Shown: one piece after another, positions 1 through 64,000 of the stretch
How positions within the stretch are numbered: the stretch's first letter is position 1
Layout: each line of letters begins with the position of its first letter
Assembly: GCA_020735665.1 (NCBI GenBank)
Contig: CP085928.1
Span: 496,001-560,000, forward strand
Origin: Lachnospiraceae bacterium GAM79
GTDB taxonomy: Bacteria > Bacillota > Clostridia > Lachnospirales > Lachnospiraceae
Length of the DNA stretch: 64,000 nucleotides
Direction of reading: 5' to 3'
Position numbers and translations under genes: made by a program
The notes under the pieces: generated by a model
The model's database searches: none
What the model was told of the DNA's origin: nothing
Seen by the model: the letters and a program-made list of their open reading frames with translations, nothing else

Positions 1-132
1 CAGATTATCAATGGATTTTTAAAATAAAAACGTTTACAATAAATCATATAACCTATTTGACATTAAAGGTAGATAGTGATAGTTTGTAAGAGTAAAAAAT
101 ACAAATCATAAAATCATAGCGAGGTATCAAAA

Positions 133-1005
133 ATGCAGGAAATGAAACCGATTAAAGAGGGTAAAGTACGTGAGATTTATGATAATGGTGACAGCCTTAT
201 CATGGTAGCAACAGACCGTATCAGTTGTTTTGATGTCATTTTAAAGAATATCGTTACAAAGAAGGGTACAGTCCTGACACAGATGTCCAAATTCTGGTTC
301 GATATGACAGAAGATATTCTTCCAAACCATATGATCTCGGTTGACGTAAAGGATATGCCTGAATTTTTCCGGCAGGAGAAATTTGACGGAAACAGTATGA
401 TGTGCAAGAAGTTGGAAATGCTCCCTGTTGAGTGTATCGTTCGTGGTTATATCACAGGAAGTGGCTGGGCAAGCTACAAAGAAAACGGTACAGTATGCGG
501 TATCAAGCTTCCGGAAGGATTAAAAGAATCCGATAAGCTTCCGGAACCGATCTACACACCTTCCACAAAGGCAGAGATCGGAGATCATGATGAGAATATC
601 TCATACGAGCAGAGTGTTGAATATCTGGAAAAGAGATTTCCTGGCAAGGGCGAAGAATATGGCGCAAAGCTTCGTGACTATACAATCGCTTTATATAAGA
701 AGTGTGCAGAATATGCATTATCAAGAGGTATCATCATAGCAGATACCAAGTTCGAGTTTGGTCTGGATGAGAATGGCAATATTGTTCTCGGTGATGAGAT
801 GCTCACACCGGACAGCTCCCGTTTCTGGCCTGCTGAAGGATATGAACCGGGACATGGTCAGCCATCCTTTGATAAGCAGTTTGCGCGTGACTGGTTAAAG
901 GCAAATCCGGATAACAACTGGGAGCTTCCTGATGAGATCGTTCAGAAGACAATTGACAAATATCTTCAGGCATATGAGCTTCTCACAGGCAAGCCTTTAA
1001 AGTAA
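133..1005 (+). CDS. purC: SAICAR synthetase (phosphoribosylaminoimidazole-succinocarboxamide synthase)
   Basis: Cytosolic enzyme of de novo purine synthesis that ligates aspartate to CAIR using ATP. The 290-residue protein opens with the family signature EGKVREIYD (residues 9-17), has the ATDRISCFD substrate loop, VECIVRGYITGSGW near residue 100, and the IIADTKFEFG and DEMLTPDSSRFW segments that bind substrate and metal. The length fits the longer bacterial/yeast-like form rather than the ~240-residue form. ATG 133 follows a GCGAGG ribosome site. It stands alone, with no other pur gene beside it, and a hairpin follows the stop codon. Family assignment is very secure. Confidence 0.97.
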   Translation: MQEMKPIKEGKVREIYDNGDSLIMVATDRISCFDVILKNIVTKKGTVLTQMSKFWFDMTEDILPNHMISVDVKDMPEFFRQEKFDGNSMMCKKLEMLPVECIVRGYITGSGWASYKENGTVCGIKLPEGLKESDKLPEPIYTPSTKAEIGDHDENISYEQSVEYLEKRFPGKGEEYGAKLRDYTIALYKKCAEYALSRGIIIADTKFEFGLDENGNIVLGDEMLTPDSSRFWPAEGYEPGHGQPSFDKQFARDWLKANPDNNWELPDEIVQKTIDKYLQAYELLTGKPLK

Positions 1006-1036
1006 TAGGAAAGTAATAGAATAGCACTTAATTTTA

Positions 1037-1090
1037 TTAGGCGGTGTAGGTACGAAGTATTGTATTTATACCGCCTGAATTAATTTTCTG
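1037..1090 (+). terminator. Probable rho-independent terminator of purC
   Basis: Arms AGGCGGTGTA (1039-1048) and TATACCGCCT (1067-1076) form a 10-bp stem with one wobble. It is followed by an AT-rich tail with only a short U tract, so efficiency is uncertain. Confidence 0.5.
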
Positions 1091-1130
1091 AATATTTGAC
1101 AAAATGCCTGTAAAATCTGACAATTATGGG

Positions 1131-1159
1131 TTGACGCTTAAAAAATGGCATGCTATAGT
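1131..1159 (+). promoter_or_regulatory. Sigma-A type promoter for a short transcript
   Basis: TTGACG (1131-1136), a 17-bp spacer and TATAGT (1154-1159) form a near-consensus promoter. It fires into a 60-nt leader and then a strong terminator at 1221-1269, with no annotated gene between. Confidence 0.6.
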
Positions 1160-1165
1160 CAGCTC

Positions 1166-1269
1166 ATAAGAAATACAACAGATAAAAAATTACCAGGGGT
1201 TTTATGGTGATTATAATAAAAAGATGGAATCTTATTACAATGGGGTGGTAAGATTCCATCTTATTTTTT
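1166..1269 (+). ncRNA. Candidate ~100-nt small RNA or micro-ORF transcript
   Basis: The interval is bounded by a promoter (1131-1159) and an intrinsic terminator. It also contains a micro-ORF at 1205-1252 encoding MVIIIKRWNLITMGW, preceded by AGGGG five to six bases upstream; the ORF runs into the terminator hairpin. It could be a regulatory RNA, a tiny hydrophobic peptide gene or an attenuator remnant. No known RNA family is recognised. Confidence 0.4.
1221..1269 (+). terminator. Strong intrinsic terminator
   Basis: AAGATGGAATCTTA (1221-1234) pairs perfectly with TAAGATTCCATCTT (1249-1262), followed by TATTTTTTT. Because the stem is flanked by As on the left it may also stop transcripts from the opposite strand (the deacetylase gene). 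Confidence 0.85.
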
Positions 1270-1361
1270 TGCGTTGTCAGGGAGATTCTCATTATAAGAA
1301 ATCTCATTCTGTAAAGCGGAAATATGTCTGGGAGCTTGTTTCAGGACAAGGCTCCTGTGTA

Positions 1362-2924
1362 TTATCTGAATGAATTATATGTCTCTCCGGCTTTCATTGT
1401 TATACCGCGAAGCTCAGCCATTTCGCTGATGGTTACAAGCTGATAACCATTTTTGATCAGTCTCGGAATAAATGTCTTTGATGCAATAGCTGTTGATTCA
1501 TGCAGATCATGAACTAAGATGACAGCACCGTCATAAGCCCCATCTACTACTCTTGTGATCGTTGTAGGAGTACTTCTTGTTTCCCAGTCTCTGGTATCGA
1601 CCGACCACAGGATCATCGGAAGCCCAACATTCTTTCGTACAGTTTCGTTAATACAGCCACCGGGTGGACGCATCAGTGTAGGTGCTACACCGATTGCACG
1701 GACAATGGCGTCTGATCCTTTTTTGATCTCATCTTTGATGCCGGCTGCCGATAATTGGTTGAGCCATGCATGGTCATAAGTATGAGTACCAATCTCGCAG
1801 CCCAGGTTATATGCCCGTTTTACATAGGATGGATAAGCAGGAACACGGTTGCCGACAACGAAGAAGGTTGCAACGGCATCATATTTTTCCAGAGTATTCA
1901 GTACGATAGGAGTATAAGGAGATGGTCCATCGTCAAATGTCAGAGCTACCATTTTCTTATTTCCATCTACGGTACGGTAGATAGCACCATTTTTATCTGT
2001 GTAGTACAGACAGTTACCGATTCTGAATTTTCCGGTTTCAATCACTCCGGATGCATCGGCATAGTACCATTTGTTACCTGTCTTGAATTTTCCGGTCTGG
2101 ATCACGCCTACTGCATTTGCATAGTAGGTAGAATTTCCAATCTTAAACAGTCCGGTTTTAAGGACACCTGAATTAGTTGCATAGTATGTGTTATGACCGA
2201 TTTTGAATTTGCCGGTTCGTATTACGCCTTTATCAGTAGCATAGTATCTTTTGTTACCGACTTTGAATGCTCCGGTTTTGATCGCACCTTTTTCTGTTGC
2301 ATAGTATAGTTTATTATTGATTTTGAACTTTCCGGTGTATACATGACCGTTTTTTTTGAAATAATACCAGTGCTTTTTTATCTTGTGTTTTCCGGTATAA
2401 GCAGCACCGCTTTTTCCGAAATACATACGGGAATTTTTCGGAGTGATCTTCCAACCGGTCTTGATAACACCGCTGGTTGTTCCGGTATAATATCGTTTGC
2501 CTGTTTTGTAATCCTTACAGAAGCCTTTTAGCATGCAGCCCTTATCTGAAAAGATATAAGTCTTTTTGTTTATTGTCTTTTTTCCGGTAACTGCGGTTCC
2601 GTTCTTTTTCAGATAATATTTATTACCTGCCTTTGTCGTGTACCAACCGTTTGTCACCATGACTCCGGTTGCAGGATTAAAGCAGTATGTATATTCCCCT
2701 ATGTATTGTCTCCCCTTTAAGGATTTTCCATTTACATAATAGTGTGTACCGTCTGCTTCCTTCATAAATCCGTTTTTTACAACAGGAATTTCTTCTGCAG
2801 AATCCGGAGTGACAGGAGCTGCTTTACTGACCGATGGATGACAGAAGAGAAGTGTAGCCGAGATAAGTAACAGCGACAGAATCAGAAATCTGAATCTGTG
2901 CCATTTTTGTAAATTGCATTTCAT
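1362..2924 (-). CDS. Secreted polysaccharide deacetylase with cell-wall-binding repeats
   Basis: Predicted extracellular carbohydrate esterase family 4 (NodB) enzyme that removes N-acetyl groups from peptidoglycan or surface glycans. Residues 1-36 form a signal peptide (basic start, long hydrophobic core, SKA cleavage region). Residues ~45-320 hold about a dozen ~20-residue repeats of the type TGxFKIGNxxYYA, resembling choline/glucan-binding repeats. The NodB domain (~325-510) shows ALTFDDGPSPYT (metal-binding DD), GTHTYDHAWL (two His), MRPPGG and VDTRDW. It is transcribed convergently to purC and divergently from the MATE gene. The natural substrate cannot be told from sequence. Confidence 0.92.
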   Translation of the reverse strand: MKCNLQKWHRFRFLILSLLLISATLLFCHPSVSKAAPVTPDSAEEIPVVKNGFMKEADGTHYYVNGKSLKGRQYIGEYTYCFNPATGVMVTNGWYTTKAGNKYYLKKNGTAVTGKKTINKKTYIFSDKGCMLKGFCKDYKTGKRYYTGTTSGVIKTGWKITPKNSRMYFGKSGAAYTGKHKIKKHWYYFKKNGHVYTGKFKINNKLYYATEKGAIKTGAFKVGNKRYYATDKGVIRTGKFKIGHNTYYATNSGVLKTGLFKIGNSTYYANAVGVIQTGKFKTGNKWYYADASGVIETGKFRIGNCLYYTDKNGAIYRTVDGNKKMVALTFDDGPSPYTPIVLNTLEKYDAVATFFVVGNRVPAYPSYVKRAYNLGCEIGTHTYDHAWLNQLSAAGIKDEIKKGSDAIVRAIGVAPTLMRPPGGCINETVRKNVGLPMILWSVDTRDWETRSTPTTITRVVDGAYDGAVILVHDLHESTAIASKTFIPRLIKNGYQLVTISEMAELRGITMKAGETYNSFR

Positions 2925-3228
2925 TCGTATTCCTCCTTTTTATTCAGATACGATAAGCCGTATCTGATGCGCAAGCAACATACTAACACAAATAATTTAG
3001 CGTTTCCATAGAAAAAGTCCTTAAATATCGGTAAAAAGTGCATAACATGTTTTTGTAATGTTCTTCTAACAGAATGGTAACAGAATATCAATAAAAAGCC
3101 TATTTTAGAAAACATAAGCAGATAAAGATAATGCTGATAAAGACGCAAATACAGAAAAGATATAACTTGCATGTAAAATGTGAGATGAGTATAATTCATT
3201 ATTGGATAAAAAAGAAAGCAGGAATATT

Positions 3229-4617
3229 GTGTTTAAACATAAGAAAAAACGGGATACAAGTACATATTTATTTTCAAATAAAGATCTGGTCAGATTATAT
3301 GTGCCATTGATCATTGAACAGATGCTTGCGATGTTAGTCGGACTTGCGGATTCGATCATGGTATCTTCGGTAGGGGAATCGGCTGTTTCGGGTGTATCGC
3401 TGGTAGACAGTTGTTTTCAGTTGATCATCAACCTCTTTGCAGCACTTGCGACTGGGGGTGCGGTTACGGTCGGACAGTATCTGGGACAGAAGAATAAAGA
3501 AAAGGCGGGAGAGGCAGCTACACAGCTCATATGGTTTTCGTTGATCCTGTCGCTCGGAGTCATGACGCTAATGTATGCAGGCAAGGGATTGATCCTAAAT
3601 CATGTGTTTGGTCAGATCGAAGCAGATGTATATGGTCATGCAGATACTTATATGATGATCGTAAACGCATCGATTCCGTTTCTGGCACTTTATAATGCCG
3701 GTGCGGCTATTTTCCGTTCCATCGGTAATTCTAATATATCCATGCGGGTATCTCTGATCATGAACGGGATCAATGTAGCGGGAAATGCCATTTTGATCTA
3801 TGCATGCAAATGCGGAACGGAAGGCGTTGCGATTCCTACCCTGGTTTCCAGACTTGCGGCAGCGGTTATTATGATCATATTGCTGATTCCGAAGAAAAGT
3901 GCACAGGCGAAGCAGGACAGTACACGTATTTATATAAAGAAAAGTCTGCATTATCGGGCAAACTGGCATATGTTAAAAAGCATTCTGTTGGTAGGTATTC
4001 CAAACGGACTGGAAAACAGTATGTTCCAGCTTGGTAAGATCCTTGTGCTCAGCCTTGTCTCAACATTTGGCACATATGCGATCGCTGCAAATGCAGTCGG
4101 TAATGTAATTGCCGGATTCCAGTTGATGGCGGGTATGGCGGCATCCCTTGCCATGGTCACAGTAGTATCAAGATGCGTGGGAGCAGGAGATTACGAGCAG
4201 GCAAAATATTATACGATCAAAGTTCTGACCATGGCATATATATGTATCATAGTTACGGTATTGTTTACATTTGCGGTTCTTCCTCTGGTCATGAAAGCGT
4301 ATGGACTATCTTACGAAGCGCAGTCTGCTGCCGAGAAGATCCTGATGCTTCATGGTATCGCGGCATCTACGATCTGGCCGGTAGCATTTACGCTTCCATG
4401 TACATTCCGTGCAGCCGGTGATGTTAAGTATAGTATGATCGTTTCCATTTGTACGATGTGGATCTGTCGTATCGTGTTCAGTTATGTGCTCGGCAAATAT
4501 ATGGGTATGGGTGTATTCGGTGTCTGGGTCGCTATGATCATGGATCAGTTCGTACGTGGCGTGCTGTTCATCCGGCGGTACCTGAGCGGCAGATGGATCG
4601 GCAAAAAGGTAATCTGA
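3229..4617 (+). CDS. MATE family multidrug/cation antiporter
   Basis: Polytopic membrane protein of about 463 residues with 12 predicted helices; exports drugs or metabolites using a Na+ or H+ gradient. N-terminal helix one reads LVRLYVPLIIEQMLAMLVG followed by ADSIMVSSVGE, the typical MATE entry. A paired half with GIPNGLENSMFQLGK is seen around residue 250. I chose GTG 3229 because AGCAGGAA lies about six bases upstream. An in-frame TTG at 3202 would add nine residues but lacks a ribosome site. The ligand is unknown; it is a monocistronic gene. Confidence 0.9.
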   Translation: MFKHKKKRDTSTYLFSNKDLVRLYVPLIIEQMLAMLVGLADSIMVSSVGESAVSGVSLVDSCFQLIINLFAALATGGAVTVGQYLGQKNKEKAGEAATQLIWFSLILSLGVMTLMYAGKGLILNHVFGQIEADVYGHADTYMMIVNASIPFLALYNAGAAIFRSIGNSNISMRVSLIMNGINVAGNAILIYACKCGTEGVAIPTLVSRLAAAVIMIILLIPKKSAQAKQDSTRIYIKKSLHYRANWHMLKSILLVGIPNGLENSMFQLGKILVLSLVSTFGTYAIAANAVGNVIAGFQLMAGMAASLAMVTVVSRCVGAGDYEQAKYYTIKVLTMAYICIIVTVLFTFAVLPLVMKAYGLSYEAQSAAEKILMLHGIAASTIWPVAFTLPCTFRAAGDVKYSMIVSICTMWICRIVFSYVLGKYMGMGVFGVWVAMIMDQFVRGVLFIRRYLSGRWIGKKVI

Positions 4618-4807
4618 CCGTATGCGGCATAATATGAGTAAGTTCGTAGAAAAAGTAGAATTTTTCAGATGACAGATGACTGCTTGGTATGCTATATTAG
4701 AAAAGTGTTTGTTCTATGAGAGAATTTGGAGAAGCTTCCATAGAATCTAAGAGGATAACAAATAAATCAGAAAGAGTCTGTGATATACAGACAGGGGTAA
4801 ACAAAAC

Positions 4808-6205
4808 ATGGAAAAGAAACGTAATACTTTTTCCGGCTCGCTTGGATTTGTTCTGGCGGCCGCGGGAAGCGCAGTAGGACTAGGAAATATCTGGCGTTTT
4901 CCATATCTTGCAGCAAAGGATGGCGGTGGACTGTTCCTGGTTATATACCTGATCCTTGCACTGACATTTGGATATACACTTTTGGTGACAGAAGTATCAA
5001 TCGGTCGGAAGACCAAGCAGAGTCCGCTTACCGCTTATAAGAAGCTGAATAAGAAATGGGGATTTCTGGGAATCATTGCCAGTCTGGTTCCGGTTATTAT
5101 TTTCCCATATTACATAACGATCGGTGGCTGGGTTGTCAAATATTTCCTCGCATTTTTAACCGGTAAGGGTACAGAGGCAGCGCAGGACGGTTATTTTACA
5201 GGCTTTATTACATCAGATATCGAACCGGTCATTTTGATGTTGATATTTCTTGCCGTTACGGCATTTATCGTATTTCGTGGTGTTAATAAAGGAATTGAAT
5301 CTTTTTCCAAGATCATCATGCCGTTACTGATCATTCTGGTTATAGGAATCGCAATCTTCTCCATAACGATCAAAAAGACCGGAGATGATGGGATTGTCAG
5401 AACCGGTGTAGAAGGTTTGAAATTATATCTGATTCCGAATCTGGACGGACTTACTGTGAAAAGCTTCTTTACGGTATTATTGGATGCAATGGGACAGTTA
5501 TTCTTCAGTCTGTCTGTTGCCATGGGTATTATGATTGCTTATGGTTCTTATGTAAAAGATGATGCAGCTCTTAATAAATCAGTTGGACAGATTGAGATTT
5601 TTGATACGGTTGTAGCATTCCTTGCGGGCGTTATGATCATTCCTGCTGTATATGTATTCTCAGGAACAGAGGGAATGGCACAGGGTCCAAGTTTGATGTT
5701 CGTATCACTTCCGAAAGTATTTGCCCAGATGGGTAAGGCGGGAAATGTGATCGGTTGTCTGTTCTTCGCAATGGTATTATTTGCGGCATTTACCAGTGCA
5801 GTGTCTGTCATGGAAGCAATCGTGGCAAGTATCATGGATGAATTCCATACAAGCAGAACAAAGGCCGGTATTATTGAGTTGATCGTTGCGATCATTGTTG
5901 GAACGATCGTATGTCTTGGATATAACAAGCTGTACTTTGAAGTAAAGCTTCCAAACGGATCGATCGCACAGATCCTTGATATCATGGATTACATCAGTAA
6001 TAACATTATGATGCCGATCGTAGCAATCGGAACCTGTATCCTGATCGGATGGATCTCCAAACCGCAGACGGTTATCGAAGAAGTGCAGAAGAACGGAGAA
6101 AAATTCAGCAGAAAAGGTCTGTATGTGGTTATGGTGAAATTCATAACACCGATCCTGTTGTTTATCCTGTTCTTAAAGTCGATAGGTTTATTGACATTTA
6201 TTTAA
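4808..6205 (+). CDS. Sodium-dependent transporter, neurotransmitter:sodium symporter family
   Basis: Membrane symporter of 465 residues (family usual ~450) for amino acids or related amines, driven by Na+. The diagnostic first helix is present: GFVLAAAGSAVGLGNIWRFP, in which the unwound GSAVGLGN segment binds Na+ and substrate. About 11 hydrophobic segments follow. ATG 4808 is preceded by CAGGGG. A terminator lies 70 bp downstream, so it is likely monocistronic. The specific substrate cannot be assigned. Confidence 0.92.
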   Translation: MEKKRNTFSGSLGFVLAAAGSAVGLGNIWRFPYLAAKDGGGLFLVIYLILALTFGYTLLVTEVSIGRKTKQSPLTAYKKLNKKWGFLGIIASLVPVIIFPYYITIGGWVVKYFLAFLTGKGTEAAQDGYFTGFITSDIEPVILMLIFLAVTAFIVFRGVNKGIESFSKIIMPLLIILVIGIAIFSITIKKTGDDGIVRTGVEGLKLYLIPNLDGLTVKSFFTVLLDAMGQLFFSLSVAMGIMIAYGSYVKDDAALNKSVGQIEIFDTVVAFLAGVMIIPAVYVFSGTEGMAQGPSLMFVSLPKVFAQMGKAGNVIGCLFFAMVLFAAFTSAVSVMEAIVASIMDEFHTSRTKAGIIELIVAIIVGTIVCLGYNKLYFEVKLPNGSIAQILDIMDYISNNIMMPIVAIGTCILIGWISKPQTVIEEVQKNGEKFSRKGLYVVMVKFITPILLFILFLKSIGLLTFI

Positions 6206-6273
6206 AACTGTAAAATAAAATATAAATAATTTGTCAGCAATATTAAGTTTTCAAATGAATATTATCTAATATA

Positions 6274-6324
6274 GACCGATCGTCGGAAGCCGGATATTAA
6301 ATCTTGCATCGACGGTCGGTTTTG
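6274..6324 (+). terminator. Intrinsic terminator after the NSS transporter
   Basis: ACCGATCGTCG (6275-6285) pairs with CGACGGTCGGT (6310-6320) with one wobble, 24-nt loop, then TTT. Confidence 0.6.
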
Positions 6325-6495
6325 CAATATGAAATATATTGAAGAATCTGTGGCAGACAGACCTCAAATGATAGAAAAATACAGATAAGAAAAAAACAGG
6401 TCATGGCATAAATAACAGTATTCCGCTATAATAAGGAAACAGAGGAGAGATGATTCATATAATAAATGGAAATAATTTATGGAGCGTGAATATAT

Positions 6496-7278
6496 ATGAT
6501 ATTAAGTTTAATTGTTGGTCTGGGACTGCCGCTTCTTGGAACGACGGCAGGAGCAGCCTGTGTATTTTTTATGAAGAAACAGATGAATCTGTTATTGCAG
6601 AAAGCATTGTCTGGATTTGCGGCGGGTGTTATGGTGGCTGCATCTATCTGGAGCCTGCTGATCCCGGCGATGGAGCAGTCGGAAGCAATGGGGAAGCTTG
6701 CATTTCTTCCGGCAACTATCGGTTTCTGGCTGGGAATTATATTTTTATTACTGATCGATACTCTGATGCCACATTTGCATATTGACAGTAAGGAGGCAGA
6801 GGGGGTCAAGAGCAATTTCAAACGTACGACTATGATGGTATTTGCGATCATCATACATAATATTCCGGAAGGAATGGCAGTCGGTGTTGTCTATGCCGGA
6901 TGGATCAGTGGCAACACGAACATTACGTTGACGGCGGCACTTGCATTATCCATCGGTATTGCGATCCAGAATCTTCCGGAGGGAGCAATCGTGTCAATGC
7001 CGCTTTGTTCGGAAGGCTGCAGTAAACCGAAAGCATTTGGCTATGGATTCTTTTCCGGTATCGTAGAGCCGATCGCAGCTCTGCTTACGATCGCACTTTC
7101 TTCGATCATGGTGCCGGTGCTTCCGTATTTTCTGGGATTTGCGGCAGGAGCTATGCTATATGTTGTCGTTGAGGAATTGATACCGGAGATGGCAGAGGGT
7201 GAGCATACGAATCTTGGTACGATCATGTTTGCGGTAGGATTTTCATTGATGATGGTGCTTGATGTAGCACTTGGATAA
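6496..7278 (+). CDS. ZIP family divalent metal transporter
   Basis: A 260-residue polytopic membrane protein of the ZIP/ZupT family, expected to import zinc or related divalent cations. The two metal-site motifs of the central helices are both visible: HNIPEGMAVG (near residue 118) and QNLPEGAIVS (near residue 158). Eight hydrophobic segments fit the family. ATG 6496 follows a GGAGCG-like ribosome site. The nearest gene pairs do not inform on its job, and the metal specificity is not determinable here. Confidence 0.9.
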   Translation: MILSLIVGLGLPLLGTTAGAACVFFMKKQMNLLLQKALSGFAAGVMVAASIWSLLIPAMEQSEAMGKLAFLPATIGFWLGIIFLLLIDTLMPHLHIDSKEAEGVKSNFKRTTMMVFAIIIHNIPEGMAVGVVYAGWISGNTNITLTAALALSIGIAIQNLPEGAIVSMPLCSEGCSKPKAFGYGFFSGIVEPIAALLTIALSSIMVPVLPYFLGFAAGAMLYVVVEELIPEMAEGEHTNLGTIMFAVGFSLMMVLDVALG

Positions 7279-7384
7279 GAGAACAGTCAGAACGTGAAAA
7301 TGCAGGATATGGTTATTGTAAAAGGATAACTATATGCTGCATTTTTATGATTTGTATAACTATATAACTGCATTTTTATGGCAG

Positions 7385-7413
7385 TTGATATTTTCTGAGT
7401 GTTCCACTATACT
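7385..7413 (+). promoter_or_regulatory. Promoter upstream of hydG
   Basis: TTGATA (7385-7390), 17-bp spacer, TATACT (7408-7413). It lies 131 bp ahead of the chosen hydG start and is the best promoter match in the gap. Confidence 0.55.
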
Positions 7414-7544
7414 ATTATTAAGTATAGATTGAAGCATAACAAAGGTCTGCTCACGGATATATTGATTTTATAGAACACACGAGGCAGATCAGATGATTGT
7501 ACAGGAAGAAGAATTATATAGCAGAAGAAAAGAGGCAGATACAA

Positions 7545-8966
7545 GTGTATGATGTAAAATCATTAAAAGCAGAAGAATTTATTTCAGATGAAGAGATCAG
7601 AGAGACATTGACATATGCCGATGCGAATAAAGATAACGTACATATCGTTGATGAGATCCTTGCAAAAGCCAGACTAAAAAAGGGCTTGACGCACAGAGAA
7701 GCGTCCGTGCTGCTGGCCTGTGAGATGCCGGATAAGATCCGGGAGATGTATGATCTGGCAAGGGAGATCAAGGAAGATTATTACGGGAATCGTATCGTGT
7801 TATTTGCGCCGCTGTATTTGTCCAATTATTGTGTGAATGGATGCGTTTACTGTCCATACCACAGCAAGAATAAACATATTGCAAGAAAGAAGCTGACCCA
7901 GGAGGATATTGTAAGAGAGGTTACCGCACTTCAGGATATGGGACACAAGCGTCTGGCGATCGAAGCCGGTGAAGATCCTGTGAATAATCCGATCGAATAT
8001 ATTCTGGAATGTATTAATACAATTTACAGTATCAAACATAAGAACGGCGCAATCCGCCGTGTCAATGTCAATATAGCAGCGACAACAGTTGAGAATTATA
8101 CGAAGTTAAAGGATGCAGGCATCGGAACCTATATCCTGTTTCAGGAGACTTATCATAAGGAAAGCTATCTGAAATTACATCCGACAGGTCCGAAGCATGA
8201 TTACGATTACCACACCGAAGCCATGGATCGTGCCATGGAAGGCGGTATCGATGATGTAGGACTTGGTGTACTGTTCGGACTGGAAATGTACCGGTATGAA
8301 TTTGCAGGTTTACTGATGCATGCAGAGCATCTGGAAGCGGTTCATGGGGTAGGTCCGCATACGATCAGTGTTCCGAGGATCAAACGTGCAGATGATATCG
8401 ACCCGGATGTATTCGATAACGGAATCAGTGACGATACATTTGCAAAGATCTGCGCACTGATCCGTATCGCAGTACCATATACAGGAATGATCATATCTAC
8501 CAGAGAGAGTCAGGCAGTTCGTGAGAAAGTGTTGCCGCTTGGTGTTTCACAGATCAGCGGAGGTTCAAGAACAAGTGTAGGTGGATATGATATCCCGGAG
8601 ACATCAGAAGATATCACATCGGCACAGTTTGATGTCAGTGATACAAGAACGCTGGATCAGGTTGTGAACTGGCTGATGAAGATGGATTATATACCAAGCT
8701 TCTGTACAGCATGTTACAGAGCAGGAAGGACCGGAGACCGTTTTATGGCACTCTGTAAGAATATGCAGATCTTAAACTGCTGTCATCCAAATGCCCTTAT
8801 GACGCTTAAGGAATATCTGGAAGACTATGCAAGCTCTGAGACGAAGCAGATCGGTCTGAAACTGATCGAACGTGAGCTTGCGCGGATTCCGAATGAGAAG
8901 GTCAGACAGATCACAGCGGATCATATACATGATATCGCAGAAGGTCAGAGAGACTTCCGTTTTTAA
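7545..8966 (+). CDS. hydG: [FeFe]-hydrogenase maturase, radical SAM tyrosine lyase HydG
   Basis: HydG cleaves tyrosine and makes the CO and CN ligands of the hydrogenase H-cluster. The radical-SAM cluster motif CVNGCVYC gives CX3CX2C (Cys96, 100, 103). The C-terminal auxiliary cluster motif is present as FCTACYRAG plus a later Cys, spacing CX2CX22C. I chose GTG 7545, which gives VYDVKSLKAEEF and 473 residues, the normal length, with AGAGG nine bases upstream. A TTG at 7497 would add 16 residues that do not look like the family. hydF follows 90 bp downstream, probably in the same transcript. Confidence 0.95.
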   Translation: MYDVKSLKAEEFISDEEIRETLTYADANKDNVHIVDEILAKARLKKGLTHREASVLLACEMPDKIREMYDLAREIKEDYYGNRIVLFAPLYLSNYCVNGCVYCPYHSKNKHIARKKLTQEDIVREVTALQDMGHKRLAIEAGEDPVNNPIEYILECINTIYSIKHKNGAIRRVNVNIAATTVENYTKLKDAGIGTYILFQETYHKESYLKLHPTGPKHDYDYHTEAMDRAMEGGIDDVGLGVLFGLEMYRYEFAGLLMHAEHLEAVHGVGPHTISVPRIKRADDIDPDVFDNGISDDTFAKICALIRIAVPYTGMIISTRESQAVREKVLPLGVSQISGGSRTSVGGYDIPETSEDITSAQFDVSDTRTLDQVVNWLMKMDYIPSFCTACYRAGRTGDRFMALCKNMQILNCCHPNALMTLKEYLEDYASSETKQIGLKLIERELARIPNEKVRQITADHIHDIAEGQRDFRF

Positions 8967-9056
8967 CAGATGATCGAAATAAGAGCTCCATACAGATAAA
9001 AGAGATTGCAGATAAATGCTGAAGCAGACAGCGTATAACAACAGGGAGGGCAGCAC

Positions 9057-10259
9057 ATGGCAGGGTTAAATGAGACACCATCCGGAAATCGACTTCATAT
9101 CGGAGTATTTGGAAAGACAAACAGTGGAAAATCATCCTTTATCAACCGGTTTTCCGGGCAGAATATATCAATTGTAGCAGATGTTGCAGGAACGACGACC
9201 GATCCTGTATATAAAGCGATGGAGGTCTATCCGCTCGGCCCTTGTACACTGATCGATACAGCAGGTTTTAATGATGAAACAGAACTGGGGGGGAAACGCT
9301 TAGAGAAGACAAAGCTTGCAGCGGAAAAAACAGATATAGCGATCATATTACTTACAGATACCGATATGGACGAGGAACTTCACTGGTATGAATATTTCAG
9401 AGAAAAGAAGACTTCTGTCATATGGGTAATCGGTAAGGCAGATATCCGGAATGATACAGAGAAGATAAATGAAAAGCTGTATCAACAGACGGGACAGCAT
9501 GCAGTTATAGTCAGTGTCGCGACAGGAGCCGGTATGGATCAGGTAAGAAAAGAGCTTGTGCGGAACCTGCCGGAGCAATATGGTGCTTCTTCGATCCTCG
9601 GAGAGCTGGTAACAAAGAGAGATCTGGTTATGCTGGTTATGCCGCAGGATATTCAGGCACCGAAGGGCAGACTGATCCTGCCACAGGTGCAGACACTGAG
9701 AGAATTGTTAGATAAAAAATGTCTTGTTATGAGTGTGACAACAGATCAGTATGTAGAAGCTTTATCCCATCTGACGGAAGCACCGAAGCTTATCATAACG
9801 GATTCTCAGGTATTTGCCTATGTCTATGAGCATAAGCCGGAAAACTCCATGCTGACATCCTTTTCTGTGTTATTTGCCGCATATAAGGGAGATATCGAAT
9901 ATTATATAGAGGGGGCAAATGCGATAGGAAAGCTGAATGGGGAATCCCATGTGCTGATTGCAGAGTGCTGTACACATGCACCGTTAAAAGAAGATATCGG
10001 ACGGGAAAAGATTCCTAAGATGCTGCGGAAACGGTATGGAGAAACCATGAAGATCGATATAGTCAGCGGAACGGACTTCCCGGATGATCTGACAGGATAT
10101 GATCTTATCATACAGTGCGGAGGCTGCATGTTTAACCGCAAATATATTATGTCCAGAATCGACCATGCGAAGGAACAGCAGAAACCGATGACCAATTACG
10201 GAGTAACTATCGCATATCTGACGGGGATACTTGATAAGGTTGTCGTACCTCGATTCTAA
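9057..10259 (+). CDS. hydF: [FeFe]-hydrogenase maturation GTPase/scaffold HydF
   Basis: HydF carries the assembled 2Fe subcluster and delivers it to apo-hydrogenase. The N-terminal GTPase domain has G1 GVFGKTNSGKSS (16-27), DVAGTTTDP as G2, and DTAG as G3. The C-terminal cluster-binding domain has CTHAPLKED and QCGGC. The family CxH...HCxxC site is therefore kept, except that the His before the last CxxC is Gln. ATG 9057 follows a strong AGGGAGGG. It sits directly downstream of hydG. HydE, the third maturase, and the hydrogenase are not in this window. Confidence 0.95.
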   Translation: MAGLNETPSGNRLHIGVFGKTNSGKSSFINRFSGQNISIVADVAGTTTDPVYKAMEVYPLGPCTLIDTAGFNDETELGGKRLEKTKLAAEKTDIAIILLTDTDMDEELHWYEYFREKKTSVIWVIGKADIRNDTEKINEKLYQQTGQHAVIVSVATGAGMDQVRKELVRNLPEQYGASSILGELVTKRDLVMLVMPQDIQAPKGRLILPQVQTLRELLDKKCLVMSVTTDQYVEALSHLTEAPKLIITDSQVFAYVYEHKPENSMLTSFSVLFAAYKGDIEYYIEGANAIGKLNGESHVLIAECCTHAPLKEDIGREKIPKMLRKRYGETMKIDIVSGTDFPDDLTGYDLIIQCGGCMFNRKYIMSRIDHAKEQQKPMTNYGVTIAYLTGILDKVVVPRF

Positions 10260-10330
10260 AAGAGAAATAAAATAGCAAATAAAACAGATTAGTTATAAAA
10301 AATAAGATGATAAAATACAGGAGAATAACC

Positions 10331-12310
10331 ATGAAGCATTTAGTAAGGATTGCGTCTGTATCACCAAGAGTTCACCTTGGCAATGTTACAAAGAATTGCG
10401 AGGAGATCGAAACAGTCTATAGAACATATGCAGAACAGGTCGATGTTATTGTTACACCGGAGTTGTCGCTGACCGGATATACCTGCGGTGATCTGTTTGT
10501 GAATCGTCGTCTGATCGACAGAGCAGAAGAAGGACTGTTACAACTGGCGAAAATGACTGCAGAATACGGTAAAAAGGGTGCAGCACTTGTTGTCGGTGTG
10601 CCATATGAAGTAGACGGAGAATTATTTAACTGTGGAGCTTTTTTATGGAACGGGACAGTACTTGCGCTTACACCGAAGGTATATCTGCCGAATTACGGCG
10701 AGTTTTACGAGAAACGTTGGTTCAGTGGAAGGCGTGTAGAGAACCGGACAGTTGAGATGGCTGACGGTTCGGAAACCTTATTTGGCAATTCCATTCTGCT
10801 CGAGATGACAGATCCGAATCAGCAGGAGGAACATGTTACATTTGGTATGGAGATCTGCGAGGATCTCTGGACACCGATCGCGCCGGGAAGACTGTTGGCA
10901 CTTCAGGGAGCAGAGATCTTGCTCAATCTGTCGGCATCCAATGAAGTGATCGGAAAGGAACAGTACAGAAGAACACTGACAGGAAGTATGTCATCCTCCT
11001 GTATCTGTGGATATGTCTATACATCGGCCGGAGCCTATGAATCAACCTCGGATCTGGTATTTTCCGGCCACAATCTGATGTATGAAAACGGAAAATTATT
11101 AGGCGAGATCAAGCCGTTTGAAGATGGTATACTGATCCGTGATTTTAATATGACAAAGATCCGCCATGATCGTCTGGCAAACAAATCCTTTGCGGAGTGC
11201 AAACGGAATTTTGATGCCGGAGAATACATGACGGTAACCTGCGAAAAAGTATTTGCAGAGAAAAAAGAAGTATGCGCAAGGGTGTCTATGACCCCATTTG
11301 TTCCGTCAAAGAACAGACTTGAACGATGTCGGTCGATTTTTGCGATGCAGGTTGCCGGTCTGCAGAGAAGGATAGAAGCCACGCATGCGTCCTGTATCGT
11401 TGTGGGTGTGTCGGGTGGACTGGATTCTACGTTGGCACTTCTGGTATCGGCACAGGCAGTAAAGAACCTCGGACTGCCGCCGGAGACAGTAACCGGTATC
11501 ACGATGCCGGGATTTGGAACAACGAAACGGACAAAGAGCAATTCAACTACGCTTATGGAGCTGCTTGGATGTGACATCCGGGAGATCAGTATCGTAGATT
11601 CTGTCCGTCAGCATTTTGCAGATATCGGACAGGATGAAGCAGTACATGATATTACATATGAGAACTGTCAGGCGAGAGAGCGGACACAGATCCTGATGGA
11701 TGTAGCGAATAAAGAGGGCGGATTTGTGATCGGAACCGGTGATTTGTCAGAACTTGCACTTGGCTGGTGTACCTATAACGGAGACCACATGAGCATGTAT
11801 GCGGTGAATACCAGCATCCCGAAGACTCTGGTCCGGACTCTGGTAGATGAAGTTGGACATGATATGGATCGAAATGGATTCCCGGGAATCAAGGATGTGA
11901 TTGAAGATATCATTGATACGCCTGTAAGCCCTGAACTGCTTCCGCCGAATGCTGACGGAACGATCGCACAGAAGACAGAGGATACTGTCGGATCCTATAT
12001 CCTGCATGATTTCTTCTTGTATTACACATTGCGTTATGGCATGGAGCCGGAAGAGGTCTATGACCTTTGTAAAGAAGCGGTAAGACAGAGTGTAGAAGCT
12101 TTGCAAGATGGGGAAACAGAAGCATATACATTTACAGATGAAGAGATAAAGAAATGGCAGAAGGTATTCTATACCAGATTCTTCCGTCAGCAGTTCAAGC
12201 GTAACTGTATGCCGGATGGCGTAAAGGTCGGTACGGTATCGGTAAGCCCAAGAGGGGATCTGAGACTGCCGTCCGAGATAGAATTTGAGGATTTCCTTAC
12301 TTTTGAATAG
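10331..12310 (+). CDS. nadE: Glutamine-dependent NAD+ synthetase
   Basis: Converts nicotinate adenine dinucleotide to NAD+ with glutamine as nitrogen donor. The 659-residue protein joins an N-terminal nitrilase-type glutaminase (Glu44 in TPELSLTGY, Lys116 in LTPKVYLPNYGEF, Cys176 in MEICEDLW) to a C-terminal ATP-dependent synthetase with the pyrophosphatase loop SGGLDST. I place the start at ATG 10331, eight bases after AGGAG, rather than at an upstream in-frame ATG (10307) that lacks a ribosome site. It follows hydF by 71 bp; co-transcription is possible but not shown. Confidence 0.95.
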   Translation: MKHLVRIASVSPRVHLGNVTKNCEEIETVYRTYAEQVDVIVTPELSLTGYTCGDLFVNRRLIDRAEEGLLQLAKMTAEYGKKGAALVVGVPYEVDGELFNCGAFLWNGTVLALTPKVYLPNYGEFYEKRWFSGRRVENRTVEMADGSETLFGNSILLEMTDPNQQEEHVTFGMEICEDLWTPIAPGRLLALQGAEILLNLSASNEVIGKEQYRRTLTGSMSSSCICGYVYTSAGAYESTSDLVFSGHNLMYENGKLLGEIKPFEDGILIRDFNMTKIRHDRLANKSFAECKRNFDAGEYMTVTCEKVFAEKKEVCARVSMTPFVPSKNRLERCRSIFAMQVAGLQRRIEATHASCIVVGVSGGLDSTLALLVSAQAVKNLGLPPETVTGITMPGFGTTKRTKSNSTTLMELLGCDIREISIVDSVRQHFADIGQDEAVHDITYENCQARERTQILMDVANKEGGFVIGTGDLSELALGWCTYNGDHMSMYAVNTSIPKTLVRTLVDEVGHDMDRNGFPGIKDVIEDIIDTPVSPELLPPNADGTIAQKTEDTVGSYILHDFFLYYTLRYGMEPEEVYDLCKEAVRQSVEALQDGETEAYTFTDEEIKKWQKVFYTRFFRQQFKRNCMPDGVKVGTVSVSPRGDLRLPSEIEFEDFLTFE

Positions 12311-12472
12311 AACCGGAATAGAGGCAAATATGAACCGTTACAAACGATAATTAAGATTATTAAAGATTGTTTCAGAGTTGAATTATGATATAGTAGATGA
12401 AAATTGCAATCTGAAACTGATCGTACATTCATAACAGGGATATGAATGTCGGTTCATAAAAAGGAGAGAGAT

Positions 12473-13483
12473 ATGAAATTAGAATTACAGGGCATCAAAA
12501 AGAGCTTTGATGGCACAGAGATCCTGCACGGGATCAATTTCTCGGTAGAGGGTGGAAGCGCACTCGGACTGCTGGGAAGAAATGGTGCGGGTAAGACCAC
12601 AACGATCCGGATCATCATGGATGTTTTCCATGCGGATGAGGGGCGGGTCTTATTAGATGGAGAACCCTTTGTCTATCAGCCGGAGCAGGTCGGATACCTG
12701 CCGGAGGAACGTGGCTTATACCCGAAACGTCTGATCAGTGAGCAGTTAGTATATCTGGCAAAGCTTCGTGGGATGAATAAGAAGCAGGCGGAAGAAAATA
12801 TGAGGAAATGGCTGACCCGTCTGGATGTGATCCAATACGAGAATCGGAAGCTGGATACATTATCGAAGGGGAATCAGCAGAAGGTACAGCTTGCGGCAAC
12901 ATTGGTAGCTGATCCTGACATCGTGATCTTAGATGAGCCATTTTCCGGTCTGGATCCCGTGAATTCACAGATCTTAAAGGATGTTATAAATGAACTGATC
13001 GCAGACGGAAAGATCGTTATCTTCTCCAGTCATCAGATGAGCTATGTGGAAGAATTCTGTGAAGATATCGTAGTGATCAATCATGGTGAAGTGGCACTGG
13101 CAGGGAACCTTGACAAGATTAAGGAAGAATACGGAGAAGGTCACAAAGCAGTTGCGGCTGTCGGAATGGAATCGGAAGAACTGGAACAAGTTCTTCGTGA
13201 TAAGTTTGCAGATCAGGTACAGGTGATCAGTCATAACAAGCATCATGTTGTGATACAGATCCTGTCGGAACAGGATGAATGGCAGGTGCTCTCCCGTTTT
13301 AAAGAGCTGGGAATCAGGCTTAGAAGTTATGGTGTCTATGAGCCTTCCCTGAATGATATATTTGTATCGGTAGTCGGAGATGAGGAGACACCGGAAGAAA
13401 TAAAAGAAAAAAATAATATCGGAACTTCTTTTTCTGAATTTGAACCAAAGCAGAAAAAGGGTCTGTTTGGAAAGAGAGGTTAA
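12473..13483 (+). CDS. ABC transporter ATP-binding protein, Nat/ABC-2 type
   Basis: Cytosolic ATPase subunit of an ABC exporter. Walker A GRNGAGKT (35-42), signature LSKGNQQK, Walker B VILDEPFSGLDP and the downstream SSHQ switch histidine are all present. The ~336-residue length with a C-terminal extension resembles NatA-type Na+ export ATPases. ATG 12473 follows AAGGAGAG. The permease begins 5 bp after the stop, so the two genes form one unit. The exported substrate is unknown; sodium export is only a family-level guess. Confidence 0.9.
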   Translation: MKLELQGIKKSFDGTEILHGINFSVEGGSALGLLGRNGAGKTTTIRIIMDVFHADEGRVLLDGEPFVYQPEQVGYLPEERGLYPKRLISEQLVYLAKLRGMNKKQAEENMRKWLTRLDVIQYENRKLDTLSKGNQQKVQLAATLVADPDIVILDEPFSGLDPVNSQILKDVINELIADGKIVIFSSHQMSYVEEFCEDIVVINHGEVALAGNLDKIKEEYGEGHKAVAAVGMESEELEQVLRDKFADQVQVISHNKHHVVIQILSEQDEWQVLSRFKELGIRLRSYGVYEPSLNDIFVSVVGDEETPEEIKEKNNIGTSFSEFEPKQKKGLFGKRG

Positions 13484-13488
13484 GATAT

Positions 13489-14739
13489 ATGAAAAAGATT
13501 GGTACAATATTAAAGTTTGAACTGGGTAATTATTTTGGCAGTAAATCCTATCTGATTTCAACAATCTTACTGGCACTTCTTTGTGTAGGCATCATGTTCG
13601 CACCGAGAATTAAGGAATCATTTACAAGTGGAAGCCTTTCATCTGATAAAGAGACAGATGCAGAGGACGAATCGGATCAGGAGAATGAATCCGTATATGC
13701 ATACTATGATGCATCCGGTATTATGGATGAAGGCTTGCTGGCGCAGGTATATCCGGATGTCAAGCTACAGAAATGTAAGGATGCAGCAGAAGTAGAGTCG
13801 CTGGTTAAAAGTGAAGATGCGGAACTTGGTTATGTAGTTTATAGTACGTCAGAATATACATATTATGTTTATAACAAAGGCGTGTTTGATGATTACACCG
13901 GTGCCTTTGACAGTTATCTGTCCATGCTTGCCAAGAAACAGTACAGTGAAGCACATGATCTGGATTTTGATGAACTTATGAGTCTTGATTATGCAGATAT
14001 CCAGGCAAAAGAAGTTATCCTCGGTAAGGACAGCACAAGCAATTATTGGTATTGTTATATTCTGGTTATCGTGATCTTCATGCTGATCGTTATGTATGGA
14101 ATGTCGATTGCAACCGGTGTGGCAAATGAAAAGAGCAACCGCTCGATCGAGATTCTGGTAACGACAACGAACTCCAGAGATATCTTATTCGGAAAGGTAT
14201 TTGCCGGAACAGTTGCTACGTTCTTTCAGGTAGGGCTTATCATGGCAGCCCTGCTGATCTCATATAACTTTAATAAGGAATACTGGGGCGGATTTATGGG
14301 GGCCGTATTAAATATCCCATCTGATGTTCTGATCGCATTTGCGGTATTCGGTCTTGGTGGATTCCTGTTCTATGCATTTATGTATGGGGCACTGGGAGCA
14401 CTGGTATCTAAGATCGAGGATCTGAACAAATCAGCCGGTACGGCGCAGATGATTGTAATGATCGTATATTTCGTTGTACTTATGAACCTGACAAATGTCG
14501 ATGGCCTGGTTATCAAGATTTGCTCTTATCTTCCAATCAGTTCTTACAGTGCAATGTTTGCAAGAGTTGCGATGGGAGATGTAGCAACATGGGAAGTTGT
14601 TATATCAGCAATAATTTTATATATATCGGTGATCGGTATGGGTGTTCTGGGAGGTAAGATCTTCCGTAATTCAACACTCCGATATGGTAATCCGATTAAG
14701 CTTTCCGGAGCTGTAAAGGAATTAAGACATAAAAAATAA
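13489..14739 (+). CDS. ABC transporter permease, NatB/ABC-2 type
   Basis: Membrane partner of the preceding ATPase, 416 residues. One helix lies near residues 20-38, followed by a ~140-residue acidic extracellular stretch with a Ser/Asp/Glu-rich start. Five to six helices then fill the C-terminal half, the standard ABC-2 permease layout. The motif NEKSNRSIEILVTT, which contacts the ATPase, is the family hallmark. It is translationally linked to the ATPase gene (5-bp gap). Substrate unknown. Confidence 0.9.
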   Translation: MKKIGTILKFELGNYFGSKSYLISTILLALLCVGIMFAPRIKESFTSGSLSSDKETDAEDESDQENESVYAYYDASGIMDEGLLAQVYPDVKLQKCKDAAEVESLVKSEDAELGYVVYSTSEYTYYVYNKGVFDDYTGAFDSYLSMLAKKQYSEAHDLDFDELMSLDYADIQAKEVILGKDSTSNYWYCYILVIVIFMLIVMYGMSIATGVANEKSNRSIEILVTTTNSRDILFGKVFAGTVATFFQVGLIMAALLISYNFNKEYWGGFMGAVLNIPSDVLIAFAVFGLGGFLFYAFMYGALGALVSKIEDLNKSAGTAQMIVMIVYFVVLMNLTNVDGLVIKICSYLPISSYSAMFARVAMGDVATWEVVISAIILYISVIGMGVLGGKIFRNSTLRYGNPIKLSGAVKELRHKK

Positions 14740-14814
14740 ACTCGGTAAAATGACGAAAAATAAATGGATGATAGGGGCTTTTAATATAAAAATGCAGAAA
14801 TTATATTCGACATC

Positions 14815-14843
14815 TTTACATTAGAAGCCCACTGTGGCATAAT
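14815..14843 (+). promoter_or_regulatory. Promoter of the exopolysaccharide control module
   Basis: TTTACA (14815-14820), 17-bp spacer, CATAAT (14838-14843). It leaves a ~170-nt leader before the first start codon. Confidence 0.5.
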
Positions 14844-14849
14844 CACTGT

Positions 14850-15022
14850 TGAGAAAAACGAACGCAGTTGGTACGTTTGTGGGGTGACAGGATATTATAA
14901 AAGGTTTGATAACCTAGATTCTATTGATACAGCAGGATGTTAACTGTATTATCTGTTGCCACTGTTTTATAAAAACAGTATCCCGTGTTATTTATTTTAA
15001 ATAGAAAGGTCAGAGTCCCATA
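14850..15022 (+). promoter_or_regulatory. Structured 5' leader
   Basis: Three small hairpins can be drawn: ACGAACG/CGTTTGT (14858-14880), AGGTT/AACCT (14902-14915) and ACTGTTTT/AAAACAGT (14961-14979). No known riboswitch or T-box signature is recognised. The third hairpin has no U tract after it. Confidence 0.3.
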
Positions 15023-15748
15023 ATGAAAGTGATAGATTTTCATTCTCATATTCTTCCCGGTATAGATGATGGAAGTAAGAATGTAGAGACATCGATAGAG
15101 ATGCTTCGCCGAAGTAAGGCAGCGGGTGTTGACATCATGATCGCAACGCCACATTTTTATGCAGATTGTGACCGTATCGAACGATTTACAGAGAAAAGGC
15201 TCGGAGCATATCAGAAGATAGAAGATCAATTGGGTAAAGACACTCCACAGATCTTACTGGGTGCGGAGGTCGCCTTTTTTGAGGGAATGGATCAGGCCGA
15301 GAAGATAGATCGGTTGACAATTAACGGTTCGAGGATTATGTTATTAGAGATGCCTTTCCGAATGTGGAGACAGAAGGATATAGATCAGGTAAGAAATCTG
15401 ATCGAGGAGAGAAAGTTTTCGCTGATCATTGCGCATCTGGAACGTTTTATGAAAACGGCAGGAAATAAAGAATACATAGAAGAACTGATGTCACTTCCGG
15501 TAACGATACAGATCAATGCAGAGAGCTTATCGGACTGGAAACAGTCACATACGTTGATAAAGATGTTCAAAAGAGGACAGGCACATATTTTAGGAAGTGA
15601 TTGCCACGGAATTCATCATCGTCCGCCGAATCTGATGGAGGGACGACAGATCTTGGGAAAAAAAGCAGGCGAAGCCTGTATCAGACGCTTGGATGAATAT
15701 GGAGTGGATTTGCTGCAGCAGATCAAGAATGATAAAATGCAGGAATAA
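15023..15748 (+). CDS. PHP-type protein-tyrosine phosphatase for polysaccharide control (CpsB/YwqE-like)
   Basis: Mn-dependent phosphatase that dephosphorylates the cognate BY-kinase. The N-terminal metal motif FHSHILPGIDDGS and later HLERF and GSDCHG fit the PHP fold, and the 241-residue length matches CpsB/CapC. It heads a five-gene row: phosphatase, small membrane protein, LCP protein, Wzz-like protein, kinase. All share orientation and short gaps. This order matches the regulatory start of Firmicute capsule/EPS operons, but no glycosyltransferases follow here. Confidence 0.9.
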   Translation: MKVIDFHSHILPGIDDGSKNVETSIEMLRRSKAAGVDIMIATPHFYADCDRIERFTEKRLGAYQKIEDQLGKDTPQILLGAEVAFFEGMDQAEKIDRLTINGSRIMLLEMPFRMWRQKDIDQVRNLIEERKFSLIIAHLERFMKTAGNKEYIEELMSLPVTIQINAESLSDWKQSHTLIKMFKRGQAHILGSDCHGIHHRPPNLMEGRQILGKKAGEACIRRLDEYGVDLLQQIKNDKMQE

Positions 15749-15799
15749 CAGCCGAAGGATAAGATTTCAGGTGACAGAGTAATACGGAGGATATCGATT

Positions 15800-15919
15800 A
15801 TGTCGAAAAAAGTTGCAATTATAATAAGTGTAGTTTTATTTATGATACTTATTGCATTGATTATATGTGAAAAAGCATTTCCGACAGGTGGATCTGATCT
15901 GATAAGCAGTCTGTTTTAA
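15800..15919 (+). CDS. Small single-span membrane protein, 39 residues
   Basis: The open frame starts at ATG 15800 with ACGGAGG ten bases upstream and ends in TAA at 15917-15919, 12 bp before the LCP gene. The peptide begins MSKKVAIIISVVLFMILIAL, a lysine-led hydrophobic helix, then a short polar tail. Placement inside the polysaccharide control row suggests a regulatory or assembly role, but no family is recognised. Confidence 0.6.
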   Translation: MSKKVAIIISVVLFMILIALIICEKAFPTGGSDLISSLF

Positions 15920-15931
15920 GGGTGGTTTGAG

Positions 15932-16945
15932 ATGTCACGAGTGATTCACAGCAGACAGGAAAAAAGAAAATTATATAAAAAACTGATGATTACCATAGTG
16001 GCTGTTGCAGCATTCTGTATCGTATTGGCGATGGTATTTCGTGTAATTGACAGACAGAAGCTTCGGGCACAGCAGGCATATGAAACGGAGCTTGGAGTGG
16101 TCACGCTAAATGGTAAGAAATATGTTCCGAAGAAGAATATAGAGACATACCTGTTTATGGGTATAGATTCATATGATAAAGTAGAAAAGGTGACGGATTA
16201 TGACGGAGGACATCAGAATGATGTACTGATCCTTATGGTTCGTGATATCAGTGCGGGAACATTTAAGACAATGGCGATTAATCGTAATACGATCACAAAT
16301 GTAAAATCGCTTGATCTGGATAATTCTTATCTCGGAGAAACGGAGATGCAGATTGCATTGGCGCATTCCAGTGGCGACGGACTGGAAGCCAGTTGTGAGA
16401 ATACGGTAGATGCTGTATCCGAATATCTGCACGGACAGGAAATTGATGGATATGCAGCGGTCAATATGGGTGCTATCGGTACGATCAATCATATGGCCGG
16501 TGGAGTAACGGTTACGATCGAAGATGATTTTTCCGAGATCGATCCGGATCTTAAGCAAGGTGAAACAATCTGTCTGACTGATAAACAGGCGGAAGAATTT
16601 ATTCATGACAGATGGGGCGTTGCTGATGAGACAAATGAGAATCGTATGCATAGACAAGCTGTATATATGACTGAATTAAAAAGGCTCATCAAAGAAAAGT
16701 GTCAGCAGAGCAGTACCTATCCGCTAGACCTGTATGAGTCCGTTCAGGACTATATGGTTACCAGCATCAATAAAAGTAAATTTAGCAAGCTTGCGCTTCT
16801 GGTTGCAAAGGAAAAGGATGAGGGAGAAGTTTCCGTTGATGGTACAGTTGGAACGGATGAACTTGGATATGCCACATTTGAGCCGAACGAACAGAGCCTG
16901 GAAGCGGCAATAGCAGAATTGTTTTACGAAGAATACGAAGAATAA
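15932..16945 (+). CDS. LytR-CpsA-Psr (LCP) family protein
   Basis: Membrane-anchored phosphotransferase, 337 residues, expected to attach polysaccharide or teichoic polymers to peptidoglycan on the outer face. One N-terminal helix (about residues 14-32) is followed by the LCP domain, with TYLFMGID near the start, the conserved Arg/Asp region NDVLILMVRDI, and AINRNTITN. LCP proteins often show the related form SIPRDT, so the catalytic loop is slightly divergent. Its neighbours are the phosphatase upstream and the Wzz-like gene 30 bp downstream. Confidence 0.85.
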   Translation: MSRVIHSRQEKRKLYKKLMITIVAVAAFCIVLAMVFRVIDRQKLRAQQAYETELGVVTLNGKKYVPKKNIETYLFMGIDSYDKVEKVTDYDGGHQNDVLILMVRDISAGTFKTMAINRNTITNVKSLDLDNSYLGETEMQIALAHSSGDGLEASCENTVDAVSEYLHGQEIDGYAAVNMGAIGTINHMAGGVTVTIEDDFSEIDPDLKQGETICLTDKQAEEFIHDRWGVADETNENRMHRQAVYMTELKRLIKEKCQQSSTYPLDLYESVQDYMVTSINKSKFSKLALLVAKEKDEGEVSVDGTVGTDELGYATFEPNEQSLEAAIAELFYEEYEE

Positions 16946-16975
16946 AAAGTAGTTTTACTTTTTACGGAGGAGAAT

Positions 16976-17797
16976 ATGAGTACAGAGAACAAGAGAGTAT
17001 CGGAATCGGATACAGCAAAAGAAGAAAAAAACAACTATATCAGAGTTGTTCAGGCGGAAGAAGACGATAAAGAGATCGATCTGGTCGATCTTGGATATGC
17101 ATTGATGGATAAGCTCCATTTTATCGTTCTCTCATTTCTGCTCGGAGCAGTTTTGTTAAATGCATGTGCTTATTTTCTGATCAAACCGACATATCAGTCT
17201 ACAGCAAAGTTGTATGTTGTATCAGCGTCAGAGGATTCTGTTGTTAATCTGTCTGATTTGAATATTGGTACATCTCTTACAAAAGACTACGAAGACCTGA
17301 TGCTCAGTTATCCGTTATTAGAGCAGGTAATTGCAAAGCTGGATCTTAGTTATGATTATGAACAGCTTGCAGATATGATCACATTAGAGAACCCAACGGA
17401 TACCCGTGTATTGAAGATTACAGTTACCAGTACAGATCCTGAAGAAGCAATGAACATTGCAAATACACTTGCGGAAATTTCGGTTAAGTATCTGCCTGAG
17501 ACTATGAGTACCAATGCACCTAATATTGCACAGGTTGCACGAATACCGGATGAGAAAGCAGGACCGAGTTACCTGAAATTCACATTGATCGGAGCTTTGC
17601 TCGGAGCATTCCTATATTGTCTGGTTATCATTATCAGATATCTGTTAGATGATACGATCCATACCGCTTCAGATATGGAGAAGTATTTTGGAATCGTTCC
17701 GCTGACCTCCATTCCTGAGAGTGATCAGTTCAATCAGGGAGATTCAGCAACAGATAAAGATAAGGCAAAATCCGGTCTGAAAGGAAGAAGCAAATGA
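16976..17797 (+). CDS. Wzz/CpsC-like chain-length and kinase-activator protein
   Basis: Membrane protein of 273 residues with two helices (near residues 50-70 and 203-225) bracketing an extracellular domain, ending in a cytosolic tail. This is the usual form of Firmicute CpsC/CapA transmembrane activators, which stimulate the separate BY-kinase. The DLVDLGYALMDKL entry and PTYQSTAKLYV after helix one are typical of the Wzz fold. Its stop overlaps the kinase start by four bases (ATGA), implying translational coupling. Confidence 0.9.
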   Translation: MSTENKRVSESDTAKEEKNNYIRVVQAEEDDKEIDLVDLGYALMDKLHFIVLSFLLGAVLLNACAYFLIKPTYQSTAKLYVVSASEDSVVNLSDLNIGTSLTKDYEDLMLSYPLLEQVIAKLDLSYDYEQLADMITLENPTDTRVLKITVTSTDPEEAMNIANTLAEISVKYLPETMSTNAPNIAQVARIPDEKAGPSYLKFTLIGALLGAFLYCLVIIIRYLLDDTIHTASDMEKYFGIVPLTSIPESDQFNQGDSATDKDKAKSGLKGRSK

Positions 17798-18525
17798 AAA
17801 AACTCAGTATAGATTTTAATGAAATGCCATATGCAATAGAAGAAGCAATGAACCGACTTAGAATTAATATCAAATTCTGTGGGAAGAATACTAAGAAGCT
17901 TCTGATCACAAGCAGTCTTCCGAATGAGGGAAAGAGCACAATCTCCATCAATCTCTGGAAGATGATGGCAGAGGCAGGATTCCCGACCGTATTCCTGGAT
18001 GTGGATCTCAGAAAGTCTGTGATCAAAGGAAGACACAATATGAAGTCTGAGTCGGAGATCAAGGATCTCGGTTATTACCTGTCGGGACAGGCCGAGTATG
18101 AAGATGTTGTATATGAGACAAATATTCCGAATGCATATATTGTTCCGTGCTGCAACCTGTTAGAGAATCCATCTGCATTATTAGAGGATGCCCGGTTTGC
18201 GGAGCTTTTAGATAAGCTGGCAGAACAATACAGATATGTTATTATAGATTCACCGCCTCTTGGAAGTGTGGCAGATGCAGCACAGGTTGCATCCCTTTGT
18301 GATGGAGCCGTTTTGGTTGTCAGAAGCGGCGAGACATCAAGAAATGTGATTCGCCAGTCCATGCAGCAGTTAGAGCAGGTGAATTGCAGATTATTGGGTG
18401 TTATACTAAACCGTGTTGAGGCATCGGGAAGAGCATATAAGAGTTATTACGGAAAGTATGGCAAGGATTATGGCTATGGCTACGGTTATGGCGAAAAAAA
18501 ATATTCCGGTAAAAAGGAAAAATAA
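17794..18525 (+). CDS. BY-type tyrosine kinase of polysaccharide synthesis (CpsD/CapB-like)
   Basis: Cytosolic autokinase with Walker A LPNEGKST (42-49), Walker A' VFLDVDLRKS (66-75) and Walker B YVIIDSPP (148-155). The C-terminal tail from residue 215 carries about nine tyrosines, the autophosphorylation cluster, broken by glycines. The start is coupled to the activator gene (overlap 4 bp). With the phosphatase and LCP protein it makes a complete phosphorylation switch, although the enzymes it would control are not adjacent. Confidence 0.93.
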   Translation: MKKLSIDFNEMPYAIEEAMNRLRINIKFCGKNTKKLLITSSLPNEGKSTISINLWKMMAEAGFPTVFLDVDLRKSVIKGRHNMKSESEIKDLGYYLSGQAEYEDVVYETNIPNAYIVPCCNLLENPSALLEDARFAELLDKLAEQYRYVIIDSPPLGSVADAAQVASLCDGAVLVVRSGETSRNVIRQSMQQLEQVNCRLLGVILNRVEASGRAYKSYYGKYGKDYGYGYGYGEKKYSGKKEK

Positions 18526-18526
18526 A

Positions 18527-18652
18527 ATGAAAAGCTTGGGTGAATCAACTGGTACGTGGCATACAGTTGTTTTATCATATATGTGTTTGATTCCGACAAA
18601 GGATAGTATTTATCAACAATGGGAGAAAACACCTTTATCCAAAATGTGGTAG
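18527..18652 (+). CDS. Possible 41-residue protein, uncertain
   Basis: An ATG at 18527, two bases after the kinase stop and with AAGGA seven bases upstream, opens a 41-codon frame ending at TAG 18652. The product starts MKSLGESTGTWH and shows no recognised motif. It may instead be untranslated spacer before the next gene, which has its own AAGGAG site. Confidence 0.25.
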   Translation: MKSLGESTGTWHTVVLSYMCLIPTKDSIYQQWEKTPLSKMW

Positions 18653-18668
18653 GAAGGAGAGATAAAAC

Positions 18669-19292
18669 ATGAAGAATTTAAAGAAACTGATCGCTATTAT
18701 CATGGTGATCGCTCTGATGATTCCTTGTACAGCAATGGCTGCAACAGAGTCTCCTAGTAAGGCTTCTTTAAAGGGCAATACAACAATTGTTCTTTCAAAG
18801 AAATCCTTTACATTTAATAATAAGTCACAGAAGCCTAGTGTTAAAACAGTGACTTATAAGAACGCAGATGGCAAGACTGTAACATTAAAGGAAGGTACTG
18901 ATTATACAGTTTCTTTCTCTAAGAAGAGTACAAAGAACGCAGGTACTTATAAAGTAACTATTAAAGGTACAGGTAAGTACAGTGGATCTGTAACATCTTC
19001 TTATACAATCAAGAAAGCAAAGCAGAAGAATGTAAAGGTTACAAACAAGTATAAGGCAACAAAGGCTAAGACTTTCAAGAAGAAAGGCAAATCTTACACA
19101 TTCAAAGCAACAGGTGTAAAGGGAAAGGCTAAAGTTACTTATACAGCAAGCAGCAAGAAGATCAAGGTTAAGAATGGCAAGATTACATTATCAAAGGGTA
19201 TCAAGAAAGGTACTTATAAGGTAACAGTTAAGGTTGCTAAGACTAAGAACTACTCAGCTTATACAAAGACAGTAACAATCAAGGTTAAATAA
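18669..19292 (+). CDS. Secreted lysine-rich Ig-like repeat protein
   Basis: A 207-residue exported protein. Residues 1-24 are a signal peptide (KKLIAIIMVIALMIPCTAMA). Residues ~40-120 form a bacterial Ig-like unit of the type common in Lachnospiraceae surface proteins: SFTFNNKSQKPSV, TVTLKEGTDYTVSFS, NAGTYKVTIKGTGKYSG. A second, shorter unit ends in GTYKVTVKVAKTKNYSAY. Thr, Lys and Ser dominate, and codons are biased toward aca/aag/act, suggesting high expression. There is no sorting motif or enzymatic domain. It follows the kinase gene; a strong terminator closes it. A structural surface role is inferred. Confidence 0.75.
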   Translation: MKNLKKLIAIIMVIALMIPCTAMAATESPSKASLKGNTTIVLSKKSFTFNNKSQKPSVKTVTYKNADGKTVTLKEGTDYTVSFSKKSTKNAGTYKVTIKGTGKYSGSVTSSYTIKKAKQKNVKVTNKYKATKAKTFKKKGKSYTFKATGVKGKAKVTYTASSKKIKVKNGKITLSKGIKKGTYKVTVKVAKTKNYSAYTKTVTIKVK

Positions 19293-19322
19293 TTTATTTA
19301 ATCAAAAAAATGCTATAGCATG

Positions 19323-19355
19323 GGACATCCGGGCCACGAGGGTGTCCTTTTTTGT
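19323..19355 (+). terminator. Intrinsic terminator after the Ig-like protein
   Basis: GGACATCC (19323-19330) pairs with GGGTGTCC (19340-19347), followed by TTTTTTTG. Confidence 0.8.
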
Positions 19356-19441
19356 TGTTTTGATTTACATTCGGACTGAAATGTTGTATATATAGAGAGA
19401 CTTATAGATAAAAATTATCAATAAGACGACAGGAGATATAC

Positions 19442-20257
19442 ATGAGTAAATACAAATTAATTGCATTCGATATGGATGGAACATTGCTGAATTCACGGAA
19501 ACAGATATCAGAACATACTTTGGAAGCAATCAATCGTGCATTTGATGCAGGAAAGGAAGTGATCCTTTCAACCGGAAGATGTGTGGCAGAGCTTCGGGAA
19601 TATTTTAAGCGGATTCCGAGGCTGCGTTATGTTGTCTGCTCCAGCGGCGCGATCCTGTATGATGTAAAAGAGGAAAAGATCCTGTATTCGAATTCAATCT
19701 CTATTGAACTGGCAGAAAAGATTCTGGCAGAAAGTAAAAAAGAAGATCTTATGGTGCATCTGCTTGCAATCGAATCCATAGTGCAGAAAAAGGACATACC
19801 CCAGATGGAACGCTTTGGGATGGGCGTCTATCGGCCAATGTATGAGAAGGTTACAACACAGGTCGATGATATCTATGAATATTATAAGGAACATCCATTT
19901 GAGGTCCCGAAGCTGAATCTGTATCATGCGACAACAGAAGGCAGGGAGAGAACCAGAAAGAGACTTGCCGGACTGAATCTTGTTCTTGCGGATGCAGAGA
20001 AGACCGCTTTGGAATGTTCGGCGACAGGAGTTACCAAAGGAACCGGGCTGCTCCGGCTGTGTGAGCACCTGGGTGTTGAACCTGAAGAGACGATCGCGGT
20101 CGGTGATGCAGACAACGATCTGAATATATTGGAAACTGCAGGATTAGCGATTGCGGTCGGAAATGCAAATGAACATGTAAAAGCAGTTGCTGCGGTTGTT
20201 GTCAATGACTGTGACCATGATGGATGTGCAGAAGCAATTGATAAATATTTATTATAA
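19442..20257 (+). CDS. Cof-type HAD phosphatase
   Basis: Cytosolic sugar-phosphate-type phosphatase of the HAD-IIB (Cof) subfamily, 271 residues. Motif I FDMDGTLL (residues 8-15), motif II STGR, Lys in GVTKGTGL and motif IV VGDADNDLNIL are intact. ATG 19442 follows CAGGAG. The feo gene starts 20 bp after the stop, so both may share a transcript. Substrate cannot be assigned. Confidence 0.9.
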   Translation: MSKYKLIAFDMDGTLLNSRKQISEHTLEAINRAFDAGKEVILSTGRCVAELREYFKRIPRLRYVVCSSGAILYDVKEEKILYSNSISIELAEKILAESKKEDLMVHLLAIESIVQKKDIPQMERFGMGVYRPMYEKVTTQVDDIYEYYKEHPFEVPKLNLYHATTEGRERTRKRLAGLNLVLADAEKTALECSATGVTKGTGLLRLCEHLGVEPEETIAVGDADNDLNILETAGLAIAVGNANEHVKAVAAVVVNDCDHDGCAEAIDKYLL

Positions 20258-20277
20258 AGAGTTAAGAGGCGATACAA

Positions 20278-22626
20278 ATGACGATCAAAGATTTGAAAGA
20301 GGGACAGTCCGCAACCATCTGTACAGTTGGCGGTGATGGAGCACTGAGACAGCATTTCCTTGACATGGGCGTGATACCCGGTATTGAGGTTAAACTGATC
20401 AAATATGCACCAATGGGCGATCCTCTTGAAATTCGTATTCATGATTATGAACTGACGCTCCGACTGGCGGATGCTGAGCAGATCGAGGTATCAGATAAAA
20501 AATCAGATGAAGACGAACATAGGAAAGATAACAAAAAGGATAAAGCTTTAGTAGAGCATCCGGGACTTGGCGAAGGCGGAAAATATCATGTGAAAGCAGA
20601 TGAACATCCGCTGCCGAAGAATGAGATCCTGACCTTTGCTCTGGTTGGTAACCAGAACTGTGGCAAGACGACATTATTTAACCAGTTGACAGGCTCGAAT
20701 CAGCATGTAGGTAATTTCCCCGGAGTAACGGTTGATCGGAAAGAGGGAATGATCAAAGGATATCCGGACACAAGAGTAACTGACCTTCCGGGTGTATATT
20801 CTCTCTCGCCGTACAGCAGCGAAGAAATTGTAACCAGACAGTTTGTATTCGATGAAAAACCAAAGGGCATAATCAATATCGTGGATGCAACCAATATTGA
20901 GAGAAATCTCTATCTGACGATGCAACTGATGGAGCTTGATATACCGATGGTGCTGGCACTGAATATGATGGATGAAGTTCGTGAGAACGGAGGATCAATC
21001 CGTATTAACCAGCTGGAAAGTATGCTTGGAATTCCGGTTATTCCAATCTCTGCGATCAAGAATCAGGGTGTAGATGAATTGATCGAACATGCAGTTCATG
21101 TCGCCAGATATCAGGAGAGACCGGGCAGACAGGATTTCTGTGATCCGGAAGATCATGGTGGTTCGGTGCACCGGTGCCTGCATGGAATCATGCATCTGAT
21201 CGAAGACCATGCAGAGAATGCGGGAATCCCGGTTCGTTTTGCTGCGGCGAAGGTGGCAGAAGGGGATGCAGAGATGGAAAAATCTCTGCATCTTGAACAG
21301 AATGAGACAGAGATGATAGAACACATTGTAAGCCAGATGGAAGAAGAACGTGGAATTGATCGTGCAGCAGCAATTGCAGACATGCGGTTCGATTTTATAC
21401 AGCGGATCTGCAGACAAACGGTTGTCAAACCGGCAGAGAGTAAGGAACGTATCAGAAGCCGGAGGATCGATGCGGTTCTTACGGGAAAGTATACCGCGAT
21501 ACCGACCTTTATATTGATCATGGGAGCGGTCTTCTTTCTGACCTTTAATGTGATCGGAGCGGTACTTCAGAATCTGCTGGGGAAAGGGATTGATTATCTG
21601 ACAGCGCAGATGGATCAGCTTCTGACTGCATGGTCGGTGAACACGGTGCTTCATTCACTTGTGATCGATGGTATCTTTAAGGGAGTTGGAAGTGTGCTGA
21701 GTTTTCTTCCGATCATAGTGGTGCTGTTCTTATTTCTTTCGTTATTGGAAGACAGTGGATATATGGCTCGTGTTGCTTTCGTCATGGACAAACCACTCAG
21801 AAAGATTGGGTTATCCGGAAGAAGTATTGTGCCGATGCTGGTTGGCTTCGGCTGTACGGTTCCCGGCATTATGGCGAGCCGTACCCTTCCGTCGGAGCGT
21901 GATCGTAAGATGACGATCCTGTTGACCCCGTTTATGAGCTGTTCTGCAAAGCTTCCGATCTATGCATTCTTTGCAACAGCGTTTTTCCCAAAGTATAAAG
22001 CACTTGTTATGGTTGGGTTGTATGTTGTGGGAATACTGATAGGAATCCTTGTGGCGCTTATTATCAGAAAGACATTATTCAAGGGTGAGGCAGTTCCGTT
22101 TGTTATGGAGCTTCCAAACTACAGAATGCCGGCATTGAAAAATGTATTGCAGTTATTATGGGAAAAGGCAAAGGATTTCTTACAGCGGGCATTTACGGTT
22201 ATCTTTGTGGCAACGATCGTGATCTGGTTCTTACAGAGCTTTGATTTGCACTTTAACCTGACGGCAGATTCACAGAACAGTATCCTTGCAGTTGTCGCAG
22301 GATTGATCGCACCGGTATTTGCACCGCTTGGTTTCGGAGACTGGCGGATATCGACGGCACTGATATCCGGATTTATGGCCAAGGAGAGTGTAGTATCAAC
22401 ATTGTCTGTGCTGACCGGAAGCATGGATGTTATCCATAAGATCCTGACACCGGCATCCGCTCTGTCATTGTTGATATTCTGTCTGCTGTATACTCCATGT
22501 GTAGCAGCCGTTTCTTCCGTAAAACGGGAACTTGGAAGCAAATGGGCACTGGTAGTTGTGGTCGGACAGTGTGTTGTTGCATGGATCATGGCGGCACTTG
22601 TCTATGCAATCTGTCTGTGTTTCTAA
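20278..22626 (+). CDS. feoB: Ferrous iron transporter, FeoA-FeoB fusion
   Basis: Inner-membrane Fe2+ importer of 782 residues. Residues 1-72 are a FeoA (SH3-like) domain (MTIKDLKEGQ, MGVIPGIEVKL). A charged ~45-residue linker follows. Then comes the FeoB G domain with G1 GNQNCGKT (124-131), VGNFPGVTVD and G3 DLPG, the core helices with two Gate regions (GCTVPGIM and YTPCVAAV), and the FeoB C terminus. The G1 Pro of other FeoBs (GNPNCGKT) is Gln here. The start at 20278 has AGAGG upstream. The fusion makes a separate feoA unnecessary; there is no feoC. Confidence 0.95.
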   Translation: MTIKDLKEGQSATICTVGGDGALRQHFLDMGVIPGIEVKLIKYAPMGDPLEIRIHDYELTLRLADAEQIEVSDKKSDEDEHRKDNKKDKALVEHPGLGEGGKYHVKADEHPLPKNEILTFALVGNQNCGKTTLFNQLTGSNQHVGNFPGVTVDRKEGMIKGYPDTRVTDLPGVYSLSPYSSEEIVTRQFVFDEKPKGIINIVDATNIERNLYLTMQLMELDIPMVLALNMMDEVRENGGSIRINQLESMLGIPVIPISAIKNQGVDELIEHAVHVARYQERPGRQDFCDPEDHGGSVHRCLHGIMHLIEDHAENAGIPVRFAAAKVAEGDAEMEKSLHLEQNETEMIEHIVSQMEEERGIDRAAAIADMRFDFIQRICRQTVVKPAESKERIRSRRIDAVLTGKYTAIPTFILIMGAVFFLTFNVIGAVLQNLLGKGIDYLTAQMDQLLTAWSVNTVLHSLVIDGIFKGVGSVLSFLPIIVVLFLFLSLLEDSGYMARVAFVMDKPLRKIGLSGRSIVPMLVGFGCTVPGIMASRTLPSERDRKMTILLTPFMSCSAKLPIYAFFATAFFPKYKALVMVGLYVVGILIGILVALIIRKTLFKGEAVPFVMELPNYRMPALKNVLQLLWEKAKDFLQRAFTVIFVATIVIWFLQSFDLHFNLTADSQNSILAVVAGLIAPVFAPLGFGDWRISTALISGFMAKESVVSTLSVLTGSMDVIHKILTPASALSLLIFCLLYTPCVAAVSSVKRELGSKWALVVVVGQCVVAWIMAALVYAICLCF

Positions 22627-22703
22627 AACAAATATAAATTATAAAATACAGGCGTGATGATTATAAAAAAATTGTAAAAAAGTCATATCCGGTAAAGATT
22701 TTC

Positions 22704-22732
22704 TTTACTTTTTGATTAGGGATGGCTATAAT
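22704..22732 (+). promoter_or_regulatory. Promoter of pckA
   Basis: TTTACT (22704-22709), 17-bp spacer, TATAAT (22727-22732). It leaves an ~70-nt leader with a hairpin. Confidence 0.65.
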
Positions 22733-22741
22733 ACAAATTGG

Positions 22742-22776
22742 CTGTGGAAGTTGGTAGTACAAACTAACCTCCATAG
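22742..22776 (+). promoter_or_regulatory. Leader hairpin of pckA mRNA
   Basis: CTGTGGAAGTTGGT pairs with ACTAACCTCCATAG at 13 of 14 positions, immediately at the predicted mRNA 5' end. A role in mRNA stability is plausible, because it does not cover the ribosome site. Confidence 0.4.
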
Positions 22777-22811
22777 AATAATACTTAGAAAGAAAAGAGG
22801 ATTTGTGTACA

Positions 22812-24416
22812 ATGAAAAATATTGATTTAAGCAAGTATGGCATTACCGGAACTACAGAGATCGTTTACAACCCTTCATATGAAACACTTTTCGAGGAAGA
22901 GACTAAATCTACTCTTGAAGGATATGAAAAAGGACAGGAAACAGAGCTTGGCGCTGTTAATGTAATGACAGGTATTTATACAGGACGTTCACCTAAAGAT
23001 AAGTATATTGTTGTTGATGAGAATTCAAAGGGCACTGTATGGTGGACAACAGATGGTTACAAGAACGATAATCATCCAATGACAGAAGAGACATGGGCAT
23101 CCGTTAAGGATATTGCAAAGAAGGAACTTTCAAATAAGAAATTATTTGTAGTTGATGCTTTCTGTGGAGCAAACGCTGATACTCGTATGGCTATCCGTTT
23201 TATCGTAGAAGTAGCTTGGCAGGCACATTTTGTAACAAATATGTTCATCAAGCCAACTGCTGAAGAACTTGAGAACTTCGAGCCGGATTTCGTTGTTTAC
23301 AACGCATCAAAGGCTAAAGTAGAAAACTATAAAGAACTTGGTCTTAACTCAGAGACATGTGTAGCATTCAACATCACAAGCCATGAGCAGGTTATCATCA
23401 ATACATGGTACGGCGGAGAGATGAAGAAGGGTATGTTCTCAATGATGAACTACTACCTTCCACTTAAGGGAATGGCAGCTATGCACTGTTCAGCAAACAC
23501 AGATATGAACGGTGAGAACACAGCTATCTTCTTCGGTCTTTCAGGAACAGGTAAGACAACACTTTCAACAGATCCTAAGCGTCTCCTGATCGGTGATGAT
23601 GAGCACGGCTGGGATGACAACGGCGTATTCAACTTCGAAGGTGGCTGCTACGCAAAGGTTATCGACCTTGATAAGGATTCAGAGCCAGATATCTATAATG
23701 CGATCAGAAGAGATGCTCTTCTTGAGAACGTAACAGTAGATGCAAATGGTAAGATCGACTTCACAGATAAGAGCGTTACAGAGAATACTCGTGTATCTTA
23801 TCCAATCGATCATATTAAGAACATCGTTCGTCCTATTTCATCAGCTCCTGCAGCAAAGAATGTTATCTTCCTTTCAGCAGATGCATTCGGAGTACTTCCT
23901 CCGGTATCTATTCTGACACCAGAGCAGACACAGTACTACTTCCTGTCAGGCTTCACAGCTAAGCTTGCCGGTACAGAGCGTGGAATCACAGAGCCGACAC
24001 CTACATTCTCAGCATGTTTCGGACAGGCATTCCTTGAGTTACATCCTACAAAGTATGCTGAAGAGCTTGTTAAGAAGATGGAGAAGAGCGGAGCTAAGGC
24101 TTATCTTGTAAATACAGGATGGAACGGAACAGGCAAGCGTATCTCAATCAAGGATACAAGAGGTATCATCGATGCTATCCTTAGCGGTGCTATCCTTTCA
24201 GCTCCTACAAAGAAGATCCCTTACTTCAACTTTGAAGTACCTACAGAGCTTCCGGGTGTTGATCCGGCAATCCTTGATCCTCGTGACACATATGCAGATG
24301 CTTCTGCATGGGAGACAAAGGCATTAGATCTTGCTGACAGATTCATCAAGAACTTTGCTAAGTATGAGAGCAACGAAGCCGGTAAGGCATTAGTTGCAGC
24401 AGGTCCTCAGAAATAA
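22812..24416 (+). CDS. pckA: ATP-dependent phosphoenolpyruvate carboxykinase
   Basis: Interconverts oxaloacetate + ATP with PEP + CO2 + ADP. In fermenting Lachnospiraceae it usually works with gluconeogenesis or anaplerotic CO2 fixation. The 534-residue protein has [10 protein letters not shown] (substrate Arg), the kinase-1a loop GLSGTGKTT (242-250), the metal site GDDEHGWD and the FEGGCYAK loop. ATG 22812 follows AGAGG; an upstream in-frame GTG (22803) is less well spaced. Codon use is strongly biased, like pflB, which fits high expression. A terminator follows. Confidence 0.97.
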
Positions 24417-24492
24417 TATCTGAATGATCAGAATACAATATATGTTCGTGAGATACACCTGAGACATTATAACGTCAGGATATACTTCGGAC

Positions 24493-24535
24493 AAAGAAGA
24501 ACCGGGTGTGGGTTTCACATCCGGTTTTTCTTTGA
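24493..24535 (+). terminator. Intrinsic terminator of pckA
   Basis: AACCGGGTGTG (24500-24510) pairs with CACATCCGGTT (24516-24526), extended by AAAGAAG/TTTCTTT on the flanks. A T tract follows the stem. Confidence 0.85.
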
Positions 24536-24607
24536 AGCAGGGCATATCGTTCTTGCTAACTATATTGTGTCTGATATTATTTGAAGAAGAACGGAGAGTT
24601 GATTGAG

Positions 24608-25369
24608 ATGAAAGTTGGGCAGAACAGACAGGCGGAACGGCAGATGTCGGAAGCGTTTATTACCAGTGTGTTTCTGGCGTTATCCGGTGGATTTCAGGAT
24701 GCCTATACATATTTTACAAGAGATGAAGTGTTTTCGAATGCGCAGACAGGAAATGTAGTGCTGATGAGTCAGCATTTTATGATGGGTGAATGGCAGGCAG
24801 GACTTCGTTATCTGTATCCATTGTTTGCATTTGCATTTGGTGTGTTTTTTGCAGAACAGGTACAGGGACGGTTCAAATACGCAAAGAAGCTTCATTGGAG
24901 ACAATCCATTTTATTGATGGAGATTTTAATTTTGTTTTTTGTTGGATTTTTAACAGAAGGATGGAACATGCTGGCAACGGTATTAGTATCTTTTTCCTGT
25001 GCAATGCAGGTTCAGACATTCCGAAAAGTCAACGGACATTCTTATGCGAGTACGATGTGTATCGGAAATCTCAGAAGTGGTACAGCGGCCTTATCTGTAT
25101 ATTTAAGAGAAAAGAAGCCGGAGCAGTTAGAAATGTCATTATATTATTTCGGTGTGATCCTGTTCTTTGCGGTCGGAGCCGGAATCGGAGGTGTTTTGTC
25201 GGTACATCTGGGCTTCCATGCTATCTGGATATCCAGCGGATTGCTTCTTATCAGTTTCCTTCTGATGTTTAAGGATCGTCTTGAAAAAGATGTGCATGAG
25301 CTGGAGGGTGATCTGGAAGAAGATATTCAGAAACTTGGAACACAGCTCCGCGAAGAAATTAAGAAATAG
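24608..25369 (+). CDS. YoaK/DUF1275 family membrane protein
   Basis: Polytopic membrane protein of 253 residues with six predicted helices and a charged C-terminal tail (EKDVHELEGDLEED). The family signature LSGGFQDAYTYF followed by NAQTGNVVLM matches DUF1275, whose function is unknown. I chose ATG 24608 with GGAGAG nine bases upstream over an in-frame TTG at 24581. It stands alone between pckA and a small-protein cluster. Confidence 0.85.
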   Translation: MKVGQNRQAERQMSEAFITSVFLALSGGFQDAYTYFTRDEVFSNAQTGNVVLMSQHFMMGEWQAGLRYLYPLFAFAFGVFFAEQVQGRFKYAKKLHWRQSILLMEILILFFVGFLTEGWNMLATVLVSFSCAMQVQTFRKVNGHSYASTMCIGNLRSGTAALSVYLREKKPEQLEMSLYYFGVILFFAVGAGIGGVLSVHLGFHAIWISSGLLLISFLLMFKDRLEKDVHELEGDLEEDIQKLGTQLREEIKK

Positions 25370-25514
25370 ATAAGAATAAAATAAAGAATATTCATTTTGT
25401 TATATTTATGAGATAATGAACGCAGAATTATTCGTTCTCAAGTGTGTTGATTATGTGGCATGCAGTAAGTATAGGATATGCAGAAAGAAATCTACAGAAA
25501 GTGAGGTGGCAACT

Positions 25515-25934
25515 ATGCTTCAACAACAGAAGAAACAAATATGTGTGATATATTGTATCATATTGATATTAGCTGCCACCGTTTTTGGCATAGGTGATAT
25601 AGAAAGTTCCAGAATGGAGCGGGGGTTTGAACAGAATAAATCTGTGCTTCGTGAAGTCCGGACGACATCAATTAATGAAATAGGAATACTTCCGACAGGA
25701 AGCGTTCTTCGTACAGTGTTTGAAACGCAGAGCCTGAAATCATTTCAATCAGAGAAAACAGTTGATCTGTGGATCCTGGTTTTACCATTTCTGTTTACCT
25801 TATCCGGGTTCGTTTGTGATACCAGAAAATGGTGGGTGAAGATTGGCACACTGGTGCATGCATCTCAATGGTATCGAAGGCTTGAGTATATACATAAAAA
25901 GGACGGAAAGAAACTCCTGACTTCTTACATTTGA
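25515..25934 (+). CDS. Hypothetical membrane protein, 139 residues
   Basis: Start ATG 25515 is preceded by GAGGTGG. One helix lies at residues 8-25 (ICVIYCIILILAATVFGI) and a second near 87-103 (VDLWILVLPFLFTLSGFV), with a polar region between and a basic C terminus (RKWWVK, HKKDGKK). No family is recognised. A 48-residue membrane protein follows 37 bp later, possibly in the same transcript. Confidence 0.65.
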   Translation: MLQQQKKQICVIYCIILILAATVFGIGDIESSRMERGFEQNKSVLREVRTTSINEIGILPTGSVLRTVFETQSLKSFQSEKTVDLWILVLPFLFTLSGFVCDTRKWWVKIGTLVHASQWYRRLEYIHKKDGKKLLTSYI

Positions 25935-25970
25935 AAACCGAATATGTAAGAAGAAAAGGAGAATAATAAA

Positions 25971-26117
25971 ATGGGTATGGATATATTTGCTATTGTTTTT
26001 GGCGTTGTTGCAATCGGTCTCGGAGGATTCTTTTTCATTAATGAGACATTTATTAAAAAAGAATCGGATAGCGATAAGATATCTGCAGATGCAGAGAAGA
26101 ACAGCAGAGAATCATGA
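25971..26117 (+). CDS. Small membrane protein, 48 residues
   Basis: ATG 25971 has AAAAGGAG eight bases upstream; the frame ends TGA 26117. Residues 5-24 form one glycine-rich helix (IFAIVFGVVAIGLGGFFFIN), followed by a charged tail (KKESDSDKISADAEK). Unrecognised, but the strong ribosome site and membrane-helix-plus-tail shape support a real gene. Confidence 0.6.
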   Translation: MGMDIFAIVFGVVAIGLGGFFFINETFIKKESDSDKISADAEKNSRES

Positions 26118-26163
26118 GCAGTATACTATTATATGGGATATTATAAGAAACAATAGCTGAGAC

Positions 26164-26258
26164 AAAAAGCTGTCGGAATTGGTCATTTATTAACCGGTTT
26201 TGCCTGATATAATGCAGGTGAAAAGGGAGATATATGATGGATTCCGGCAGCTTTTTTC
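26164..26258 (+). terminator. Long-loop terminator-like hairpin
   Basis: AAAAAGCTGTCGGAAT (26164-26179) pairs with ATTCCGGCAGCTTTTT (26241-26256), one wobble, ending in a T run. The 61-nt loop holds an extended -10 box, TGATATAAT (26205-26213). Confidence 0.6.
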
Positions 26259-26392
26259 ACGTATGCAGTTATTTGCCGTAATTAACGCATTCCTGATATA
26301 AAATACTGGATTTTCTGTTTACAGTATGTTAAAATATTTGACATATATACTTAAAATCGACAAAAAATCTTGTTCGACTGGTATCAAATTCG

Positions 26393-26566
26393 TTGATATT
26401 TATACCGATCATCATTATTCCGCTTGCGGTCATGCTGCTGGTGAATCTGATCCATACGATCTCTTATGCAAAGAAGATTGCAAAAGAGGAAGAAGAGGCA
26501 GCCGTTCGGGAAATAGCAGAGCAGATAAAGAAAAAAGCTGTTAAGGATGAGCAGCAAAAGAATTAA
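26393..26566 (+). CDS. Small membrane protein or remnant, about 57 residues
   Basis: This frame encodes a hydrophobic helix (FIPIIIIPLAVMLLVNLI), then YAKKIAKEEEEAAVREIAEQ, a charged amphipathic tail, stopping at TAA 26564-26566. The only near-start is TTG 26393 without a clear ribosome site, so the 5' end may be lost. The composition looks coding rather than random. Its last codons and stop lie in a 16-bp tandem repeat. Function unknown. Confidence 0.4.
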   Translation: MIFIPIIIIPLAVMLLVNLIHTISYAKKIAKEEEEAAVREIAEQIKKKAVKDEQQKN

Positions 26567-26602
26567 GTAGCAAAAGAATTAAGCAGCAAAAAAATTAAGC
26601 AG
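26550..26602. repeat. 16-bp tandem repeat, three copies
   Basis: Units AGCAGCAAAAGAATTA, AGTAGCAAAAGAATTA and AGCAGCAAAAAAATTA follow one another, with a partial fourth. The repeat begins inside the small membrane frame and supplies its stop codon. Confidence 0.85.
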
Positions 26603-26685
26603 ATTATCAGTATAAGATATATATTTAAACCTGAAATAATAATAGTAAGCAGATGTAGAATGCACGGAAACAGAGGTATGAAGTT

Positions 26686-27417
26686 ATGAAATATAAAAAT
26701 TATGTATTTGATCTGTATGGAACTTTAGTCGATATTCATACAGATGAAGAAGCTCCGGCGGTATGGGAGCGATTGGCATATTTTTATAATTATTATGGAG
26801 CGGATTATACCGGAGAAGAGCTAAGAATTGCATACGATGCAATCATAAACGAGATGGAAGGTGTACTGCAGGGAGACAAACATGAGATGTATCCGGAGAT
26901 ACAGATTGAGAATGTATTTCGTAAATTGTTCCTCCGGAAAAATACAAAGCCGGATCATATGTTGGCAATCTACGCCGGTCAGTTTTTCCGTGTGCTGACA
27001 ACGGAATACATAAGGCTGTATGATGGAGTCGGAGAATTACTTGATGAATTAAAACAGCGGGGGGCATGCTTATATTTGTTATCCAATGCACAACGGATCT
27101 TTACAGAATATGAGATGCGAGCGCTTCATATTTACGATTGTTTTGACTCCGTATATATATCTTCGGACTATTCCTGCAAGAAACCGGATGAGAAGTTTTA
27201 CCGTATTATGATCAGGGATCAGGGACTGAATCCGAAAGAGACACTCATGATAGGAAATGATCCGAAATGTGATATCGAGGGTGCGGCTGCTGTGGGTTTT
27301 GACACCTGTTATATACATTCCAATATTTCACCGAAGGGGGTGGATTTTGAGACGATTAAAAGTACATTTCTGCTTCCGGAGACGAATTTGAAAAAATTAA
27401 AGCAGATTATATTGTAA
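26686..27417 (+). CDS. HAD superfamily hydrolase (HAD-IA)
   Basis: Cytosolic phosphatase-like protein of 243 residues. Motif I FDLYGTLVD (residues 8-16) has the two Asp positions altered: the usual DxDGT reads DLYGT, so the general acid Asp is Tyr. This is also common in haloacid dehalogenase-like relatives. Motif II LLSNAQ, motif III Lys in CKKPDEKFY and motif IV MIGNDPKCDIEGA are present. The substrate is unknown. Confidence 0.85.
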   Translation: MKYKNYVFDLYGTLVDIHTDEEAPAVWERLAYFYNYYGADYTGEELRIAYDAIINEMEGVLQGDKHEMYPEIQIENVFRKLFLRKNTKPDHMLAIYAGQFFRVLTTEYIRLYDGVGELLDELKQRGACLYLLSNAQRIFTEYEMRALHIYDCFDSVYISSDYSCKKPDEKFYRIMIRDQGLNPKETLMIGNDPKCDIEGAAAVGFDTCYIHSNISPKGVDFETIKSTFLLPETNLKKLKQIIL

Positions 27418-27506
27418 ACATTCAAAACAGTCAAAACATTTCTGTGTATTTTATGTAAAAACAGTCGAATGTACGAAAAGAAATACAATAAAAATGATAA
27501 GGATTG

Positions 27507-27535
27507 TTGAATTATAAAAAAAGATTCTGTATAAT
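27507..27535 (+). promoter_or_regulatory. Promoter of pflB
   Basis: TTGAAT (27507-27512), 17-bp spacer, TATAAT (27530-27535), 59 bp ahead of the start codon. Confidence 0.65.
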
Positions 27536-27593
27536 ACCCTTAGAGTGTATTATATATTCACATAATATAAAATTGAAAGGAGAAAAAATTATT

Positions 27594-29870
27594 ATGTTAC
27601 AGAACCAGGAATGGGATTCATTCACAGGTAGACTCTGGAAAGAAGAATGCAATGTCAGAGACTTCATCCAGAACAACTACACAATGTACAACGGAGATGA
27701 GAGCTTCCTTGCCGGACCAACAGATGCTACTAACAAGCTCTGGGACAAGCTTCAGGCTCTTCAGAAAGCAGAAAGAGATAACGGCGGTGTATTAAAGGAG
27801 GATGCTGATGTTGTATCAAGCATCACAGCATACGGCCCTGGATATATTGATCCTGAGACAAAGGACCTTGAGCAGGTTGTTGGTCTTCAGACAGATGAAC
27901 CACTTAAGAGAGCATTCATGCCTTATGGTGGTATTAAGATGGCTGAGGAAGCTCTGGAAATGTATGGTTACAAGCCAAACGAGAACTTCCACAAGATCTT
28001 CACAGATTATCACAAGACACATAACCAGGCAGTATTTGATGCCTATACACCAGAGATGAAAGCTGCACGTCATACACATATCGTAACAGGTCTTCCTGAT
28101 ACTTATGGACGTGGACGTATCGTAGGTGACTACAGAAGAGTTGCTCTTTACGGTATCGATCAGCTGATCGCTTGGAAAGAGGAAGATAAGGCTAACTGTG
28201 GCGATGGTAACATGTTTGATGATGTTATCCGTCAGAGAGAAGAACTTGCAGAACAGATCAGACGTCTGCAGGAGATGAAGGTTATGGCTCAGTCATATGG
28301 TTATGATATTTCTAAGCCAGCTTCAAACGCTAAGGAAGCTATCCAGTGGTTATACTTCGGATATCTTTCAGCTATCAAGACACAGAATGGTGCTGCTATG
28401 TCAGTTGGACGTGTATCAACATTCCTTGATATTTATATTGAGAGAGATATTAAGGCCGGAAAGCTTACAGAGGCTGAGGCTCAGGAGCTTATCGATCATT
28501 TCACAATGAAACTTCGTATGGTTAAGTTCGCAAGAATTAAGTCATACAACGAACTGTTCTCAGGTGACCCTGTATGGGCTACACTTGAAGTTGGTGGTAT
28601 CGGTGTTGACGGACGTTCAATGGTTACAAAGAACGACTACAGATTCCTTCATACTCTTGAGAACATGGGACCAGCTCCAGAACCAAACCTTACAGTTCTT
28701 TATTCTTCAGCTCTTCAGGATGCATTCAAGAAGTATGCTGCTAAGATCTCAGTAAGAACAAGCTCAATCCAGTACGAGAATGATGATGTTATGAAGCCTA
28801 TCTGGGGTGATGACTATTCAATCTGCTGCTGTGTATCAGCTACACAGACAGGTAAAGAGATGCAGTTCTTCGGAGCTCGTGCAAACCTTGCTAAGTGTCT
28901 CCTTTACGCTATCAACGGTGGTAAAGATGAGAAGTTCTTAGATAAGAAGACAGGCAAGCCAATGCAGGTTGGTCCTGAGTACGCTCCGATTACTTCAGAG
29001 TATCTTGACTATGATGAAGTTCTTGCTAAGTACAAGAAGATGCTTGACTGGTTAGCAGGACTTTATGTAAATATCCTGAACCTGATTCAGTACATGCATG
29101 ATAAGTATTACTATGAGTCAGCAGAGATGGCACTTATCGATACAGATGTACGTCGTACATTTGCAACAGGTATTGCCGGATTCTCACACGTAATCGACTC
29201 ACTGTCAGCTATCAAGTATGCTAAGGTTAAGGTTATTCGTAACGCAGAAACAGGTCTTGCAGAAGACTTTGAGATCGAGGGAGAATTCCCTAAATATGGT
29301 AATGATGATGACAGAGCTGATAACATCGGTGTATGGCTTCTTCATGAGTTCCTTACAGACATCAAGAAGAGACACACATATCGTAATTCAGAGCCTACAA
29401 CATCTATCCTGACAATTACATCAAACGTAGTATATGGTAAGTACACAGGTAACCTTCCAGATGGAAGACGTGCTTGGACACCATTCGCACCAGGTGCTAA
29501 CCCAAGTTACGGTGCAGAGACATCAGGACTTCTTGCTTCACTGAACTCAGTAGCTAAGATTCCTTATGAGTGGTCATTAGATGGTATCTCAAATACTCAG
29601 ACAATGAACCCATCAGCACTCGGACATGATGAGGAAGAAAGAGCTGAAAAGCTTGTAAGCGCTATGGACGGATACTTCGATCAGGGTGCTCACCACTTAA
29701 ATGTAAACGTATTCGGTAAGGATAAGCTCCTTGATGCAATGGAGAATCCGGATAAGCCAGAGTACGCTAACTTCACAATCCGTGTATCAGGATATGCTGT
29801 TAAGTTTATCTCACTTACACGTGAGCAGCAGCTCGACGTTATCAACAGAACATTCCATGACTCACTGTAA
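27594..29870 (+). CDS. pflB: Formate C-acetyltransferase (pyruvate formate-lyase)
   Basis: Glycyl-radical enzyme that cleaves pyruvate with CoA to acetyl-CoA and formate. From ATG 27594 (GAAAGGAG upstream) it has 758 residues, the standard length. The active-site cysteines lie in [11 protein letters not shown] (Cys411-413), where the common form has two Cys; here three stand in a row. The radical glycine is Gly733 in RVSGYAV, 25 residues from the end, as in E. coli. Codon bias is strong, fitting abundant expression. The activase gene is downstream beyond a repeat block. Confidence 0.98.
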
Positions 29871-29913
29871 ATCTTACACAGTCTGAATGTTTTAACAGAT
29901 AAGTAAAAGATTG

Positions 29914-29946
29914 GAGTCCCGGGGAGTCTATCTCCGGGACTTTTTT
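29914..29946 (+). terminator. Intrinsic terminator of pflB
   Basis: AGTCCCGGGGA (29915-29925) pairs with TCTCCGGGACT (29931-29941), one wobble, then TTTTT. Confidence 0.88.
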
Positions 29947-29980
29947 ACAGCATAAGGTAGACGGATTTTTATCCGTATAT

Positions 29981-30202
29981 CATGTGCTTTGCACATTCTA
30001 TGCATTTCGCAAAATCAGCATTCTTGCAAGCAAATAATTTTGCGTTCATTATATCATGTGCTTCGCACATTCTATGCATTTCGCAAAATCAGCATCCTTG
30101 CGAGCAAATAATTTTGCGTTCATTATATCATGTGCTTCGCACATTCTATGCATTCCGCAAAATCAGCATTCTTGCGAGCAAATAATTTTGCGTTCATTAT
30201 AT
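29981..30202. repeat. 74-bp tandem repeat, three copies, between pflB and pflA
   Basis: Copies start at 29981, 30055 and 30129 with an exact 74-bp period and only a few base changes. Each unit can form two hairpins: ATGTGC-TTC-GCACAT, and CGCAAAAT/ATTTTGCG with a 21-nt loop. A 67-residue frame through the block is an artefact of the repeat. Confidence 0.95.
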
Positions 30203-30335
30203 CATGTATGAAAATTGTGTATCAGAGAGAAAATAGAAAGAGGCTATGAAGCTGTGAGTGGTGGAAACAGATGCATAGTCGTGGTTGTTTAATGTGTATT
30301 TGTGTAAAATAATAGAAAGAACTTAGAGGTGGAAC

Positions 30336-31181
30336 ATGCCGGAAAAGAAACAGATTTTAGGATATATTCATTCAACAGAAAGCTTTGGAGCAGTCGATGG
30401 TCCGGGAATTCGATTTGTTGTATTTTTACAGGGATGCAAGATGAGATGCAAATATTGTCATAACCCAGAGACATGGAATCTTGTAACAGATTACAGCAGA
30501 CTGTATGCTGACGATGTCAGCGATGATGAAAGAGAAGCACTTGAGAAAAAAATTGAAGAGAATACAAAACTGCTCAAAGATAAAGGTGTTAAGATCGAGG
30601 CCAGAACTCCGGAAGATCTGTTAAAGCAGGCACTTCGTTATAAGCCATACTGGAAAGGTCAGGGTGGTATCACTGTAAGCGGTGGTGAAGCATTACTTCA
30701 GATGGATTTCCTGATCGAATTTTTCAAGCTGGCAAAGGCGCAGGGTATTCATACTACGATCGATACGGCCGGAAATCCATTTACCAGAGAAGAACCATTC
30801 TTCTCAAAGTTCAATGAACTGATGAGCCTTACAGATCTTTTTCTACTTGATATCAAACAGATCCATGATGATAAGCATCGTGAATTAACAGGATTCTCAA
30901 ATCAGAATATTCTGGAGCTTGCACAGTATCTGTCCGATCAGGGCAAGCATATGTGGATCAGACATGTACTTGTTCCGGGAATTACGACAGATGAGGATGA
31001 TCTGAAGAAGACAAAAGAATTTATAGATACTCTTAAAACAGTGGATAAGGTAGAGGTACTTCCATATCATAAGCTGGGTATTCAGGAGTGGGAGAGACTT
31101 GGAATTCCTTATAAATTAGAGGGAATCGATCCTCCAACAGAGGAGCAGCAGAAGCTGGCAAAGAGCATTCTTGAAAAATAG
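30336..31181 (+). CDS. pflA: Pyruvate formate-lyase activating enzyme
   Basis: Radical SAM protein that installs the glycyl radical on PflB. The cluster motif CKMRCKYC (CX3CX2C, Cys34, 38, 41) is in the normal N-terminal position, after DGPGIRFVVFLQGC. VSGGEALLQ and the later LVPGITTDEDD match PflA. At 281 residues it is some 35 longer than E. coli PflA because of an acidic/basic insert (about residues 65-88, DDEREALEKKIEENTKLL). ATG 30336 follows GAGGTGG. The 74-bp repeats separate it from pflB. Confidence 0.95.
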   Translation: MPEKKQILGYIHSTESFGAVDGPGIRFVVFLQGCKMRCKYCHNPETWNLVTDYSRLYADDVSDDEREALEKKIEENTKLLKDKGVKIEARTPEDLLKQALRYKPYWKGQGGITVSGGEALLQMDFLIEFFKLAKAQGIHTTIDTAGNPFTREEPFFSKFNELMSLTDLFLLDIKQIHDDKHRELTGFSNQNILELAQYLSDQGKHMWIRHVLVPGITTDEDDLKKTKEFIDTLKTVDKVEVLPYHKLGIQEWERLGIPYKLEGIDPPTEEQQKLAKSILEK

Positions 31182-31191
31182 GGAATGAACA

Positions 31192-31351
31192 AAAACATCA
31201 CACGGATGGTATATATATTTTATGAAGCAGACCTGTCCGAATGTCGGTCCTTAGCGATCCGCTATTAAGCGGGAGCTTAGTACCGTTACATGAGGATAGA
31301 ACGAAAGTGTTCTGCGCAATAAAGATATATATACCGTCCGTGTGATGTTTT
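31192..31351 (+). ncRNA. Candidate structured RNA or MITE with 27-bp inverted arms
   Basis: Arms 31192-31218 and 31325-31351 pair along all 27 positions with a single wobble. The left arm begins AAAACATCACACGG and ends in TATATATAT. The ~106-nt interior can form CCGCT/AGCGG (loop ATTA) and AGAAC/GTTCT (loop GAAAGT) hairpins. No open frame is present. It could be a stable RNA or a miniature inverted-repeat element; strand is arbitrary for the latter. No known RNA family is recognised by eye. Confidence 0.5.
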
Positions 31352-31375
31352 ATGTCACGAACTTATATAATAAGA

Positions 31376-31398
31376 ATGCTCTTTGCAAGCATGTTTTT
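31376..31398 (+). terminator. Weak intrinsic terminator
   Basis: ATGCT (31376-31380) pairs with AGCAT (31388-31392), followed by GTTTTT, on the pflA side. The stem is short. Confidence 0.4.
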
Positions 31399-32071
31399 AG
31401 AGTAGGCGGAAGGTCGACTTTTGAGTGTCGATGATTCCGCCTTTTTTTAGTTTGCTGATTTCAGCGGACATGGCGGAGCGTTCTACACCGAGATAGTCTG
31501 CGAGTGCCTGACGATTGAAAGGAATAGTGAAGGTATCCGAATGATTCTGTTTTGCCTGGTCGGAGAGGTATGCCATTAATTTATCACGGGTTGTTTTCTC
31601 TGACATATAGCGTATTTTTTGATTTAACGCGAGGTTTTTCCGGGCAATTTCGTGCAGCAGATTTCGAATCAGGGTGTTGTGAAAATCACAGGAATTCGAA
31701 CAGGAGGTCAGAAGGTGGTGGCAGTCCAGAAGCAGAATATCACTGTCAGTCATGGCAAAGACGCTGATCGGTACAGTAGAAAGACCTGCGCAGGAGAAGG
31801 CTTCTGCAAACAGATCACCGGGTTGTAGATTGGTCATGACGCTTCGGTGCCCATAATAATCTTCACGGATCACCTGCGCTGTTCCGGTAAGAATGATTCC
31901 GATAAAGCGTGCCGGATCGCCCTCTACGAATATGGGATTCCCTTTTTTTATATGAATATGGTTTCCGTCCAGACATGTAAGCATAGCCGGCAGATCCTGT
32001 TCATCGATGCCGGTAAACAGGCGGCAGGCTGACAGGGTATCAATATAGGATGTAAGATCGTGTTTGTTCAT
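31397..32071 (-). CDS. Crp/Fnr family transcriptional regulator
   Basis: A 224-residue regulator with an N-terminal cyclic-nucleotide-binding-like domain (HIKKGNPIFVEGDPARF, LQPGDLFAEAF) and a C-terminal winged helix (NRQALADYLGVERSAMSAEI, residues ~184-203). No cysteine cluster of the Fnr type is evident. It is divergent from a ferredoxin-like gene, and a palindrome lies just before its start, consistent with control of itself and its neighbour. Effector unknown; heme- or redox-sensing as in HcpR is possible by analogy. Confidence 0.88.
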   Translation of the reverse strand: MNKHDLTSYIDTLSACRLFTGIDEQDLPAMLTCLDGNHIHIKKGNPIFVEGDPARFIGIILTGTAQVIREDYYGHRSVMTNLQPGDLFAEAFSCAGLSTVPISVFAMTDSDILLLDCHHLLTSCSNSCDFHNTLIRNLLHEIARKNLALNQKIRYMSEKTTRDKLMAYLSDQAKQNHSDTFTIPFNRQALADYLGVERSAMSAEISKLKKGGIIDTQKSTFRLL

Positions 32072-32099
32072 AAAATTTCCATTTCCTTAAATGTTGTTT

Positions 32100-32115
32100 T
32101 GTTGGAAATCCAACA
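32100..32115. promoter_or_regulatory. Probable Crp/Fnr operator palindrome
   Basis: TGTTGGA-AA-TCCAACA is a perfect 7+2+7 inverted repeat 28 bp upstream of the Crp/Fnr start. It is in the divergent control region shared with the 4Fe-4S protein gene. Confidence 0.55.
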
Positions 32116-32281
32116 TACATTTTGAAATAAGTATATTAGAATAAGCACATAAAATCAAGAACCTGATTGACAGTTAAGTGATGAAAGTAAGCTGCGATGT
32201 ATAATGTCGATCAAAGAAGCGACAGATATAACAGCAAATATCATAGAATGATCAGGTATCAGGTATTCAGGAGGAAAAACG

Positions 32282-33076
32282 ATGATTCGCAGGATTATAG
32301 AAATTAATGAAGAAAAGTGTAACGGCTGTGGGGCATGTGCATCGGCATGCCATGAGGGCGCGATCGGGATGGTGAATGGAAAGGCAAAGCTGCTTCGTGA
32401 TGATTATTGTGACGGACTGGGAGACTGTCTTCCTACCTGTCCGACCGGAGCCATTACATTTGTTGAACGTGAAGCAGCGGACTATGATGAGGCAGCGGTA
32501 TTGGCGGCAAAAGCTGAGAAGACAGTAAATGGAGCAGGCAGTCCGTCAGGAGAACCACTACCATGTGGTTGTCCGGGTACGGCTATGAAGACATTTAACA
32601 GAGACCGGTATGACAAAAAGACAAGAACTTTTGAAGCAGGGAGTAAGACTGTGCAAAATGGTGAAGTATCATCTGAGCTTGTACAGCAGTTAGCATCGAT
32701 GATGGGACAGCAGGAGTCAGAGCTGCGCCAGTGGCCGGTACAGATCAAGCTTGTTCCGGTGACAGCCCCTTGGTTTGATGGAGCAAAGCTGCTTGTTGCG
32801 GCGGATTGTACAGCGTATGCATATGCGAATTTCCATCGGGATTTTATTAAGGAACATATCACTTTGGTTGGCTGTCCGAAGCTTGACATGATAGATTATT
32901 CTGCAAAGCTGACAGAGATCATCCGGAATAATAATATCCGGAGCGTTACGGTTGTGAGAATGGAGGTCCCGTGTTGTGGTGGTATTGAGATGGCTGTAAA
33001 AAATGCTCTTCAGAACAGCGGCAAATTCCTTCCGTGGAATGTGGTTACAATTTCAACAGATGGAAAGATTATGTAA
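32282..33076 (+). CDS. Ferredoxin-domain 4Fe-4S protein
   Basis: A 264-residue cytosolic iron-sulfur protein. Residues 12-23 give CNGCGACASACH and ~42-54 give CDGLGDCLPTCP, so two clusters are expected, the second with a modified spacing. The C-terminal part includes PWFDGAKLLVAADCTAYA and VPCCGGIEMAV, conserved in a family often found next to Crp/Fnr regulators in anaerobes. ATG 32282 follows CAGGAGG. A role in redox or nitrosative stress is inferred from the neighbour only. Confidence 0.88.
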   Translation: MIRRIIEINEEKCNGCGACASACHEGAIGMVNGKAKLLRDDYCDGLGDCLPTCPTGAITFVEREAADYDEAAVLAAKAEKTVNGAGSPSGEPLPCGCPGTAMKTFNRDRYDKKTRTFEAGSKTVQNGEVSSELVQQLASMMGQQESELRQWPVQIKLVPVTAPWFDGAKLLVAADCTAYAYANFHRDFIKEHITLVGCPKLDMIDYSAKLTEIIRNNNIRSVTVVRMEVPCCGGIEMAVKNALQNSGKFLPWNVVTISTDGKIM

Positions 33077-33238
33077 GTAAAATAAATGTATATTGTATTA
33101 CTGTTGTTCCTGTAAGATCACGTGGGATAGAAGACACAGATTTTGCAGGAATATATGTCAGGTGATAGAAAAATAAAAGAGAAGAAGGCTTCGGGTGTCA
33201 GAAATTATAAGGTAAAGAGCGTGACCGGAAAATAATAC

Positions 33239-33280
33239 TTGACATTTTGGTTAGAAACGTCTAACATAACATGTGTTATG
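33239..33280 (+). promoter_or_regulatory. Promoter and two operators of the tetR-like gene
   Basis: TTGACA (33239-33244), 17-bp spacer, TAACAT (33262-33267). A GTTAGA-AACG-TCTAAC inverted repeat (33250-33265) fills the spacer. A second one, CATAACA-TG-TGTTATG (33265-33280), runs into the ATG. The core ATAACA-NN-TGTTAT recurs before the methyltransferase gene. Confidence 0.65.
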
Positions 33281-33874
33281 ATGAATGATCAGGAAAACAC
33301 AATAGAGAAAATCAAACAGACAGCATTAGACGAATTCTTCATACATGGCTATAATAAAGCAAGTCTTCGAATGATCTGCAGCCGGGCAGGAGTTACAACC
33401 GGTGCAATGTATTTTTATTTTAAGAATAAAGAAGCGTTGTTCCGGGAGATTTTTGAACCACTGGTTGTGCAGTATGAAGAATTGCTTGTCAGATATATGG
33501 AGTTAGAGCTTGCAGAGCCGGAGATTGGTACGCAGTTAGATGTTCAGATGATGCGATTTATTCTGGAACACCGAAAAGAAGCGGTGGTCATTCTGGAGAA
33601 GACGCAAGGAAGCTGTTATGAAATGTATCGTTCCAAGGTAGAAGAACTGATGGAGCAGTCGATATATACATTTTATAAGAGCCGGATGGAATGTGAGCCG
33701 GATGAGAAGCTTGTAAAGATACTGGCCAAGATCCGTTTGGATGGATGTCTGGAGATTATTAAAGGAAATTATAGTATGGAAGATAGTTTGTATCTGGTTG
33801 AGAAGATTGGGATCTACTCGATGGGTGGAACAGATAAATTAATACAGAATCTAAGAGAGCCTCACAGCATGTGA
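33278..33874 (+). CDS. TetR/AcrR family regulator
   Basis: A 198-residue regulator. The N-terminal helix-turn-helix reads FIHGYNKASLRMICSRAGVT and TGAMYFYFKNKEALF, typical of TetR. The rest is a helical ligand-binding domain. The start is ATG 33278 (or 33281), with no ribosome site and only about ten bases after the predicted transcription start, so the message may be leaderless. Its operator is repeated upstream of the next gene. The inducer is unknown. Confidence 0.85.
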   Translation: MMNDQENTIEKIKQTALDEFFIHGYNKASLRMICSRAGVTTGAMYFYFKNKEALFREIFEPLVVQYEELLVRYMELELAEPEIGTQLDVQMMRFILEHRKEAVVILEKTQGSCYEMYRSKVEELMEQSIYTFYKSRMECEPDEKLVKILAKIRLDGCLEIIKGNYSMEDSLYLVEKIGIYSMGGTDKLIQNLREPHSM

Positions 33875-33899
33875 TATGTAGCTGTGGGGTTCTTTTTTT
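33857..33899 (+). terminator. Intrinsic terminator overlapping the TetR stop
   Basis: GAGCCTCACAGC (33857-33868) pairs with GCTGTGGGGTTC (33881-33892) with two wobbles, then a seven-T run. The stop codon lies in the loop. Confidence 0.75.
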
Positions 33900-33914
33900 A
33901 CAACATAACAAAAA

Positions 33915-33928
33915 ATAACATTTGTTAT
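33915..33928. promoter_or_regulatory. Operator ATAACA-TT-TGTTAT
   Basis: It has the same half-sites and 2-bp gap as the palindrome at the TetR gene start (33266-33279). It is 28 bp ahead of the methyltransferase start. Confidence 0.6.
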
Positions 33929-33955
33929 GTAAATGCAGAAAAGGAGAATAAAACA

Positions 33956-34789
33956 ATGAGTGAAGGAAAAGCAATGCAGACAGAAAATCAGAATAAGACA
34001 AAGGTCAGTGTACAGGGTGTACCGGAGACAATGCTGCAGACTTTATTTGCAAGAGCAGCAGAATCCAGAAAAGAAAATCACAATATCTATGATGAGAAAG
34101 CAATCGAGATCGTATCCCGGTTAGATTATGATTTCTCAAAGGCGGAATCCGATAAACTGATGAGCAGCGGTGTAATTGCAAGAACGATCGTACTGGATCG
34201 TCTGGTAAATGATTATCTGACCAAGCATCCGGATGCCATTGTTGTAAATATTGCCTGTGGACTGGATACCCGGTGTTACCGGATGAAGGGAAAGTATCAA
34301 CGTTGGTACAATATTGATCTTCCGGAGACCATGGATATTCGAAGTCGTTTCCTTGAGGAGAATGGCCCTGTTTACCAGATCGCTAAGTCTGCAACAGATC
34401 CATCGTATACGTTGGATATCGAGTATCATGGAGAACCGGTTTTGGTGGTCATAGAAGGGCTTACGATGTATTTAACGGAGCAGGATGTGCGTAAGATGTT
34501 TGAGATTATTGATCAGACATTTACACAGGCAAAGGTTCTGGTTGAGGTAATGGCACCATTTGTTGTGAAGCATATGAAAGAGAAGTCCATAGAGGGAAGC
34601 CAGGCGAAATTCATCTGGGGTGTGAAAAGCGGAAAAGCATTTCAGAGTGTGGCACCTTCTTTCCGGAGCGAAAAAGATATCAGTCTGGTAGAAGGAATGA
34701 AGGAATTCGTTCCTGTATATAAGGTGCTTGGAAAGATTCCGGCTGTAAGGAATTTTTCAAACAAGATTCTGATACTGAATAAACGATAA
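33956..34789 (+). CDS. Class I SAM-dependent methyltransferase, LCMT/TcmP type
   Basis: Soluble methyltransferase of 277 residues related to leucine carboxyl methyltransferases and tetracenomycin-type O-methyltransferases. Motif I is VVNIACGLDTRCYRM; YNIDLPE carries the acidic SAM-ribose contact; EGLTMYLTEQDVRKMF is the family hallmark. ATG 33956 follows AAGGAG. The TetR protein encoded just upstream very likely represses it through the shared operator, suggesting modification of a toxic or signalling small molecule. Substrate unknown. Confidence 0.85.
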   Translation: MSEGKAMQTENQNKTKVSVQGVPETMLQTLFARAAESRKENHNIYDEKAIEIVSRLDYDFSKAESDKLMSSGVIARTIVLDRLVNDYLTKHPDAIVVNIACGLDTRCYRMKGKYQRWYNIDLPETMDIRSRFLEENGPVYQIAKSATDPSYTLDIEYHGEPVLVVIEGLTMYLTEQDVRKMFEIIDQTFTQAKVLVEVMAPFVVKHMKEKSIEGSQAKFIWGVKSGKAFQSVAPSFRSEKDISLVEGMKEFVPVYKVLGKIPAVRNFSNKILILNKR

Positions 34790-34907
34790 GAGTTGAATTT
34801 AACAGATTTGGTAAATTGCCGGCGTTTGTGATACGCATAGGTGTTGCCATGCTGCCTCAAAAATAGTAAAATAAACTCGGATTTTGTCTGAATATTGGAG
34901 GTTTACT

Positions 34908-37900
34908 ATGAATGAGACAGTTGTGATCAATGCATATATAGTCATATCAATTATTATTGCTGCTACAGATATATTATTAGCGGTAAAATCTTTTAAAAAG
35001 AATAAAACAACAGGTAGATTTCTGGGGTTTGCCTGTATGGGTGCGGCTATTGTAGATATTAGTTATCTGATCAGTATCATGAGTGATTCCTATATGTGCA
35101 TGGCGGCTATGTCGAGTATATATTTTATAAGTATAGATTTTATGCTTGTCTCTCTTTTAATTTTCACGGTTTATTTCACAAAAGGAAAGTTTTCCGGATA
35201 TGGGAAATGGATGGTAGCATTCTGCTTTTTATATTGTATATATGAATTGATCGTGTTTGCAGTTAATCCATTTATGGAAATTGCAATTGAATATAAACCA
35301 CGGGATACGCTGATTGCAAAGTATAGCTATCAGATGAAGCCCTTGTATGAGCTCCATCTGATATTTTCGTATGTAATGGTGTTATTGGTGGTAGGTTTAT
35401 TGATTCGGAAGATTTGCAAGATTCCGCATGAATATCGTTGGCAGTATTTAAGTGTTATCATAGGAATTCTTATTATTGTAGGGTCAAATGCGATCTTTTT
35501 ATTTTTACCGGGCGAATCTGTAGTGAATTTACTGGACTATTCGATCGGAGGATACAGTGTAGTATCATTTATTATTTATTGGAGCTGCTTTGATTATTCC
35601 ACACATGGGATGTTGAATAAATTGAAGACAAGTATATTTGAAAATATAGGGCAGGGCATCGTTTTGTTTGATGATGACGAGCACCTGATTCTGCATAATG
35701 AAAGAGCTGATTTTTTCCTGGGAGAAGAACTGTTGACCGGATGTAAAGATCTTCAGAGTTTTCTGGATGTATATGGATTGTCGTTTGATCCGGAATCAGA
35801 TGACGACAGCTTTTCCCTGCAATGCTATGTTAAGTTGGAAACGGAAGAAAAAACATTGCGGTGTGATGTAAAGAAGCTTGAAAATAAAAACGGCCATAAG
35901 ATTGGTCAGATGTTTGTATTTACAGATATCGCACTTGAGACGGATATGCTTACAGGATTTCAGAAATGGGAAAATTTCAAACAGCTTGCATTGGAAAAAA
36001 ATGATCATTTTACGTTCCCGGTAGGAATTGCTGTATGCGATATTAATAGTTTGTCTGTTATCAACAGCACACTTGGGAAAAAAGCAGGGGATCAGAAGAT
36101 CCGGTTGTTGTCGGAAAATATGAGAACCTGTTTTCCTGAAAGGGCATATTATGTCAGAGGAACCGAGGCACATCTTATAGCATTGTGTAGCCGAAGCAGT
36201 GAAGATGAGATGGCAGTATGTGCCGGAAAACTTAAGGAGAAGTTCGACGGAAGTATTCAGTACGCAGTCAGTGTAGTAGAAGATGAGACACACAGTATAG
36301 TTGAAAGCATTCGAAATACAACTAAAGCTATGCGTACAAAGAAATTAGTAGACAGCAAATCCATTCATTCGGATATGCTGGCATCTCTGATACGGGCACT
36401 TGAGGAATGTGACAGTGATACGGAGCATCACGTTCGCCGTACACAGATTATGGGTGCAGAGCTTGGTAAACGTATAGAGTTATCCGATATACAGCAAAGC
36501 CGCTTGTCCCTTCTCTGTCTGCTTCATGATATCGGAAAGATCGGTGTTCCAATGGAGATATTGAACAAACCGGGAAAACTTACCGATGAAGAATGGAAGA
36601 TCATGCGTTCACATGTTGAAAAGGGCTATGATATTGCAAACAGTAATGTAGAATTGAAGCAGATCGCAGAGGAAATCAGACATCATCATGAAAGATGGGA
36701 TGGAAAGGGCTATCCTGACGGACTGAGCAGGGAGAGTATACCTGTACTGTCACGTGTAATTGCTGTTGTTGATGCATTTGATGCGATGGTAAGTGACCGT
36801 CCATATAGAAATGGAATGCCTGTATCCGATGCACTTGAAGAATTAAAAAAATGCGCCGGAACACAATTTGATCCGTTTATTGTTTCCGAGTTTATTCAAA
36901 TGATATCAGAGAATTATTCTGATACCGTAAAGGGAGTTCATAAGTTCAGGCAGGAGAAGGAAAAACCTCAACACAAACAAGTGGCAAAACCGGAGGATAA
37001 CAGTACACTTCAGGAAGCATTCTGTGTACATACAGTGCAATGCAGTAGATATTTGCTGGATGGTTCATGGAATATTTTGTCTGTGGATGATAATTTCGAG
37101 AAGCTGACAGGTTATTCCGGTGAGGATGTAGAAAAAAATTCCATGAATCAGATGGATCTGATCCCTGAAGCTGATCGGACAGAATATTTGTGCCGGACAA
37201 ATGCCAATCTGGCTAAGAGTACATATGTATTGCAGGAACACAGACTCCATCGAAAGGATGGAAAGGATATTTATGTCTTTTGTTATGGACGTGTCTTTTA
37301 CGATTCGGCAGTTAAACAGGATCGTGCAGAGATTATTATTTCAGATGTATCGAGTACTTATTCCATGAAAATCCTGACAGATGCAGAGCAGAATAAGGCG
37401 GAAGTCAGATTGCGGAATTGGGAGAATACATATCGTACAGATTCCCTGACGGGCCTTTTGAATCATGCGGCTTTTCGGAATGATATGGAGATGAAGCTGT
37501 TATCAGGTGATTTTAATGCAATGATGATCATGATAGATGTTGATAAATTTAAGCAATATAATGATACCTATGGTCATCATAATGGTGATAAATATCTGAT
37601 CTTAGTCGCCCAGACATTGCTTGCGTCTTTACGAAATGAAGATTTTGCCAGTCGTATGGGTGGGGACGAATTTGCGGTAATGATGTTCTTCAATAAGAGT
37701 GTGCCGGAGAAGGCGATCAAAGAACATGCCCAGCAGATATTTGACAAAGTAAATCTGACAGTAAAATCTGCAGAGGGAGGGACCGGCATCTCTATGGGCG
37801 CAGTCATCGCTAAGTCAGAAGTAACCTTTAACCGGTTATATGAGGAAGCAGATAATGCATTATACGAGGCGAAGGAAAGTGGAAGAGGCAGACTGGTCGT

Positions 37901-37922
37901 GAAGGAGCATGGGGAAAAATAA
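34908..37922 (+). CDS. c-di-GMP turnover protein: 7TM, PAS, dead GGDEF, HD-GYP, PAS, GGDEF
   Basis: A 1004-residue membrane signalling protein. Residues 1-230 give seven helices (sensor of the histidine-kinase N-terminal 7TM type). A PAS-like segment (~240-340) precedes a degenerate GGDEF domain (~345-460, with RGTEAHLI in place of GGDEF). The HD-GYP phosphodiesterase has LLHDIGKIG (H540, D541) and HHERWDGKGYPDG (593-605). A second PAS (~680-840) leads to an active-type GGDEF (RMGGDEF, 918-922). It may both make and break c-di-GMP. ATG 34908 follows TGGAGG. Ligand unknown. Confidence 0.92.
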   Translation: MNETVVINAYIVISIIIAATDILLAVKSFKKNKTTGRFLGFACMGAAIVDISYLISIMSDSYMCMAAMSSIYFISIDFMLVSLLIFTVYFTKGKFSGYGKWMVAFCFLYCIYELIVFAVNPFMEIAIEYKPRDTLIAKYSYQMKPLYELHLIFSYVMVLLVVGLLIRKICKIPHEYRWQYLSVIIGILIIVGSNAIFLFLPGESVVNLLDYSIGGYSVVSFIIYWSCFDYSTHGMLNKLKTSIFENIGQGIVLFDDDEHLILHNERADFFLGEELLTGCKDLQSFLDVYGLSFDPESDDDSFSLQCYVKLETEEKTLRCDVKKLENKNGHKIGQMFVFTDIALETDMLTGFQKWENFKQLALEKNDHFTFPVGIAVCDINSLSVINSTLGKKAGDQKIRLLSENMRTCFPERAYYVRGTEAHLIALCSRSSEDEMAVCAGKLKEKFDGSIQYAVSVVEDETHSIVESIRNTTKAMRTKKLVDSKSIHSDMLASLIRALEECDSDTEHHVRRTQIMGAELGKRIELSDIQQSRLSLLCLLHDIGKIGVPMEILNKPGKLTDEEWKIMRSHVEKGYDIANSNVELKQIAEEIRHHHERWDGKGYPDGLSRESIPVLSRVIAVVDAFDAMVSDRPYRNGMPVSDALEELKKCAGTQFDPFIVSEFIQMISENYSDTVKGVHKFRQEKEKPQHKQVAKPEDNSTLQEAFCVHTVQCSRYLLDGSWNILSVDDNFEKLTGYSGEDVEKNSMNQMDLIPEADRTEYLCRTNANLAKSTYVLQEHRLHRKDGKDIYVFCYGRVFYDSAVKQDRAEIIISDVSSTYSMKILTDAEQNKAEVRLRNWENTYRTDSLTGLLNHAAFRNDMEMKLLSGDFNAMMIMIDVDKFKQYNDTYGHHNGDKYLILVAQTLLASLRNEDFASRMGGDEFAVMMFFNKSVPEKAIKEHAQQIFDKVNLTVKSAEGGTGISMGAVIAKSEVTFNRLYEEADNALYEAKESGRGRLVVKEHGEK

Positions 37923-37942
37923 TATAGTATTTATGTTTATAG

Positions 37943-37975
37943 ATGGCATTCTAACAGGAAGTGTTAGGATGCCAT
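37943..37975. repeat. Inverted repeat (14-bp arms)
   Basis: ATGGCATTCTAACA (37943-37956) pairs with TGTTAGGATGCCAT (37962-37975), one wobble, 5-nt loop. There is no U tract, so it is not a canonical terminator. Confidence 0.6.
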
Positions 37976-37995
37976 AAGAAGTTTGGAGAATTTTG

Positions 37996-38370
37996 ATGAC
38001 AAAAGAGGAATGGTATAAGCAGCTATTTGAGAGACTTGGTAATTCCAAGTTCCGAAGCAGCTTTCATTTAAAGCAGAAGGATATTGATTACATAAATGAA
38101 AAAGGACTGGATACTATAAGACAGCATGCGCAGGACTTTATTGCAAAGCGGGAAGCTCCGGCGGTTATTCCAAACGATGGAAAACAGACGCCGATGAAAG
38201 GGCATCCGGTATTTATCGCACAGCATGCAACTGCAACCTGCTGCAGGGAGTGCATCCGAAAATGGCATAAGATACAGCTGGGCAGGGAATTGAGCCAGAT
38301 ACAGCAGGAGTATCTTGTGGATGTGATCATGACCTGGATTCAGAGAGAGATGGAGAGAAATAAGGATTAG
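37996..38370 (+). CDS. DUF4186 family protein
   Basis: A 124-residue soluble protein with the pattern LGNSKFRSSFHL, INEKGLDTIRQHAQDF, KRxAPA and HATATCCRECIRKWH, which I recognise as the DUF4186 family of unknown function. The QHATATCC and IRKWH cysteine/histidine residues could bind a metal. Start ATG 37996 follows TTGGAG. It is the first gene of the accessory block, followed by the Fic gene. Confidence 0.7.
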   Translation: MTKEEWYKQLFERLGNSKFRSSFHLKQKDIDYINEKGLDTIRQHAQDFIAKREAPAVIPNDGKQTPMKGHPVFIAQHATATCCRECIRKWHKIQLGRELSQIQQEYLVDVIMTWIQREMERNKD

Positions 38371-38385
38371 ATAGGTAAAAATAAT

Positions 38386-38470
38386 ATTTCCTTAATTGGG
38401 ATAGAATATTATAAGATTATTCGCTTAATTTGTTGACTATTCCCTTAATTAACACTATTATTTAAGGAAA
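38386..38470 (+). promoter_or_regulatory. Fic gene promoter with repeated ATTNSCTTAATT boxes
   Basis: Three direct boxes occur: ATTTCCTTAATT (38386-38397), ATTCGCTTAATT (38419-38430) and ATTCCCTTAATT (38439-38450). An inverted half box, TTTAAGGAA, is at 38461-38469. A promoter TTGACT (38433-38438), 17-bp spacer and TATTAT (38456-38461) overlaps the last box. Confidence 0.6.
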
Positions 38471-38489
38471 AGGAAGGAGAAGTAAGGGA

Positions 38490-39536
38490 ATGCGAAACTT
38501 CAATTATTCTGCAATTAAATATCAGAAATGGGATTCAGAGATTTTAGGGTTAATTGCTGCTATTTATAAAGAAGCTGGAAAACAGGAGATGTATTTGAGG
38601 CAGCGTCCAGAAGAACTTGATAAACTTGTAGAGATTGCAAAAATACAAAGCACCGAGGCATCTAATGCTATTGAAGGCATTGTTACGACGAGTACCAGAA
38701 TGCGTCAGCTTGTTGAAGAAAAGACAACACCTAAGAACCGGGATGAGCAGGAAATTGCGGGGTATCGTGATGTTCTGAATGTTATTCATGATAGCTTTGA
38801 TGCGATTCCTATTACAAAAAATTATATTTTGCAACTGCACAAGATGTTATATAGTCATATGAACAATCCGCTTGCAGGGCAAACAAAGAATGTACAGAAT
38901 TATATTAGTGCTACTTATCCAGATGGACATGTCGAAGTGCTGTTTACACCACTTGCTCCATTTGAAACACAGGAGGCACTCGACAGAATCTGTGAGGAAT
39001 ACAATCGTGTCATAGGAAATATGGAATTGGAGCCACTTATTGCTATCCCTGTTTTTATACATGACTTTCTATGTATTCATCCTTTCAATGATGGAAATGG
39101 AAGAATGAGCCGTCTGCTCACTACATTACTGCTATATCGGAGTGGATTCTATGTTGGAAAGTATGTCTCATTGGAAGCAAAGATTGCCAAGAATAAAGAC
39201 CTGTACTATGAGGCTCTTGCTGCGGCTCAGCCGGGCTGGCATGATGGAACAGAAGATGTAGTGCCATTTATTAAATATTTACTTGGTACCATTCTTGCTG
39301 CCTATAAAGACTTTGAAGACAGAATGGCGTTGGTTGAAATAAAACTACCTGCACTTGAAATGGTACGGAGAGCAAGTCATAATAAAATTGGACGTTTCAA
39401 TAAGCAGGATATACGGGAGCTATGCCCTACACTCAGTGACAGCTCTATTGAAGGTGCATTGCGAAAATTGGTTGCATCAGGAGAATTGAGGAAAGAAGGA
39501 AAAGGAAAAAATACCTGCTATTTTGGGGTGAGGTAG
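38490..39536 (+). CDS. Fic family AMP-transferase-like protein
   Basis: Soluble 348-residue protein. The Fic loop HPFNDGNGRMSR (197-208) keeps every catalytic residue for AMPylation or related transfer. The inhibitory helix motif SNAIEG (58-63, S-x3-E-G) sits N-terminal, so this is a class II-like Fic with built-in inhibition. Residues ~290-348 form a winged-helix-like end (NKIGRFNKQDIRELCPTLSD). That domain may bind the repeated boxes in its own promoter. Start ATG 38490 has GGAAGGAG upstream. The target is unknown; it is commonly seen in accessory DNA. Confidence 0.88.
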   Translation: MRNFNYSAIKYQKWDSEILGLIAAIYKEAGKQEMYLRQRPEELDKLVEIAKIQSTEASNAIEGIVTTSTRMRQLVEEKTTPKNRDEQEIAGYRDVLNVIHDSFDAIPITKNYILQLHKMLYSHMNNPLAGQTKNVQNYISATYPDGHVEVLFTPLAPFETQEALDRICEEYNRVIGNMELEPLIAIPVFIHDFLCIHPFNDGNGRMSRLLTTLLLYRSGFYVGKYVSLEAKIAKNKDLYYEALAAAQPGWHDGTEDVVPFIKYLLGTILAAYKDFEDRMALVEIKLPALEMVRRASHNKIGRFNKQDIRELCPTLSDSSIEGALRKLVASGELRKEGKGKNTCYFGVR

Positions 39537-39676
39537 GTGTATTGCTTGGGTAAAATTGCTGGAAAAATGCTTAGATCAGAAAATTTTCCAATACGAATGG
39601 ATAGTATAGTAATTGAAACAATGAAATGATACGTTATTGTTAGTTTTAACATAGAAATACTAAGGGGGAGATTTAG

Positions 39677-42600
39677 TTGAAAAATATAAATTCTATTCAA
39701 AATGCAATCATACAGTTGGAGGGGGGAGCCTTTCAAAAATTGTTTGATGCATATCTTTACAAAAAATATAAATTTAATAATATTCAAACTTTGGGAGTTG
39801 AAACAGGAACTAATAAAACTACAAAGGGGACACCTGACTCATATGTAGTAACTAATGATGGAAAATATATTTTAATAAACTATGGAACTGTAAGTTCAAA
39901 TCCTGTAGAGAAAATACGTGCTGATATTTTATCATGTTTTGATAAATCGAAACTATCAATACCTAAGGAGAAAATAAAAAAAATAATTTGTGGTCACCGT
40001 TCTACAAATATTCATATAGAGCAATTCGATAACATTATGGAAATTATTGATGGCATCGAAATTGAACTTATTGGAATAGATACGCTTTCACATGATTTGG
40101 CATTATTTTATCCACATATTGCAAAAGATGAGCTTGGGATTTCAATTGATACAAATCAATTTTTTGAGATAGAGGATTTTGTTAAAATATATGATGTATA
40201 TGGTATAAATGCGCCAATTAATTGTGATTTTCTTCATAGAGAGCTGGAACTTAATGAGACATGTACTAGTATACTTAATAACAAAGTGACCGTATTGACA
40301 GGACCATCGGGAATTGGAAAAACAAGATTGGCCATAGAAGCATGTAGACGACAAGATTCTGAAAAGATAAAAGTTTTCTGCGTCAAAAGTAATGGAAATC
40401 TTTTATATAATGATATAAGGTATTACATTTCTGATCCTGGAAGATATCTAATTTTCTTCGATGATGCTAATATGGTTGCAAGTATAGATAATGTGCTTAA
40501 TACTATTTTGACATTATCAACAGATTTTGATGTTAAGATACTTATTTCCGTAAGAGATTATGCCAAAGATAGAGTGATAGAGGCTGTATCAATGTTTGTA
40601 TTACCTTGTATCATTGAAATTGGAGAATTTAAGGATGATGAAATAAAAGATATTTTAAAGTCGGACTTAGGGATAGTGAATCCAGATTATCTTAAAAAGA
40701 TTGCAGATATTGCAAATGGAAATATTAGACTTGCTTTTCTTGCAGGTATGCGATCAATAGATGACGGATATCAAGCAATATGTAATGCTGAGGATATTTT
40801 TAAAAATTACTATGGAAGAATTATCAATGAAGCGAAGCTGACAAAAGAAGATGTGCTTATGTTGTTTTTTATTGCTATAGCTGGACCGGTGAAAAATAAT
40901 GAAAATCAACTGTATAGTGATATAAAAAATTTATATGGAGAGAAAATTATTGAGGATGATATAATTGAAAAATTGTATTCTTTGGAATTAATAGATTGGT
41001 TTAAAAACGAGATAACAAAAATTGCAGATCAAAGTTTTAGCAATTATATACTTTATTATGTTTTATTTGAGAAAAGATGGATAAGTGTAGAAAGCTTGAT
41101 ATCAATGGGATTTCCTACATTTCGGAATAAAATAATATATACATTGAATACTCTGTTAACAATATTCAATTCAGAAGAGTGTAAAAAATATATTAAAGAA
41201 TCAATAATTGCTGCGTGGAATAATGCACCAATGGAACAGGATATGGAGTATCTTGAATCGTTTTATCGAGTTAATCCAGATAAGGCCTTATCTATTATTA
41301 AGAATTGTATAGATCAAGAATCGAACGTTGATTTTGACTTACATAGTTTTGATATTAACTCTAAAAAAAAATATCACAAAATTACAAAAAAAATAATAGA
41401 AATTTTGGGAGGTTATAAATATACAAAGAACTTTGAAGATGCAGTTGATCTTTTGATGCTGTACTATAAAAAAAGGCCAGATTTGATAATGGATTTTAAT
41501 TTTGTGTTAAGTGATCGGTTATTATATGATAAATATTCATATAGAGATAGGTATAATCATGAAATGCGTTTGTTAGATAAGTTATGGGCTTATACAGGGG
41601 AGGGTGAAAACTATAATAACAGCATACTGTATTTACAGATTGCTGAATGTGCATTAAAAACAGAAGTGTCTTTTACAGAAGAGATTAGAAATAGCAGATC
41701 AGTCAATTTTGTAAGGATGACACTTCGTTATACTAAGGAATTAGCTCATATACGTACTCGTATATGGCAGAATCTAGCTATTTTACGTAAGAAAAAAGAG
41801 TATTATAATGCAATCAATAACTTCCTTTTAGAAATTCATCTTAATAGATTAGACGAAGAGGACTCTAAGAATTATTTACAGCTAGATTTTAATATAATAT
41901 ATGACTATATAATTGACAAGAATTCGCCTGATTTTTTTGATGCGATGGTTATTGCAAAATACAAAGAGGCAGCAGAGCAAATCGGCATAAAGCCGGATCA
42001 TCGTTATATGGTTGCTGAGAGAAATACAGAGTTCAGAATTTATAGAATGCTGACCTATGAGCCTTTGACTGGTCAAACAATAGAAGAAGATGAGCGCTTA
42101 CATAAAGAGTTTATTTCGAAAGAAATAGACACATATGATTTGAATGATTTTCAAAAATTATTTTGCTCTTGTAAATTTCTGGAAAAGATAGTCTATGATA
42201 GGGAACAATGGTCACTAGATTCGGGGTTAGATTATATTTTTGAAATTCTAGAAGATAAATCCGATTTATATTTGAAGGTGCTTAAAGAATATTTTGATGC
42301 AAATGCACCATTTAGGTTGAATGGATATCGCCAGGTAAAATATTTGCTTGATCATATAGGCTATGAAGCAACATATTGCTTTGTAAATGATAGTGCATTT
42401 GACAAGAGAGATATATGGATGTCATTTATTTGGGAGTGTGTGCCGGAAAAAGAAATAAATGAGAAGATTGCTAATGATTATAAAGCTTTTATAGTTAATA
42501 ATTTGGCAAATGACAAGCCAATCATTACTACAGTACAGGTTATGGCTCGTTACAGTGAACAAGATAGTGAATTTAAAGCAACAGTAATAAAAGCGATATT

Positions 42601-43384
42601 AACTAATTCTAAACTATCGGCAAGTTTTTTAGACCATGTACGTAATAATGATACAGAGGTAGATAGGATTATTAATTTCTTTAGAAATGATATTGATGCA
42701 TTGGTAAGAATTTATATGAATGCGCTAGAAAATAGTCATTATGTTGATTACAGTGGAAAACTTTTTGCAAAGATATTCGAGAAACAACCTATAGTTTGGA
42801 AGAAATATATTGATTGGGTTAAATCAAAAGATAATATGCACAGAGATGGAAATGTACGTAAAATTTTTGAATTAATATGGAGAAAAGATAAGTGGCGTGA
42901 ATGTGTGGAATATGCATTTAAGATTCTTATAGATGACGACATGATCTTTTACATAAAAGAACCGGCTGTTTTATTATTTGCTAAGACATCAGATGAAATT
43001 ATAATGAAACGAAAGAAATATTGGCTGTTTGAAAAGATACGGGAAAACAATTTTGAAATTGATAAATGTAAAAGATTTATAGATATGGTTGTAAATGTCT
43101 TGCCGGATTGGAAATTGGAATATATTCTTGAATTCCTAAAAGAAAACAAGAAGCTGGAAGATTTCAAGAAAATACACTTATTTCCCTCATCTTGCTCATG
43201 GTCAGGAAGCGAGATCCCATTAATTATGCAAAAAATAGACTTCCTCAAATTACTGAAGGATAATCTTAAGGGTATTGACTATATTGACCACAGAAAATAT
43301 ATAGAAGAATATTGTATAAATCTTGAAAAGGAAAAAGAGAAAGTAGAATTAAGAGAATATCTTATGAATGCCGATTATGCATAA
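39677..43384 (+). CDS. Large STAND-type NTPase, putative defence protein
   Basis: A 1235-residue cytosolic protein. Residues 1-150 are an N-terminal domain with QLEGGAFQKLFDAYLY and TKGTPDSYVVTNDGKYI, resembling PD-(D/E)xK-type effector domains of Avs-like proteins, though the catalytic acid/Lys pair is unclear (YILINYG). The STAND NTPase follows: Walker A TGPSGIGKTR (208-217), Walker B YLIFFDDANM (257-266), KILISVRDYAKD. The C-terminal ~750 residues are helical repeats, likely the sensor. TTG 39677 follows GGGGGAG. It is very AT-rich, implying transfer. An antiviral role is inferred. Confidence 0.75.
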   Translation: MKNINSIQNAIIQLEGGAFQKLFDAYLYKKYKFNNIQTLGVETGTNKTTKGTPDSYVVTNDGKYILINYGTVSSNPVEKIRADILSCFDKSKLSIPKEKIKKIICGHRSTNIHIEQFDNIMEIIDGIEIELIGIDTLSHDLALFYPHIAKDELGISIDTNQFFEIEDFVKIYDVYGINAPINCDFLHRELELNETCTSILNNKVTVLTGPSGIGKTRLAIEACRRQDSEKIKVFCVKSNGNLLYNDIRYYISDPGRYLIFFDDANMVASIDNVLNTILTLSTDFDVKILISVRDYAKDRVIEAVSMFVLPCIIEIGEFKDDEIKDILKSDLGIVNPDYLKKIADIANGNIRLAFLAGMRSIDDGYQAICNAEDIFKNYYGRIINEAKLTKEDVLMLFFIAIAGPVKNNENQLYSDIKNLYGEKIIEDDIIEKLYSLELIDWFKNEITKIADQSFSNYILYYVLFEKRWISVESLISMGFPTFRNKIIYTLNTLLTIFNSEECKKYIKESIIAAWNNAPMEQDMEYLESFYRVNPDKALSIIKNCIDQESNVDFDLHSFDINSKKKYHKITKKIIEILGGYKYTKNFEDAVDLLMLYYKKRPDLIMDFNFVLSDRLLYDKYSYRDRYNHEMRLLDKLWAYTGEGENYNNSILYLQIAECALKTEVSFTEEIRNSRSVNFVRMTLRYTKELAHIRTRIWQNLAILRKKKEYYNAINNFLLEIHLNRLDEEDSKNYLQLDFNIIYDYIIDKNSPDFFDAMVIAKYKEAAEQIGIKPDHRYMVAERNTEFRIYRMLTYEPLTGQTIEEDERLHKEFISKEIDTYDLNDFQKLFCSCKFLEKIVYDREQWSLDSGLDYIFEILEDKSDLYLKVLKEYFDANAPFRLNGYRQVKYLLDHIGYEATYCFVNDSAFDKRDIWMSFIWECVPEKEINEKIANDYKAFIVNNLANDKPIITTVQVMARYSEQDSEFKATVIKAILTNSKLSASFLDHVRNNDTEVDRIINFFRNDIDALVRIYMNALENSHYVDYSGKLFAKIFEKQPIVWKKYIDWVKSKDNMHRDGNVRKIFELIWRKDKWRECVEYAFKILIDDDMIFYIKEPAVLLFAKTSDEIIMKRKKYWLFEKIRENNFEIDKCKRFIDMVVNVLPDWKLEYILEFLKENKKLEDFKKIHLFPSSCSWSGSEIPLIMQKIDFLKLLKDNLKGIDYIDHRKYIEEYCINLEKEKEKVELREYLMNADYA

Positions 43385-43817
43385 AGACTTTTGAGAGCAT
43401 GGAGAAAGTATGGGACTGATAAAACCTATTACAATTGGCAAGATAAAGTATGCATCAGGTTATTATAAGTTTCTATTGAAATTAGTAATAAAGTATCTAG
43501 ATGGATAGTATTTGAGGACAAAGCATGTACAGCAATTGCATGATATAATGAAAAATGCACATCTCAGTCAGTAGTCTGCCCCCTTAACTAACTACGATTT
43601 GACTACTACATACTGCCCCCCAATTGCTGCATTTTGAAGTGTTTTACGAAAAGTGTAGTCATTAATAGGAAAAATACAATGCCACCAAAAACGGTAAACC
43701 AACGCAAAAATCGGCATTACAGGGTATTTGCGTGAAATAACCACTATGCTGGCATAAGTGGCTATTTGATGGAGATCGTGACAATGTGCGATAGCGAGAT
43801 GAGAACAGGAGAATTTT
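43385..43817. other. Left flank of the integrated island, no intact gene
   Basis: No complete gene is visible. There are GACTACTA-like boxes (43569-43575 on the minus strand, 43601-43608). A 27-codon reading end with MCDSEMRTGEFYD stops near 43825 and resembles the tail of a mobile-element protein. Confidence 0.4.
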
Positions 43818-43848
43818 ATGATTAAAGTATTATTCATCTGCCACGGCA
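43818..43848 (+). repeat. 31-bp near-copy of the LMW-phosphatase gene start (putative left att)
   Basis: ATGATTAAAGTA-T-ATTC-TCTGCCACGGCA matches 27 of 31 bases of the region at 54153-54183, where the intact phosphatase gene begins. Afterwards the two diverge. A palindrome CTTAGTAGT/ACTACTAAG follows at 43992-44014. Confidence 0.5.
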
Positions 43849-44043
43849 CTCCAGTTTTATGATAATGCATATCTTCGCAGACTGGGGCAACACAGGGCAG
43901 AATATGGCAGAAAGCCTTGGAATTACTACGGTTTCGACTACTAAGGCTCATGGGCGGAATCGGGATAAAGGCAAAGGTGTTGGGAGAAATCCTTAGTAGT
44001 AACCGACTACTAAGCGATGGCACACATACAAAACTTTGAACAT

Positions 44044-44100
44044 AAAAAGCCACAATCGTTGGGAGCAAGAACACAGGGATTGTGGCTTTTACTAACATAG
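44044..44100. terminator. Bidirectional terminator at the mcrC-like gene end
   Basis: AAAAGCCACAATC (44045-44057) pairs perfectly with GATTGTGGCTTTT (44088-44100). T tracts exist on both strands. Confidence 0.8.
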
Positions 44101-45666
44101 CTATTGCAAGTCGGCTAAATTTGCAGTTGTGTTATTGAGATAGTGATTGAACATAAAAGTAGGTGAAAGCATACGAACCTCGACTACACCTAGACCAATA
44201 TTAACATCTAAGTCTTTAAGTACATTGAATTTCACATAGCCCATTACTTTAGGATCGTTCTCGCGTTGTGGCATGAGAAAATAATTTTTTACTTCCACTG
44301 TTTGATGTTGAACCTCGCGAAGTTGCTTCAGTATGTCTTTGTATGCAATGAAATACATGTATTGTTTTGCCACATCCTCAACACCAGGTTGACCTTCAAT
44401 TTTATTATCAGTCCATACAGGGCAGTAGTACTTGGCATCTAAGATATAAAAAATATAGTGATTTCTCTGCCCTGTATTTTCGAATCTTAAATAATCAGGT
44501 TTTAAAGTAGCGGTAGGAAGCCCGGTACTTCCTTTTTTATATTTTTTCCATATTGGTTGCTTTATTAGCTCAACTAAAGTCGGTGGTTTTTGTGCAAATT
44601 CCTTATTTATAACGGAGTAATCTATATTAGGCTCAATCTCTGTTACGTCAGGATGTCTGGATTTATCAGCTTTTTGACTTTTGAATACTTTTGCGCATAC
44701 TTCTTCCCAAATTAAGTTGAAAGAACGAGTTCCTATAAGTTGGATTTCAGTATCACCAACAAGTATTTTACTACTCTTGAAATATAATTTCATAGCTTTT
44801 AATACCATTATCTTTCGATCATCAAATGTCTCCGATAAAGCTAAATCCAATTTTTCAAGAATATAATCAGTGTCACCAAATGAATCTATTTCATCATCTG
44901 AGATTTCAGCATACGGTAGGCTAAAAAAATCACTTAATCCAGCAGCATCTATTTCATAGGAACAGGATGTTACAACATAGGCATGCAGTCTTTTAATAAA
45001 ATCGTAATCATCACATACATTGCGTTGGGTGTATAATTCGACATACAAAGGCCTGTTATCTGTGATAATAGGATATGTATCATCGATTGTTTTTTGCCAC
45101 AAAATATTATCACTACCATTTATTTCTATAATAGCTTCATCTGTTTCATAAGGACCGTTCGTAGCGTAATCTTCAAGTAGAAATAACATTACAGATAAGG
45201 TGTTCGGTTTGCCGTTATCATCTTCATCAACAAATAAATTTATATCTCGAATATCCTGTTTTGTTTTTTCTCTACTATACTTTTCAATAACACGTACAAC
45301 TTGTGTTAATTCTTTTTGAGGCTCATAAGTTGGAAGAGCAGTGGCGCTTCCGATATATTTGGGATAAACATATATTATTCGATTTTGGCATATGGCTATG
45401 CCCACAAAGGAAAATTTATATCTTTTAGTATTTGCAACAAGATCGCTATCATCATAATTTTCAAATTCGATATCGGCTTCATCAGGTTGTTGTTTTTTTT
45501 CGGCTTTTAAAATATTTCTACTGAGTAATTCCTTTATATAAGATTTCAAATGCCTAGAGACTTCTTCCTCTGTGGAGTAGCTTTCTTTATTGAAAAGAAA
45601 CATCTCCTTAATGCTTTCGATGGAATAATACCAGTCTTCCCTTACATAAGCGGAAATAACAGACAT
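44101..45666 (-). CDS. LlaJI/McrC-like restriction subunit
   Basis: Predicted nuclease partner of the McrB-like ATPase, 521 residues. The pattern YVYPKYIGS, FEDKYxxL-type helix region and a C-terminal stretch with DYLRFENTGQRNHYIFYILDAKYY, which carries D...(15-20)...DAK, is what expected of a PD-(D/E)xK McrC-type nuclease. Start ATG 45666 follows AAGGAG. It begins 16 bp after the ATPase stop, so both are in one operon, after the methyltransferase. LlaJI is a known relative by family memory; the specific family is inferred. Confidence 0.75.
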   Translation of the reverse strand: MSVISAYVREDWYYSIESIKEMFLFNKESYSTEEEVSRHLKSYIKELLSRNILKAEKKQQPDEADIEFENYDDSDLVANTKRYKFSFVGIAICQNRIIYVYPKYIGSATALPTYEPQKELTQVVRVIEKYSREKTKQDIRDINLFVDEDDNGKPNTLSVMLFLLEDYATNGPYETDEAIIEINGSDNILWQKTIDDTYPIITDNRPLYVELYTQRNVCDDYDFIKRLHAYVVTSCSYEIDAAGLSDFFSLPYAEISDDEIDSFGDTDYILEKLDLALSETFDDRKIMVLKAMKLYFKSSKILVGDTEIQLIGTRSFNLIWEEVCAKVFKSQKADKSRHPDVTEIEPNIDYSVINKEFAQKPPTLVELIKQPIWKKYKKGSTGLPTATLKPDYLRFENTGQRNHYIFYILDAKYYCPVWTDNKIEGQPGVEDVAKQYMYFIAYKDILKQLREVQHQTVEVKNYFLMPQRENDPKVMGYVKFNVLKDLDVNIGLGVVEVRMLSPTFMFNHYLNNTTANLADLQ

Positions 45667-45682
45667 AGTATCAACTCCTTAA

Positions 45683-47317
45683 TTAGTGTGTTAAATCGAT
45701 TCTTTTATTATTTCGTTCTGTTTCTTGATTGGCATATTCTTTAGTCCTAAAATTGTCACCAAAAATACCAAGACCTATTCGTCTAAACTCTGAGCAGACA
45801 AAAGAATATCTGTTTAGCTTTTCTTTCGGGCGAATGCCTTCAAATAGGTCTGGTCGTTTGGTCTTTGCAGCATCTTCAAATAGGTACATAAGCACTTTGT
45901 CACAGAACAATTTAATGAAATCTGCATCTTTCGTTGCAGGAGAAAAGATACTATTGCAACTCGCATCTAATATTTTTATAAAGAAAGGTCCCATTAGTTT
46001 ATCTTCATGCATTCTTATTTTTTCATTTGAAAGTTTCAGATTTATTGCTCTTCTTAGAACATTCCATTCAATTGGTCCATCAGCTAAGTTGAATGTGTCA
46101 TTTTGATTCTCTACAGGTGTTACATGACCTCCGCTTCCAGGAATTGGTACAATTTTAAATTCTTCATCATCTACACCAATATAATTAAATCCCCATCTAC
46201 GTTTGAATGCGGTATCCATAGGAAATACACCTTGGTCAGCGCTGTTCATAGTAGCATAGATATACATATTGTTTGGAATACGCAACTCAGAGTAATCATT
46301 TGACGATCCGCCAAAAGTATCGGCCAAGTATGCTCTGACGTCTTCACTAGCATTGATCGAGTATTCACTTTTGCCGCTGTCGTCTCTATCTAAAAGTTGA
46401 AACATATCTCCAAATACGGCAGCAGCCTTTGCACGATTTATTTCTTCTATAATAAGGTAAAAATTTTCGGGTGTGTTGGTTAATCCACTTTCTAATGCTT
46501 TTTTTAATATTCTCATAAATGGACCGGGAACGAATTTATATGTAATTGTGCCACCAATTTCAATAGGTTTGTAAGTTCCAACAAATTGAGAGTAAGAATA
46601 GTCTGCAAAAAAAGTAACTCTTTCGTAATTTGTTGACGAAACGCCCAAATCATCAAGCTTTTTCTTGAAACCATAGCTTTTCCCTGTTCCAGGTGCTCCA
46701 AATGCAATTATGTTTTTTTTATCAGTATTTGTGTTTGGTTCATAGTTGAAAGCTCTTAATGCAGTTACAAAATATGGCCTCAAATCAAACATTCCAAAGT
46801 ATTCTTTCATTTTTGTGGTCAAATTAGTGGTTCTATTTTTGATTCTTATGAAAGATGCCTGGAAGATGCTACAGGTATGGTCTGATTTATTACATCTTAC
46901 ATAGTCTTGTGGACCGTGGGTGGCGGTATAATTATCTAACCATTCGTATAGGCTTCTGATATCCATACGACCTGACATATTGTTCATATTTGTTTCAATA
47001 GAAATAATGTATTCATCTAGTGTGATATTGGACATGTATGCTACATATGTCATTGCTTTACTATAAATAGTCAAACAAAAAAAGCGTTTTCCTTCGGTGC
47101 GTGCAGTCTTAAAGGCTTCAACTGCCTTGTCTGCAAAGATTCTGATTTGTGGCTTTGATCTATCTGTGCCAGTGATAGAAACATCGGCATATGAGATGAT
47201 TACATTTTCTCCGGAAGGGAGTATAATTTCATCCATATTCAAACTACTATTTCGTATAGTTCTTGTATATCCTAATTGATTGTCTATATAGTCTCTTATA
47301 ATATCTGTTGAATTCAT
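45683..47317 (-). CDS. McrB-like AAA+ GTPase/ATPase of a restriction system
   Basis: Motor subunit, 544 residues from ATG 47317 (GAGGAGG upstream). Residues 1-190 form an N-terminal DNA-recognition domain. The AAA+ module has Walker A GAPGTGKS (207-214), Walker B FYLIIEEINRA (286-296), and ATMNSADQGVFPMDTAFKRR, the McrB-type NTAD-like signature plus arginine finger. It follows the methyltransferase by 13 bp and precedes the nuclease by 16 bp. It translocates DNA or opens the complex for the nuclease. Confidence 0.88.
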   Translation of the reverse strand: MNSTDIIRDYIDNQLGYTRTIRNSSLNMDEIILPSGENVIISYADVSITGTDRSKPQIRIFADKAVEAFKTARTEGKRFFCLTIYSKAMTYVAYMSNITLDEYIISIETNMNNMSGRMDIRSLYEWLDNYTATHGPQDYVRCNKSDHTCSIFQASFIRIKNRTTNLTTKMKEYFGMFDLRPYFVTALRAFNYEPNTNTDKKNIIAFGAPGTGKSYGFKKKLDDLGVSSTNYERVTFFADYSYSQFVGTYKPIEIGGTITYKFVPGPFMRILKKALESGLTNTPENFYLIIEEINRAKAAAVFGDMFQLLDRDDSGKSEYSINASEDVRAYLADTFGGSSNDYSELRIPNNMYIYATMNSADQGVFPMDTAFKRRWGFNYIGVDDEEFKIVPIPGSGGHVTPVENQNDTFNLADGPIEWNVLRRAINLKLSNEKIRMHEDKLMGPFFIKILDASCNSIFSPATKDADFIKLFCDKVLMYLFEDAAKTKRPDLFEGIRPKEKLNRYSFVCSEFRRIGLGIFGDNFRTKEYANQETERNNKRIDLTH

Positions 47318-47330
47318 AAGCAAGCCTCCT

Positions 47331-48176
47331 CTAATAATTAGTGACAACAATATGAGTGGTGTCGGTATCAAAACGATTTCGGATGTTAACGGAATATCTT
47401 ACTGGATATTCTGAGACAATATGTCCTGCATATAATTCTTCGGTTAATGGAGTTCTTCCAATTACCATAAGAATTCTGCAATTGACGTTTTGTATAGCAG
47501 AAGCTAGTCTCCTGTGTTCATCTTCACCGAAATTAGTTGTCATATTGCCGTAGTCGTGAAATATACAGTCATATGGTGGATCTAAAAACATAAAATCGTT
47601 TGCATTTGCTAGTGCAAATATATTTTCAAAATCAGTTTGCAATATTTGCGCATTCTGAAGTAATGTACTGTGTTGAGGTAATATGTTATTTACGCGAAAA
47701 TGTTTATATCTTCCAAAAGGAACATTATATTGGCCTTGAGCATTATAACGAATCATTCCAGAGTAGGCTGTCTTATTAATGAAATAGTACAAGGTGCCAT
47801 CTAAGTAAGTGGAAGGTGTTAATCCATTATACATATCACGCAATTGATAATATAAGGGCTCATTATTATTTGGCACTCTGGCTTCGGGATGTAAGGTCTT
47901 TTGCCTTGCATATACAGTTTCGTTTTGCTCATAGAGCACATGTAATTCAGTTAGTTCTTGCATTAACTGAGGATAATTGTTGGCAACTTGCTGATAAAAA
48001 TTAATCAATGGATGGTTTATGTCGTTTATAATTGATTGGACTGGTTCTTGATCAAAAAAAACTGCACCTCCACCAAAGAATGGTTCAATATATGTTGTGT
48101 AGTTTTGAGGGATAAGATTTCTGAAATTTGGTATTTCACGTCTTTTTCCACCTCTATATTTAAGTAATGGCTCCAT
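47331..48176 (-). CDS. D12-class DNA adenine N6-methyltransferase (Dam-like)
   Basis: A 281-residue methyltransferase. Motif I region LLKYRGGKRR, EPFFGGGAVFF (31-41) and catalytic FMFLDPPYDC (DPPY 199-202) identify the alpha-amino adenine class. I chose ATG 48176 with TAAGGAGG seven bases upstream; upstream in-frame codons to 48251 have no ribosome site. The stop is 13 bp from mcrB. It likely protects sites that the downstream McrBC-like pair cuts; the recognition sequence is unknown. Confidence 0.9.
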   Translation of the reverse strand: MEPLLKYRGGKRREIPNFRNLIPQNYTTYIEPFFGGGAVFFDQEPVQSIINDINHPLINFYQQVANNYPQLMQELTELHVLYEQNETVYARQKTLHPEARVPNNNEPLYYQLRDMYNGLTPSTYLDGTLYYFINKTAYSGMIRYNAQGQYNVPFGRYKHFRVNNILPQHSTLLQNAQILQTDFENIFALANANDFMFLDPPYDCIFHDYGNMTTNFGEDEHRRLASAIQNVNCRILMVIGRTPLTEELYAGHIVSEYPVRYSVNIRNRFDTDTTHIVVTNY

Positions 48177-48387
48177 GTATTCCTCCTTACCCCCAGGGGG
48201 AGTATTATCTTTGTGACTATTCATCTTAAAGACCGATGCCCCCTCAAACACGTTTTTTCGCGAAATTGCATAGGGGGGATTCTGGTGTCTTTTAACATAT
48301 TTTATATAATATCATAGCACATAATTGCATGTATCTGGCTGACATTAGATACAATAATCTATTTGCCTTTCCGCCAAATCATATAAA

Positions 48388-49491
48388 TTAATGTGCTTTT
48401 TTCTTGATTTTTTGAGCCTTTTCAATGGCTTTTCGCTCACGATAGGCTTTTTGCTTTCGGGCATTTCGAACTTTCTGGCATTCTTCGGCATCACAAAACT
48501 CCTGTCGGTTGCTCTTTCGTATTATGAATTTACCACAGTTTCGACAACGAATCATAATGCCTTCTGGACGATTATCTGATTTCCCTTTATCTTCTGGTGC
48601 AGGGTCTTCGGAAAGCATTCTTGCAAGTGTCAGCCATGCAATATCAAATACAGAATTAATATCGGTAGAAAATTCTAATCGGTTAGTGCGGGGATCTACC
48701 TTTAATTTCATGGTAAATTCCGGAATGATGTCAATAAGAGCATTCCGCAATTCATCGTAATCGTCATATGGTGTAGTAGCAAATTCTCCGGTTGGAGGAT
48801 TTTCTGCCGGATGATTTGTAATGTACTCATTATCAATTCGCATTTCTTCTATGAGGTTTCCTTTTGCATCCCCATAATCTAAGTCATCCGGTATTGCAAC
48901 GATAGGATGCTTATATTTATCAAAGAAAGAGTAGCCCTCAAAGTATTTTCCTTCTTTGGATAAATCATATGCAGCTTCGTCATCGGCAATACAGATACCT
49001 TCGAGAGCAACATAAAACATGACTGCATTATATAATTTTCCGAGGTCATCTAAGAAGTTGTTAATCTCGAATGTTCCGTCTTTTTCTACCATTTCTGCAT
49101 CGAAGCTATTTATATCAAACGATTCATTCAATTTAGAATAAATGAAATCAATATTATATGGATGCATATTATTTGTACACCATTCCATGATGAGCTGTGT
49201 ATATGGAATTTTATTATCAAAGCTGTTTATCTGCATTGCCAGATTGCAAAGGCTGGTAAGCAGTCCCTGTCCGGAAAGAAAATCTTCTTTAGGAAATATG
49301 GGTTCATATCCGGGGCGGCAAAATGGTGTTGCACAATAATCATCGCTTTTATCAATATCAAGTTCATATTTCTTGAATCGGAAAGGGTGGTAAATCAGTT
49401 GCCCGATACCACCGATTTCTTTAAATCCTAATATATCTGTTGTTTTATCTGCTTCTGATGGAATCGTTTCATCATTCCAGTTTAATGGCAT
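48388..49491 (-). CDS. Hypothetical protein with C-terminal zinc ribbon
   Basis: A 367-residue protein of no known role, encoded just upstream of the restriction operon. It is rich in Asp/Glu with no enzymatic motif. The C terminus holds CRNCGKFIIRKSNRQEFC followed by DAEECQ, a four-Cys zinc ribbon, and ends in a basic tail (RKQKAYRERK), consistent with nucleic acid binding. ATG 49491 (GAGG seven bases upstream) is preferred to ATG 49503. A function linked to the neighbouring restriction genes is possible only by context. Confidence 0.6.
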   Translation of the reverse strand: MPLNWNDETIPSEADKTTDILGFKEIGGIGQLIYHPFRFKKYELDIDKSDDYCATPFCRPGYEPIFPKEDFLSGQGLLTSLCNLAMQINSFDNKIPYTQLIMEWCTNNMHPYNIDFIYSKLNESFDINSFDAEMVEKDGTFEINNFLDDLGKLYNAVMFYVALEGICIADDEAAYDLSKEGKYFEGYSFFDKYKHPIVAIPDDLDYGDAKGNLIEEMRIDNEYITNHPAENPPTGEFATTPYDDYDELRNALIDIIPEFTMKLKVDPRTNRLEFSTDINSVFDIAWLTLARMLSEDPAPEDKGKSDNRPEGIMIRCRNCGKFIIRKSNRQEFCDAEECQKVRNARKQKAYRERKAIEKAQKIKKKAH

Positions 49492-49727
49492 ATCATACCT
49501 CATTCCAATCGTTAATTCGTAACCGTTAGCGTTACCGTCAGTTTTTGGACTTCGGTTACATTATAGCTTAAAATATTCATGAAAACAATAAAAAGTTACA
49601 CAAAATGATGTAACGGATTTGTACCTTGACAATTTCATCCCGTTCTTAATGAACAAGCCTTTGTTACTGCGTGGACTGGTAGCCGCCAAGAGCGGTAGCA
49701 GAGAATAGAAGAAATGGCATCTGGCTT

Positions 49728-50054
49728 ATGAATGATAAGACAGCACTTGCACTCAGAAAGCTGAAGGATAACGATGGCAATTATTTGTGGAATCAGGCAA
49801 ATGATACAATTCTTGGCAAACAGGTTATTATTTCGGAATATATGCCGGATATCGAAACAGGTACTAAGCCGATTGCATTTGGTGACTTTTCTTATTACTG
49901 GATTGTGGGAAGAAAGCCTGTGACGGTAAGAACATTGTTGGAAAAATTTGTACTGTATGATCAGATTGGATATCTTGCATTTGAGTACCTTGATGGAAAA
50001 CTTGTAAGAAATGAAGCAATCAAGGTTATCCAGATGGCAGATGCAGGGAAATAA
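49728..50054 (+). pseudogene. Fragment of an HK97-type phage major capsid protein
   Basis: The 108-residue frame matches the C-terminal part of HK97-fold capsids: NDKTALALRKLKD, then ILGKQVIISEYMP, KPIAFGDFSYYWIVGRKPV, and DQIGYLAFEYLDGKL. The ~280 N-terminal residues expected are missing; the frame upstream continues only a little without family similarity. This is a prophage remnant inside the island. The stop at 50054 is followed by a 260-bp gap with a GC-rich stem. Confidence 0.7.
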
Positions 50055-50321
50055 TCATAGAATTGTTTGATTTTATTTCTATCATCTTGAATGGGATATA
50101 TGCCTCTTGTATGGTATTTAGCTGTATTGGGGGTTAATACCCCGTTTAAATTCGCAGTTTTTGTGCGTGAAGGGGCGGCACCGTTGCCCGGCATGAAAGG
50201 TGACAGAGATTAAGACCGCCCCTGGGGGCAAATATCACAGAATCAGAGTGAAAATGACAAAAAAGAAAAAATAGTACAAAGGAGTCAGCTGTGTGACCAC
50301 CTTGTCGGAAGGAGAGATACT
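50055..50321. other. Spacer with GC-rich hairpin ahead of the excisionase
   Basis: AGGGGCGG (50171-50178) pairs with CCGCCCCT (50217-50224), 38-nt loop. No gene is visible. Similar GC-rich structures stand near recombination modules, but a role is not shown. Confidence 0.4.
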
Positions 50322-50531
50322 ATGAATGCAGAAAGCAATGAAGCGCTTTCTGTTAGTGAGAAGTATATGCTCACCATCAAGGAGGCAGCAGCTTATTTTA
50401 ATATTGGTATAAAGAAACTGAGAAGAATTGCAGAGGATAACCTTGGAACGGTGGCGGTGTACTGCGGAAACAGATTCCTGATCATCCGCCCGAAGTTTGA
50501 AGAATTTATTAGTGGTTCTTCAGAAATATAG
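50322..50531 (+). CDS. Tn916-type excisionase / helix-turn-helix protein
   Basis: A 69-residue basic DNA-binding protein with a winged MerR-like helix: LTIKEAAAYFNIGIKKLRRI, then YCGNRFLIIRPKFEEFI. This is the Tn916 Xis-like excisionase layout. ATG 50322 follows GGAAGGAG. It stands 318 bp ahead of the integrase and probably directs its excision role. Confidence 0.8.
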   Translation: MNAESNEALSVSEKYMLTIKEAAAYFNIGIKKLRRIAEDNLGTVAVYCGNRFLIIRPKFEEFISGSSEI

Positions 50532-50639
50532 TTCCTTTTATCTGCCGAAAGTAGTTGCTATTACAGGGCAGAAGAGCGAACATAGAATGACCCCGAAAAC
50601 CCTTGAAAACAGCCACTTTTGGAAGAAAGGAAGTGTTTT

Positions 50640-50849
50640 ATGGCATGACCAGATTTAGCAGAAAAGGATATTTTGAATCCTTCTGAGGCAATCGAATATT
50701 TTGTTTTGAGCCGGAGAAAATTTTATGATTTATTGAATAATACGGATGGGGAAGATTTCCTGGCATACTACGGAGAACGCAAGCTGATTCTTCGTGTAGC
50801 CTTTGAAAGGTATCTGCGTAACCATCCAGAGTTGAGGAGGCGGGTATAA
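50640..50849 (+). pseudogene. Second excisionase-like frame with an early stop
   Basis: A further helix-turn-helix frame runs to TAA 50847-50849, with NPSEAIEYFVLSRRKFYDLL, then YYGERKLILRVAFERYL. The ATG at 50640 (GGAAG upstream) reads only two codons before an in-frame TGA at 50646-50648. Translation might instead start at TTG 50673. The frame touches the integrase ATG (TAATG), typical of coupled xis-int pairs. It may be a nonsense mutant. Confidence 0.6.
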
Positions 50850-52132
50850 TGGCAAAGGCAGGAAGAGGACAGACAAGGCGGGATTCCAAACGCAGGGTTC
50901 TCAGGCCGAGAGAGCGCGTAAGGGCAGATGGAAAATATCAGTATAAGTACCATATTGATGGAAAACCACATTTTGTCTATAGTTGGAAACTGGAGCCTAC
51001 GGATAAACTCCCAAAGGGCAAGAAACCATGCCTTTCCCTTCGAGAGTTGGAAAAACAGGTAAACACAGATTTAGATTTGCTTGTAAATATCGTGGACGGA
51101 CAGATGACAGTATGTGAACTGGTAGACCGTTATCTGAAAACCAAAACAGGAGTAAGGCAGAGCACCAAGCAGGAATATGTTATATTGCAGAGATTACTTG
51201 CAAAGGAAGCATTCGGGAAAAAGACGATACGAAGTGTGAAAACTTCCGATGCAACGCTGTTCCTTATAAAATTGCAACAGGAAGATGGAAAAAGCTACAG
51301 TTCCATTCATACCATCCGGGGAGTGCTGCGACCAGCTTTTCAGATGGCTGTGGATGATGACATTTTGGTAAAGGATCCATTCGGATTCCAGCTTGCTGGA
51401 GTTGTGGTAAATGATTCGGTAACAAGAGAGGCTATTAGCAAAGACCAAATGAGAAAGTTTCTAAAGTTTGTCCATGACGATGTGGTGTACTGTAAATATT
51501 ATGAAGTGGTTTACATACTTTTCCACACGGGAATGCGAATATCGGAATTTTGCGGTCTGACACTGAAAGATATTGATTTGGATAAGCGAATCGTTAATAT
51601 CGACCATCAGCTACAGAGAACATCAGATATGAGGTATATTATAGAAACTACAAAGACGGATGCCGGAACAAGGAAACTTCCTATTACAGAGGATGTGGCG
51701 CAGATGTTTCAGGCAATCATTGAGGATAGAAACGCACCGAAAGTGGAGAAAGCCATAGATGGATATAGCGGATTTCTATTTTATGATGATAATGGAATGC
51801 CACTTGTGGCAATGCATTGGCAGCACCGATTCAACCATATGGTTGGCAGATACAATGACATCTACCGAGTGCAGATGCCAAATATTACACCTCATGTATG
51901 CCGACACACCTATTGTTCGAATATGGCAAAATCGGGAATGAATCCAAAGACATTACAATACCTCATGGGGCATTCGGATATATCGGTCACAATGAATGTG
52001 TACACACATATCGGATTCGATGATGCTGAGGAAGAATTGAAGCGAATGGAAGAGTTTAGGAAGGCGCAGGCAGAGATTGAAAAGAAAAACGATGCAAAAG
52101 CGGTATCGCAAAAAATGTTTAAGGTAGTGTAG
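50849..52132 (+). CDS. Tyrosine recombinase (Tn916-type integrase)
   Basis: A 427-residue site-specific recombinase. An N-terminal arm-binding domain (GQTRRDSKRRVLRPRERV) precedes the core-binding domain. The catalytic set is visible: Arg in HTGMRISEF, Lys in ETTKTDAGTRKL, HVCRHTYCSNM (H-x2-R), and Tyr in MNVYTHIGFDD. The start overlaps the preceding stop (TAATG). Its target appears to be near the phosphatase gene at 54153, judged from flanking repeats. It likely moves the restriction-bearing island. Confidence 0.93.
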   Translation: MAKAGRGQTRRDSKRRVLRPRERVRADGKYQYKYHIDGKPHFVYSWKLEPTDKLPKGKKPCLSLRELEKQVNTDLDLLVNIVDGQMTVCELVDRYLKTKTGVRQSTKQEYVILQRLLAKEAFGKKTIRSVKTSDATLFLIKLQQEDGKSYSSIHTIRGVLRPAFQMAVDDDILVKDPFGFQLAGVVVNDSVTREAISKDQMRKFLKFVHDDVVYCKYYEVVYILFHTGMRISEFCGLTLKDIDLDKRIVNIDHQLQRTSDMRYIIETTKTDAGTRKLPITEDVAQMFQAIIEDRNAPKVEKAIDGYSGFLFYDDNGMPLVAMHWQHRFNHMVGRYNDIYRVQMPNITPHVCRHTYCSNMAKSGMNPKTLQYLMGHSDISVTMNVYTHIGFDDAEEELKRMEEFRKAQAEIEKKNDAKAVSQKMFKVV

Positions 52133-52149
52133 CAATACTACATAGCAGA

Positions 52150-52179
52150 AACGCTCTGGTTATACTGGAGCGTTTTTTC
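52150..52179 (+). terminator. Intrinsic terminator of the integrase
   Basis: AACGCTC (52150-52156) pairs with GAGCGTT (52168-52174), followed by TTTT. Confidence 0.8.
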
Positions 52180-52249
52180 TATGGAAAAATGATAAGGGTG
52201 GCGATATAATATATAACAATAATGTTACTAATGAAAAGAGGTATTTTGT

Positions 52250-53197
52250 ATGGGAATTGAAACTGCTGCAGGTGTTGCTGGTAAAGCAGCGTTAGAGTTG
52301 GTTCAAAATGAAAATGTGTTAAACAAAACTGTAGGGGCTTTAGGAATGTTATTCCCCTATGCAGGTATAACAAAAAAAGCTGTTGATATGTATATTGCTG
52401 AAATTGAAAAATCGGATATGCCAATAGATGCGAAAATGTATGCCATGATGAATGCAAAAAAGCAACTTAAGCAGATGAAAAATCAGAAACAAATTGCAGA
52501 GATTGCAATGCAGAACGCTAAAGAAGGAACAAGTTTTACGAGTGATTGTGGTGTGAGTGAAGAGTGGCTAGAGCGTTTTATGGATTCGGCAGCTTATGTG
52601 TCAGATGAAAACATACAGCTTATATGGGGAAAAATTTTAAGTAATGAGTTTGATAATCCGGGAACTACTCCACCTAATATGATAAGAATATTATCAGAAA
52701 TGACACCTACATATGCTAAGGCTTTTAGACAATTATGTAGCATGAGGTTTTTGATTGTTTCTATTTCTGAAAACGAGGAAATAACGGGAGCATATTGGAA
52801 GATGGCAGTTCCATATAGCGAAAATATCGAATTAATGAATGAATTGGGAATTTCTTTTCAAGTAATTAATGAGTTGGAAACACTAGGAGTGATAAAGTTT
52901 GATTCAGTTGCCGGGTATATTACAACAGGAATTAAAGATAAAAAAGTGCTTCTTTGTGTAAATGGAAAAACAATGGAAATAACCCAACACGAAAGTGAGA
53001 GTATTCCGATTGGAGATGTGATTTTGACTTCTGCAGGGGAAACACTTAAAAACATAACAACGATTGAAGAAATCGAAGGATATGATGAGGCTGTAAAAAA
53101 ATATATGTGTTCTGCAGGAGTTCTATTTAGTGAAGAGGAACACTATCAAATTGTTTTAACGGGTAATAGATTTCAGGTTAAAAAGAAAGAAGTATAA
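52250..53197 (+). CDS. DUF2806/TIGR03899-like protein, first of a two-gene module
   Basis: A 315-residue protein with a hydrophobic first third (GMLFPYAGITKKAVDMYI), a lysine-rich helix (MNAKKQLKQMKNQKQIAEIAMQ, abbreviated), and the block YVSDENIQLIWGKILSNEF, which recalls the DUF2806 family. The C terminus is a mixed beta domain. The family's role is unknown. A TATAAT-like box precedes it at 52205, and the EEP gene starts 16 bp after its stop. Being between the integrase and the island's right end, it is typical cargo. Confidence 0.65.
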   Translation: MGIETAAGVAGKAALELVQNENVLNKTVGALGMLFPYAGITKKAVDMYIAEIEKSDMPIDAKMYAMMNAKKQLKQMKNQKQIAEIAMQNAKEGTSFTSDCGVSEEWLERFMDSAAYVSDENIQLIWGKILSNEFDNPGTTPPNMIRILSEMTPTYAKAFRQLCSMRFLIVSISENEEITGAYWKMAVPYSENIELMNELGISFQVINELETLGVIKFDSVAGYITTGIKDKKVLLCVNGKTMEITQHESESIPIGDVILTSAGETLKNITTIEEIEGYDEAVKKYMCSAGVLFSEEEHYQIVLTGNRFQVKKKEV

Positions 53198-53213
53198 TTA
53201 GAGAGAGTTATAT

Positions 53214-53972
53214 ATGCGAATTTTAAGTATCAATATAAATGATTTTGGTGGGTTAGAAAATCATCTAATGGAGCATAAAAAATACAATGCTTGGGTTGGT
53301 AGAGAGTGTATTGACTGGAAATACTGGAGTGCTATAGATAAAGATGTAGTTTTCAATAAATTTCTTAATTATATTGAGGATAAGCAACCGGATGTTTTAA
53401 TAGTTAATGAAATGATAGTTAGTCCACTAGAAAGAATAGATTTTATATCAAAAATAGAAGAGATGGGTTTTTCTTATTTTGATGAAACAATACCGAGCGG
53501 AAAATACTCATTTACAATGATGTTTTATAAAAATATGAAATGTACGTTATTTGCATCTCCTAACAGTGGTTATCGAGAAAATAGGTCTATTTTGTATTTT
53601 GTTGAAGGGATTTATGTAAATGGTACACATTTTCCACAGGAAAGTGATACTAAGTTTCTAAATGCTGTTGAGATGTTTTGTAAGGCGAGGAAAAATGATA
53701 AAGTAATAATTATTGGAGACTTAAATGCAAATGATGTTTCTCGAGGCAATAAACAATTGGTGGAGAGATTGAAAACATATGGATATGAGGATGTGTGGGT
53801 TCAAAAGGGAAATCCAGATGATACAGTAACTGAGGCAAAATATAGAGGAAGATTGGATTATGCAATCGCTTCAGAAGCAGTTTATGCATCTATTTCAAAT
53901 ATGGAAATAGATCCTATGCCGATGGATTGTGGAATGACAGACCATGCGGCAGTAATTATAGATGTGGTTTAA
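53214..53972 (+). CDS. Endonuclease/exonuclease/phosphatase (EEP) fold protein
   Basis: A 252-residue hydrolase. Key residues of the fold are visible: N-terminal Asn in MRILSININD, Glu66 (IVNEM), His139 (GTHF), GDLNAND (Asp169, Asn171), RGRLDYA, and Asp243-His244 in MTDHAAV. This is consistent with a metal-dependent nuclease or lipid/sugar-phosphate phosphodiesterase. With the DUF2806-like protein 16 bp upstream it makes a small operon. AT-rich, fitting recent transfer. Substrate unknown; a toxic effector is inferred. Confidence 0.82.
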   Translation: MRILSININDFGGLENHLMEHKKYNAWVGRECIDWKYWSAIDKDVVFNKFLNYIEDKQPDVLIVNEMIVSPLERIDFISKIEEMGFSYFDETIPSGKYSFTMMFYKNMKCTLFASPNSGYRENRSILYFVEGIYVNGTHFPQESDTKFLNAVEMFCKARKNDKVIIIGDLNANDVSRGNKQLVERLKTYGYEDVWVQKGNPDDTVTEAKYRGRLDYAIASEAVYASISNMEIDPMPMDCGMTDHAAVIIDVV

Positions 53973-53980
53973 ATGTTTTC

Positions 53981-54183
53981 CTTAGTAGTAAGAAACTTCC
54001 TTTTACTACTAATTTTACTACTAACAGGTAGTAATAACTTGCTAAAATCTGCTCTGATTTGCCACATTCACACATTTCAGAGCAAACCATAAAATCCCCG
54101 GAAACCCTTGCAAAACAGGGCATTTCGGGGCAAAACAAGGAGAAACAAAACTATGATTAAAGTACTTTTCGTTTGCCACGGCA
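53981..54183. repeat. Right end of the island: ACTACTAA boxes and phosphatase junction
   Basis: CTTAGTAGTA (53981-53990) and TTACTACTAA twice (54003-54012, 54015-54024), plus GGTAGTAATAA, match the boxes near the left end (43936, 44005). A hairpin-like CCCCGGAAACCC near 54097 resembles CCCCGAAAACCC at 50591. The phosphatase start follows. Confidence 0.5.
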
Positions 54184-54635
54184 ACATCTGCCGTTCCCCC
54201 ATGGCAGAATTCATATTAAAAGATATAGTAACAAAACGTGGTATTGCCGATCAGTTTGAGATCGCATCGGCAGCCACCAGCACAGAAGAGATTTGGAATG
54301 GTGTTGGGAATCCGGTGTATCCGCCGGCAAGAGGAGAACTTGGCAGACATGGGATAAGCTGCAAAGGTAAAAGAGCCGTGCAGCTTACAGCCTCAGATTA
54401 TGATCATTACGATTATCTGATCGGTATGGATTCTATGAATATGAGGAATATTGAACGAATGACCGGACACAGACGTGGGGATAAGATCTATAAGATGCTG
54501 GAGTTTGCCGGGCGGGATGCAGATGTCAGAGATCCGTGGTACAGTGGAAATTTTCGGGAGACTTATGAAGATGTTGTAGAAGGCTGTCAGGCGTTTCTTG
54601 ACTGGTTGACAATTAACAAGAAATTAAGTAATTGA
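54153..54635 (+). CDS. Low-molecular-weight protein-tyrosine phosphatase
   Basis: A 160-residue cytosolic phosphatase with the catalytic loop VCHGNICRSP (Cys8, Arg14, Ser15) and the acid Asp in VRDPWYSG. ATG 54153 follows AAGGAG. It is the likely target of island integration: 31 bp of its 5' end are near-duplicated at 43818. In Firmicutes such phosphatases can act on BY-kinases, so it could serve the kinase at 17.8 kb, but that is not shown. Confidence 0.9.
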   Translation: MIKVLFVCHGNICRSPMAEFILKDIVTKRGIADQFEIASAATSTEEIWNGVGNPVYPPARGELGRHGISCKGKRAVQLTASDYDHYDYLIGMDSMNMRNIERMTGHRRGDKIYKMLEFAGRDADVRDPWYSGNFRETYEDVVEGCQAFLDWLTINKKLSN

Positions 54636-54789
54636 TTAACCCAAATTTCACTTAATTTCCGAATAATTAAGTTGGATGCAAACTTTCTTTTTGCTAAAGA
54701 ACATGTTAATATACATATAATAGCAAGTTCCTGTGGGAACAGAACATGTAAAATTAGGTAAGTATTCATTGTTGGGAGAAGATATTATT

Positions 54790-56469
54790 ATGGCATTTGA
54801 ATCATGGAGAGAGATTAACAGAATAAGGAAAAATCACCGCGACGCCATATATTTTTACGCGAATCTGCAAGAGCGGTTTTACACGATTGAGGAAAATGAT
54901 ATTCTGCCTGATGAGTTGAATCCGGATGATAAAAATTTACTAAAAGCATTTTGCGACTGTACATGTATAGAAGAAACAGAGAAGAATAAAATGTGCAATT
55001 TGTATAGACAGATTGAGCAGGGAACAAAAGAGCCGATCAAGATGGATGATTTGGAGACATGGGTGCATCTTGAGACCAGATCAGGGAAGAAAGCTCTGAT
55101 GGCAGTCCTTTGTTACCTTGAGAAAGATGAAAAAGGATTGATTCGGGAGTATGTGGGCATGATACGGATCATGCGCAAACAGGAATTAGAGAATCGGGAG
55201 ATTGTGACATCGTTTAGCAATGATAAGAATCCGGCATTCTTTCTCAAGAAGATTGCGCGTTTTCAGGCAGAGCATCCGGAGCGGGAGTATGCATATATTC
55301 AGTTTGATGTCCGTAGATTTAAGTATATCAATGAGAAGTATGGCAGTGATACAGGAGATAATATTCTTCGGTATATATATGACACGCTGGATGTGATGTG
55401 TGATAAGGAACATCTGCATTGTAGATTGTCAGCGGATGTATTCCAGATCGTGACCTATTATAATTCCAGAGAAGAAATCATGGAATTTATTGATAAACTT
55501 GATGAAAAAATTCGGAGATATGGTGATATCAAGTTAAGCATTACATATGGAGTGAATATCGTACCGGGCAGCTCAACGGCATATCGCAAGCATGGAGATG
55601 AAGCAGGACTTGCCCGTGCAGAGGGTAAGCGGACGATTTTGAATAAGGTTGTATTCTATGAGGATACGCTGATGAATCATGTGAAACAGACGGGAGCGAT
55701 CGAGGAAGTTGAGGAGGAGGCTCTGAGACGGGAAGAATTTCAGGTTTATCTTCAGCCAAAGTACCAGTATGACAGAAGCCATGCGAAGATCGTCGGAGCA
55801 GAGGCGCTTGTGCGCTGGATTGATGCAAATGGAAAATGCAAGTCGCCGATGGAATTTATTCCGGTATTTGAGGCAAATGGATTTATATACAAATTAGACT
55901 GTTTCATGTGGGAGATGGTATGTAAAGTTATTAGAAGATGGCTGGATACCGGAAGGCAACCACTTCCAATCTCGGTGAATGTGTCGAGAACCTATCTTCA
56001 GAAAGAAGATGTTGCTGGATATATCAAGAATCTGATCGACAAATATCAGATTCCGATGGAGCTGTTCCAGTTAGAGATCACGGAGACAACGGAGAATGCA
56101 GAATCATTGTCTTATATCAATAGTTTGAAACAGGCGGGATTTACATTGTTAATGGATGATTTCGGATCAGGTTATTCTTCCCTTTGTATGTTGAAGAATA
56201 CACCATTTGACGTATTGAAGATGGATCGGCAGTTTTTGGATGAATGTTTGGACAGTAAACAGGGTGAGACGATCATTTCTCATGTGATATCCATGTCAAA
56301 TGATTTGGGCTTAAGTATTATAGCAGAAGGCGTAGAGAATCGAGGAACGGCAGATTTCCTTTATGATAATGGATGTAGCGTATCTCAGGGATTTTATTTT
56401 TCCAAGCCTGTTCCGATTCCGGAGTTTGAACATATGTTGGATGAACAGCAGACAGAGCAGCAGAGGTAG
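54790..56469 (+). CDS. c-di-GMP phosphodiesterase: degenerate GGDEF plus EAL
   Basis: A 559-residue soluble protein. N-terminal ~130 residues are a helical/PAS-like region. A GGDEF fold (~165-290) has SADVF at the signature site and so is probably a non-catalytic GTP sensor. The EAL domain (~315-545) keeps LQPKY, AEALVRW (Glu338), ISVNVSR, ITETTE, MDDFGSGYSS, KMDRQFL and IAEGVEN, all metal and base residues. ATG 54790 replaces earlier in-frame codons lacking a ribosome site. It lowers c-di-GMP and opposes the cyclase at 34.9 kb. Confidence 0.92.
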   Translation: MAFESWREINRIRKNHRDAIYFYANLQERFYTIEENDILPDELNPDDKNLLKAFCDCTCIEETEKNKMCNLYRQIEQGTKEPIKMDDLETWVHLETRSGKKALMAVLCYLEKDEKGLIREYVGMIRIMRKQELENREIVTSFSNDKNPAFFLKKIARFQAEHPEREYAYIQFDVRRFKYINEKYGSDTGDNILRYIYDTLDVMCDKEHLHCRLSADVFQIVTYYNSREEIMEFIDKLDEKIRRYGDIKLSITYGVNIVPGSSTAYRKHGDEAGLARAEGKRTILNKVVFYEDTLMNHVKQTGAIEEVEEEALRREEFQVYLQPKYQYDRSHAKIVGAEALVRWIDANGKCKSPMEFIPVFEANGFIYKLDCFMWEMVCKVIRRWLDTGRQPLPISVNVSRTYLQKEDVAGYIKNLIDKYQIPMELFQLEITETTENAESLSYINSLKQAGFTLLMDDFGSGYSSLCMLKNTPFDVLKMDRQFLDECLDSKQGETIISHVISMSNDLGLSIIAEGVENRGTADFLYDNGCSVSQGFYFSKPVPIPEFEHMLDEQQTEQQR

Positions 56470-56497
56470 ATATAAGGAACGGGAGGACAAAGTACTG

Positions 56498-57043
56498 TTG
56501 GAACTTTTGGATGGAAGACCGGAGAATACGGAAGGAAGACTGGAGAAGGAGATTCGGGTATATGATTTTCTTGACCATCTTGGAATAGAATATAAGAGAG
56601 TCGACCATGAACCGGCATTTACGATGGAAGTATGTGAGGAGATTGATAAGATGTTGCAGGCGACAATCTGTAAGAATCTTTTCCTGTGCAATCGTCAGAA
56701 GACACAGTTTTATCTGTTGATGATGCCGGGCGACAAGCCGTTTAAAACGAAGGAGATCACTTCACAGATCGGGAGCGCAAGACTGTCATTTGCATCGGCT
56801 GAGGACATGGAGAAATATCTGGATATCGAACCGGGGGCTGTCAGTGTCATGGGACTGATGAATGATACGGAGCATCATGTACGGCTGCTGGTGGATGAAG
56901 ACATATTAAAAGGCGAGTATCTTGGCTGCCACCCATGTGTGAATACATCCAGTCTGCGGATGCGCACGGCAGATGTATTCGGATCGTATCTGGATGCGGT
57001 CGGACACGATATGACAAAAGTCGTCCTGACAGGTGAAGCATAG
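56498..57043 (+). CDS. YbaK/ProX-type aminoacyl-tRNA deacylase domain protein
   Basis: Editing-like protein of about 182 residues that would hydrolyse mischarged tRNA. LDHLGIEYKRVDHEP, the NLFLCNRQKTQFYL strand and a cluster SARLSFASAEDMEKYL, then GAVSVMGLMND match ProX/PrdX. The start is uncertain: a TTG at 56498, eleven bases after GGGAGG, or a CTG at 56495; no ATG fits. It starts 28 bp after the EAL gene. Conserved Lys and Gly-Gly contacts cannot be judged fully. Confidence 0.8.
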   Translation: MELLDGRPENTEGRLEKEIRVYDFLDHLGIEYKRVDHEPAFTMEVCEEIDKMLQATICKNLFLCNRQKTQFYLLMMPGDKPFKTKEITSQIGSARLSFASAEDMEKYLDIEPGAVSVMGLMNDTEHHVRLLVDEDILKGEYLGCHPCVNTSSLRMRTADVFGSYLDAVGHDMTKVVLTGEA

Positions 57044-57150
57044 AGCAAAGAAAAAAACAGGCCATAAGTCATATACATTCAGGGAAATGTTGTTGACCAT
57101 GTGTTTGGTTTTTGCTATGTTTAGACGAGAGATTTGAAAGGAAATAAAAT

Positions 57151-58359
57151 ATGAAAGAAAATATAAAGGGACAGCCGGGAAATAGAAAACCGGATGGCAG
57201 AAAAGTCCAGTCTCCAAATAAGAAACCCAACCCCGTGGCATACGAATATACAGACGAAGAATATCGGAGATTACTTGTAAAGAAGCAGGCAGAGATGGAA
57301 AAGCTGCTTTCAGGATTTGCACCGGTCGATCCAATCGTGGGAATGGAAAATCCGTATTATTACAGGAACAAAGTATGTGCGGAATTCAGAAAACTGAAGA
57401 ATGGTACGATCATCTCCGGCCGATATCAGGAGGGTACTCATAATGTCATAGAGACAAAAGGCTGCAAGATCGAAGATCAGCGGGCGGATGCGATCATTCA
57501 GGATATCACAGGGCTGTTTCGTTCATTTAAAATGATGATCTATAATGAAGACAGCGGATATGGACTGATCCGTCATGTGCTGATCCGGACAGCACATCAG
57601 ACCGGACAGATCATGGTGATCATTGTGACGGCATCTCCGGTATTTCCGTCGAAGAAGAATTTTGCAAATGCACTTTTGAAGCTTCATCCGGAGATCACAA
57701 CGATCGTTCAGAATATAAATATAAAGGATACGAATATGGTGTTAGGTGACCGAAATCAGGTCATCTATGGCAAAGGCTATATAGAAGATGTTCTCTGTGG
57801 CAAACGGTTTCGTCTGTCGCCGGGAAGCTTTTACCAGATCAATTCTGTTCAGACGGAGAAATTATATAACAAGGCGATCAAATATGCGGATCTGAAAAAG
57901 AAAGAGACGGTGATAGATGCATACTGCGGAATCGGAACGATCGGTATCGTTGCAAGCGACCGGGCAAAACGAGTGATTGGTGTGGAACTGAATGCAGAAG
58001 CAATCCGTGATGCGAAGATTAACAGCCGGATGAACAAGATAGAAAATATCGAGTTCTATGCAAATGATGCAGGCAGGTTTATGGTAGAACTGGCAGACGC
58101 AGATGAGCATATTGATGTTGTGTTTATGGATCCGCCTCGTTCAGGAAGCACGGAAGAATTTCTTTCTTCCGTTGTAACTTTGTCTCCGCGTAAGGTAGTT
58201 TATATTTCCTGTGGACCGGATACCCTTGCGAGAGATCTGAAGTATCTGACCACACATGGCTATCAGGTGTTAAAGATCACACCATTTGATCTCTTCCCAT
58301 TTACTGAGCATACAGAGGTTGTTACGCTATTGACGAGAGACAGAGTTATTTTTAAGTAG
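57151..58359 (+). CDS. rlmD: 23S rRNA (uracil-C5)-methyltransferase, RlmD/TrmA family
   Basis: A 402-residue RNA m5U methyltransferase. Motifs: SAM-binding VIDAYCGIGTIGI, MDPPRSGS, and the catalytic-Cys loop VVYISCGPDTLARDL. The substrate-binding central part begins NPYYYRNKVCAEFR. There is no obvious N-terminal TRAM domain and only a basic Gly/Lys leader (1-35), so it is a shorter relative. The iron-sulfur cysteines of E. coli RlmD are not evident. ATG 57151 follows GAAAGGAA. Target U1939 or another site is uncertain. Confidence 0.88.
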   Translation: MKENIKGQPGNRKPDGRKVQSPNKKPNPVAYEYTDEEYRRLLVKKQAEMEKLLSGFAPVDPIVGMENPYYYRNKVCAEFRKLKNGTIISGRYQEGTHNVIETKGCKIEDQRADAIIQDITGLFRSFKMMIYNEDSGYGLIRHVLIRTAHQTGQIMVIIVTASPVFPSKKNFANALLKLHPEITTIVQNINIKDTNMVLGDRNQVIYGKGYIEDVLCGKRFRLSPGSFYQINSVQTEKLYNKAIKYADLKKKETVIDAYCGIGTIGIVASDRAKRVIGVELNAEAIRDAKINSRMNKIENIEFYANDAGRFMVELADADEHIDVVFMDPPRSGSTEEFLSSVVTLSPRKVVYISCGPDTLARDLKYLTTHGYQVLKITPFDLFPFTEHTEVVTLLTRDRVIFK

Positions 58360-58378
58360 GAGAGGAACGTTATTAAAG

Positions 58379-59080
58379 ATGAAAGAAAAGATAAAATTAT
58401 TATCCGGTGCACAACTGAAATATATAGCATTTGCTTCAATGTTGATCGATCATGTTAATAAAACATTTTTCATATATTTTAACAGCAAGGCTTTAATAGT
58501 TATGAGTGAACTGTTTGATATATTAGGCAGGATCGCATTTCCTATCTTTATTTCCCTGTTGGTGGAGGGATATTTTAAAACGAGAAATCGATGGAGATAT
58601 TTGGGAACACTCCTGGTATTTGGAATTATATCAGAGGTTCCGTTTGATATGTGTACATCTAATGTATTTTTTGAACCAAACTGGAATAATATCATGTTTA
58701 CGCTTGCGCTGGTGTTGGCGATGATCTGGATTATTGATGCCCTGAAAAAGAAGATGCAGACACTGCCCAAGTTCTTGTGGTATCTTGTATCTTTTATAAT
58801 TGTAGCAGTAACTTGTCTGATAGCCATGAATCTGAGTCTGGATTATGATTCCCATGCGGTGTTGATCGGTTATTTTCTGTATCTTTTTCATGACAGACCG
58901 ATTATTGCTATTCCGTTTAATTTTGCATCGATGTATAAGGAACCATGGGCACTTCTGGGCTTTGGCCTGATGCTTACTTATAATGGAAAGCGTGGAAAGC
59001 AGAATAAGCTTGTGAACTATTTGTTTTATCCGGTGCATCTTCTGATATTGGGAATTCTGAGAATGTGTCTTGGAATTTGA
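58379..59080 (+). CDS. TraX family membrane protein
   Basis: A 233-residue polytopic membrane protein with the family start LSGAQLKYIAFASMLIDHVNK and about seven helices. TraX was first seen as an F-pilin acetylase but chromosomal copies in Firmicutes are of unknown function. It starts 20 bp after the RlmD stop with GAGAGG upstream, so the two may be cotranscribed. A terminator follows. Confidence 0.85.
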   Translation: MKEKIKLLSGAQLKYIAFASMLIDHVNKTFFIYFNSKALIVMSELFDILGRIAFPIFISLLVEGYFKTRNRWRYLGTLLVFGIISEVPFDMCTSNVFFEPNWNNIMFTLALVLAMIWIIDALKKKMQTLPKFLWYLVSFIIVAVTCLIAMNLSLDYDSHAVLIGYFLYLFHDRPIIAIPFNFASMYKEPWALLGFGLMLTYNGKRGKQNKLVNYLFYPVHLLILGILRMCLGI

Positions 59081-59122
59081 CAGTAATTTGACGGCAACCG
59101 GCTGATAATCATTGAATTTTAT

Positions 59123-59166
59123 GCCCCAATGTAGTATAATCATCGTGCTATTTTGGGGCTTTTTTG
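59123..59166 (+). terminator. Intrinsic terminator after the traX-like gene
   Basis: GCCCCAA (59123-59129) pairs with TTGGGGC (59153-59159), followed by TTTTTT. Confidence 0.8.
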
Positions 59167-59277
59167 CGCCATTATACAGGTAAAGAACAAGAATACAGAG
59201 AAAAATTACCTTGTGGCATCAACTTTGAACGGCCATCTGACATAACGTAATATGGCTGAATGGTATGAGTTGTATGA

Positions 59278-59520
59278 CCTTATAAATCAAGGTTTTAAGG
59301 AGGAATTATAACCATGAAGCTCGGCATAGTTATTTATCAGCCTTATTTTCATAATTCTATATATCCTCATAAATATCGATAAAGCCTTATAAATCAAGGG
59401 TTCTTCGGTGATTGCTAGATACATAAAATCTAGTATAAATTTATATAATTCATAAAAAAATGGTACACTAACTGGTACACCAAAAATTAACTGAGTAATG
59501 TGGATATAATAAGATTGCCC
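59278..59520. repeat. Direct-repeat scar, probable former integration site
   Basis: CCTTATAAATCAAGG occurs at 59278-59292 and again at 59385-59399. A GGTACAC direct repeat (59462 and 59473 regions) lies downstream. No gene is present. The pattern recalls attachment sites left by tyrosine-recombinase elements. Confidence 0.5.
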
Positions 59521-59538
59521 CAAGATAGGATTATAAGA

Positions 59539-59582
59539 TAAAGACGTCAGCATAGAAAAATGCATGACGTCTTTATTTTTTA
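59539..59582. terminator. Intrinsic terminator / shared end
   Basis: AAAGACGTCA (59540-59549) pairs with TGACGTCTTT (59565-59574), with internal GCAT/ATGC, and T runs after it. It could terminate in either direction. Confidence 0.65.
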
Positions 59583-59592
59583 TAATGAAATG

Positions 59593-59955
59593 TTAAATAT
59601 GTTCTGTAGAAATAAGTAGTGTGTTTCGCGTATGTTCCATCAATATCTTTTGCTCATCAACAGAATATACTACATCGGCAGCTTCTGGTTTGATAGCTGC
59701 ATTCTTCTTATCTTTATAGGCAAGATATGCAGCAAGGGCATTATTGATGGAATCATTTGAAAATGAGAATGAAATGCTGTCCGGTATGTAATCTCCGTTT
59801 TCGTCTTTTTTACCTGTTATGTCCATGTCAGTTTGTTCATCCAGTCTCATAAGGATAGACAGGACATCCCCTATTGTAGAGATTTCAAAAGTAAGAAATT
59901 CATTTATGCTGACACCCAGTGCGGATGCAATCTTTAATAGCTGAAAATCAAATGA
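59593..59955 (-). pseudogene. Decapitated XRE-family regulator
   Basis: The minus-strand frame reads FDFQLLKIASALGVSINEF, the second half of an XRE helix-turn-helix, then a C-terminal helical region to TAA near 59593. No start codon and no first helices are present because the homology ends at about 59955, where unrelated DNA joins. Translation might begin at ATG 59850 and yield an 85-residue fragment. It is a remnant of a mobile-element repressor. Confidence 0.65.
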
Positions 59956-59986
59956 CAGAGGACGTCAGGCTGGAGACGTATTTGAG

Positions 59987-60817
59987 ATGATAGCTTATAT
60001 TGATATCATCGGCAATCGCTTAGATCAGATGACGCAGGAAATAAATCAGATGCGCAAGGAAATGCAGGCGATGCGTGATGAACAGGTATCAAAGAGTCTG
60101 AAAGAAGTCTTATCAGATGTGGTCGGTAAGGCACAGTCGCGATGTAATGAGATGAAACAGAAACTTCTTGAGGCGAAAAATGATATGGAGATAAAGGCTG
60201 CAGAGATTGTAGGTGACTTTAGGCAGAAGGGGAAAGAGGCTCTGAACAAGGTGGCTGACTTCCTCGGGGCAAAGGAGAAGCTGTCAGAAATCCGTGAGAA
60301 AGTACGTGAGGGAATCCGTGAGACAGACCAGACACTTGCAAGAATTGATGGATTCTCAGAAGGTATGAGAACCGCGAGTCGTCAGATCGCAGACAGCTTC
60401 CGCGCGCTTGCTGGCAGGGAGAAAAAAGATTATGTGCAGGATGATATAGCCCGTGATAACCAGACATATCTCCGTAAACCATGGGAGTGGCAGAAGAAAG
60501 TTTATACTGGGCTGGAACTTCACCTCGATGCCGCCATCGACAAAGTAGATAATCTTCGCCTCGATGTTATGGACAGACGCATGCAGGAGCTGAGAGATCG
60601 CAGGAAAGAGTCAAAGTCAGAAAATAAGGAAAACTATGGAACACCAGAAAGAGAAACATCACATCTTCCTCTAGGGCGATTAGCAGTAGTTGATGAAGAA
60701 CAGCCGGTATATGGAGCTGATGCTTTTGAGGCATATATGGCAAAGCAGGATGGGAAAAAGAATATAACGGATACGATGATAAATCGGGGGCAGATGGATA
60801 AGCATAAGAGTAGATAG
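59987..60817 (+). CDS. ICE-type coiled-coil protein, probably 5'-truncated (DUF6674-like)
   Basis: A 276-residue, highly charged protein dominated by helices (QMTQEINQMRKEMQAMRD, GFSEGMRTASRQIADSF). It resembles the DUF6674-type proteins of conjugative elements, whose function is unknown. The frame continues upstream of ATG 59987 without a stop for at least 39 bp, across a junction with the XRE remnant, so the N terminus is likely lost. No conjugation genes remain near it. Confidence 0.55.
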   Translation: MIAYIDIIGNRLDQMTQEINQMRKEMQAMRDEQVSKSLKEVLSDVVGKAQSRCNEMKQKLLEAKNDMEIKAAEIVGDFRQKGKEALNKVADFLGAKEKLSEIREKVREGIRETDQTLARIDGFSEGMRTASRQIADSFRALAGREKKDYVQDDIARDNQTYLRKPWEWQKKVYTGLELHLDAAIDKVDNLRLDVMDRRMQELRDRRKESKSENKENYGTPERETSHLPLGRLAVVDEEQPVYGADAFEAYMAKQDGKKNITDTMINRGQMDKHKSR

Positions 60818-60837
60818 TGAGATAAAATTAAGTTGTT

Positions 60838-61056
60838 GATAGAATATGTTGCGGGACGTAGGTAAGAGATATTGCATGCGTACGATTCAATAAAAATACA
60901 GATGATTTCGCATTTTGCACAGCTAAGATCAAAAAGTTTGTTTCATACAAAGATATCAAAAAGCTGATGGCTGATCTGAAGCTTATATATGCGGCTCCAA
61001 CAGAAGAAACCGCTTTAAAAGAATTAGAATTATTCAAAGATAACAATGCAGCTTAA
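60838..61056 (+). pseudogene. IS256-family (mutator) transposase remnant
   Basis: A frame ending TAA 61054-61056 encodes FCTAKIKKFVSYKDIKKLMA, then LKLIYAAPTEETALKELELF, the pattern of mutator-type transposases near the C-terminal half. No start, frames upstream are shifted, and the protein stops early with DNNAA. This is a short degraded copy, not the same as the intact element at 63.2 kb. Confidence 0.65.
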
Positions 61057-61363
61057 CGGCTTGAAATCAATATATTTCCCATTGGTAATACCTAAGGTTA
61101 ACAAGATGACAATATATTGCTTTGATGCTATGAAAGTAATATAATAATAAAAAAATGTTTATGAAAAATGATGAGAGTATGCAATAATCGTGTTTTTGTG
61201 TCGATATATGCAGAGTAACGTAATAATGAGTAGAGAACATGAAAACAAGGATGTACAACCATGGAAGAGAACAAAAGGTGTGTGAGAATCCCAGAGGGAA
61301 CATGCTGTGCGTATTGCTAATGGACTTGATATTTAATGTGTTTCATTTGTAACATATAAAATT

Positions 61364-62107
61364 ATGAATGGACTAGGAGGATATAGTTGTTTCAAAATGG
61401 ATGGAAAAACTTTCGTGAAAGAATTCACAAGAATATTGGAAAAAGTATGTAAAATCACAGGAATTTCTTATAATGACAGGATTATTATCTCGGATGATCC
61501 AGAGTGTGATGCAGATTATGGAGTTGATAAAAATGGTAATCTGGTTATTGATTGTGAGTGCACAAATTTAAAGTTATCAGAGCTCAGAGAAATTCGTTAT
61601 AGAGCTAAAAGTGGTATGATTGAAGATTGTAATGGACATATTTCTTTGGTGTTCAATAATGGTATGGAATTCTATATGCACTTTGATAGTATGATAGGGT
61701 TAGGCGATCAAATTTATAGCGTCAATTTTCAAAATGGTGCATGCGACTGTAGCAACTATGTAAAAGAACTGATTCATATAAAAAATCTTGATTGGAATAG
61801 TCAGTTTATAGTATCAGATAATAAGTTGCTCTTATATATAGGCATTCAAAAAGATGTTGTTATTCCAAAAGGTATTACCGAGATTAGAGAAAGTGCATTT
61901 GCACGTACGCATATTACAAGTGTTGTGCTTCCTGAAACGCTTACATATATTGGGAACATGGCATTCAGTGAAACTAATATAGATTCCATTTGCCTACCAA
62001 AATCAATAACATATATCGGCAATGGAGCATTTAGACTTACGCCTTTGGAATCAACAAAAAATATCAAAAATTATTCAGATATTATAATTGATGACCGTGT
62101 TTGGTAA
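61364..62107 (+). CDS. Hypothetical protein with BspA-like leucine-rich repeats
   Basis: A 247-residue protein with no signal peptide. The N-terminal ~165 residues resemble nothing I recognise. The C-terminal third carries LRR_5/BspA-type repeats: VVIPKGITEIRESAF, SVVLPETLTYIGNMAF, SICLPKSITYIGNGAF, each about 23 residues. The last repeat breaks into an unrelated end. ATG 61364 has no strong ribosome site; an in-frame ATG at 61397 sits downstream of AGGAGG. It lies between two IS remnants. Confidence 0.7.
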   Translation: MNGLGGYSCFKMDGKTFVKEFTRILEKVCKITGISYNDRIIISDDPECDADYGVDKNGNLVIDCECTNLKLSELREIRYRAKSGMIEDCNGHISLVFNNGMEFYMHFDSMIGLGDQIYSVNFQNGACDCSNYVKELIHIKNLDWNSQFIVSDNKLLLYIGIQKDVVIPKGITEIRESAFARTHITSVVLPETLTYIGNMAFSETNIDSICLPKSITYIGNGAFRLTPLESTKNIKNYSDIIIDDRVW

Positions 62108-62239
62108 GTGAATATAGCTGATTACTAACACTGTGCTAATGATACAAGTAAATAAACTAGATGAGTATCTGGGGGGGGATAAAAGTTTCGCCACAGTTGC
62201 CATTAAAATAATAAGGGGCTGTAAAAAAAGTCCGTAGAT

Positions 62240-62284
62240 AAAGAAGCGCCAGTTTCGGCAAATGTCGGTTCTGGCGCTTCTTTG
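62240..62284. terminator. Strong inverted repeat / terminator
   Basis: AAAGAAGCGCCAG (62240-62252) pairs perfectly with CTGGCGCTTCTTT (62271-62283). It sits in DNA that looks like the end of an insertion sequence (GGGGCTGTAAAAAAAG). Confidence 0.65.
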
Positions 62285-62370
62285 TATGGATCTTTCTGTT
62301 ACTGATCGTAAACGCTCCATAGCCAGTACCCTACCGTATTCTTAAAAAATTTGAGATAATCTTCCTAAAA

Positions 62371-62400
62371 AGTTGGAAAATTCGCGCGTATTTTCCAACT
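62371..62400. repeat. Inverted repeat in the IS21 left end
   Basis: AGTTGGAAAAT (62371-62381) pairs with ATTTTCCAACT (62390-62400), loop TCGCGCGT. It probably belongs to the left end of the IS21-type element. Confidence 0.6.
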
Positions 62401-62526
62401 ACGTTAAGGAGGTTGCAAATTCCGGCTCATCTGACCACGTATTCCGCTAAGAACTGATCGGTCTTTCCGGATGTAGCTGAACGTATTTCCGCTTCAGCTG
62501 ATCAATAAGTTTTCAACGTGTTATAG

Positions 62527-62559
62527 TTCTTTCGTAGTCATCAAATGATTACGAAAGAA
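62527..62559 (+). promoter_or_regulatory. Hairpin before the istA start
   Basis: TTCTTTCGTAGTCAT (62527-62541) pairs with ATGATTACGAAAGAA (62545-62559), one wobble, just ahead of the AGAAGG ribosome site. Confidence 0.6.
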
Positions 62560-62568
62560 GGCATAACT

Positions 62569-63156
62569 ATGCAAGACTACAACACGATTATCGGCTCCAT
62601 CCAGATGCGTTTGAATGGATGCCAGACCAAGTCTGTTATGGACCGTTACAAGATTGGCTCAGGTACGTTAAATCTGATCATGAGCCGATATCATGCCAAC
62701 GGGATCCCGATTGAGGAACTCCGAATGATGGCACCTAAGGAAGTTGAGGACCTTTTCTATCCGCAGAAAAATCTACAGAGGAAAGATATCCCTCTTCCAG
62801 ATTTCCAGTATTACTATGACAGAATCCATACACCAGGAAGCCGCATGAACATTTCGTTCTGCTGGCTGGATTATAAAGAAAAGAATCCTGATGGTTATGA
62901 GAAGTCACAGTTTTATGAATACTTCAACCGATTCATAGCGGAAAACTATGGTGGTCAGAAAGTATCAATGGCTGTAAACCGAATCCCGGGTGAAAAGATG
63001 TATATCGACTGGGTCGGCGATCAGCCGGAACTTTTAACAGACACTGAAACAGGTGAGATTAACAAGGTTCATATTTTTGCGACCACGCTTGGAGTAAGTA
63101 GCCTAATCTATGCAGAAGCTTTTCCAAATGAGAAACTCCCATGTTTTATAGAAGGC
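62569..63156 (+). pseudogene. IS21-family transposase IstA, truncated
   Basis: The first ~195 residues of an IstA-type transposase: helix-turn-helix region (MDRYKIGSGTLNLIMSRYH), and the first catalytic Asp in KMYIDWVGDQPELL, then the frame meets foreign DNA near 63157, adding EPVKVFL and a stop. ATG 62569 with AGAAGG upstream. The C-terminal half and istB are missing here, cut by the IS256-family insertion. Confidence 0.8.
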
Positions 63157-63190
63157 GAGCCTGTGAAAGTTTTTCTGTAAATAGGATTTT

Positions 63191-63230
63191 AAGGTCTTCT
63201 ATGATAAAATATAAAATCATAGGAGGCCTT
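63191..63230 (+). promoter_or_regulatory. Hairpin sequestering the transposase ribosome site
   Basis: AAGGTCTTCTATGAT (63191-63205) pairs with ATCATAGGAGGCCTT (63216-63230), two wobbles. The right arm contains AGGAGG, five bases before the transposase ATG. Outside transcripts would form this hairpin. Confidence 0.75.
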
Positions 63231-63235
63231 ATTTT

Positions 63236-64000
63236 ATGGCAAGAGAAAAGAAACCGGTACACAAAGTACAAATGACCGAAGAAAAAAGAAACATCATTCG
63301 TCAGCTCCTTGAAGAGTATGACATTGAATCCGCGCAGGACATTCAAGATGCCTTGAAAGATCTGCTTGGCGGAACCATCAAAGAAATGATGGAAGCTGAA
63401 ATGGACGATCATTTTGGATACTCCAAATCTGAACGCTCAGACAGCGACGACTACCGTAACGGCTATAAGACCAAACGGGTAAACAGTAGCTATGGAAGTA
63501 TGAAAATCGAAGTTCCACAGGATCGTAAATCTACCTTTGAGCCACAAGTGGTAAAGAAACGTCAAAAAGACATTTCAGACATTGATCAAAAGATTATTTC
63601 AATGTATGCCAAAGGTATGACTACCCGGCAAATATCAGATACACTGGAGGATATCTATGGATTTGAAGCGTCAGAAGGCTTTATTTCAGATGTAACCGAC
63701 AAAATCATGCCACAGATTGAAGATTGGCAGAACCGACCGCTTTCAGAAGTTTATTCGGTTCTTTACATTGATGCAATCCACTATTCTGTCCGCGATAATG
63801 GCGTTATCCGAAAACTAGCAGCCTATGTTATCCTGGGAATCAATCAGGATGGTTACAAGGAAGTTTTAACCATTGAAGTAGGGAAAAACGAAAGTTCAAA
63901 ATACTGGCTTTCTGTTTTGAATGGTCTGAAAAATCGTGGGGTTAAGGATATTTTGATCATTTGTGCAGATGGACTGACAGGCATTAAAGAAGCAATCGCT
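63236..64000 (+). CDS. IS256-family transposase (partial at window end)
   Basis: DDE-type mutator transposase, the first 255 residues visible with no stop. ATG 63236 follows AGGAGG. Signs: EMMEAEMDDHFGYSKSER, RNGYKTKRVNS, and the two catalytic Asp in VLYIDAIHYSVR and IICADGLTG. It is intact as far as it can be seen, so the element could be active. The preceding hairpin covers its ribosome site. Confidence 0.9.
   Translation, partial: MAREKKPVHKVQMTEEKRNIIRQLLEEYDIESAQDIQDALKDLLGGTIKEMMEAEMDDHFGYSKSERSDSDDYRNGYKTKRVNSSYGSMKIEVPQDRKSTFEPQVVKKRQKDISDIDQKIISMYAKGMTTRQISDTLEDIYGFEASEGFISDVTDKIMPQIEDWQNRPLSEVYSVLYIDAIHYSVRDNGVIRKLAAYVILGINQDGYKEVLTIEVGKNESSKYWLSVLNGLKNRGVKDILIICADGLTGIKEAIA

What the first reader, a model, noticed from the sequence alone, without database searches (positions are those of the whole stretch)
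31192..31351. 27-bp inverted arms enclosing a structured 106-nt interior
The arms are nearly perfect and end in TATATATA tracts, and the interior holds further hairpins. It could be a non-coding RNA like a long P1 stem, or a MITE with terminal inverted repeats. No known RNA is recognised.
Basis: partly seen in the sequence, partly recalled or inferred. Interest (0 to 1): 0.6.

Follow-up and report, generated by a model that had tools for sequence, protein, structure and literature searches.

The report
Undescribed family of dispersed hairpin elements
The hairpin after the pflA gene is one of about 94 copies, in this genome alone, of an unnamed structured DNA/RNA element found in a third of sampled gut-bacterial (Lachnospiraceae) genera; it appears to jump between sites, and each copy carries its own private pair of mirror-image arms.

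Summary
A conserved core of about 100 nt is present about 94 times in the 2.96 Mb host genome and in 111 of 299 sampled genera of its family. It is nearly absent elsewhere, and no Rfam family matches it. The core folds with very strong compensatory change (33 of 36 pairs) and has a GNRA tetraloop in 149 of 150 clear copies. The arms are different: they are copy-specific. Most host-genome copies sit in a different palindrome of roughly 20-120 bp, far above cross-paired controls, often two-tiered and sometimes copying the end of the neighbouring gene (here 19 nt of pflA, inverted 199 nt downstream).

Comparison of two congeneric species found five sites where one has element plus arms and the other has neither, so the arms are not pre-existing hairpins. 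One shared palindrome holds different, oppositely oriented elements in the two species. Elsewhere the core is lost or the palindrome inverted. Best reading: a non-autonomous mobile structured element with a core selected as RNA, whose arms are made and kept perfect by template-switch (fold-back) DNA synthesis. Mobilising enzyme and transcription are not shown; Y1 transposase is not associated.

The parts
31214..31329 (+). Match to the family covariance model R1 (whole conserved element)
   Evidence: 123.5 bits
31222..31320 (+). Conserved core, about 99 nt
   Evidence: aligned with 39 other core copies of the genome; covariation
31192..31221 (+). Inner left arm, copy-specific, A-run at its outer end
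   Evidence: copy-specific by comparison
31322..31351 (+). Inner right arm, copy-specific, T-run at its outer end (terminator-like)
31154..31172 (+). Outer left arm = 3' coding end of pflA
31372..31390 (+). Outer right arm = inverted copy of the pflA 3' end
   Evidence: no such copy seen in the pflA downstream sequence of two relatives
31224..31226 (+). 5' side (GAA) of a conserved 3x3 GNA/GNA internal loop
   Evidence: invariant G and A columns
31316..31318 (+). 3' side (GCA) of the GNA/GNA internal loop
31241..31257 (+). Central stem 5' side, ATGTCGGTCCTTAGCGA
   Evidence: most conserved stem, helix 4
31273..31291 (+). Central stem 3' side, GAGCTTAGTACCGTTACAT
31301..31308 (+). Small hairpin AC-GAAA-GT with GNRA tetraloop
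   Evidence: family loops GCAA/GAAA/GAGA/GGAA/GCGA/GGGA, stem covaries AC/GT, GC/GC, GT/AC
30336..31181 (+). pflA, neighbouring host gene (not part of the element)
   Evidence: TIGR02493

Best explanation
It is one copy of an undescribed family of non-autonomous mobile structured elements of Lachnospiraceae. Each copy has a conserved core of about 100 nt capping a long palindromic stem whose sequence is private to that locus. Shown here: multi-copy dispersal, genome-specific subfamilies, lineage-specific presence, core covariation, a GNRA loop, private arms that are absent from empty alleles but stable between species at a shared site, site re-use, core loss and arm exchange. Inferred: (1) the core is selected as RNA, or is recognised in folded form by a trans-acting factor, during spread; (2) the palindromic arms are produced at or after insertion and kept Watson-Crick perfect by hairpin-templated (template-switch) DNA synthesis, which sometimes copies the adjacent gene end to the other side; (3) in this genome about half the copies have come to look like bidirectional intrinsic terminators at gene 3' ends. 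The mobilising enzyme is unknown.
For: About 94 copies in the genome. 111 of 299 family genera positive, against 1 genome outside the family in a 398-genome phylum sample; that genome has at least 8 copies. Core identity is 0.88-0.95 within some genomes and about 0.45-0.60 between genomes. 33 of 36 pairs have double changes; covariation 0.82 against 0.21 shuffled. GNRA in 149 of 150 clear copies; GU 43 against AC 12. Private arms (near-identical cores in unrelated arms). Five empty/occupied orthologous pairs with no palindrome in the empty allele. A shared site with 1 difference in 86 arm bases. Same outer palindrome, different and opposite element at the V-ATPase B/D gap. Core-less palindrome whose left arm equals the reverse complement of the other species' right arm. 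Copies with one half replaced by a fold-back of the other. Inverted copies of CDS 3' ends at score 12 or more: 4 of 88 against about 0.2 expected. Template switching is known to make hairpins and to homogenise or invert inverted repeats (PMC8794818; PMC8604942 abstract).
Against: No transposase or reverse transcriptase partner was found. Y1 transposase is not associated (60 both, Fisher p = 0.27), and this genome's only Y1 match is a short ORF (125 aa) with only a partial match. Empty alleles could in principle be clean deletions, since no outgroup was used. Inner arms do not resemble the empty locus, so their template is unknown. At one empty site the outer repeat could also be read as a direct TTAA duplication. 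In several genera the arms beyond the core are short or absent. No transcript data.
Confidence: 0.65

Rival explanations
1. A multi-copy functional non-coding RNA or 3'-end regulatory element (for example a bidirectional terminator with a protein-binding cap), selected at every copy; dispersal is incidental.
For: Pairing is kept in 96.5% of cells in diverged copies. GNRA loop and GU over AC. 48 of 94 copies have paired A- and T-runs against 12.7 expected. 46% of host-genome sites lie in convergent gene gaps, close to gene 3' ends.
Against: No orientation preference to host genes in other genera (30 sense, 26 antisense). Five of about nine compared sites are lineage-specific between species with flanks mostly 92-98% identical. 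A-/T-runs are missing in other subfamilies. Template switching alone can keep stems paired.
Confidence: 0.2
2. The element inserts into the loop of pre-existing terminator hairpins, so the arms are just host terminators.
For: Arms look terminator-like in this genome. The V-ATPase site palindrome is shared while its contents differ. Long element-free terminator hairpins exist.
Against: Empty orthologous sites have no palindrome. Host-genome arm stems (often 20-80 bp) are longer than the element-free hairpins found in 296 kb (best score 19).
Confidence: 0.08
3. A conventional MITE with rapidly diverging terminal inverted repeats and a small direct target duplication such as TTAA, moved by an unidentified DDE transposase.
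For: One empty/occupied pair (L112) can be read as TTAA duplicated around TTGTG...CACAA.
Against: Repeat ends are not shared among copies of near-identical core. Outer repeats copy coding ends in inverted orientation. No consistent direct duplication was seen.
Confidence: 0.07

Closest known systems
REP / BIME / REPIN elements with RAYT (TnpA-REP) transposases
   Same: Short palindromic intergenic repeats, tens to hundreds per genome, near gene 3' ends, and inverted head-to-head pairs favoured (12 of 12 opposite-strand pairs here are divergent)
   Different: Core about 100 nt with internal loops and a GNRA hairpin instead of 5-13 bp stems; no GTAG/CGTC tag; arms private to each copy; no RAYT association
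MITEs
   Same: Non-autonomous, dispersed, intergenic, with lineage-specific insertions
   Different: No terminal inverted repeat shared between copies; no parent transposon; no consistent direct target duplication
Pneumococcal BOX elements (from general knowledge; not compared here)
   Same: Dispersed intergenic repeats with conserved RNA-like structure
   Different: BOX arms are shared between copies; lineage and sequence unrelated as far as recalled
Group IIC introns and other terminator-targeting elements (from general knowledge)
   Same: Found at terminator-like hairpins
   Different: No ribozyme domains seen, no reverse transcriptase found, and empty sites lack the hairpin
Template-switch (quasipalindrome) mutagenesis
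   Same: Arm homogenisation, core inversion, and reverse-complement copies creating perfect hairpins
   Different: Described as a mutation process, not as an accompaniment of a dispersed element

Membership tests
Rfam RNA family | Covariance-model match at gathering score | tested here: not met
   No family for the window or for the element in seven representative loci; the best permissive hit is a plant miRNA model at 37.9 of 211 bits
REP/REPIN | 20-40 bp palindrome with 5-13 bp stem tagged GTAG or CGTC | tested here: not met
   Core about 100 nt, 36 pairs, no shared tag; definition from PMC3733652
REP/REPIN | Associated IS200/IS605-type tyrosine transposase | tested here: not met
   Fisher p = 0.27 over 299 genomes; host Y1 match partial, 125-aa ORF
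MITE | Multiple dispersed copies without coding capacity | tested here: met
   about 94 copies, mostly intergenic
MITE | Terminal inverted repeats shared by the copies | tested here: not met
   Arms copy-specific; G230 is an exception with shared arms
MITE | Direct target-site duplication | tested here: inconclusive
   Possible TTAA at L112 only; other junctions unclear
Mobile element in general | Presence/absence at orthologous sites | tested here: met
   Five sites between G002 and G004; insertion against deletion not polarised
Intrinsic terminator | Stem followed by U-run | tested here: inconclusive
   About half of host-genome copies, absent in other subfamilies
Structured RNA | Compensatory changes beyond controls | tested here: met
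Structured RNA | Transcription | not testable with these tools
   No RNA-seq available

The most novel reading that the evidence does not exclude
A new mode of bacterial element spread: a structured RNA-like core with no gene of its own that, on insertion, becomes flanked by an inverted rather than direct duplication made by fold-back copying, so every copy has a private palindrome; possibly an RNA-templated, SINE-like element.
Probability: 0.2. Interest if true: 0.88.

Novelty: new variant of a known kind. Interest (0 to 1): 0.7.

Why it matters
It is one of the commoner structured repeats in a dominant gut-bacterial family, yet no Rfam family covers it. It gives a natural system in which arm creation, arm conversion and core inversion can be watched across species, so the proposal that template switching creates and maintains RNA stems can be tested directly in bacteria. 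If the arms arise at insertion, it would be a transposition signature that I do not know from other bacterial elements.

Tried and rejected
Y1/RAYT transposase as partner: no association. Phage or plasmid origin: no element in IMG/VR patterns (the single exact hit was a chance match inside an unrelated sequence) and no blastn match in phage or plasmid records. Pre-existing hairpin as target: contradicted by empty sites. Inner arms copied from the target locus: not supported. Orientation tied to host transcription: not in other genera. Literature search by motif letters and by topic found no description. A first regex for cores was too loose and was replaced by a stem filter and the covariance model.

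Full report
Observation. The finding is correct and understated. The inner arms are 31192-31221 and 31322-31351 (30 nt, 93% complementary), and an outer pair, 31154-31172 and 31372-31390 (19 nt, 95%), lies around them. The region folds far better than shuffles as RNA (z -13.5 on the + strand, -11.1 on the other). No Rfam family, tRNA or tmRNA matches. The element lies between pflA (TIGR02493; 30336-31181) and a gene on the other strand with weak Crp/Fnr-type matches.

It is a repeat family. A DNA search of the window's own genome (2.96 Mb, one contig) gave about 50 matches confined to the interior. A covariance model built from 32 copies finds about 94 distinct copies in the same genome. The same model hits 111 of 299 genera of the family and only 5 of 398 genomes across the phylum, 4 of them in the same family. 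The fifth (G698), in another family, has at least 8 copies. Core identity within a genome is up to 0.95, against about 0.45-0.60 between genomes, so the family has amplified separately in different lineages. Phage and plasmid collections hold no match.

The core. In an alignment of 49 sequences from many genera, 95% of pair cells form standard pairs, 33 of 36 pairs show double changes and covariation is 0.82, against 0.21 for shuffles and below 0.14 for slid structures. In the window's own genome the figures are 96.5%, 29 pairs and 0.525. The small hairpin has a GNRA loop in 149 of 150 clear copies (GCAA, GAAA, GAGA, GGAA, GCGA, GGGA; one GATA), with its two stem pairs exchanging AC/GT, GC/GC and GT/AC (about 36 other pattern hits in that count are random matches). 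After leaving out the pairs that align badly, G-U outnumbers A-C 43 to 12, a strand asymmetry expected for RNA. G-U is nevertheless rare (about 3%), which fits stems also kept by DNA template switching. A 55-nt second module is inserted on either side of one stem in a few copies, as reverse complements of each other.

The arms are private. For the copies in this genome, the flanks pair with each other over about 20-80 bp (up to 122 nt), while flanks of different copies do not pair (cross-pair mean 0.67, 95% 3.0). In genome G003 near-identical cores sit in unrelated or only loosely similar arms. Other genera vary: about half of the copies examined have long private arms, some have short ones, and in G230 arms and flanks are shared. 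In this genome the stems are often two-tiered, and the outer tier can be an inverted copy of a gene end. Four of 88 neighbouring CDS 3' ends score 12 or more, where about 0.2 is expected; these include 19 nt of pflA. The same is seen for V-ATPase subunit B in G004.

Where the arms come from. Five orthologous sites in two congeneric species (G002, G004; flanks about 92-98% identical, one flank of L119 70-73%) have element plus arms in one species and a compact intergenic region without any palindrome in the other (L115, L112, L116, L119, L109). The arms are therefore not pre-existing hairpins. At the shared site L122 the arms differ at 1 of 86 bases, so they are not hypervariable on this time scale. 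At the V-ATPase B/D gap the two species share the outer palindrome but hold different elements in opposite orientation with unrelated inner arms, which means re-use or replacement at one site. In another pair (G336/G267) one species has lost the core and keeps a perfect palindrome with the element's own inner ends, its left arm being the exact reverse complement of the other species' right arm. Some copies have one half replaced by a fold-back copy of the other half (L013 and L037). These are the signatures of template switching in hairpins: arm homogenisation, spacer inversion and creation of perfect stems (PMC8794818; PMC8604942 abstract). The source of the inner arm sequence is not solved: it does not resemble the empty locus.

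Context. In the host genome 35 of 76 sites lie between convergent genes and most lie close to gene 3' ends. All 12 opposite-strand neighbour pairs are divergent, with 5' ends facing each other, and the same arrangement occurs in other genera (L092, L104). A run of A on the left and of T on the right is present together in 48 of 94 copies against 12.7 in shuffles, so about half look like bidirectional intrinsic terminators. There is no orientation bias in tandem gene contexts in other genera (30 against 26).

Judgement. The most economical account is a non-autonomous mobile structured element with an RNA-selected core and arms made and repaired by fold-back synthesis. A conserved multi-copy RNA/terminator element is the main rival. 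The mover was not found: Y1 transposases do not co-occur.

Noticed in passing
window 29976-30207: Tandem array, 74 bp x 3.1 copies at 96%, between pflB and pflA.
   Followed up: no
L022, L030, L038, L042 (right side) and L019, L023, L024, L039 (left side): A 55-nt second module (GATAACTGAGACC...AGTTCGAAGTTATACAGAGTA) sits on either strand of the same stem level of the core, as reverse complements of each other.
   Followed up: partly
G000 clusters, e.g. L008, L009, L033; also L092 and L104: Copies in close opposite-strand pairs are always divergent (12 of 12 in the host genome), a REPIN-like arrangement of unknown cause.
   Followed up: partly
G000:C1:1681259-1681318: A core-less hairpin carrying arms typical of one subfamily, apparently a copy that lost its core.
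   Followed up: partly
L128 1474-1851: Short IS200-type Y1 transposase ORF (125 aa, only a partial domain match), the only Y1 match in this genome.
   Followed up: yes
L162-L173 (G230): In this genome the element has shared arms and shared flanks (AAAACTGCGGCGGCGGAATTACAGT...), plus nearby partial repeats of the flank, as if it rides in a larger repeat.
   Followed up: no
L221 1253-1409: A glmS ribozyme lies near an element copy in G698.
   Followed up: no
L102: Arms of 53 nt with 51 matches, a near-perfect palindrome; assembly artefact not excluded.
   Followed up: no

Follow-up and report, generated by a model that had tools for sequence, protein, structure and literature searches.

A putative methylation-protected restriction-modification cassette on an McrBC chassis in Lachnospiraceae bacterium GAM79

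In Lachnospiraceae bacterium GAM79, an operon encoding a Dam-like methyltransferase, an McrB-like motor protein and an McrC-like nuclease subunit very probably specifies a restriction-modification system of type II with an McrBC chassis, in which methylation would protect against cutting. McrBC is commonly presented as a nuclease that depends on methylation. Judging from sequence comparison, the operon's own methyltransferase probably marks the DNA of the cell as safe, and the nuclease most likely reads the unmethylated site that this methyltransferase hides. The operon is located in the window, i.e., the whole stretch of 64,000 nucleotides that was analysed.

Operon organization and protein features

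Profile searches and a motif check confirmed the operon that the sequence-only reading had placed at 44101-48176, and its coordinates proved right: three closely packed genes with intact motifs extend from 48176 to 44101 on the minus strand, which also carries all operon features given below. The genes are separated by 13 and 16 bp, and each gap has a plausible ribosome-binding site. The first gene (47331..48176) encodes a D12/Dam-family adenine-N6 DNA methyltransferase of 281 aa; it begins with an ATG at 48176, preceded by AAGGAGG, and stops at 47331. The alternative starts in the open reading frame list (GTG at 48251, TTG at 47371) only extend the frames mechanically, and 48176 is the better methyltransferase start. 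The protein matches Pfam MethyltransfD12 (E 2.4e-42), scores 203 bits against the NCBIfam dam subfamily and finds its closest solved structure in 2dpm (DpnII methylase 1; E 1e-31). Its DPPY motif occupies aa 199-202 (47571-47582), and in an alignment the E. coli Dam residues K9, Y119, R124, P134 and Y138, which have DNA-contact roles, are conserved as K6, Y138, R143, P153 and Y157.

The McrB-like AAA+ protein (544 aa; start 47317, stop 45683) consists of an N-terminal domain and a motor. It matches Pfam AAA_5 (E 7.5e-10) and the PADLOC REase_II profile (E 4.4e-95), and contains a Walker A sequence, GAPGTGKS (aa 207-214; 46676..46699), and an McrB-type NxxD signature, NSAD within TMNSAD (aa 358-361; 46235..46246). 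The McrC/LlaJI-type nuclease subunit (521 aa; 44101..45666) matches RE_LlaJI (E 4.3e-55, 187.8 bits) and has the PD-(D/E)XK catalytic motif PD...DAK at aa 390-412 (44431..44499).

The proposed target-recognition domain forms the N-terminal part of the McrB-like protein (aa 1-195; 46733..47317); Pfam, PADLOC, PHROGs and, by sequence, the Protein Data Bank yielded no convincing match to it. A check for a B3-type domain likewise produced no convincing sequence match in Pfam or the PDB, and the model folded from the single window sequence (mean pLDDT 44.7) is of low confidence, too poor for fold assignment. No Pfam match to DUF3578, YTH or EVE was reported for this domain by searches whose filters drop most matches with E > 0.1; a very divergent YTH or EVE domain could escape them. 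Its relatives comprise one intact domain (locus L033, 42% identical) and a fragment with stops in G640. None was found in viral contigs, plasmids or phages, and a search of 392 order-level genomes returned only the window's own copy and the stop-containing fragment; 397 family-level genomes were searched with McrC as the only query.

Relatives of the methyltransferase are better represented. That of L033 is 58% identical by BLAST, and those of L047, L081 and L108, which belong to the same clade as the window enzyme, are 50-56% identical. A restriction nuclease is directly adjacent in five of the six clade members examined, and in three of six loci (L047, L081 and L108) the neighbour is an RE_AlwI enzyme, encoded in L108 on the opposite strand and convergent with the methyltransferase. 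The window N-terminal domain has no detectable sequence similarity to these three AlwI-family enzymes. On the viral contig L046, a 46%-identical methyltransferase has no adjoining nuclease in the list of open reading frames. An open reading frame of 304 aa, approx. 3.6 kb from that methyltransferase, appears nuclease-like by eye.

Recurrence of the cassette and covariation of its modules

The region 5' of mcrB is present in 14 close-lineage cassettes (the window included; L001 and L026 excluded because they reach a contig end), of which 13 have one or more methyltransferase genes immediately 5' of mcrB; in the exception, L029, the methyltransferase lies two genes 3' of mcrC. More distant cassettes carry a methyltransferase in 10 of 12 cases, L002 and L075 having none by motif in the stretch fetched, while L072 and L073, McrC fragments only, were not counted. 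The recurrence of the order methyltransferase(s)-mcrB-mcrC among relatives indicates that the arrangement in the window is not due to chance.

Across 21 cassettes (the window and 20 others), the N-terminal part of the McrB-like protein covaries with the methyltransferase (partial Mantel r 0.77, p 0.0001), whereas the motor, given the N-terminal part, does not (0.06, p 0.22). Among the 210 pairs, all 10 with homologous N-terminal parts also have similar methyltransferases; in the 2x2 table of pairs, the methyltransferase similarity threshold of 0.45 was set by hand once the pair list had been seen. This comparison left out L001 and L026, whose flank is cut by a contig end, L002 and L075, in which no methyltransferase was seen, the broken L043, L067 with its fragmented methyltransferase annotation, and L072 and L073, which are nuclease fragments only; one of the 21 cassettes included, L038, is not matched by the NxxD and PD...DxK motif patterns. 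The later addition of L082 (22 cassettes, 231 pairs) lowered r to 0.73, with three discordant pairs: L031/L082 share an N-terminal stretch (only 188 aa next to Walker A) but have unmatched methyltransferases, L032/L082 share methyltransferases but not N-terminal similarity, and L030/L037 share methyltransferases but have only weak N-terminal similarity (E 0.021). Without the near-duplicates L040, L036 and L069, r was 0.59 (p 0.0002), and without L025 as well it was 0.54 (p 0.0002). That the N-terminal part tracks the methyltransferase and not the motor or nuclease is as expected if both read one site.

The tree of motor plus nuclease, built from 15 loci (13 close-lineage cassettes plus L001 and L026; L036 excluded), groups the window with L025, and L033 with L029 and L032 (ultrafast bootstrap 100 for both), and a tree constrained to unite the window with L033 is rejected (delta lnL 164); in this tree the window and L025 are on long branches, and several other nodes are weak (38-75). 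Two more exchanges, L028/L037 and L070 with L039 and L040, span the deep split of nuclease lineages. The exact pairing of the window's D12 methyltransferase and N-terminal domain is known from just two loci, the window and L033. These comparisons suggest that a target-reading domain and its methyltransferase travel together between different cutting machines. We lean, by a little, towards the broader view that LlaJI-type McrBC is a general chassis that exchanges matched units of methyltransferase and N-terminal domain, and that the window N-terminal domain represents an undescribed sequence-specific family that reads an unmethylated, probably GATC-containing site.

Relation to described restriction systems

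LlaI, BsuMI and LlaJI are grouped in PMC2614495 as McrBC-related systems of type II with unmethylated DNA as their substrate, and a similar cassette (annotated as pieces of a DNA adenine methylase, an AAA protein and a LlaJI-family nuclease) resides on a Lactococcus plasmid; the novelty that the sequence-only reading had implied for this combination is therefore smaller. According to the same source, the companions in this subfamily are a pair of type IIS methyltransferases (PMC2614495). The window shares with it an AAA+ protein with Walker A and NxxD, a PD-(D/E)XK McrC-like subunit and a methyltransferase of its own in the operon, yet this methyltransferase is encoded by a single one-domain D12 gene, 13 bp upstream of the McrB-like gene, in place of the pair. 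Since there is one D12 gene and Pfam gives no match for the neighbouring upstream gene (48388-49503), the cassette is, on sequence grounds, a single-methyltransferase variant of the McrBC-related type II systems and not a strict member. It has one Dam-like methyltransferase instead of the pair of the described systems, and an N-terminal domain that lacks a convincing family match.

LlaI (Lactococcus plasmid pTR2030), whose methyltransferase is an adenine methyltransferase, and the LlaI-like L067 and L038 likewise combine an adenine methyltransferase with McrB-like and LlaJI-type subunits. In L038, however, a two-domain D12 fusion serves as the methyltransferase, the methyltransferase annotation of L067 is fragmented, and both have a separate protein (284 aa in L038, 252 aa in L067) between the methyltransferase and a short AAA gene. 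The definition of LlaI, here modelled on L038, comprises a two-domain adenine methyltransferase and a separate specificity protein; the window, with a single-domain enzyme and an N-terminal domain fused to the AAA motor, was not assigned to it. The methyltransferases of BsuMI are cytosine methyltransferases. Its restriction cassette comprises three ORFs with a short McrB-like protein of 343 aa, as reported in PMC1459862, compared with 544 aa in the window. Kinship of LlaI to McrB is described in PMC3874153 and PMC1459862.

The window resembles LlaJI (Lactococcus pNP40, with a Helicobacter pylori relative), in which an McrB-like subunit with DNA specificity accompanies an McrC-like PD-(D/E)XK subunit and restriction is blocked by modification, as described in PMC1459862, PMC3874153 and PMC12707154. 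According to PMC12707154, LlaJI has an asymmetric site served by two methyltransferases, and its N-terminal domain is of the B3 type, whereas the single D12 gene of the window sets it apart from LlaJI in the strict sense. AlwI-type systems (L047, L081, L108) have the methyltransferase clade in common with the window but an unrelated nuclease, and M.AlwI itself is described as a two-domain fusion, unlike the window enzyme (PMC3526280). The window was also not classed with type IV McrBC of the E. coli type, marked by the 5-methylcytosine-binding DUF3578, or with YTH/EVE McrB, no match to these N-terminal domains being reported, nor with CoCoNuT systems, whose signature is NxD and not NxxD. A methyltransferase-associated McrBC branch in a 2024 census combines, as the window does, the NxxD signature with a DNA methyltransferase; treatment of this branch is left by the census to a separate paper, and its examined part describes neither module exchange nor D12 pairing (PMC11090510).

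Proposed mechanism, alternative readings and genomic context

In the proposed mechanism, the D12 enzyme would place N6-methyladenine in both strands of host DNA at a single short site, and the N-terminal domain of the McrB-like protein would bind this site exclusively in its unmethylated form. Next, the AAA+ ring would hydrolyse GTP, move along or remodel the DNA and activate the McrC-like PD-(D/E)XK subunit, so that invading DNA is cut. In LlaJI, binding of the McrB-like subunit to DNA containing the site has been shown (PMC1459862). With a single methyltransferase, the site would be palindromic or have a palindromic methylated core. The conserved Dam residues that the window enzyme retains, and the AlwI-family enzymes next to its relatives, tentatively suggest that it may contain GATC.

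The cassette might instead be a type IV McrBC that merely neighbours an orphan D12 enzyme, its N-terminal domain reading a foreign mark (5mC, hydroxymethylcytosine, or 6mA in a different context). In its favour, PMC7680126 and PMC12707154 describe the classical McrBC of E. coli and the YTH-type McrB of archaea as dependent on modification, the more distant L002 and L075 show no methyltransferase in the stretch examined, and the L033 N-terminal domain gives a sub-threshold match to GmrSD_N (E 0.016, 15.7 bits against a cut-off of 33.2; not reported for the window). As GmrSD_N is a family of modification-dependent systems, this match, if real, would argue against methylation-protected cutting. 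However, no DUF3578, YTH or EVE match was reported, the N-terminal part covaries with the methyltransferase, methyltransferases lie immediately 5' in nearly all close-lineage cassettes, and a reader of its own enzyme's mark would be suicidal, which makes a type IV system unlikely. Methylation-protected cutting, previously deduced from the operon alone, is supported by comparison, through the covariation, the AlwI-family partners at three of six loci and the lack of reported matches to these three domains.

It is very unlikely that the cassette is decayed or silent and retained by chance: it does lie in a variable island, beside a phage capsid gene in truncated form (49728-50054) and an intergenic element associated with phages, but its three open frames, intact motifs and residues conserved among relatives are retained. 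The methyltransferase could also mainly regulate or protect a mobile element, as in phages with the gene alone (cf. L046), McrBC being accessory; the restriction nuclease directly beside most clade members examined speaks against this, and we consider it extremely improbable.

If modules move as units, a type II cassette on an McrBC chassis would have practical consequences: the methylome motif of the neighbouring methyltransferase would predict the target of each uncharacterised McrB N-terminal domain, and natural fusions would be on offer for building GTP-driven, site-specific nucleases. Annotators should also be wary of filing LlaJI-type pairs under type IV.

The operon leader/promoter region spans 48177..48387, the conserved phage-associated element within it being located at 48207-48281. 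An RNA hairpin covering the ribosome-binding site of the methyltransferase gene was not better than shuffles (z 0.01, 0.90), an Rfam search of the island gave nothing at the gathering threshold, and promoter-like sites were not in excess (24 found vs 25.6 in shuffles). Site counts, which come from one window with no replicate and carry no weight in the reading above, were 402 for GATC (376 expected), 64 for GGATC (91 expected) and 6 for GGATCC (11 expected).

The methyltransferase-McrBC operon and its relatives

The operon at 48176-44101 on the minus strand comprises genes for a D12/Dam-type methyltransferase (48176-47331), an McrB-like AAA+ protein (47317-45683) and a LlaJI-type McrC nuclease (45666-44101), separated by intergenic gaps of 13 and 16 bp. 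The DPPY motif of the methyltransferase, the GAPGTGKS and NxxD signature (TMNSAD) of the McrB-like protein and the PD...DAK motif of the McrC-like protein are all intact; the coordinates and gene calls of the sequence-only reading for 44101-48176 are borne out. The whole genome holds one RE_LlaJI gene, and its profile match falls into two stretches of a single open frame. Relatives of McrC were detected in 19 of 397 genomes of the family (with strong matches, at E-values no higher than 2.7e-50, in 12), in 7 of 391 genomes of the class, where some matches are short fragments only, and in 2 of 398 genomes of the phylum, the window's own genome being included in each count.

Among related cassettes, the prevailing gene order is methyltransferase(s), mcrB, mcrC. 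Methyltransferases lie directly 5' of mcrB in 13 of the 14 close-lineage cassettes with an available flank, and in the remaining one (L029) the methyltransferase lies two genes 3' of mcrC. A methyltransferase is also present in 10 of 12 distant cassettes, and none was found by motif in the other two (L002 and L075). Each of the 26 cytosine-type candidates that were scanned has a match to Pfam DNA_methylase, and scanned amino-methyltransferase candidates match the N6_N4_Mtase, D12 or Eco57I/N6_Mtase models; for L043, L067 and L082 the assignment draws solely on a motif, the start of the sequence or the annotation of the record. Of all these cassettes, just the window's and L033 have a lone D12 enzyme.

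Because it has one methyltransferase, the window operon is filed as a variant rather than a strict member of the known systems. Its gene combination is not new in kind, since a LlaI-like cassette with adenine methylase annotations is carried by a Lactococcus plasmid (L067), the available text of one report mentions a methyltransferase-associated McrB branch, deferred to another publication (PMC11090510), and others, likewise in their available text, list DUF3578 or SRA-like, YTH, EVE and B3 domains as McrB N-terminal readers (PMC7680126, PMC12707154). The operon is set apart by its single D12 enzyme, by an N-terminal domain that matches no family convincingly and by the module exchange. No description of the last was found in titles and abstract openings, a search outside which most subscription literature lies.

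Co-inheritance of the McrB N-terminal part and the methyltransferase

The McrB N-terminal part (or the specificity protein, where this is encoded separately), AAA motor, McrC and methyltransferases were compared across 21 cassettes (the window and 20 others). N-terminal parts are homologous in 10 of 210 pairs, and in all 10 the methyltransferases are similar; only 1 of the other 200 pairs has similar methyltransferases, namely L030/L037, with weak N-terminal similarity (E 0.021). With the motor controlled for, the partial Mantel correlation between N-terminal part and methyltransferase is 0.77 (p 0.0001); with the N-terminal part controlled for, that between motor and methyltransferase is 0.06 (p 0.22). 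The former becomes 0.59 (p 0.0002) when near-duplicates are dropped and 0.73 (p 0.0002) when L082 is included, with three discordant pairs in total. As judged from these comparisons, the specificity module, consisting of the McrB N-terminal part and the methyltransferase, appears to travel as one unit.

One discordant pair is L031/L082, whose common stretch is limited to 188 residues adjoining Walker A, which suggests that long McrB N-terminal parts contain a separate linker domain. L082, from a congener, is a LlaJI-type cassette (6849-11548) whose McrB N-terminal part is 501 aa long and which encodes two methyltransferases, apparently of the cytosine type.

The window provides a clear example of module exchange: its identity to L033 is 58% in the methyltransferase, 42% in the N-terminal domain, 44% in the AAA part and 34% in McrC. 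The closest motor and nuclease to the window's are those of L025 (AAA 56%, McrC 39%), which has no detectable N-terminal similarity to the window and carries a differing pair of methyltransferases. In a tree built from the motors and nucleases of 15 loci (807 concatenated columns), the window and L025 stand apart from all others and L033 groups with L029 and L032 (ultrafast bootstrap 100 for each). Forcing the window and L033 into one motor/nuclease group costs 164 log units, and this grouping was rejected. Given the long branches of the window and L025 and the weakness of several other nodes, the window's partner is less certain than this rejection. Like exchange between two deeply separated nuclease lineages is seen for L028/L037 and for L070 with L039 and L040.

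Proposed mechanism and likely target

The sequence-only reading proposed methylation-protected, rather than methylation-dependent, cutting. In the scheme favoured here, the methyltransferase would hide one DNA site, the N-terminal domain (residues 1-195) would bind that same site in its unmethylated state, and the motor, driven by GTP, would then fire the McrC nuclease. At the sequence level, genes, motifs and co-inheritance are the directly observed elements of this scheme. A sub-threshold match of the L033 N-terminal domain to GmrSD_N (E 0.016, 15.7 of 33.2 bits), a family of modification-dependent systems, would count against methylation-protected cutting; the window's own domain has no reported GmrSD_N match. 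This N-terminal domain and this methyltransferase are paired in two loci only, and a structure model of the window's domain reached a mean pLDDT of 44.7, too low to assign a fold. For the prototype LlaJI, the available text describes an McrB-like subunit that bound DNA containing the site and purified subunits that showed no cleavage and no GTPase activity in vitro (PMC1459862); the cutting step is thus weakly documented even there.

The sampled methyltransferase clade consists of the window's enzyme and five others at 47-59% identity to it. Two of the six (window and L033) accompany LlaJI-type McrBC, and three adjoin AlwI-family enzymes, which belong to ordinary methylation-protected systems: L047 on a Leuconostoc plasmid (RE_AlwI E-value 5.3e-52), L081 in a genome congeneric with the window's (9.2e-55) and L108 from the same phylum (3.6e-55). 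In alignment, the window methyltransferase conserves the E. coli Dam residues that we take to be DNA contacts. Given these partners, the conserved residues and the methylation of GGATC and GATCC by characterised AlwI-type relatives, a GATC-containing target is plausible, although the methyltransferase of the characterised system is a two-domain fusion, unlike the window's enzyme (both points from the available text of PMC3526280). The sixth member lies on a viral contig (L046), in whose ORF list no nuclease adjoins the methyltransferase; about 3.6 kb away, a 304-aa ORF (2450-3364) has Cys/His-rich repeats and an end that by eye resembles a Vsr-type nuclease.

The surrounding island

The operon sits inside a low-GC island between a matched left flank ending at 37915 (presumably a GGDEF/HD-type gene) and a matched right flank beginning at 53979 (presumably phosphatase-like). 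This stretch, 37915-53979, is a variable island at a chromosomal site. As a congener (G1470) has about 39.6 kb between the same flanks, including, near the right end, an integrase region of 86% identity, the site is probably an integration hot spot. Besides a Tn916-type integrase and a truncated phage capsid gene, the island encodes a Fic protein and an NTPase with weak STAND-like matches, a content in keeping with a hot spot at which defence cargo can be exchanged. The NTPase (39677-43384; 1235 aa, STAND/AAA-like) adjoins the cassette and is a candidate defence gene with no PADLOC match. A DUF2806 protein adjoining the integrase (52250-53197) has a sub-threshold Abi_alpha match and is possibly an abortive-infection gene. 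Upstream of the operon, on the same strand, a 371-aa protein (48388-49503) has no Pfam match, and its PADLOC and PHROG matches are weak and confined to a C-terminal Cys-rich stretch.

The methyltransferase leader contains a conserved element associated with phages (48207-48281). Over 74 bases it aligns at 79% identity with a congener sequence (L083, about 5922-5995) that lies antisense to genes that are phage-like by eye. Part of it is matched by 29 phage records, 27 of them Streptococcus phages, and in Javan93 a zinc-finger gene and a holin gene flank it; the element is possibly a packaging-site remnant. Downstream of mcrC, an apparently non-coding stretch (43545-44011) recurs in two congeners at 74-88% identity (93% over one 45-bp piece); its halves nearly abut in both, and the roughly 72 bases at 43730-43801 are therefore additional in the window.
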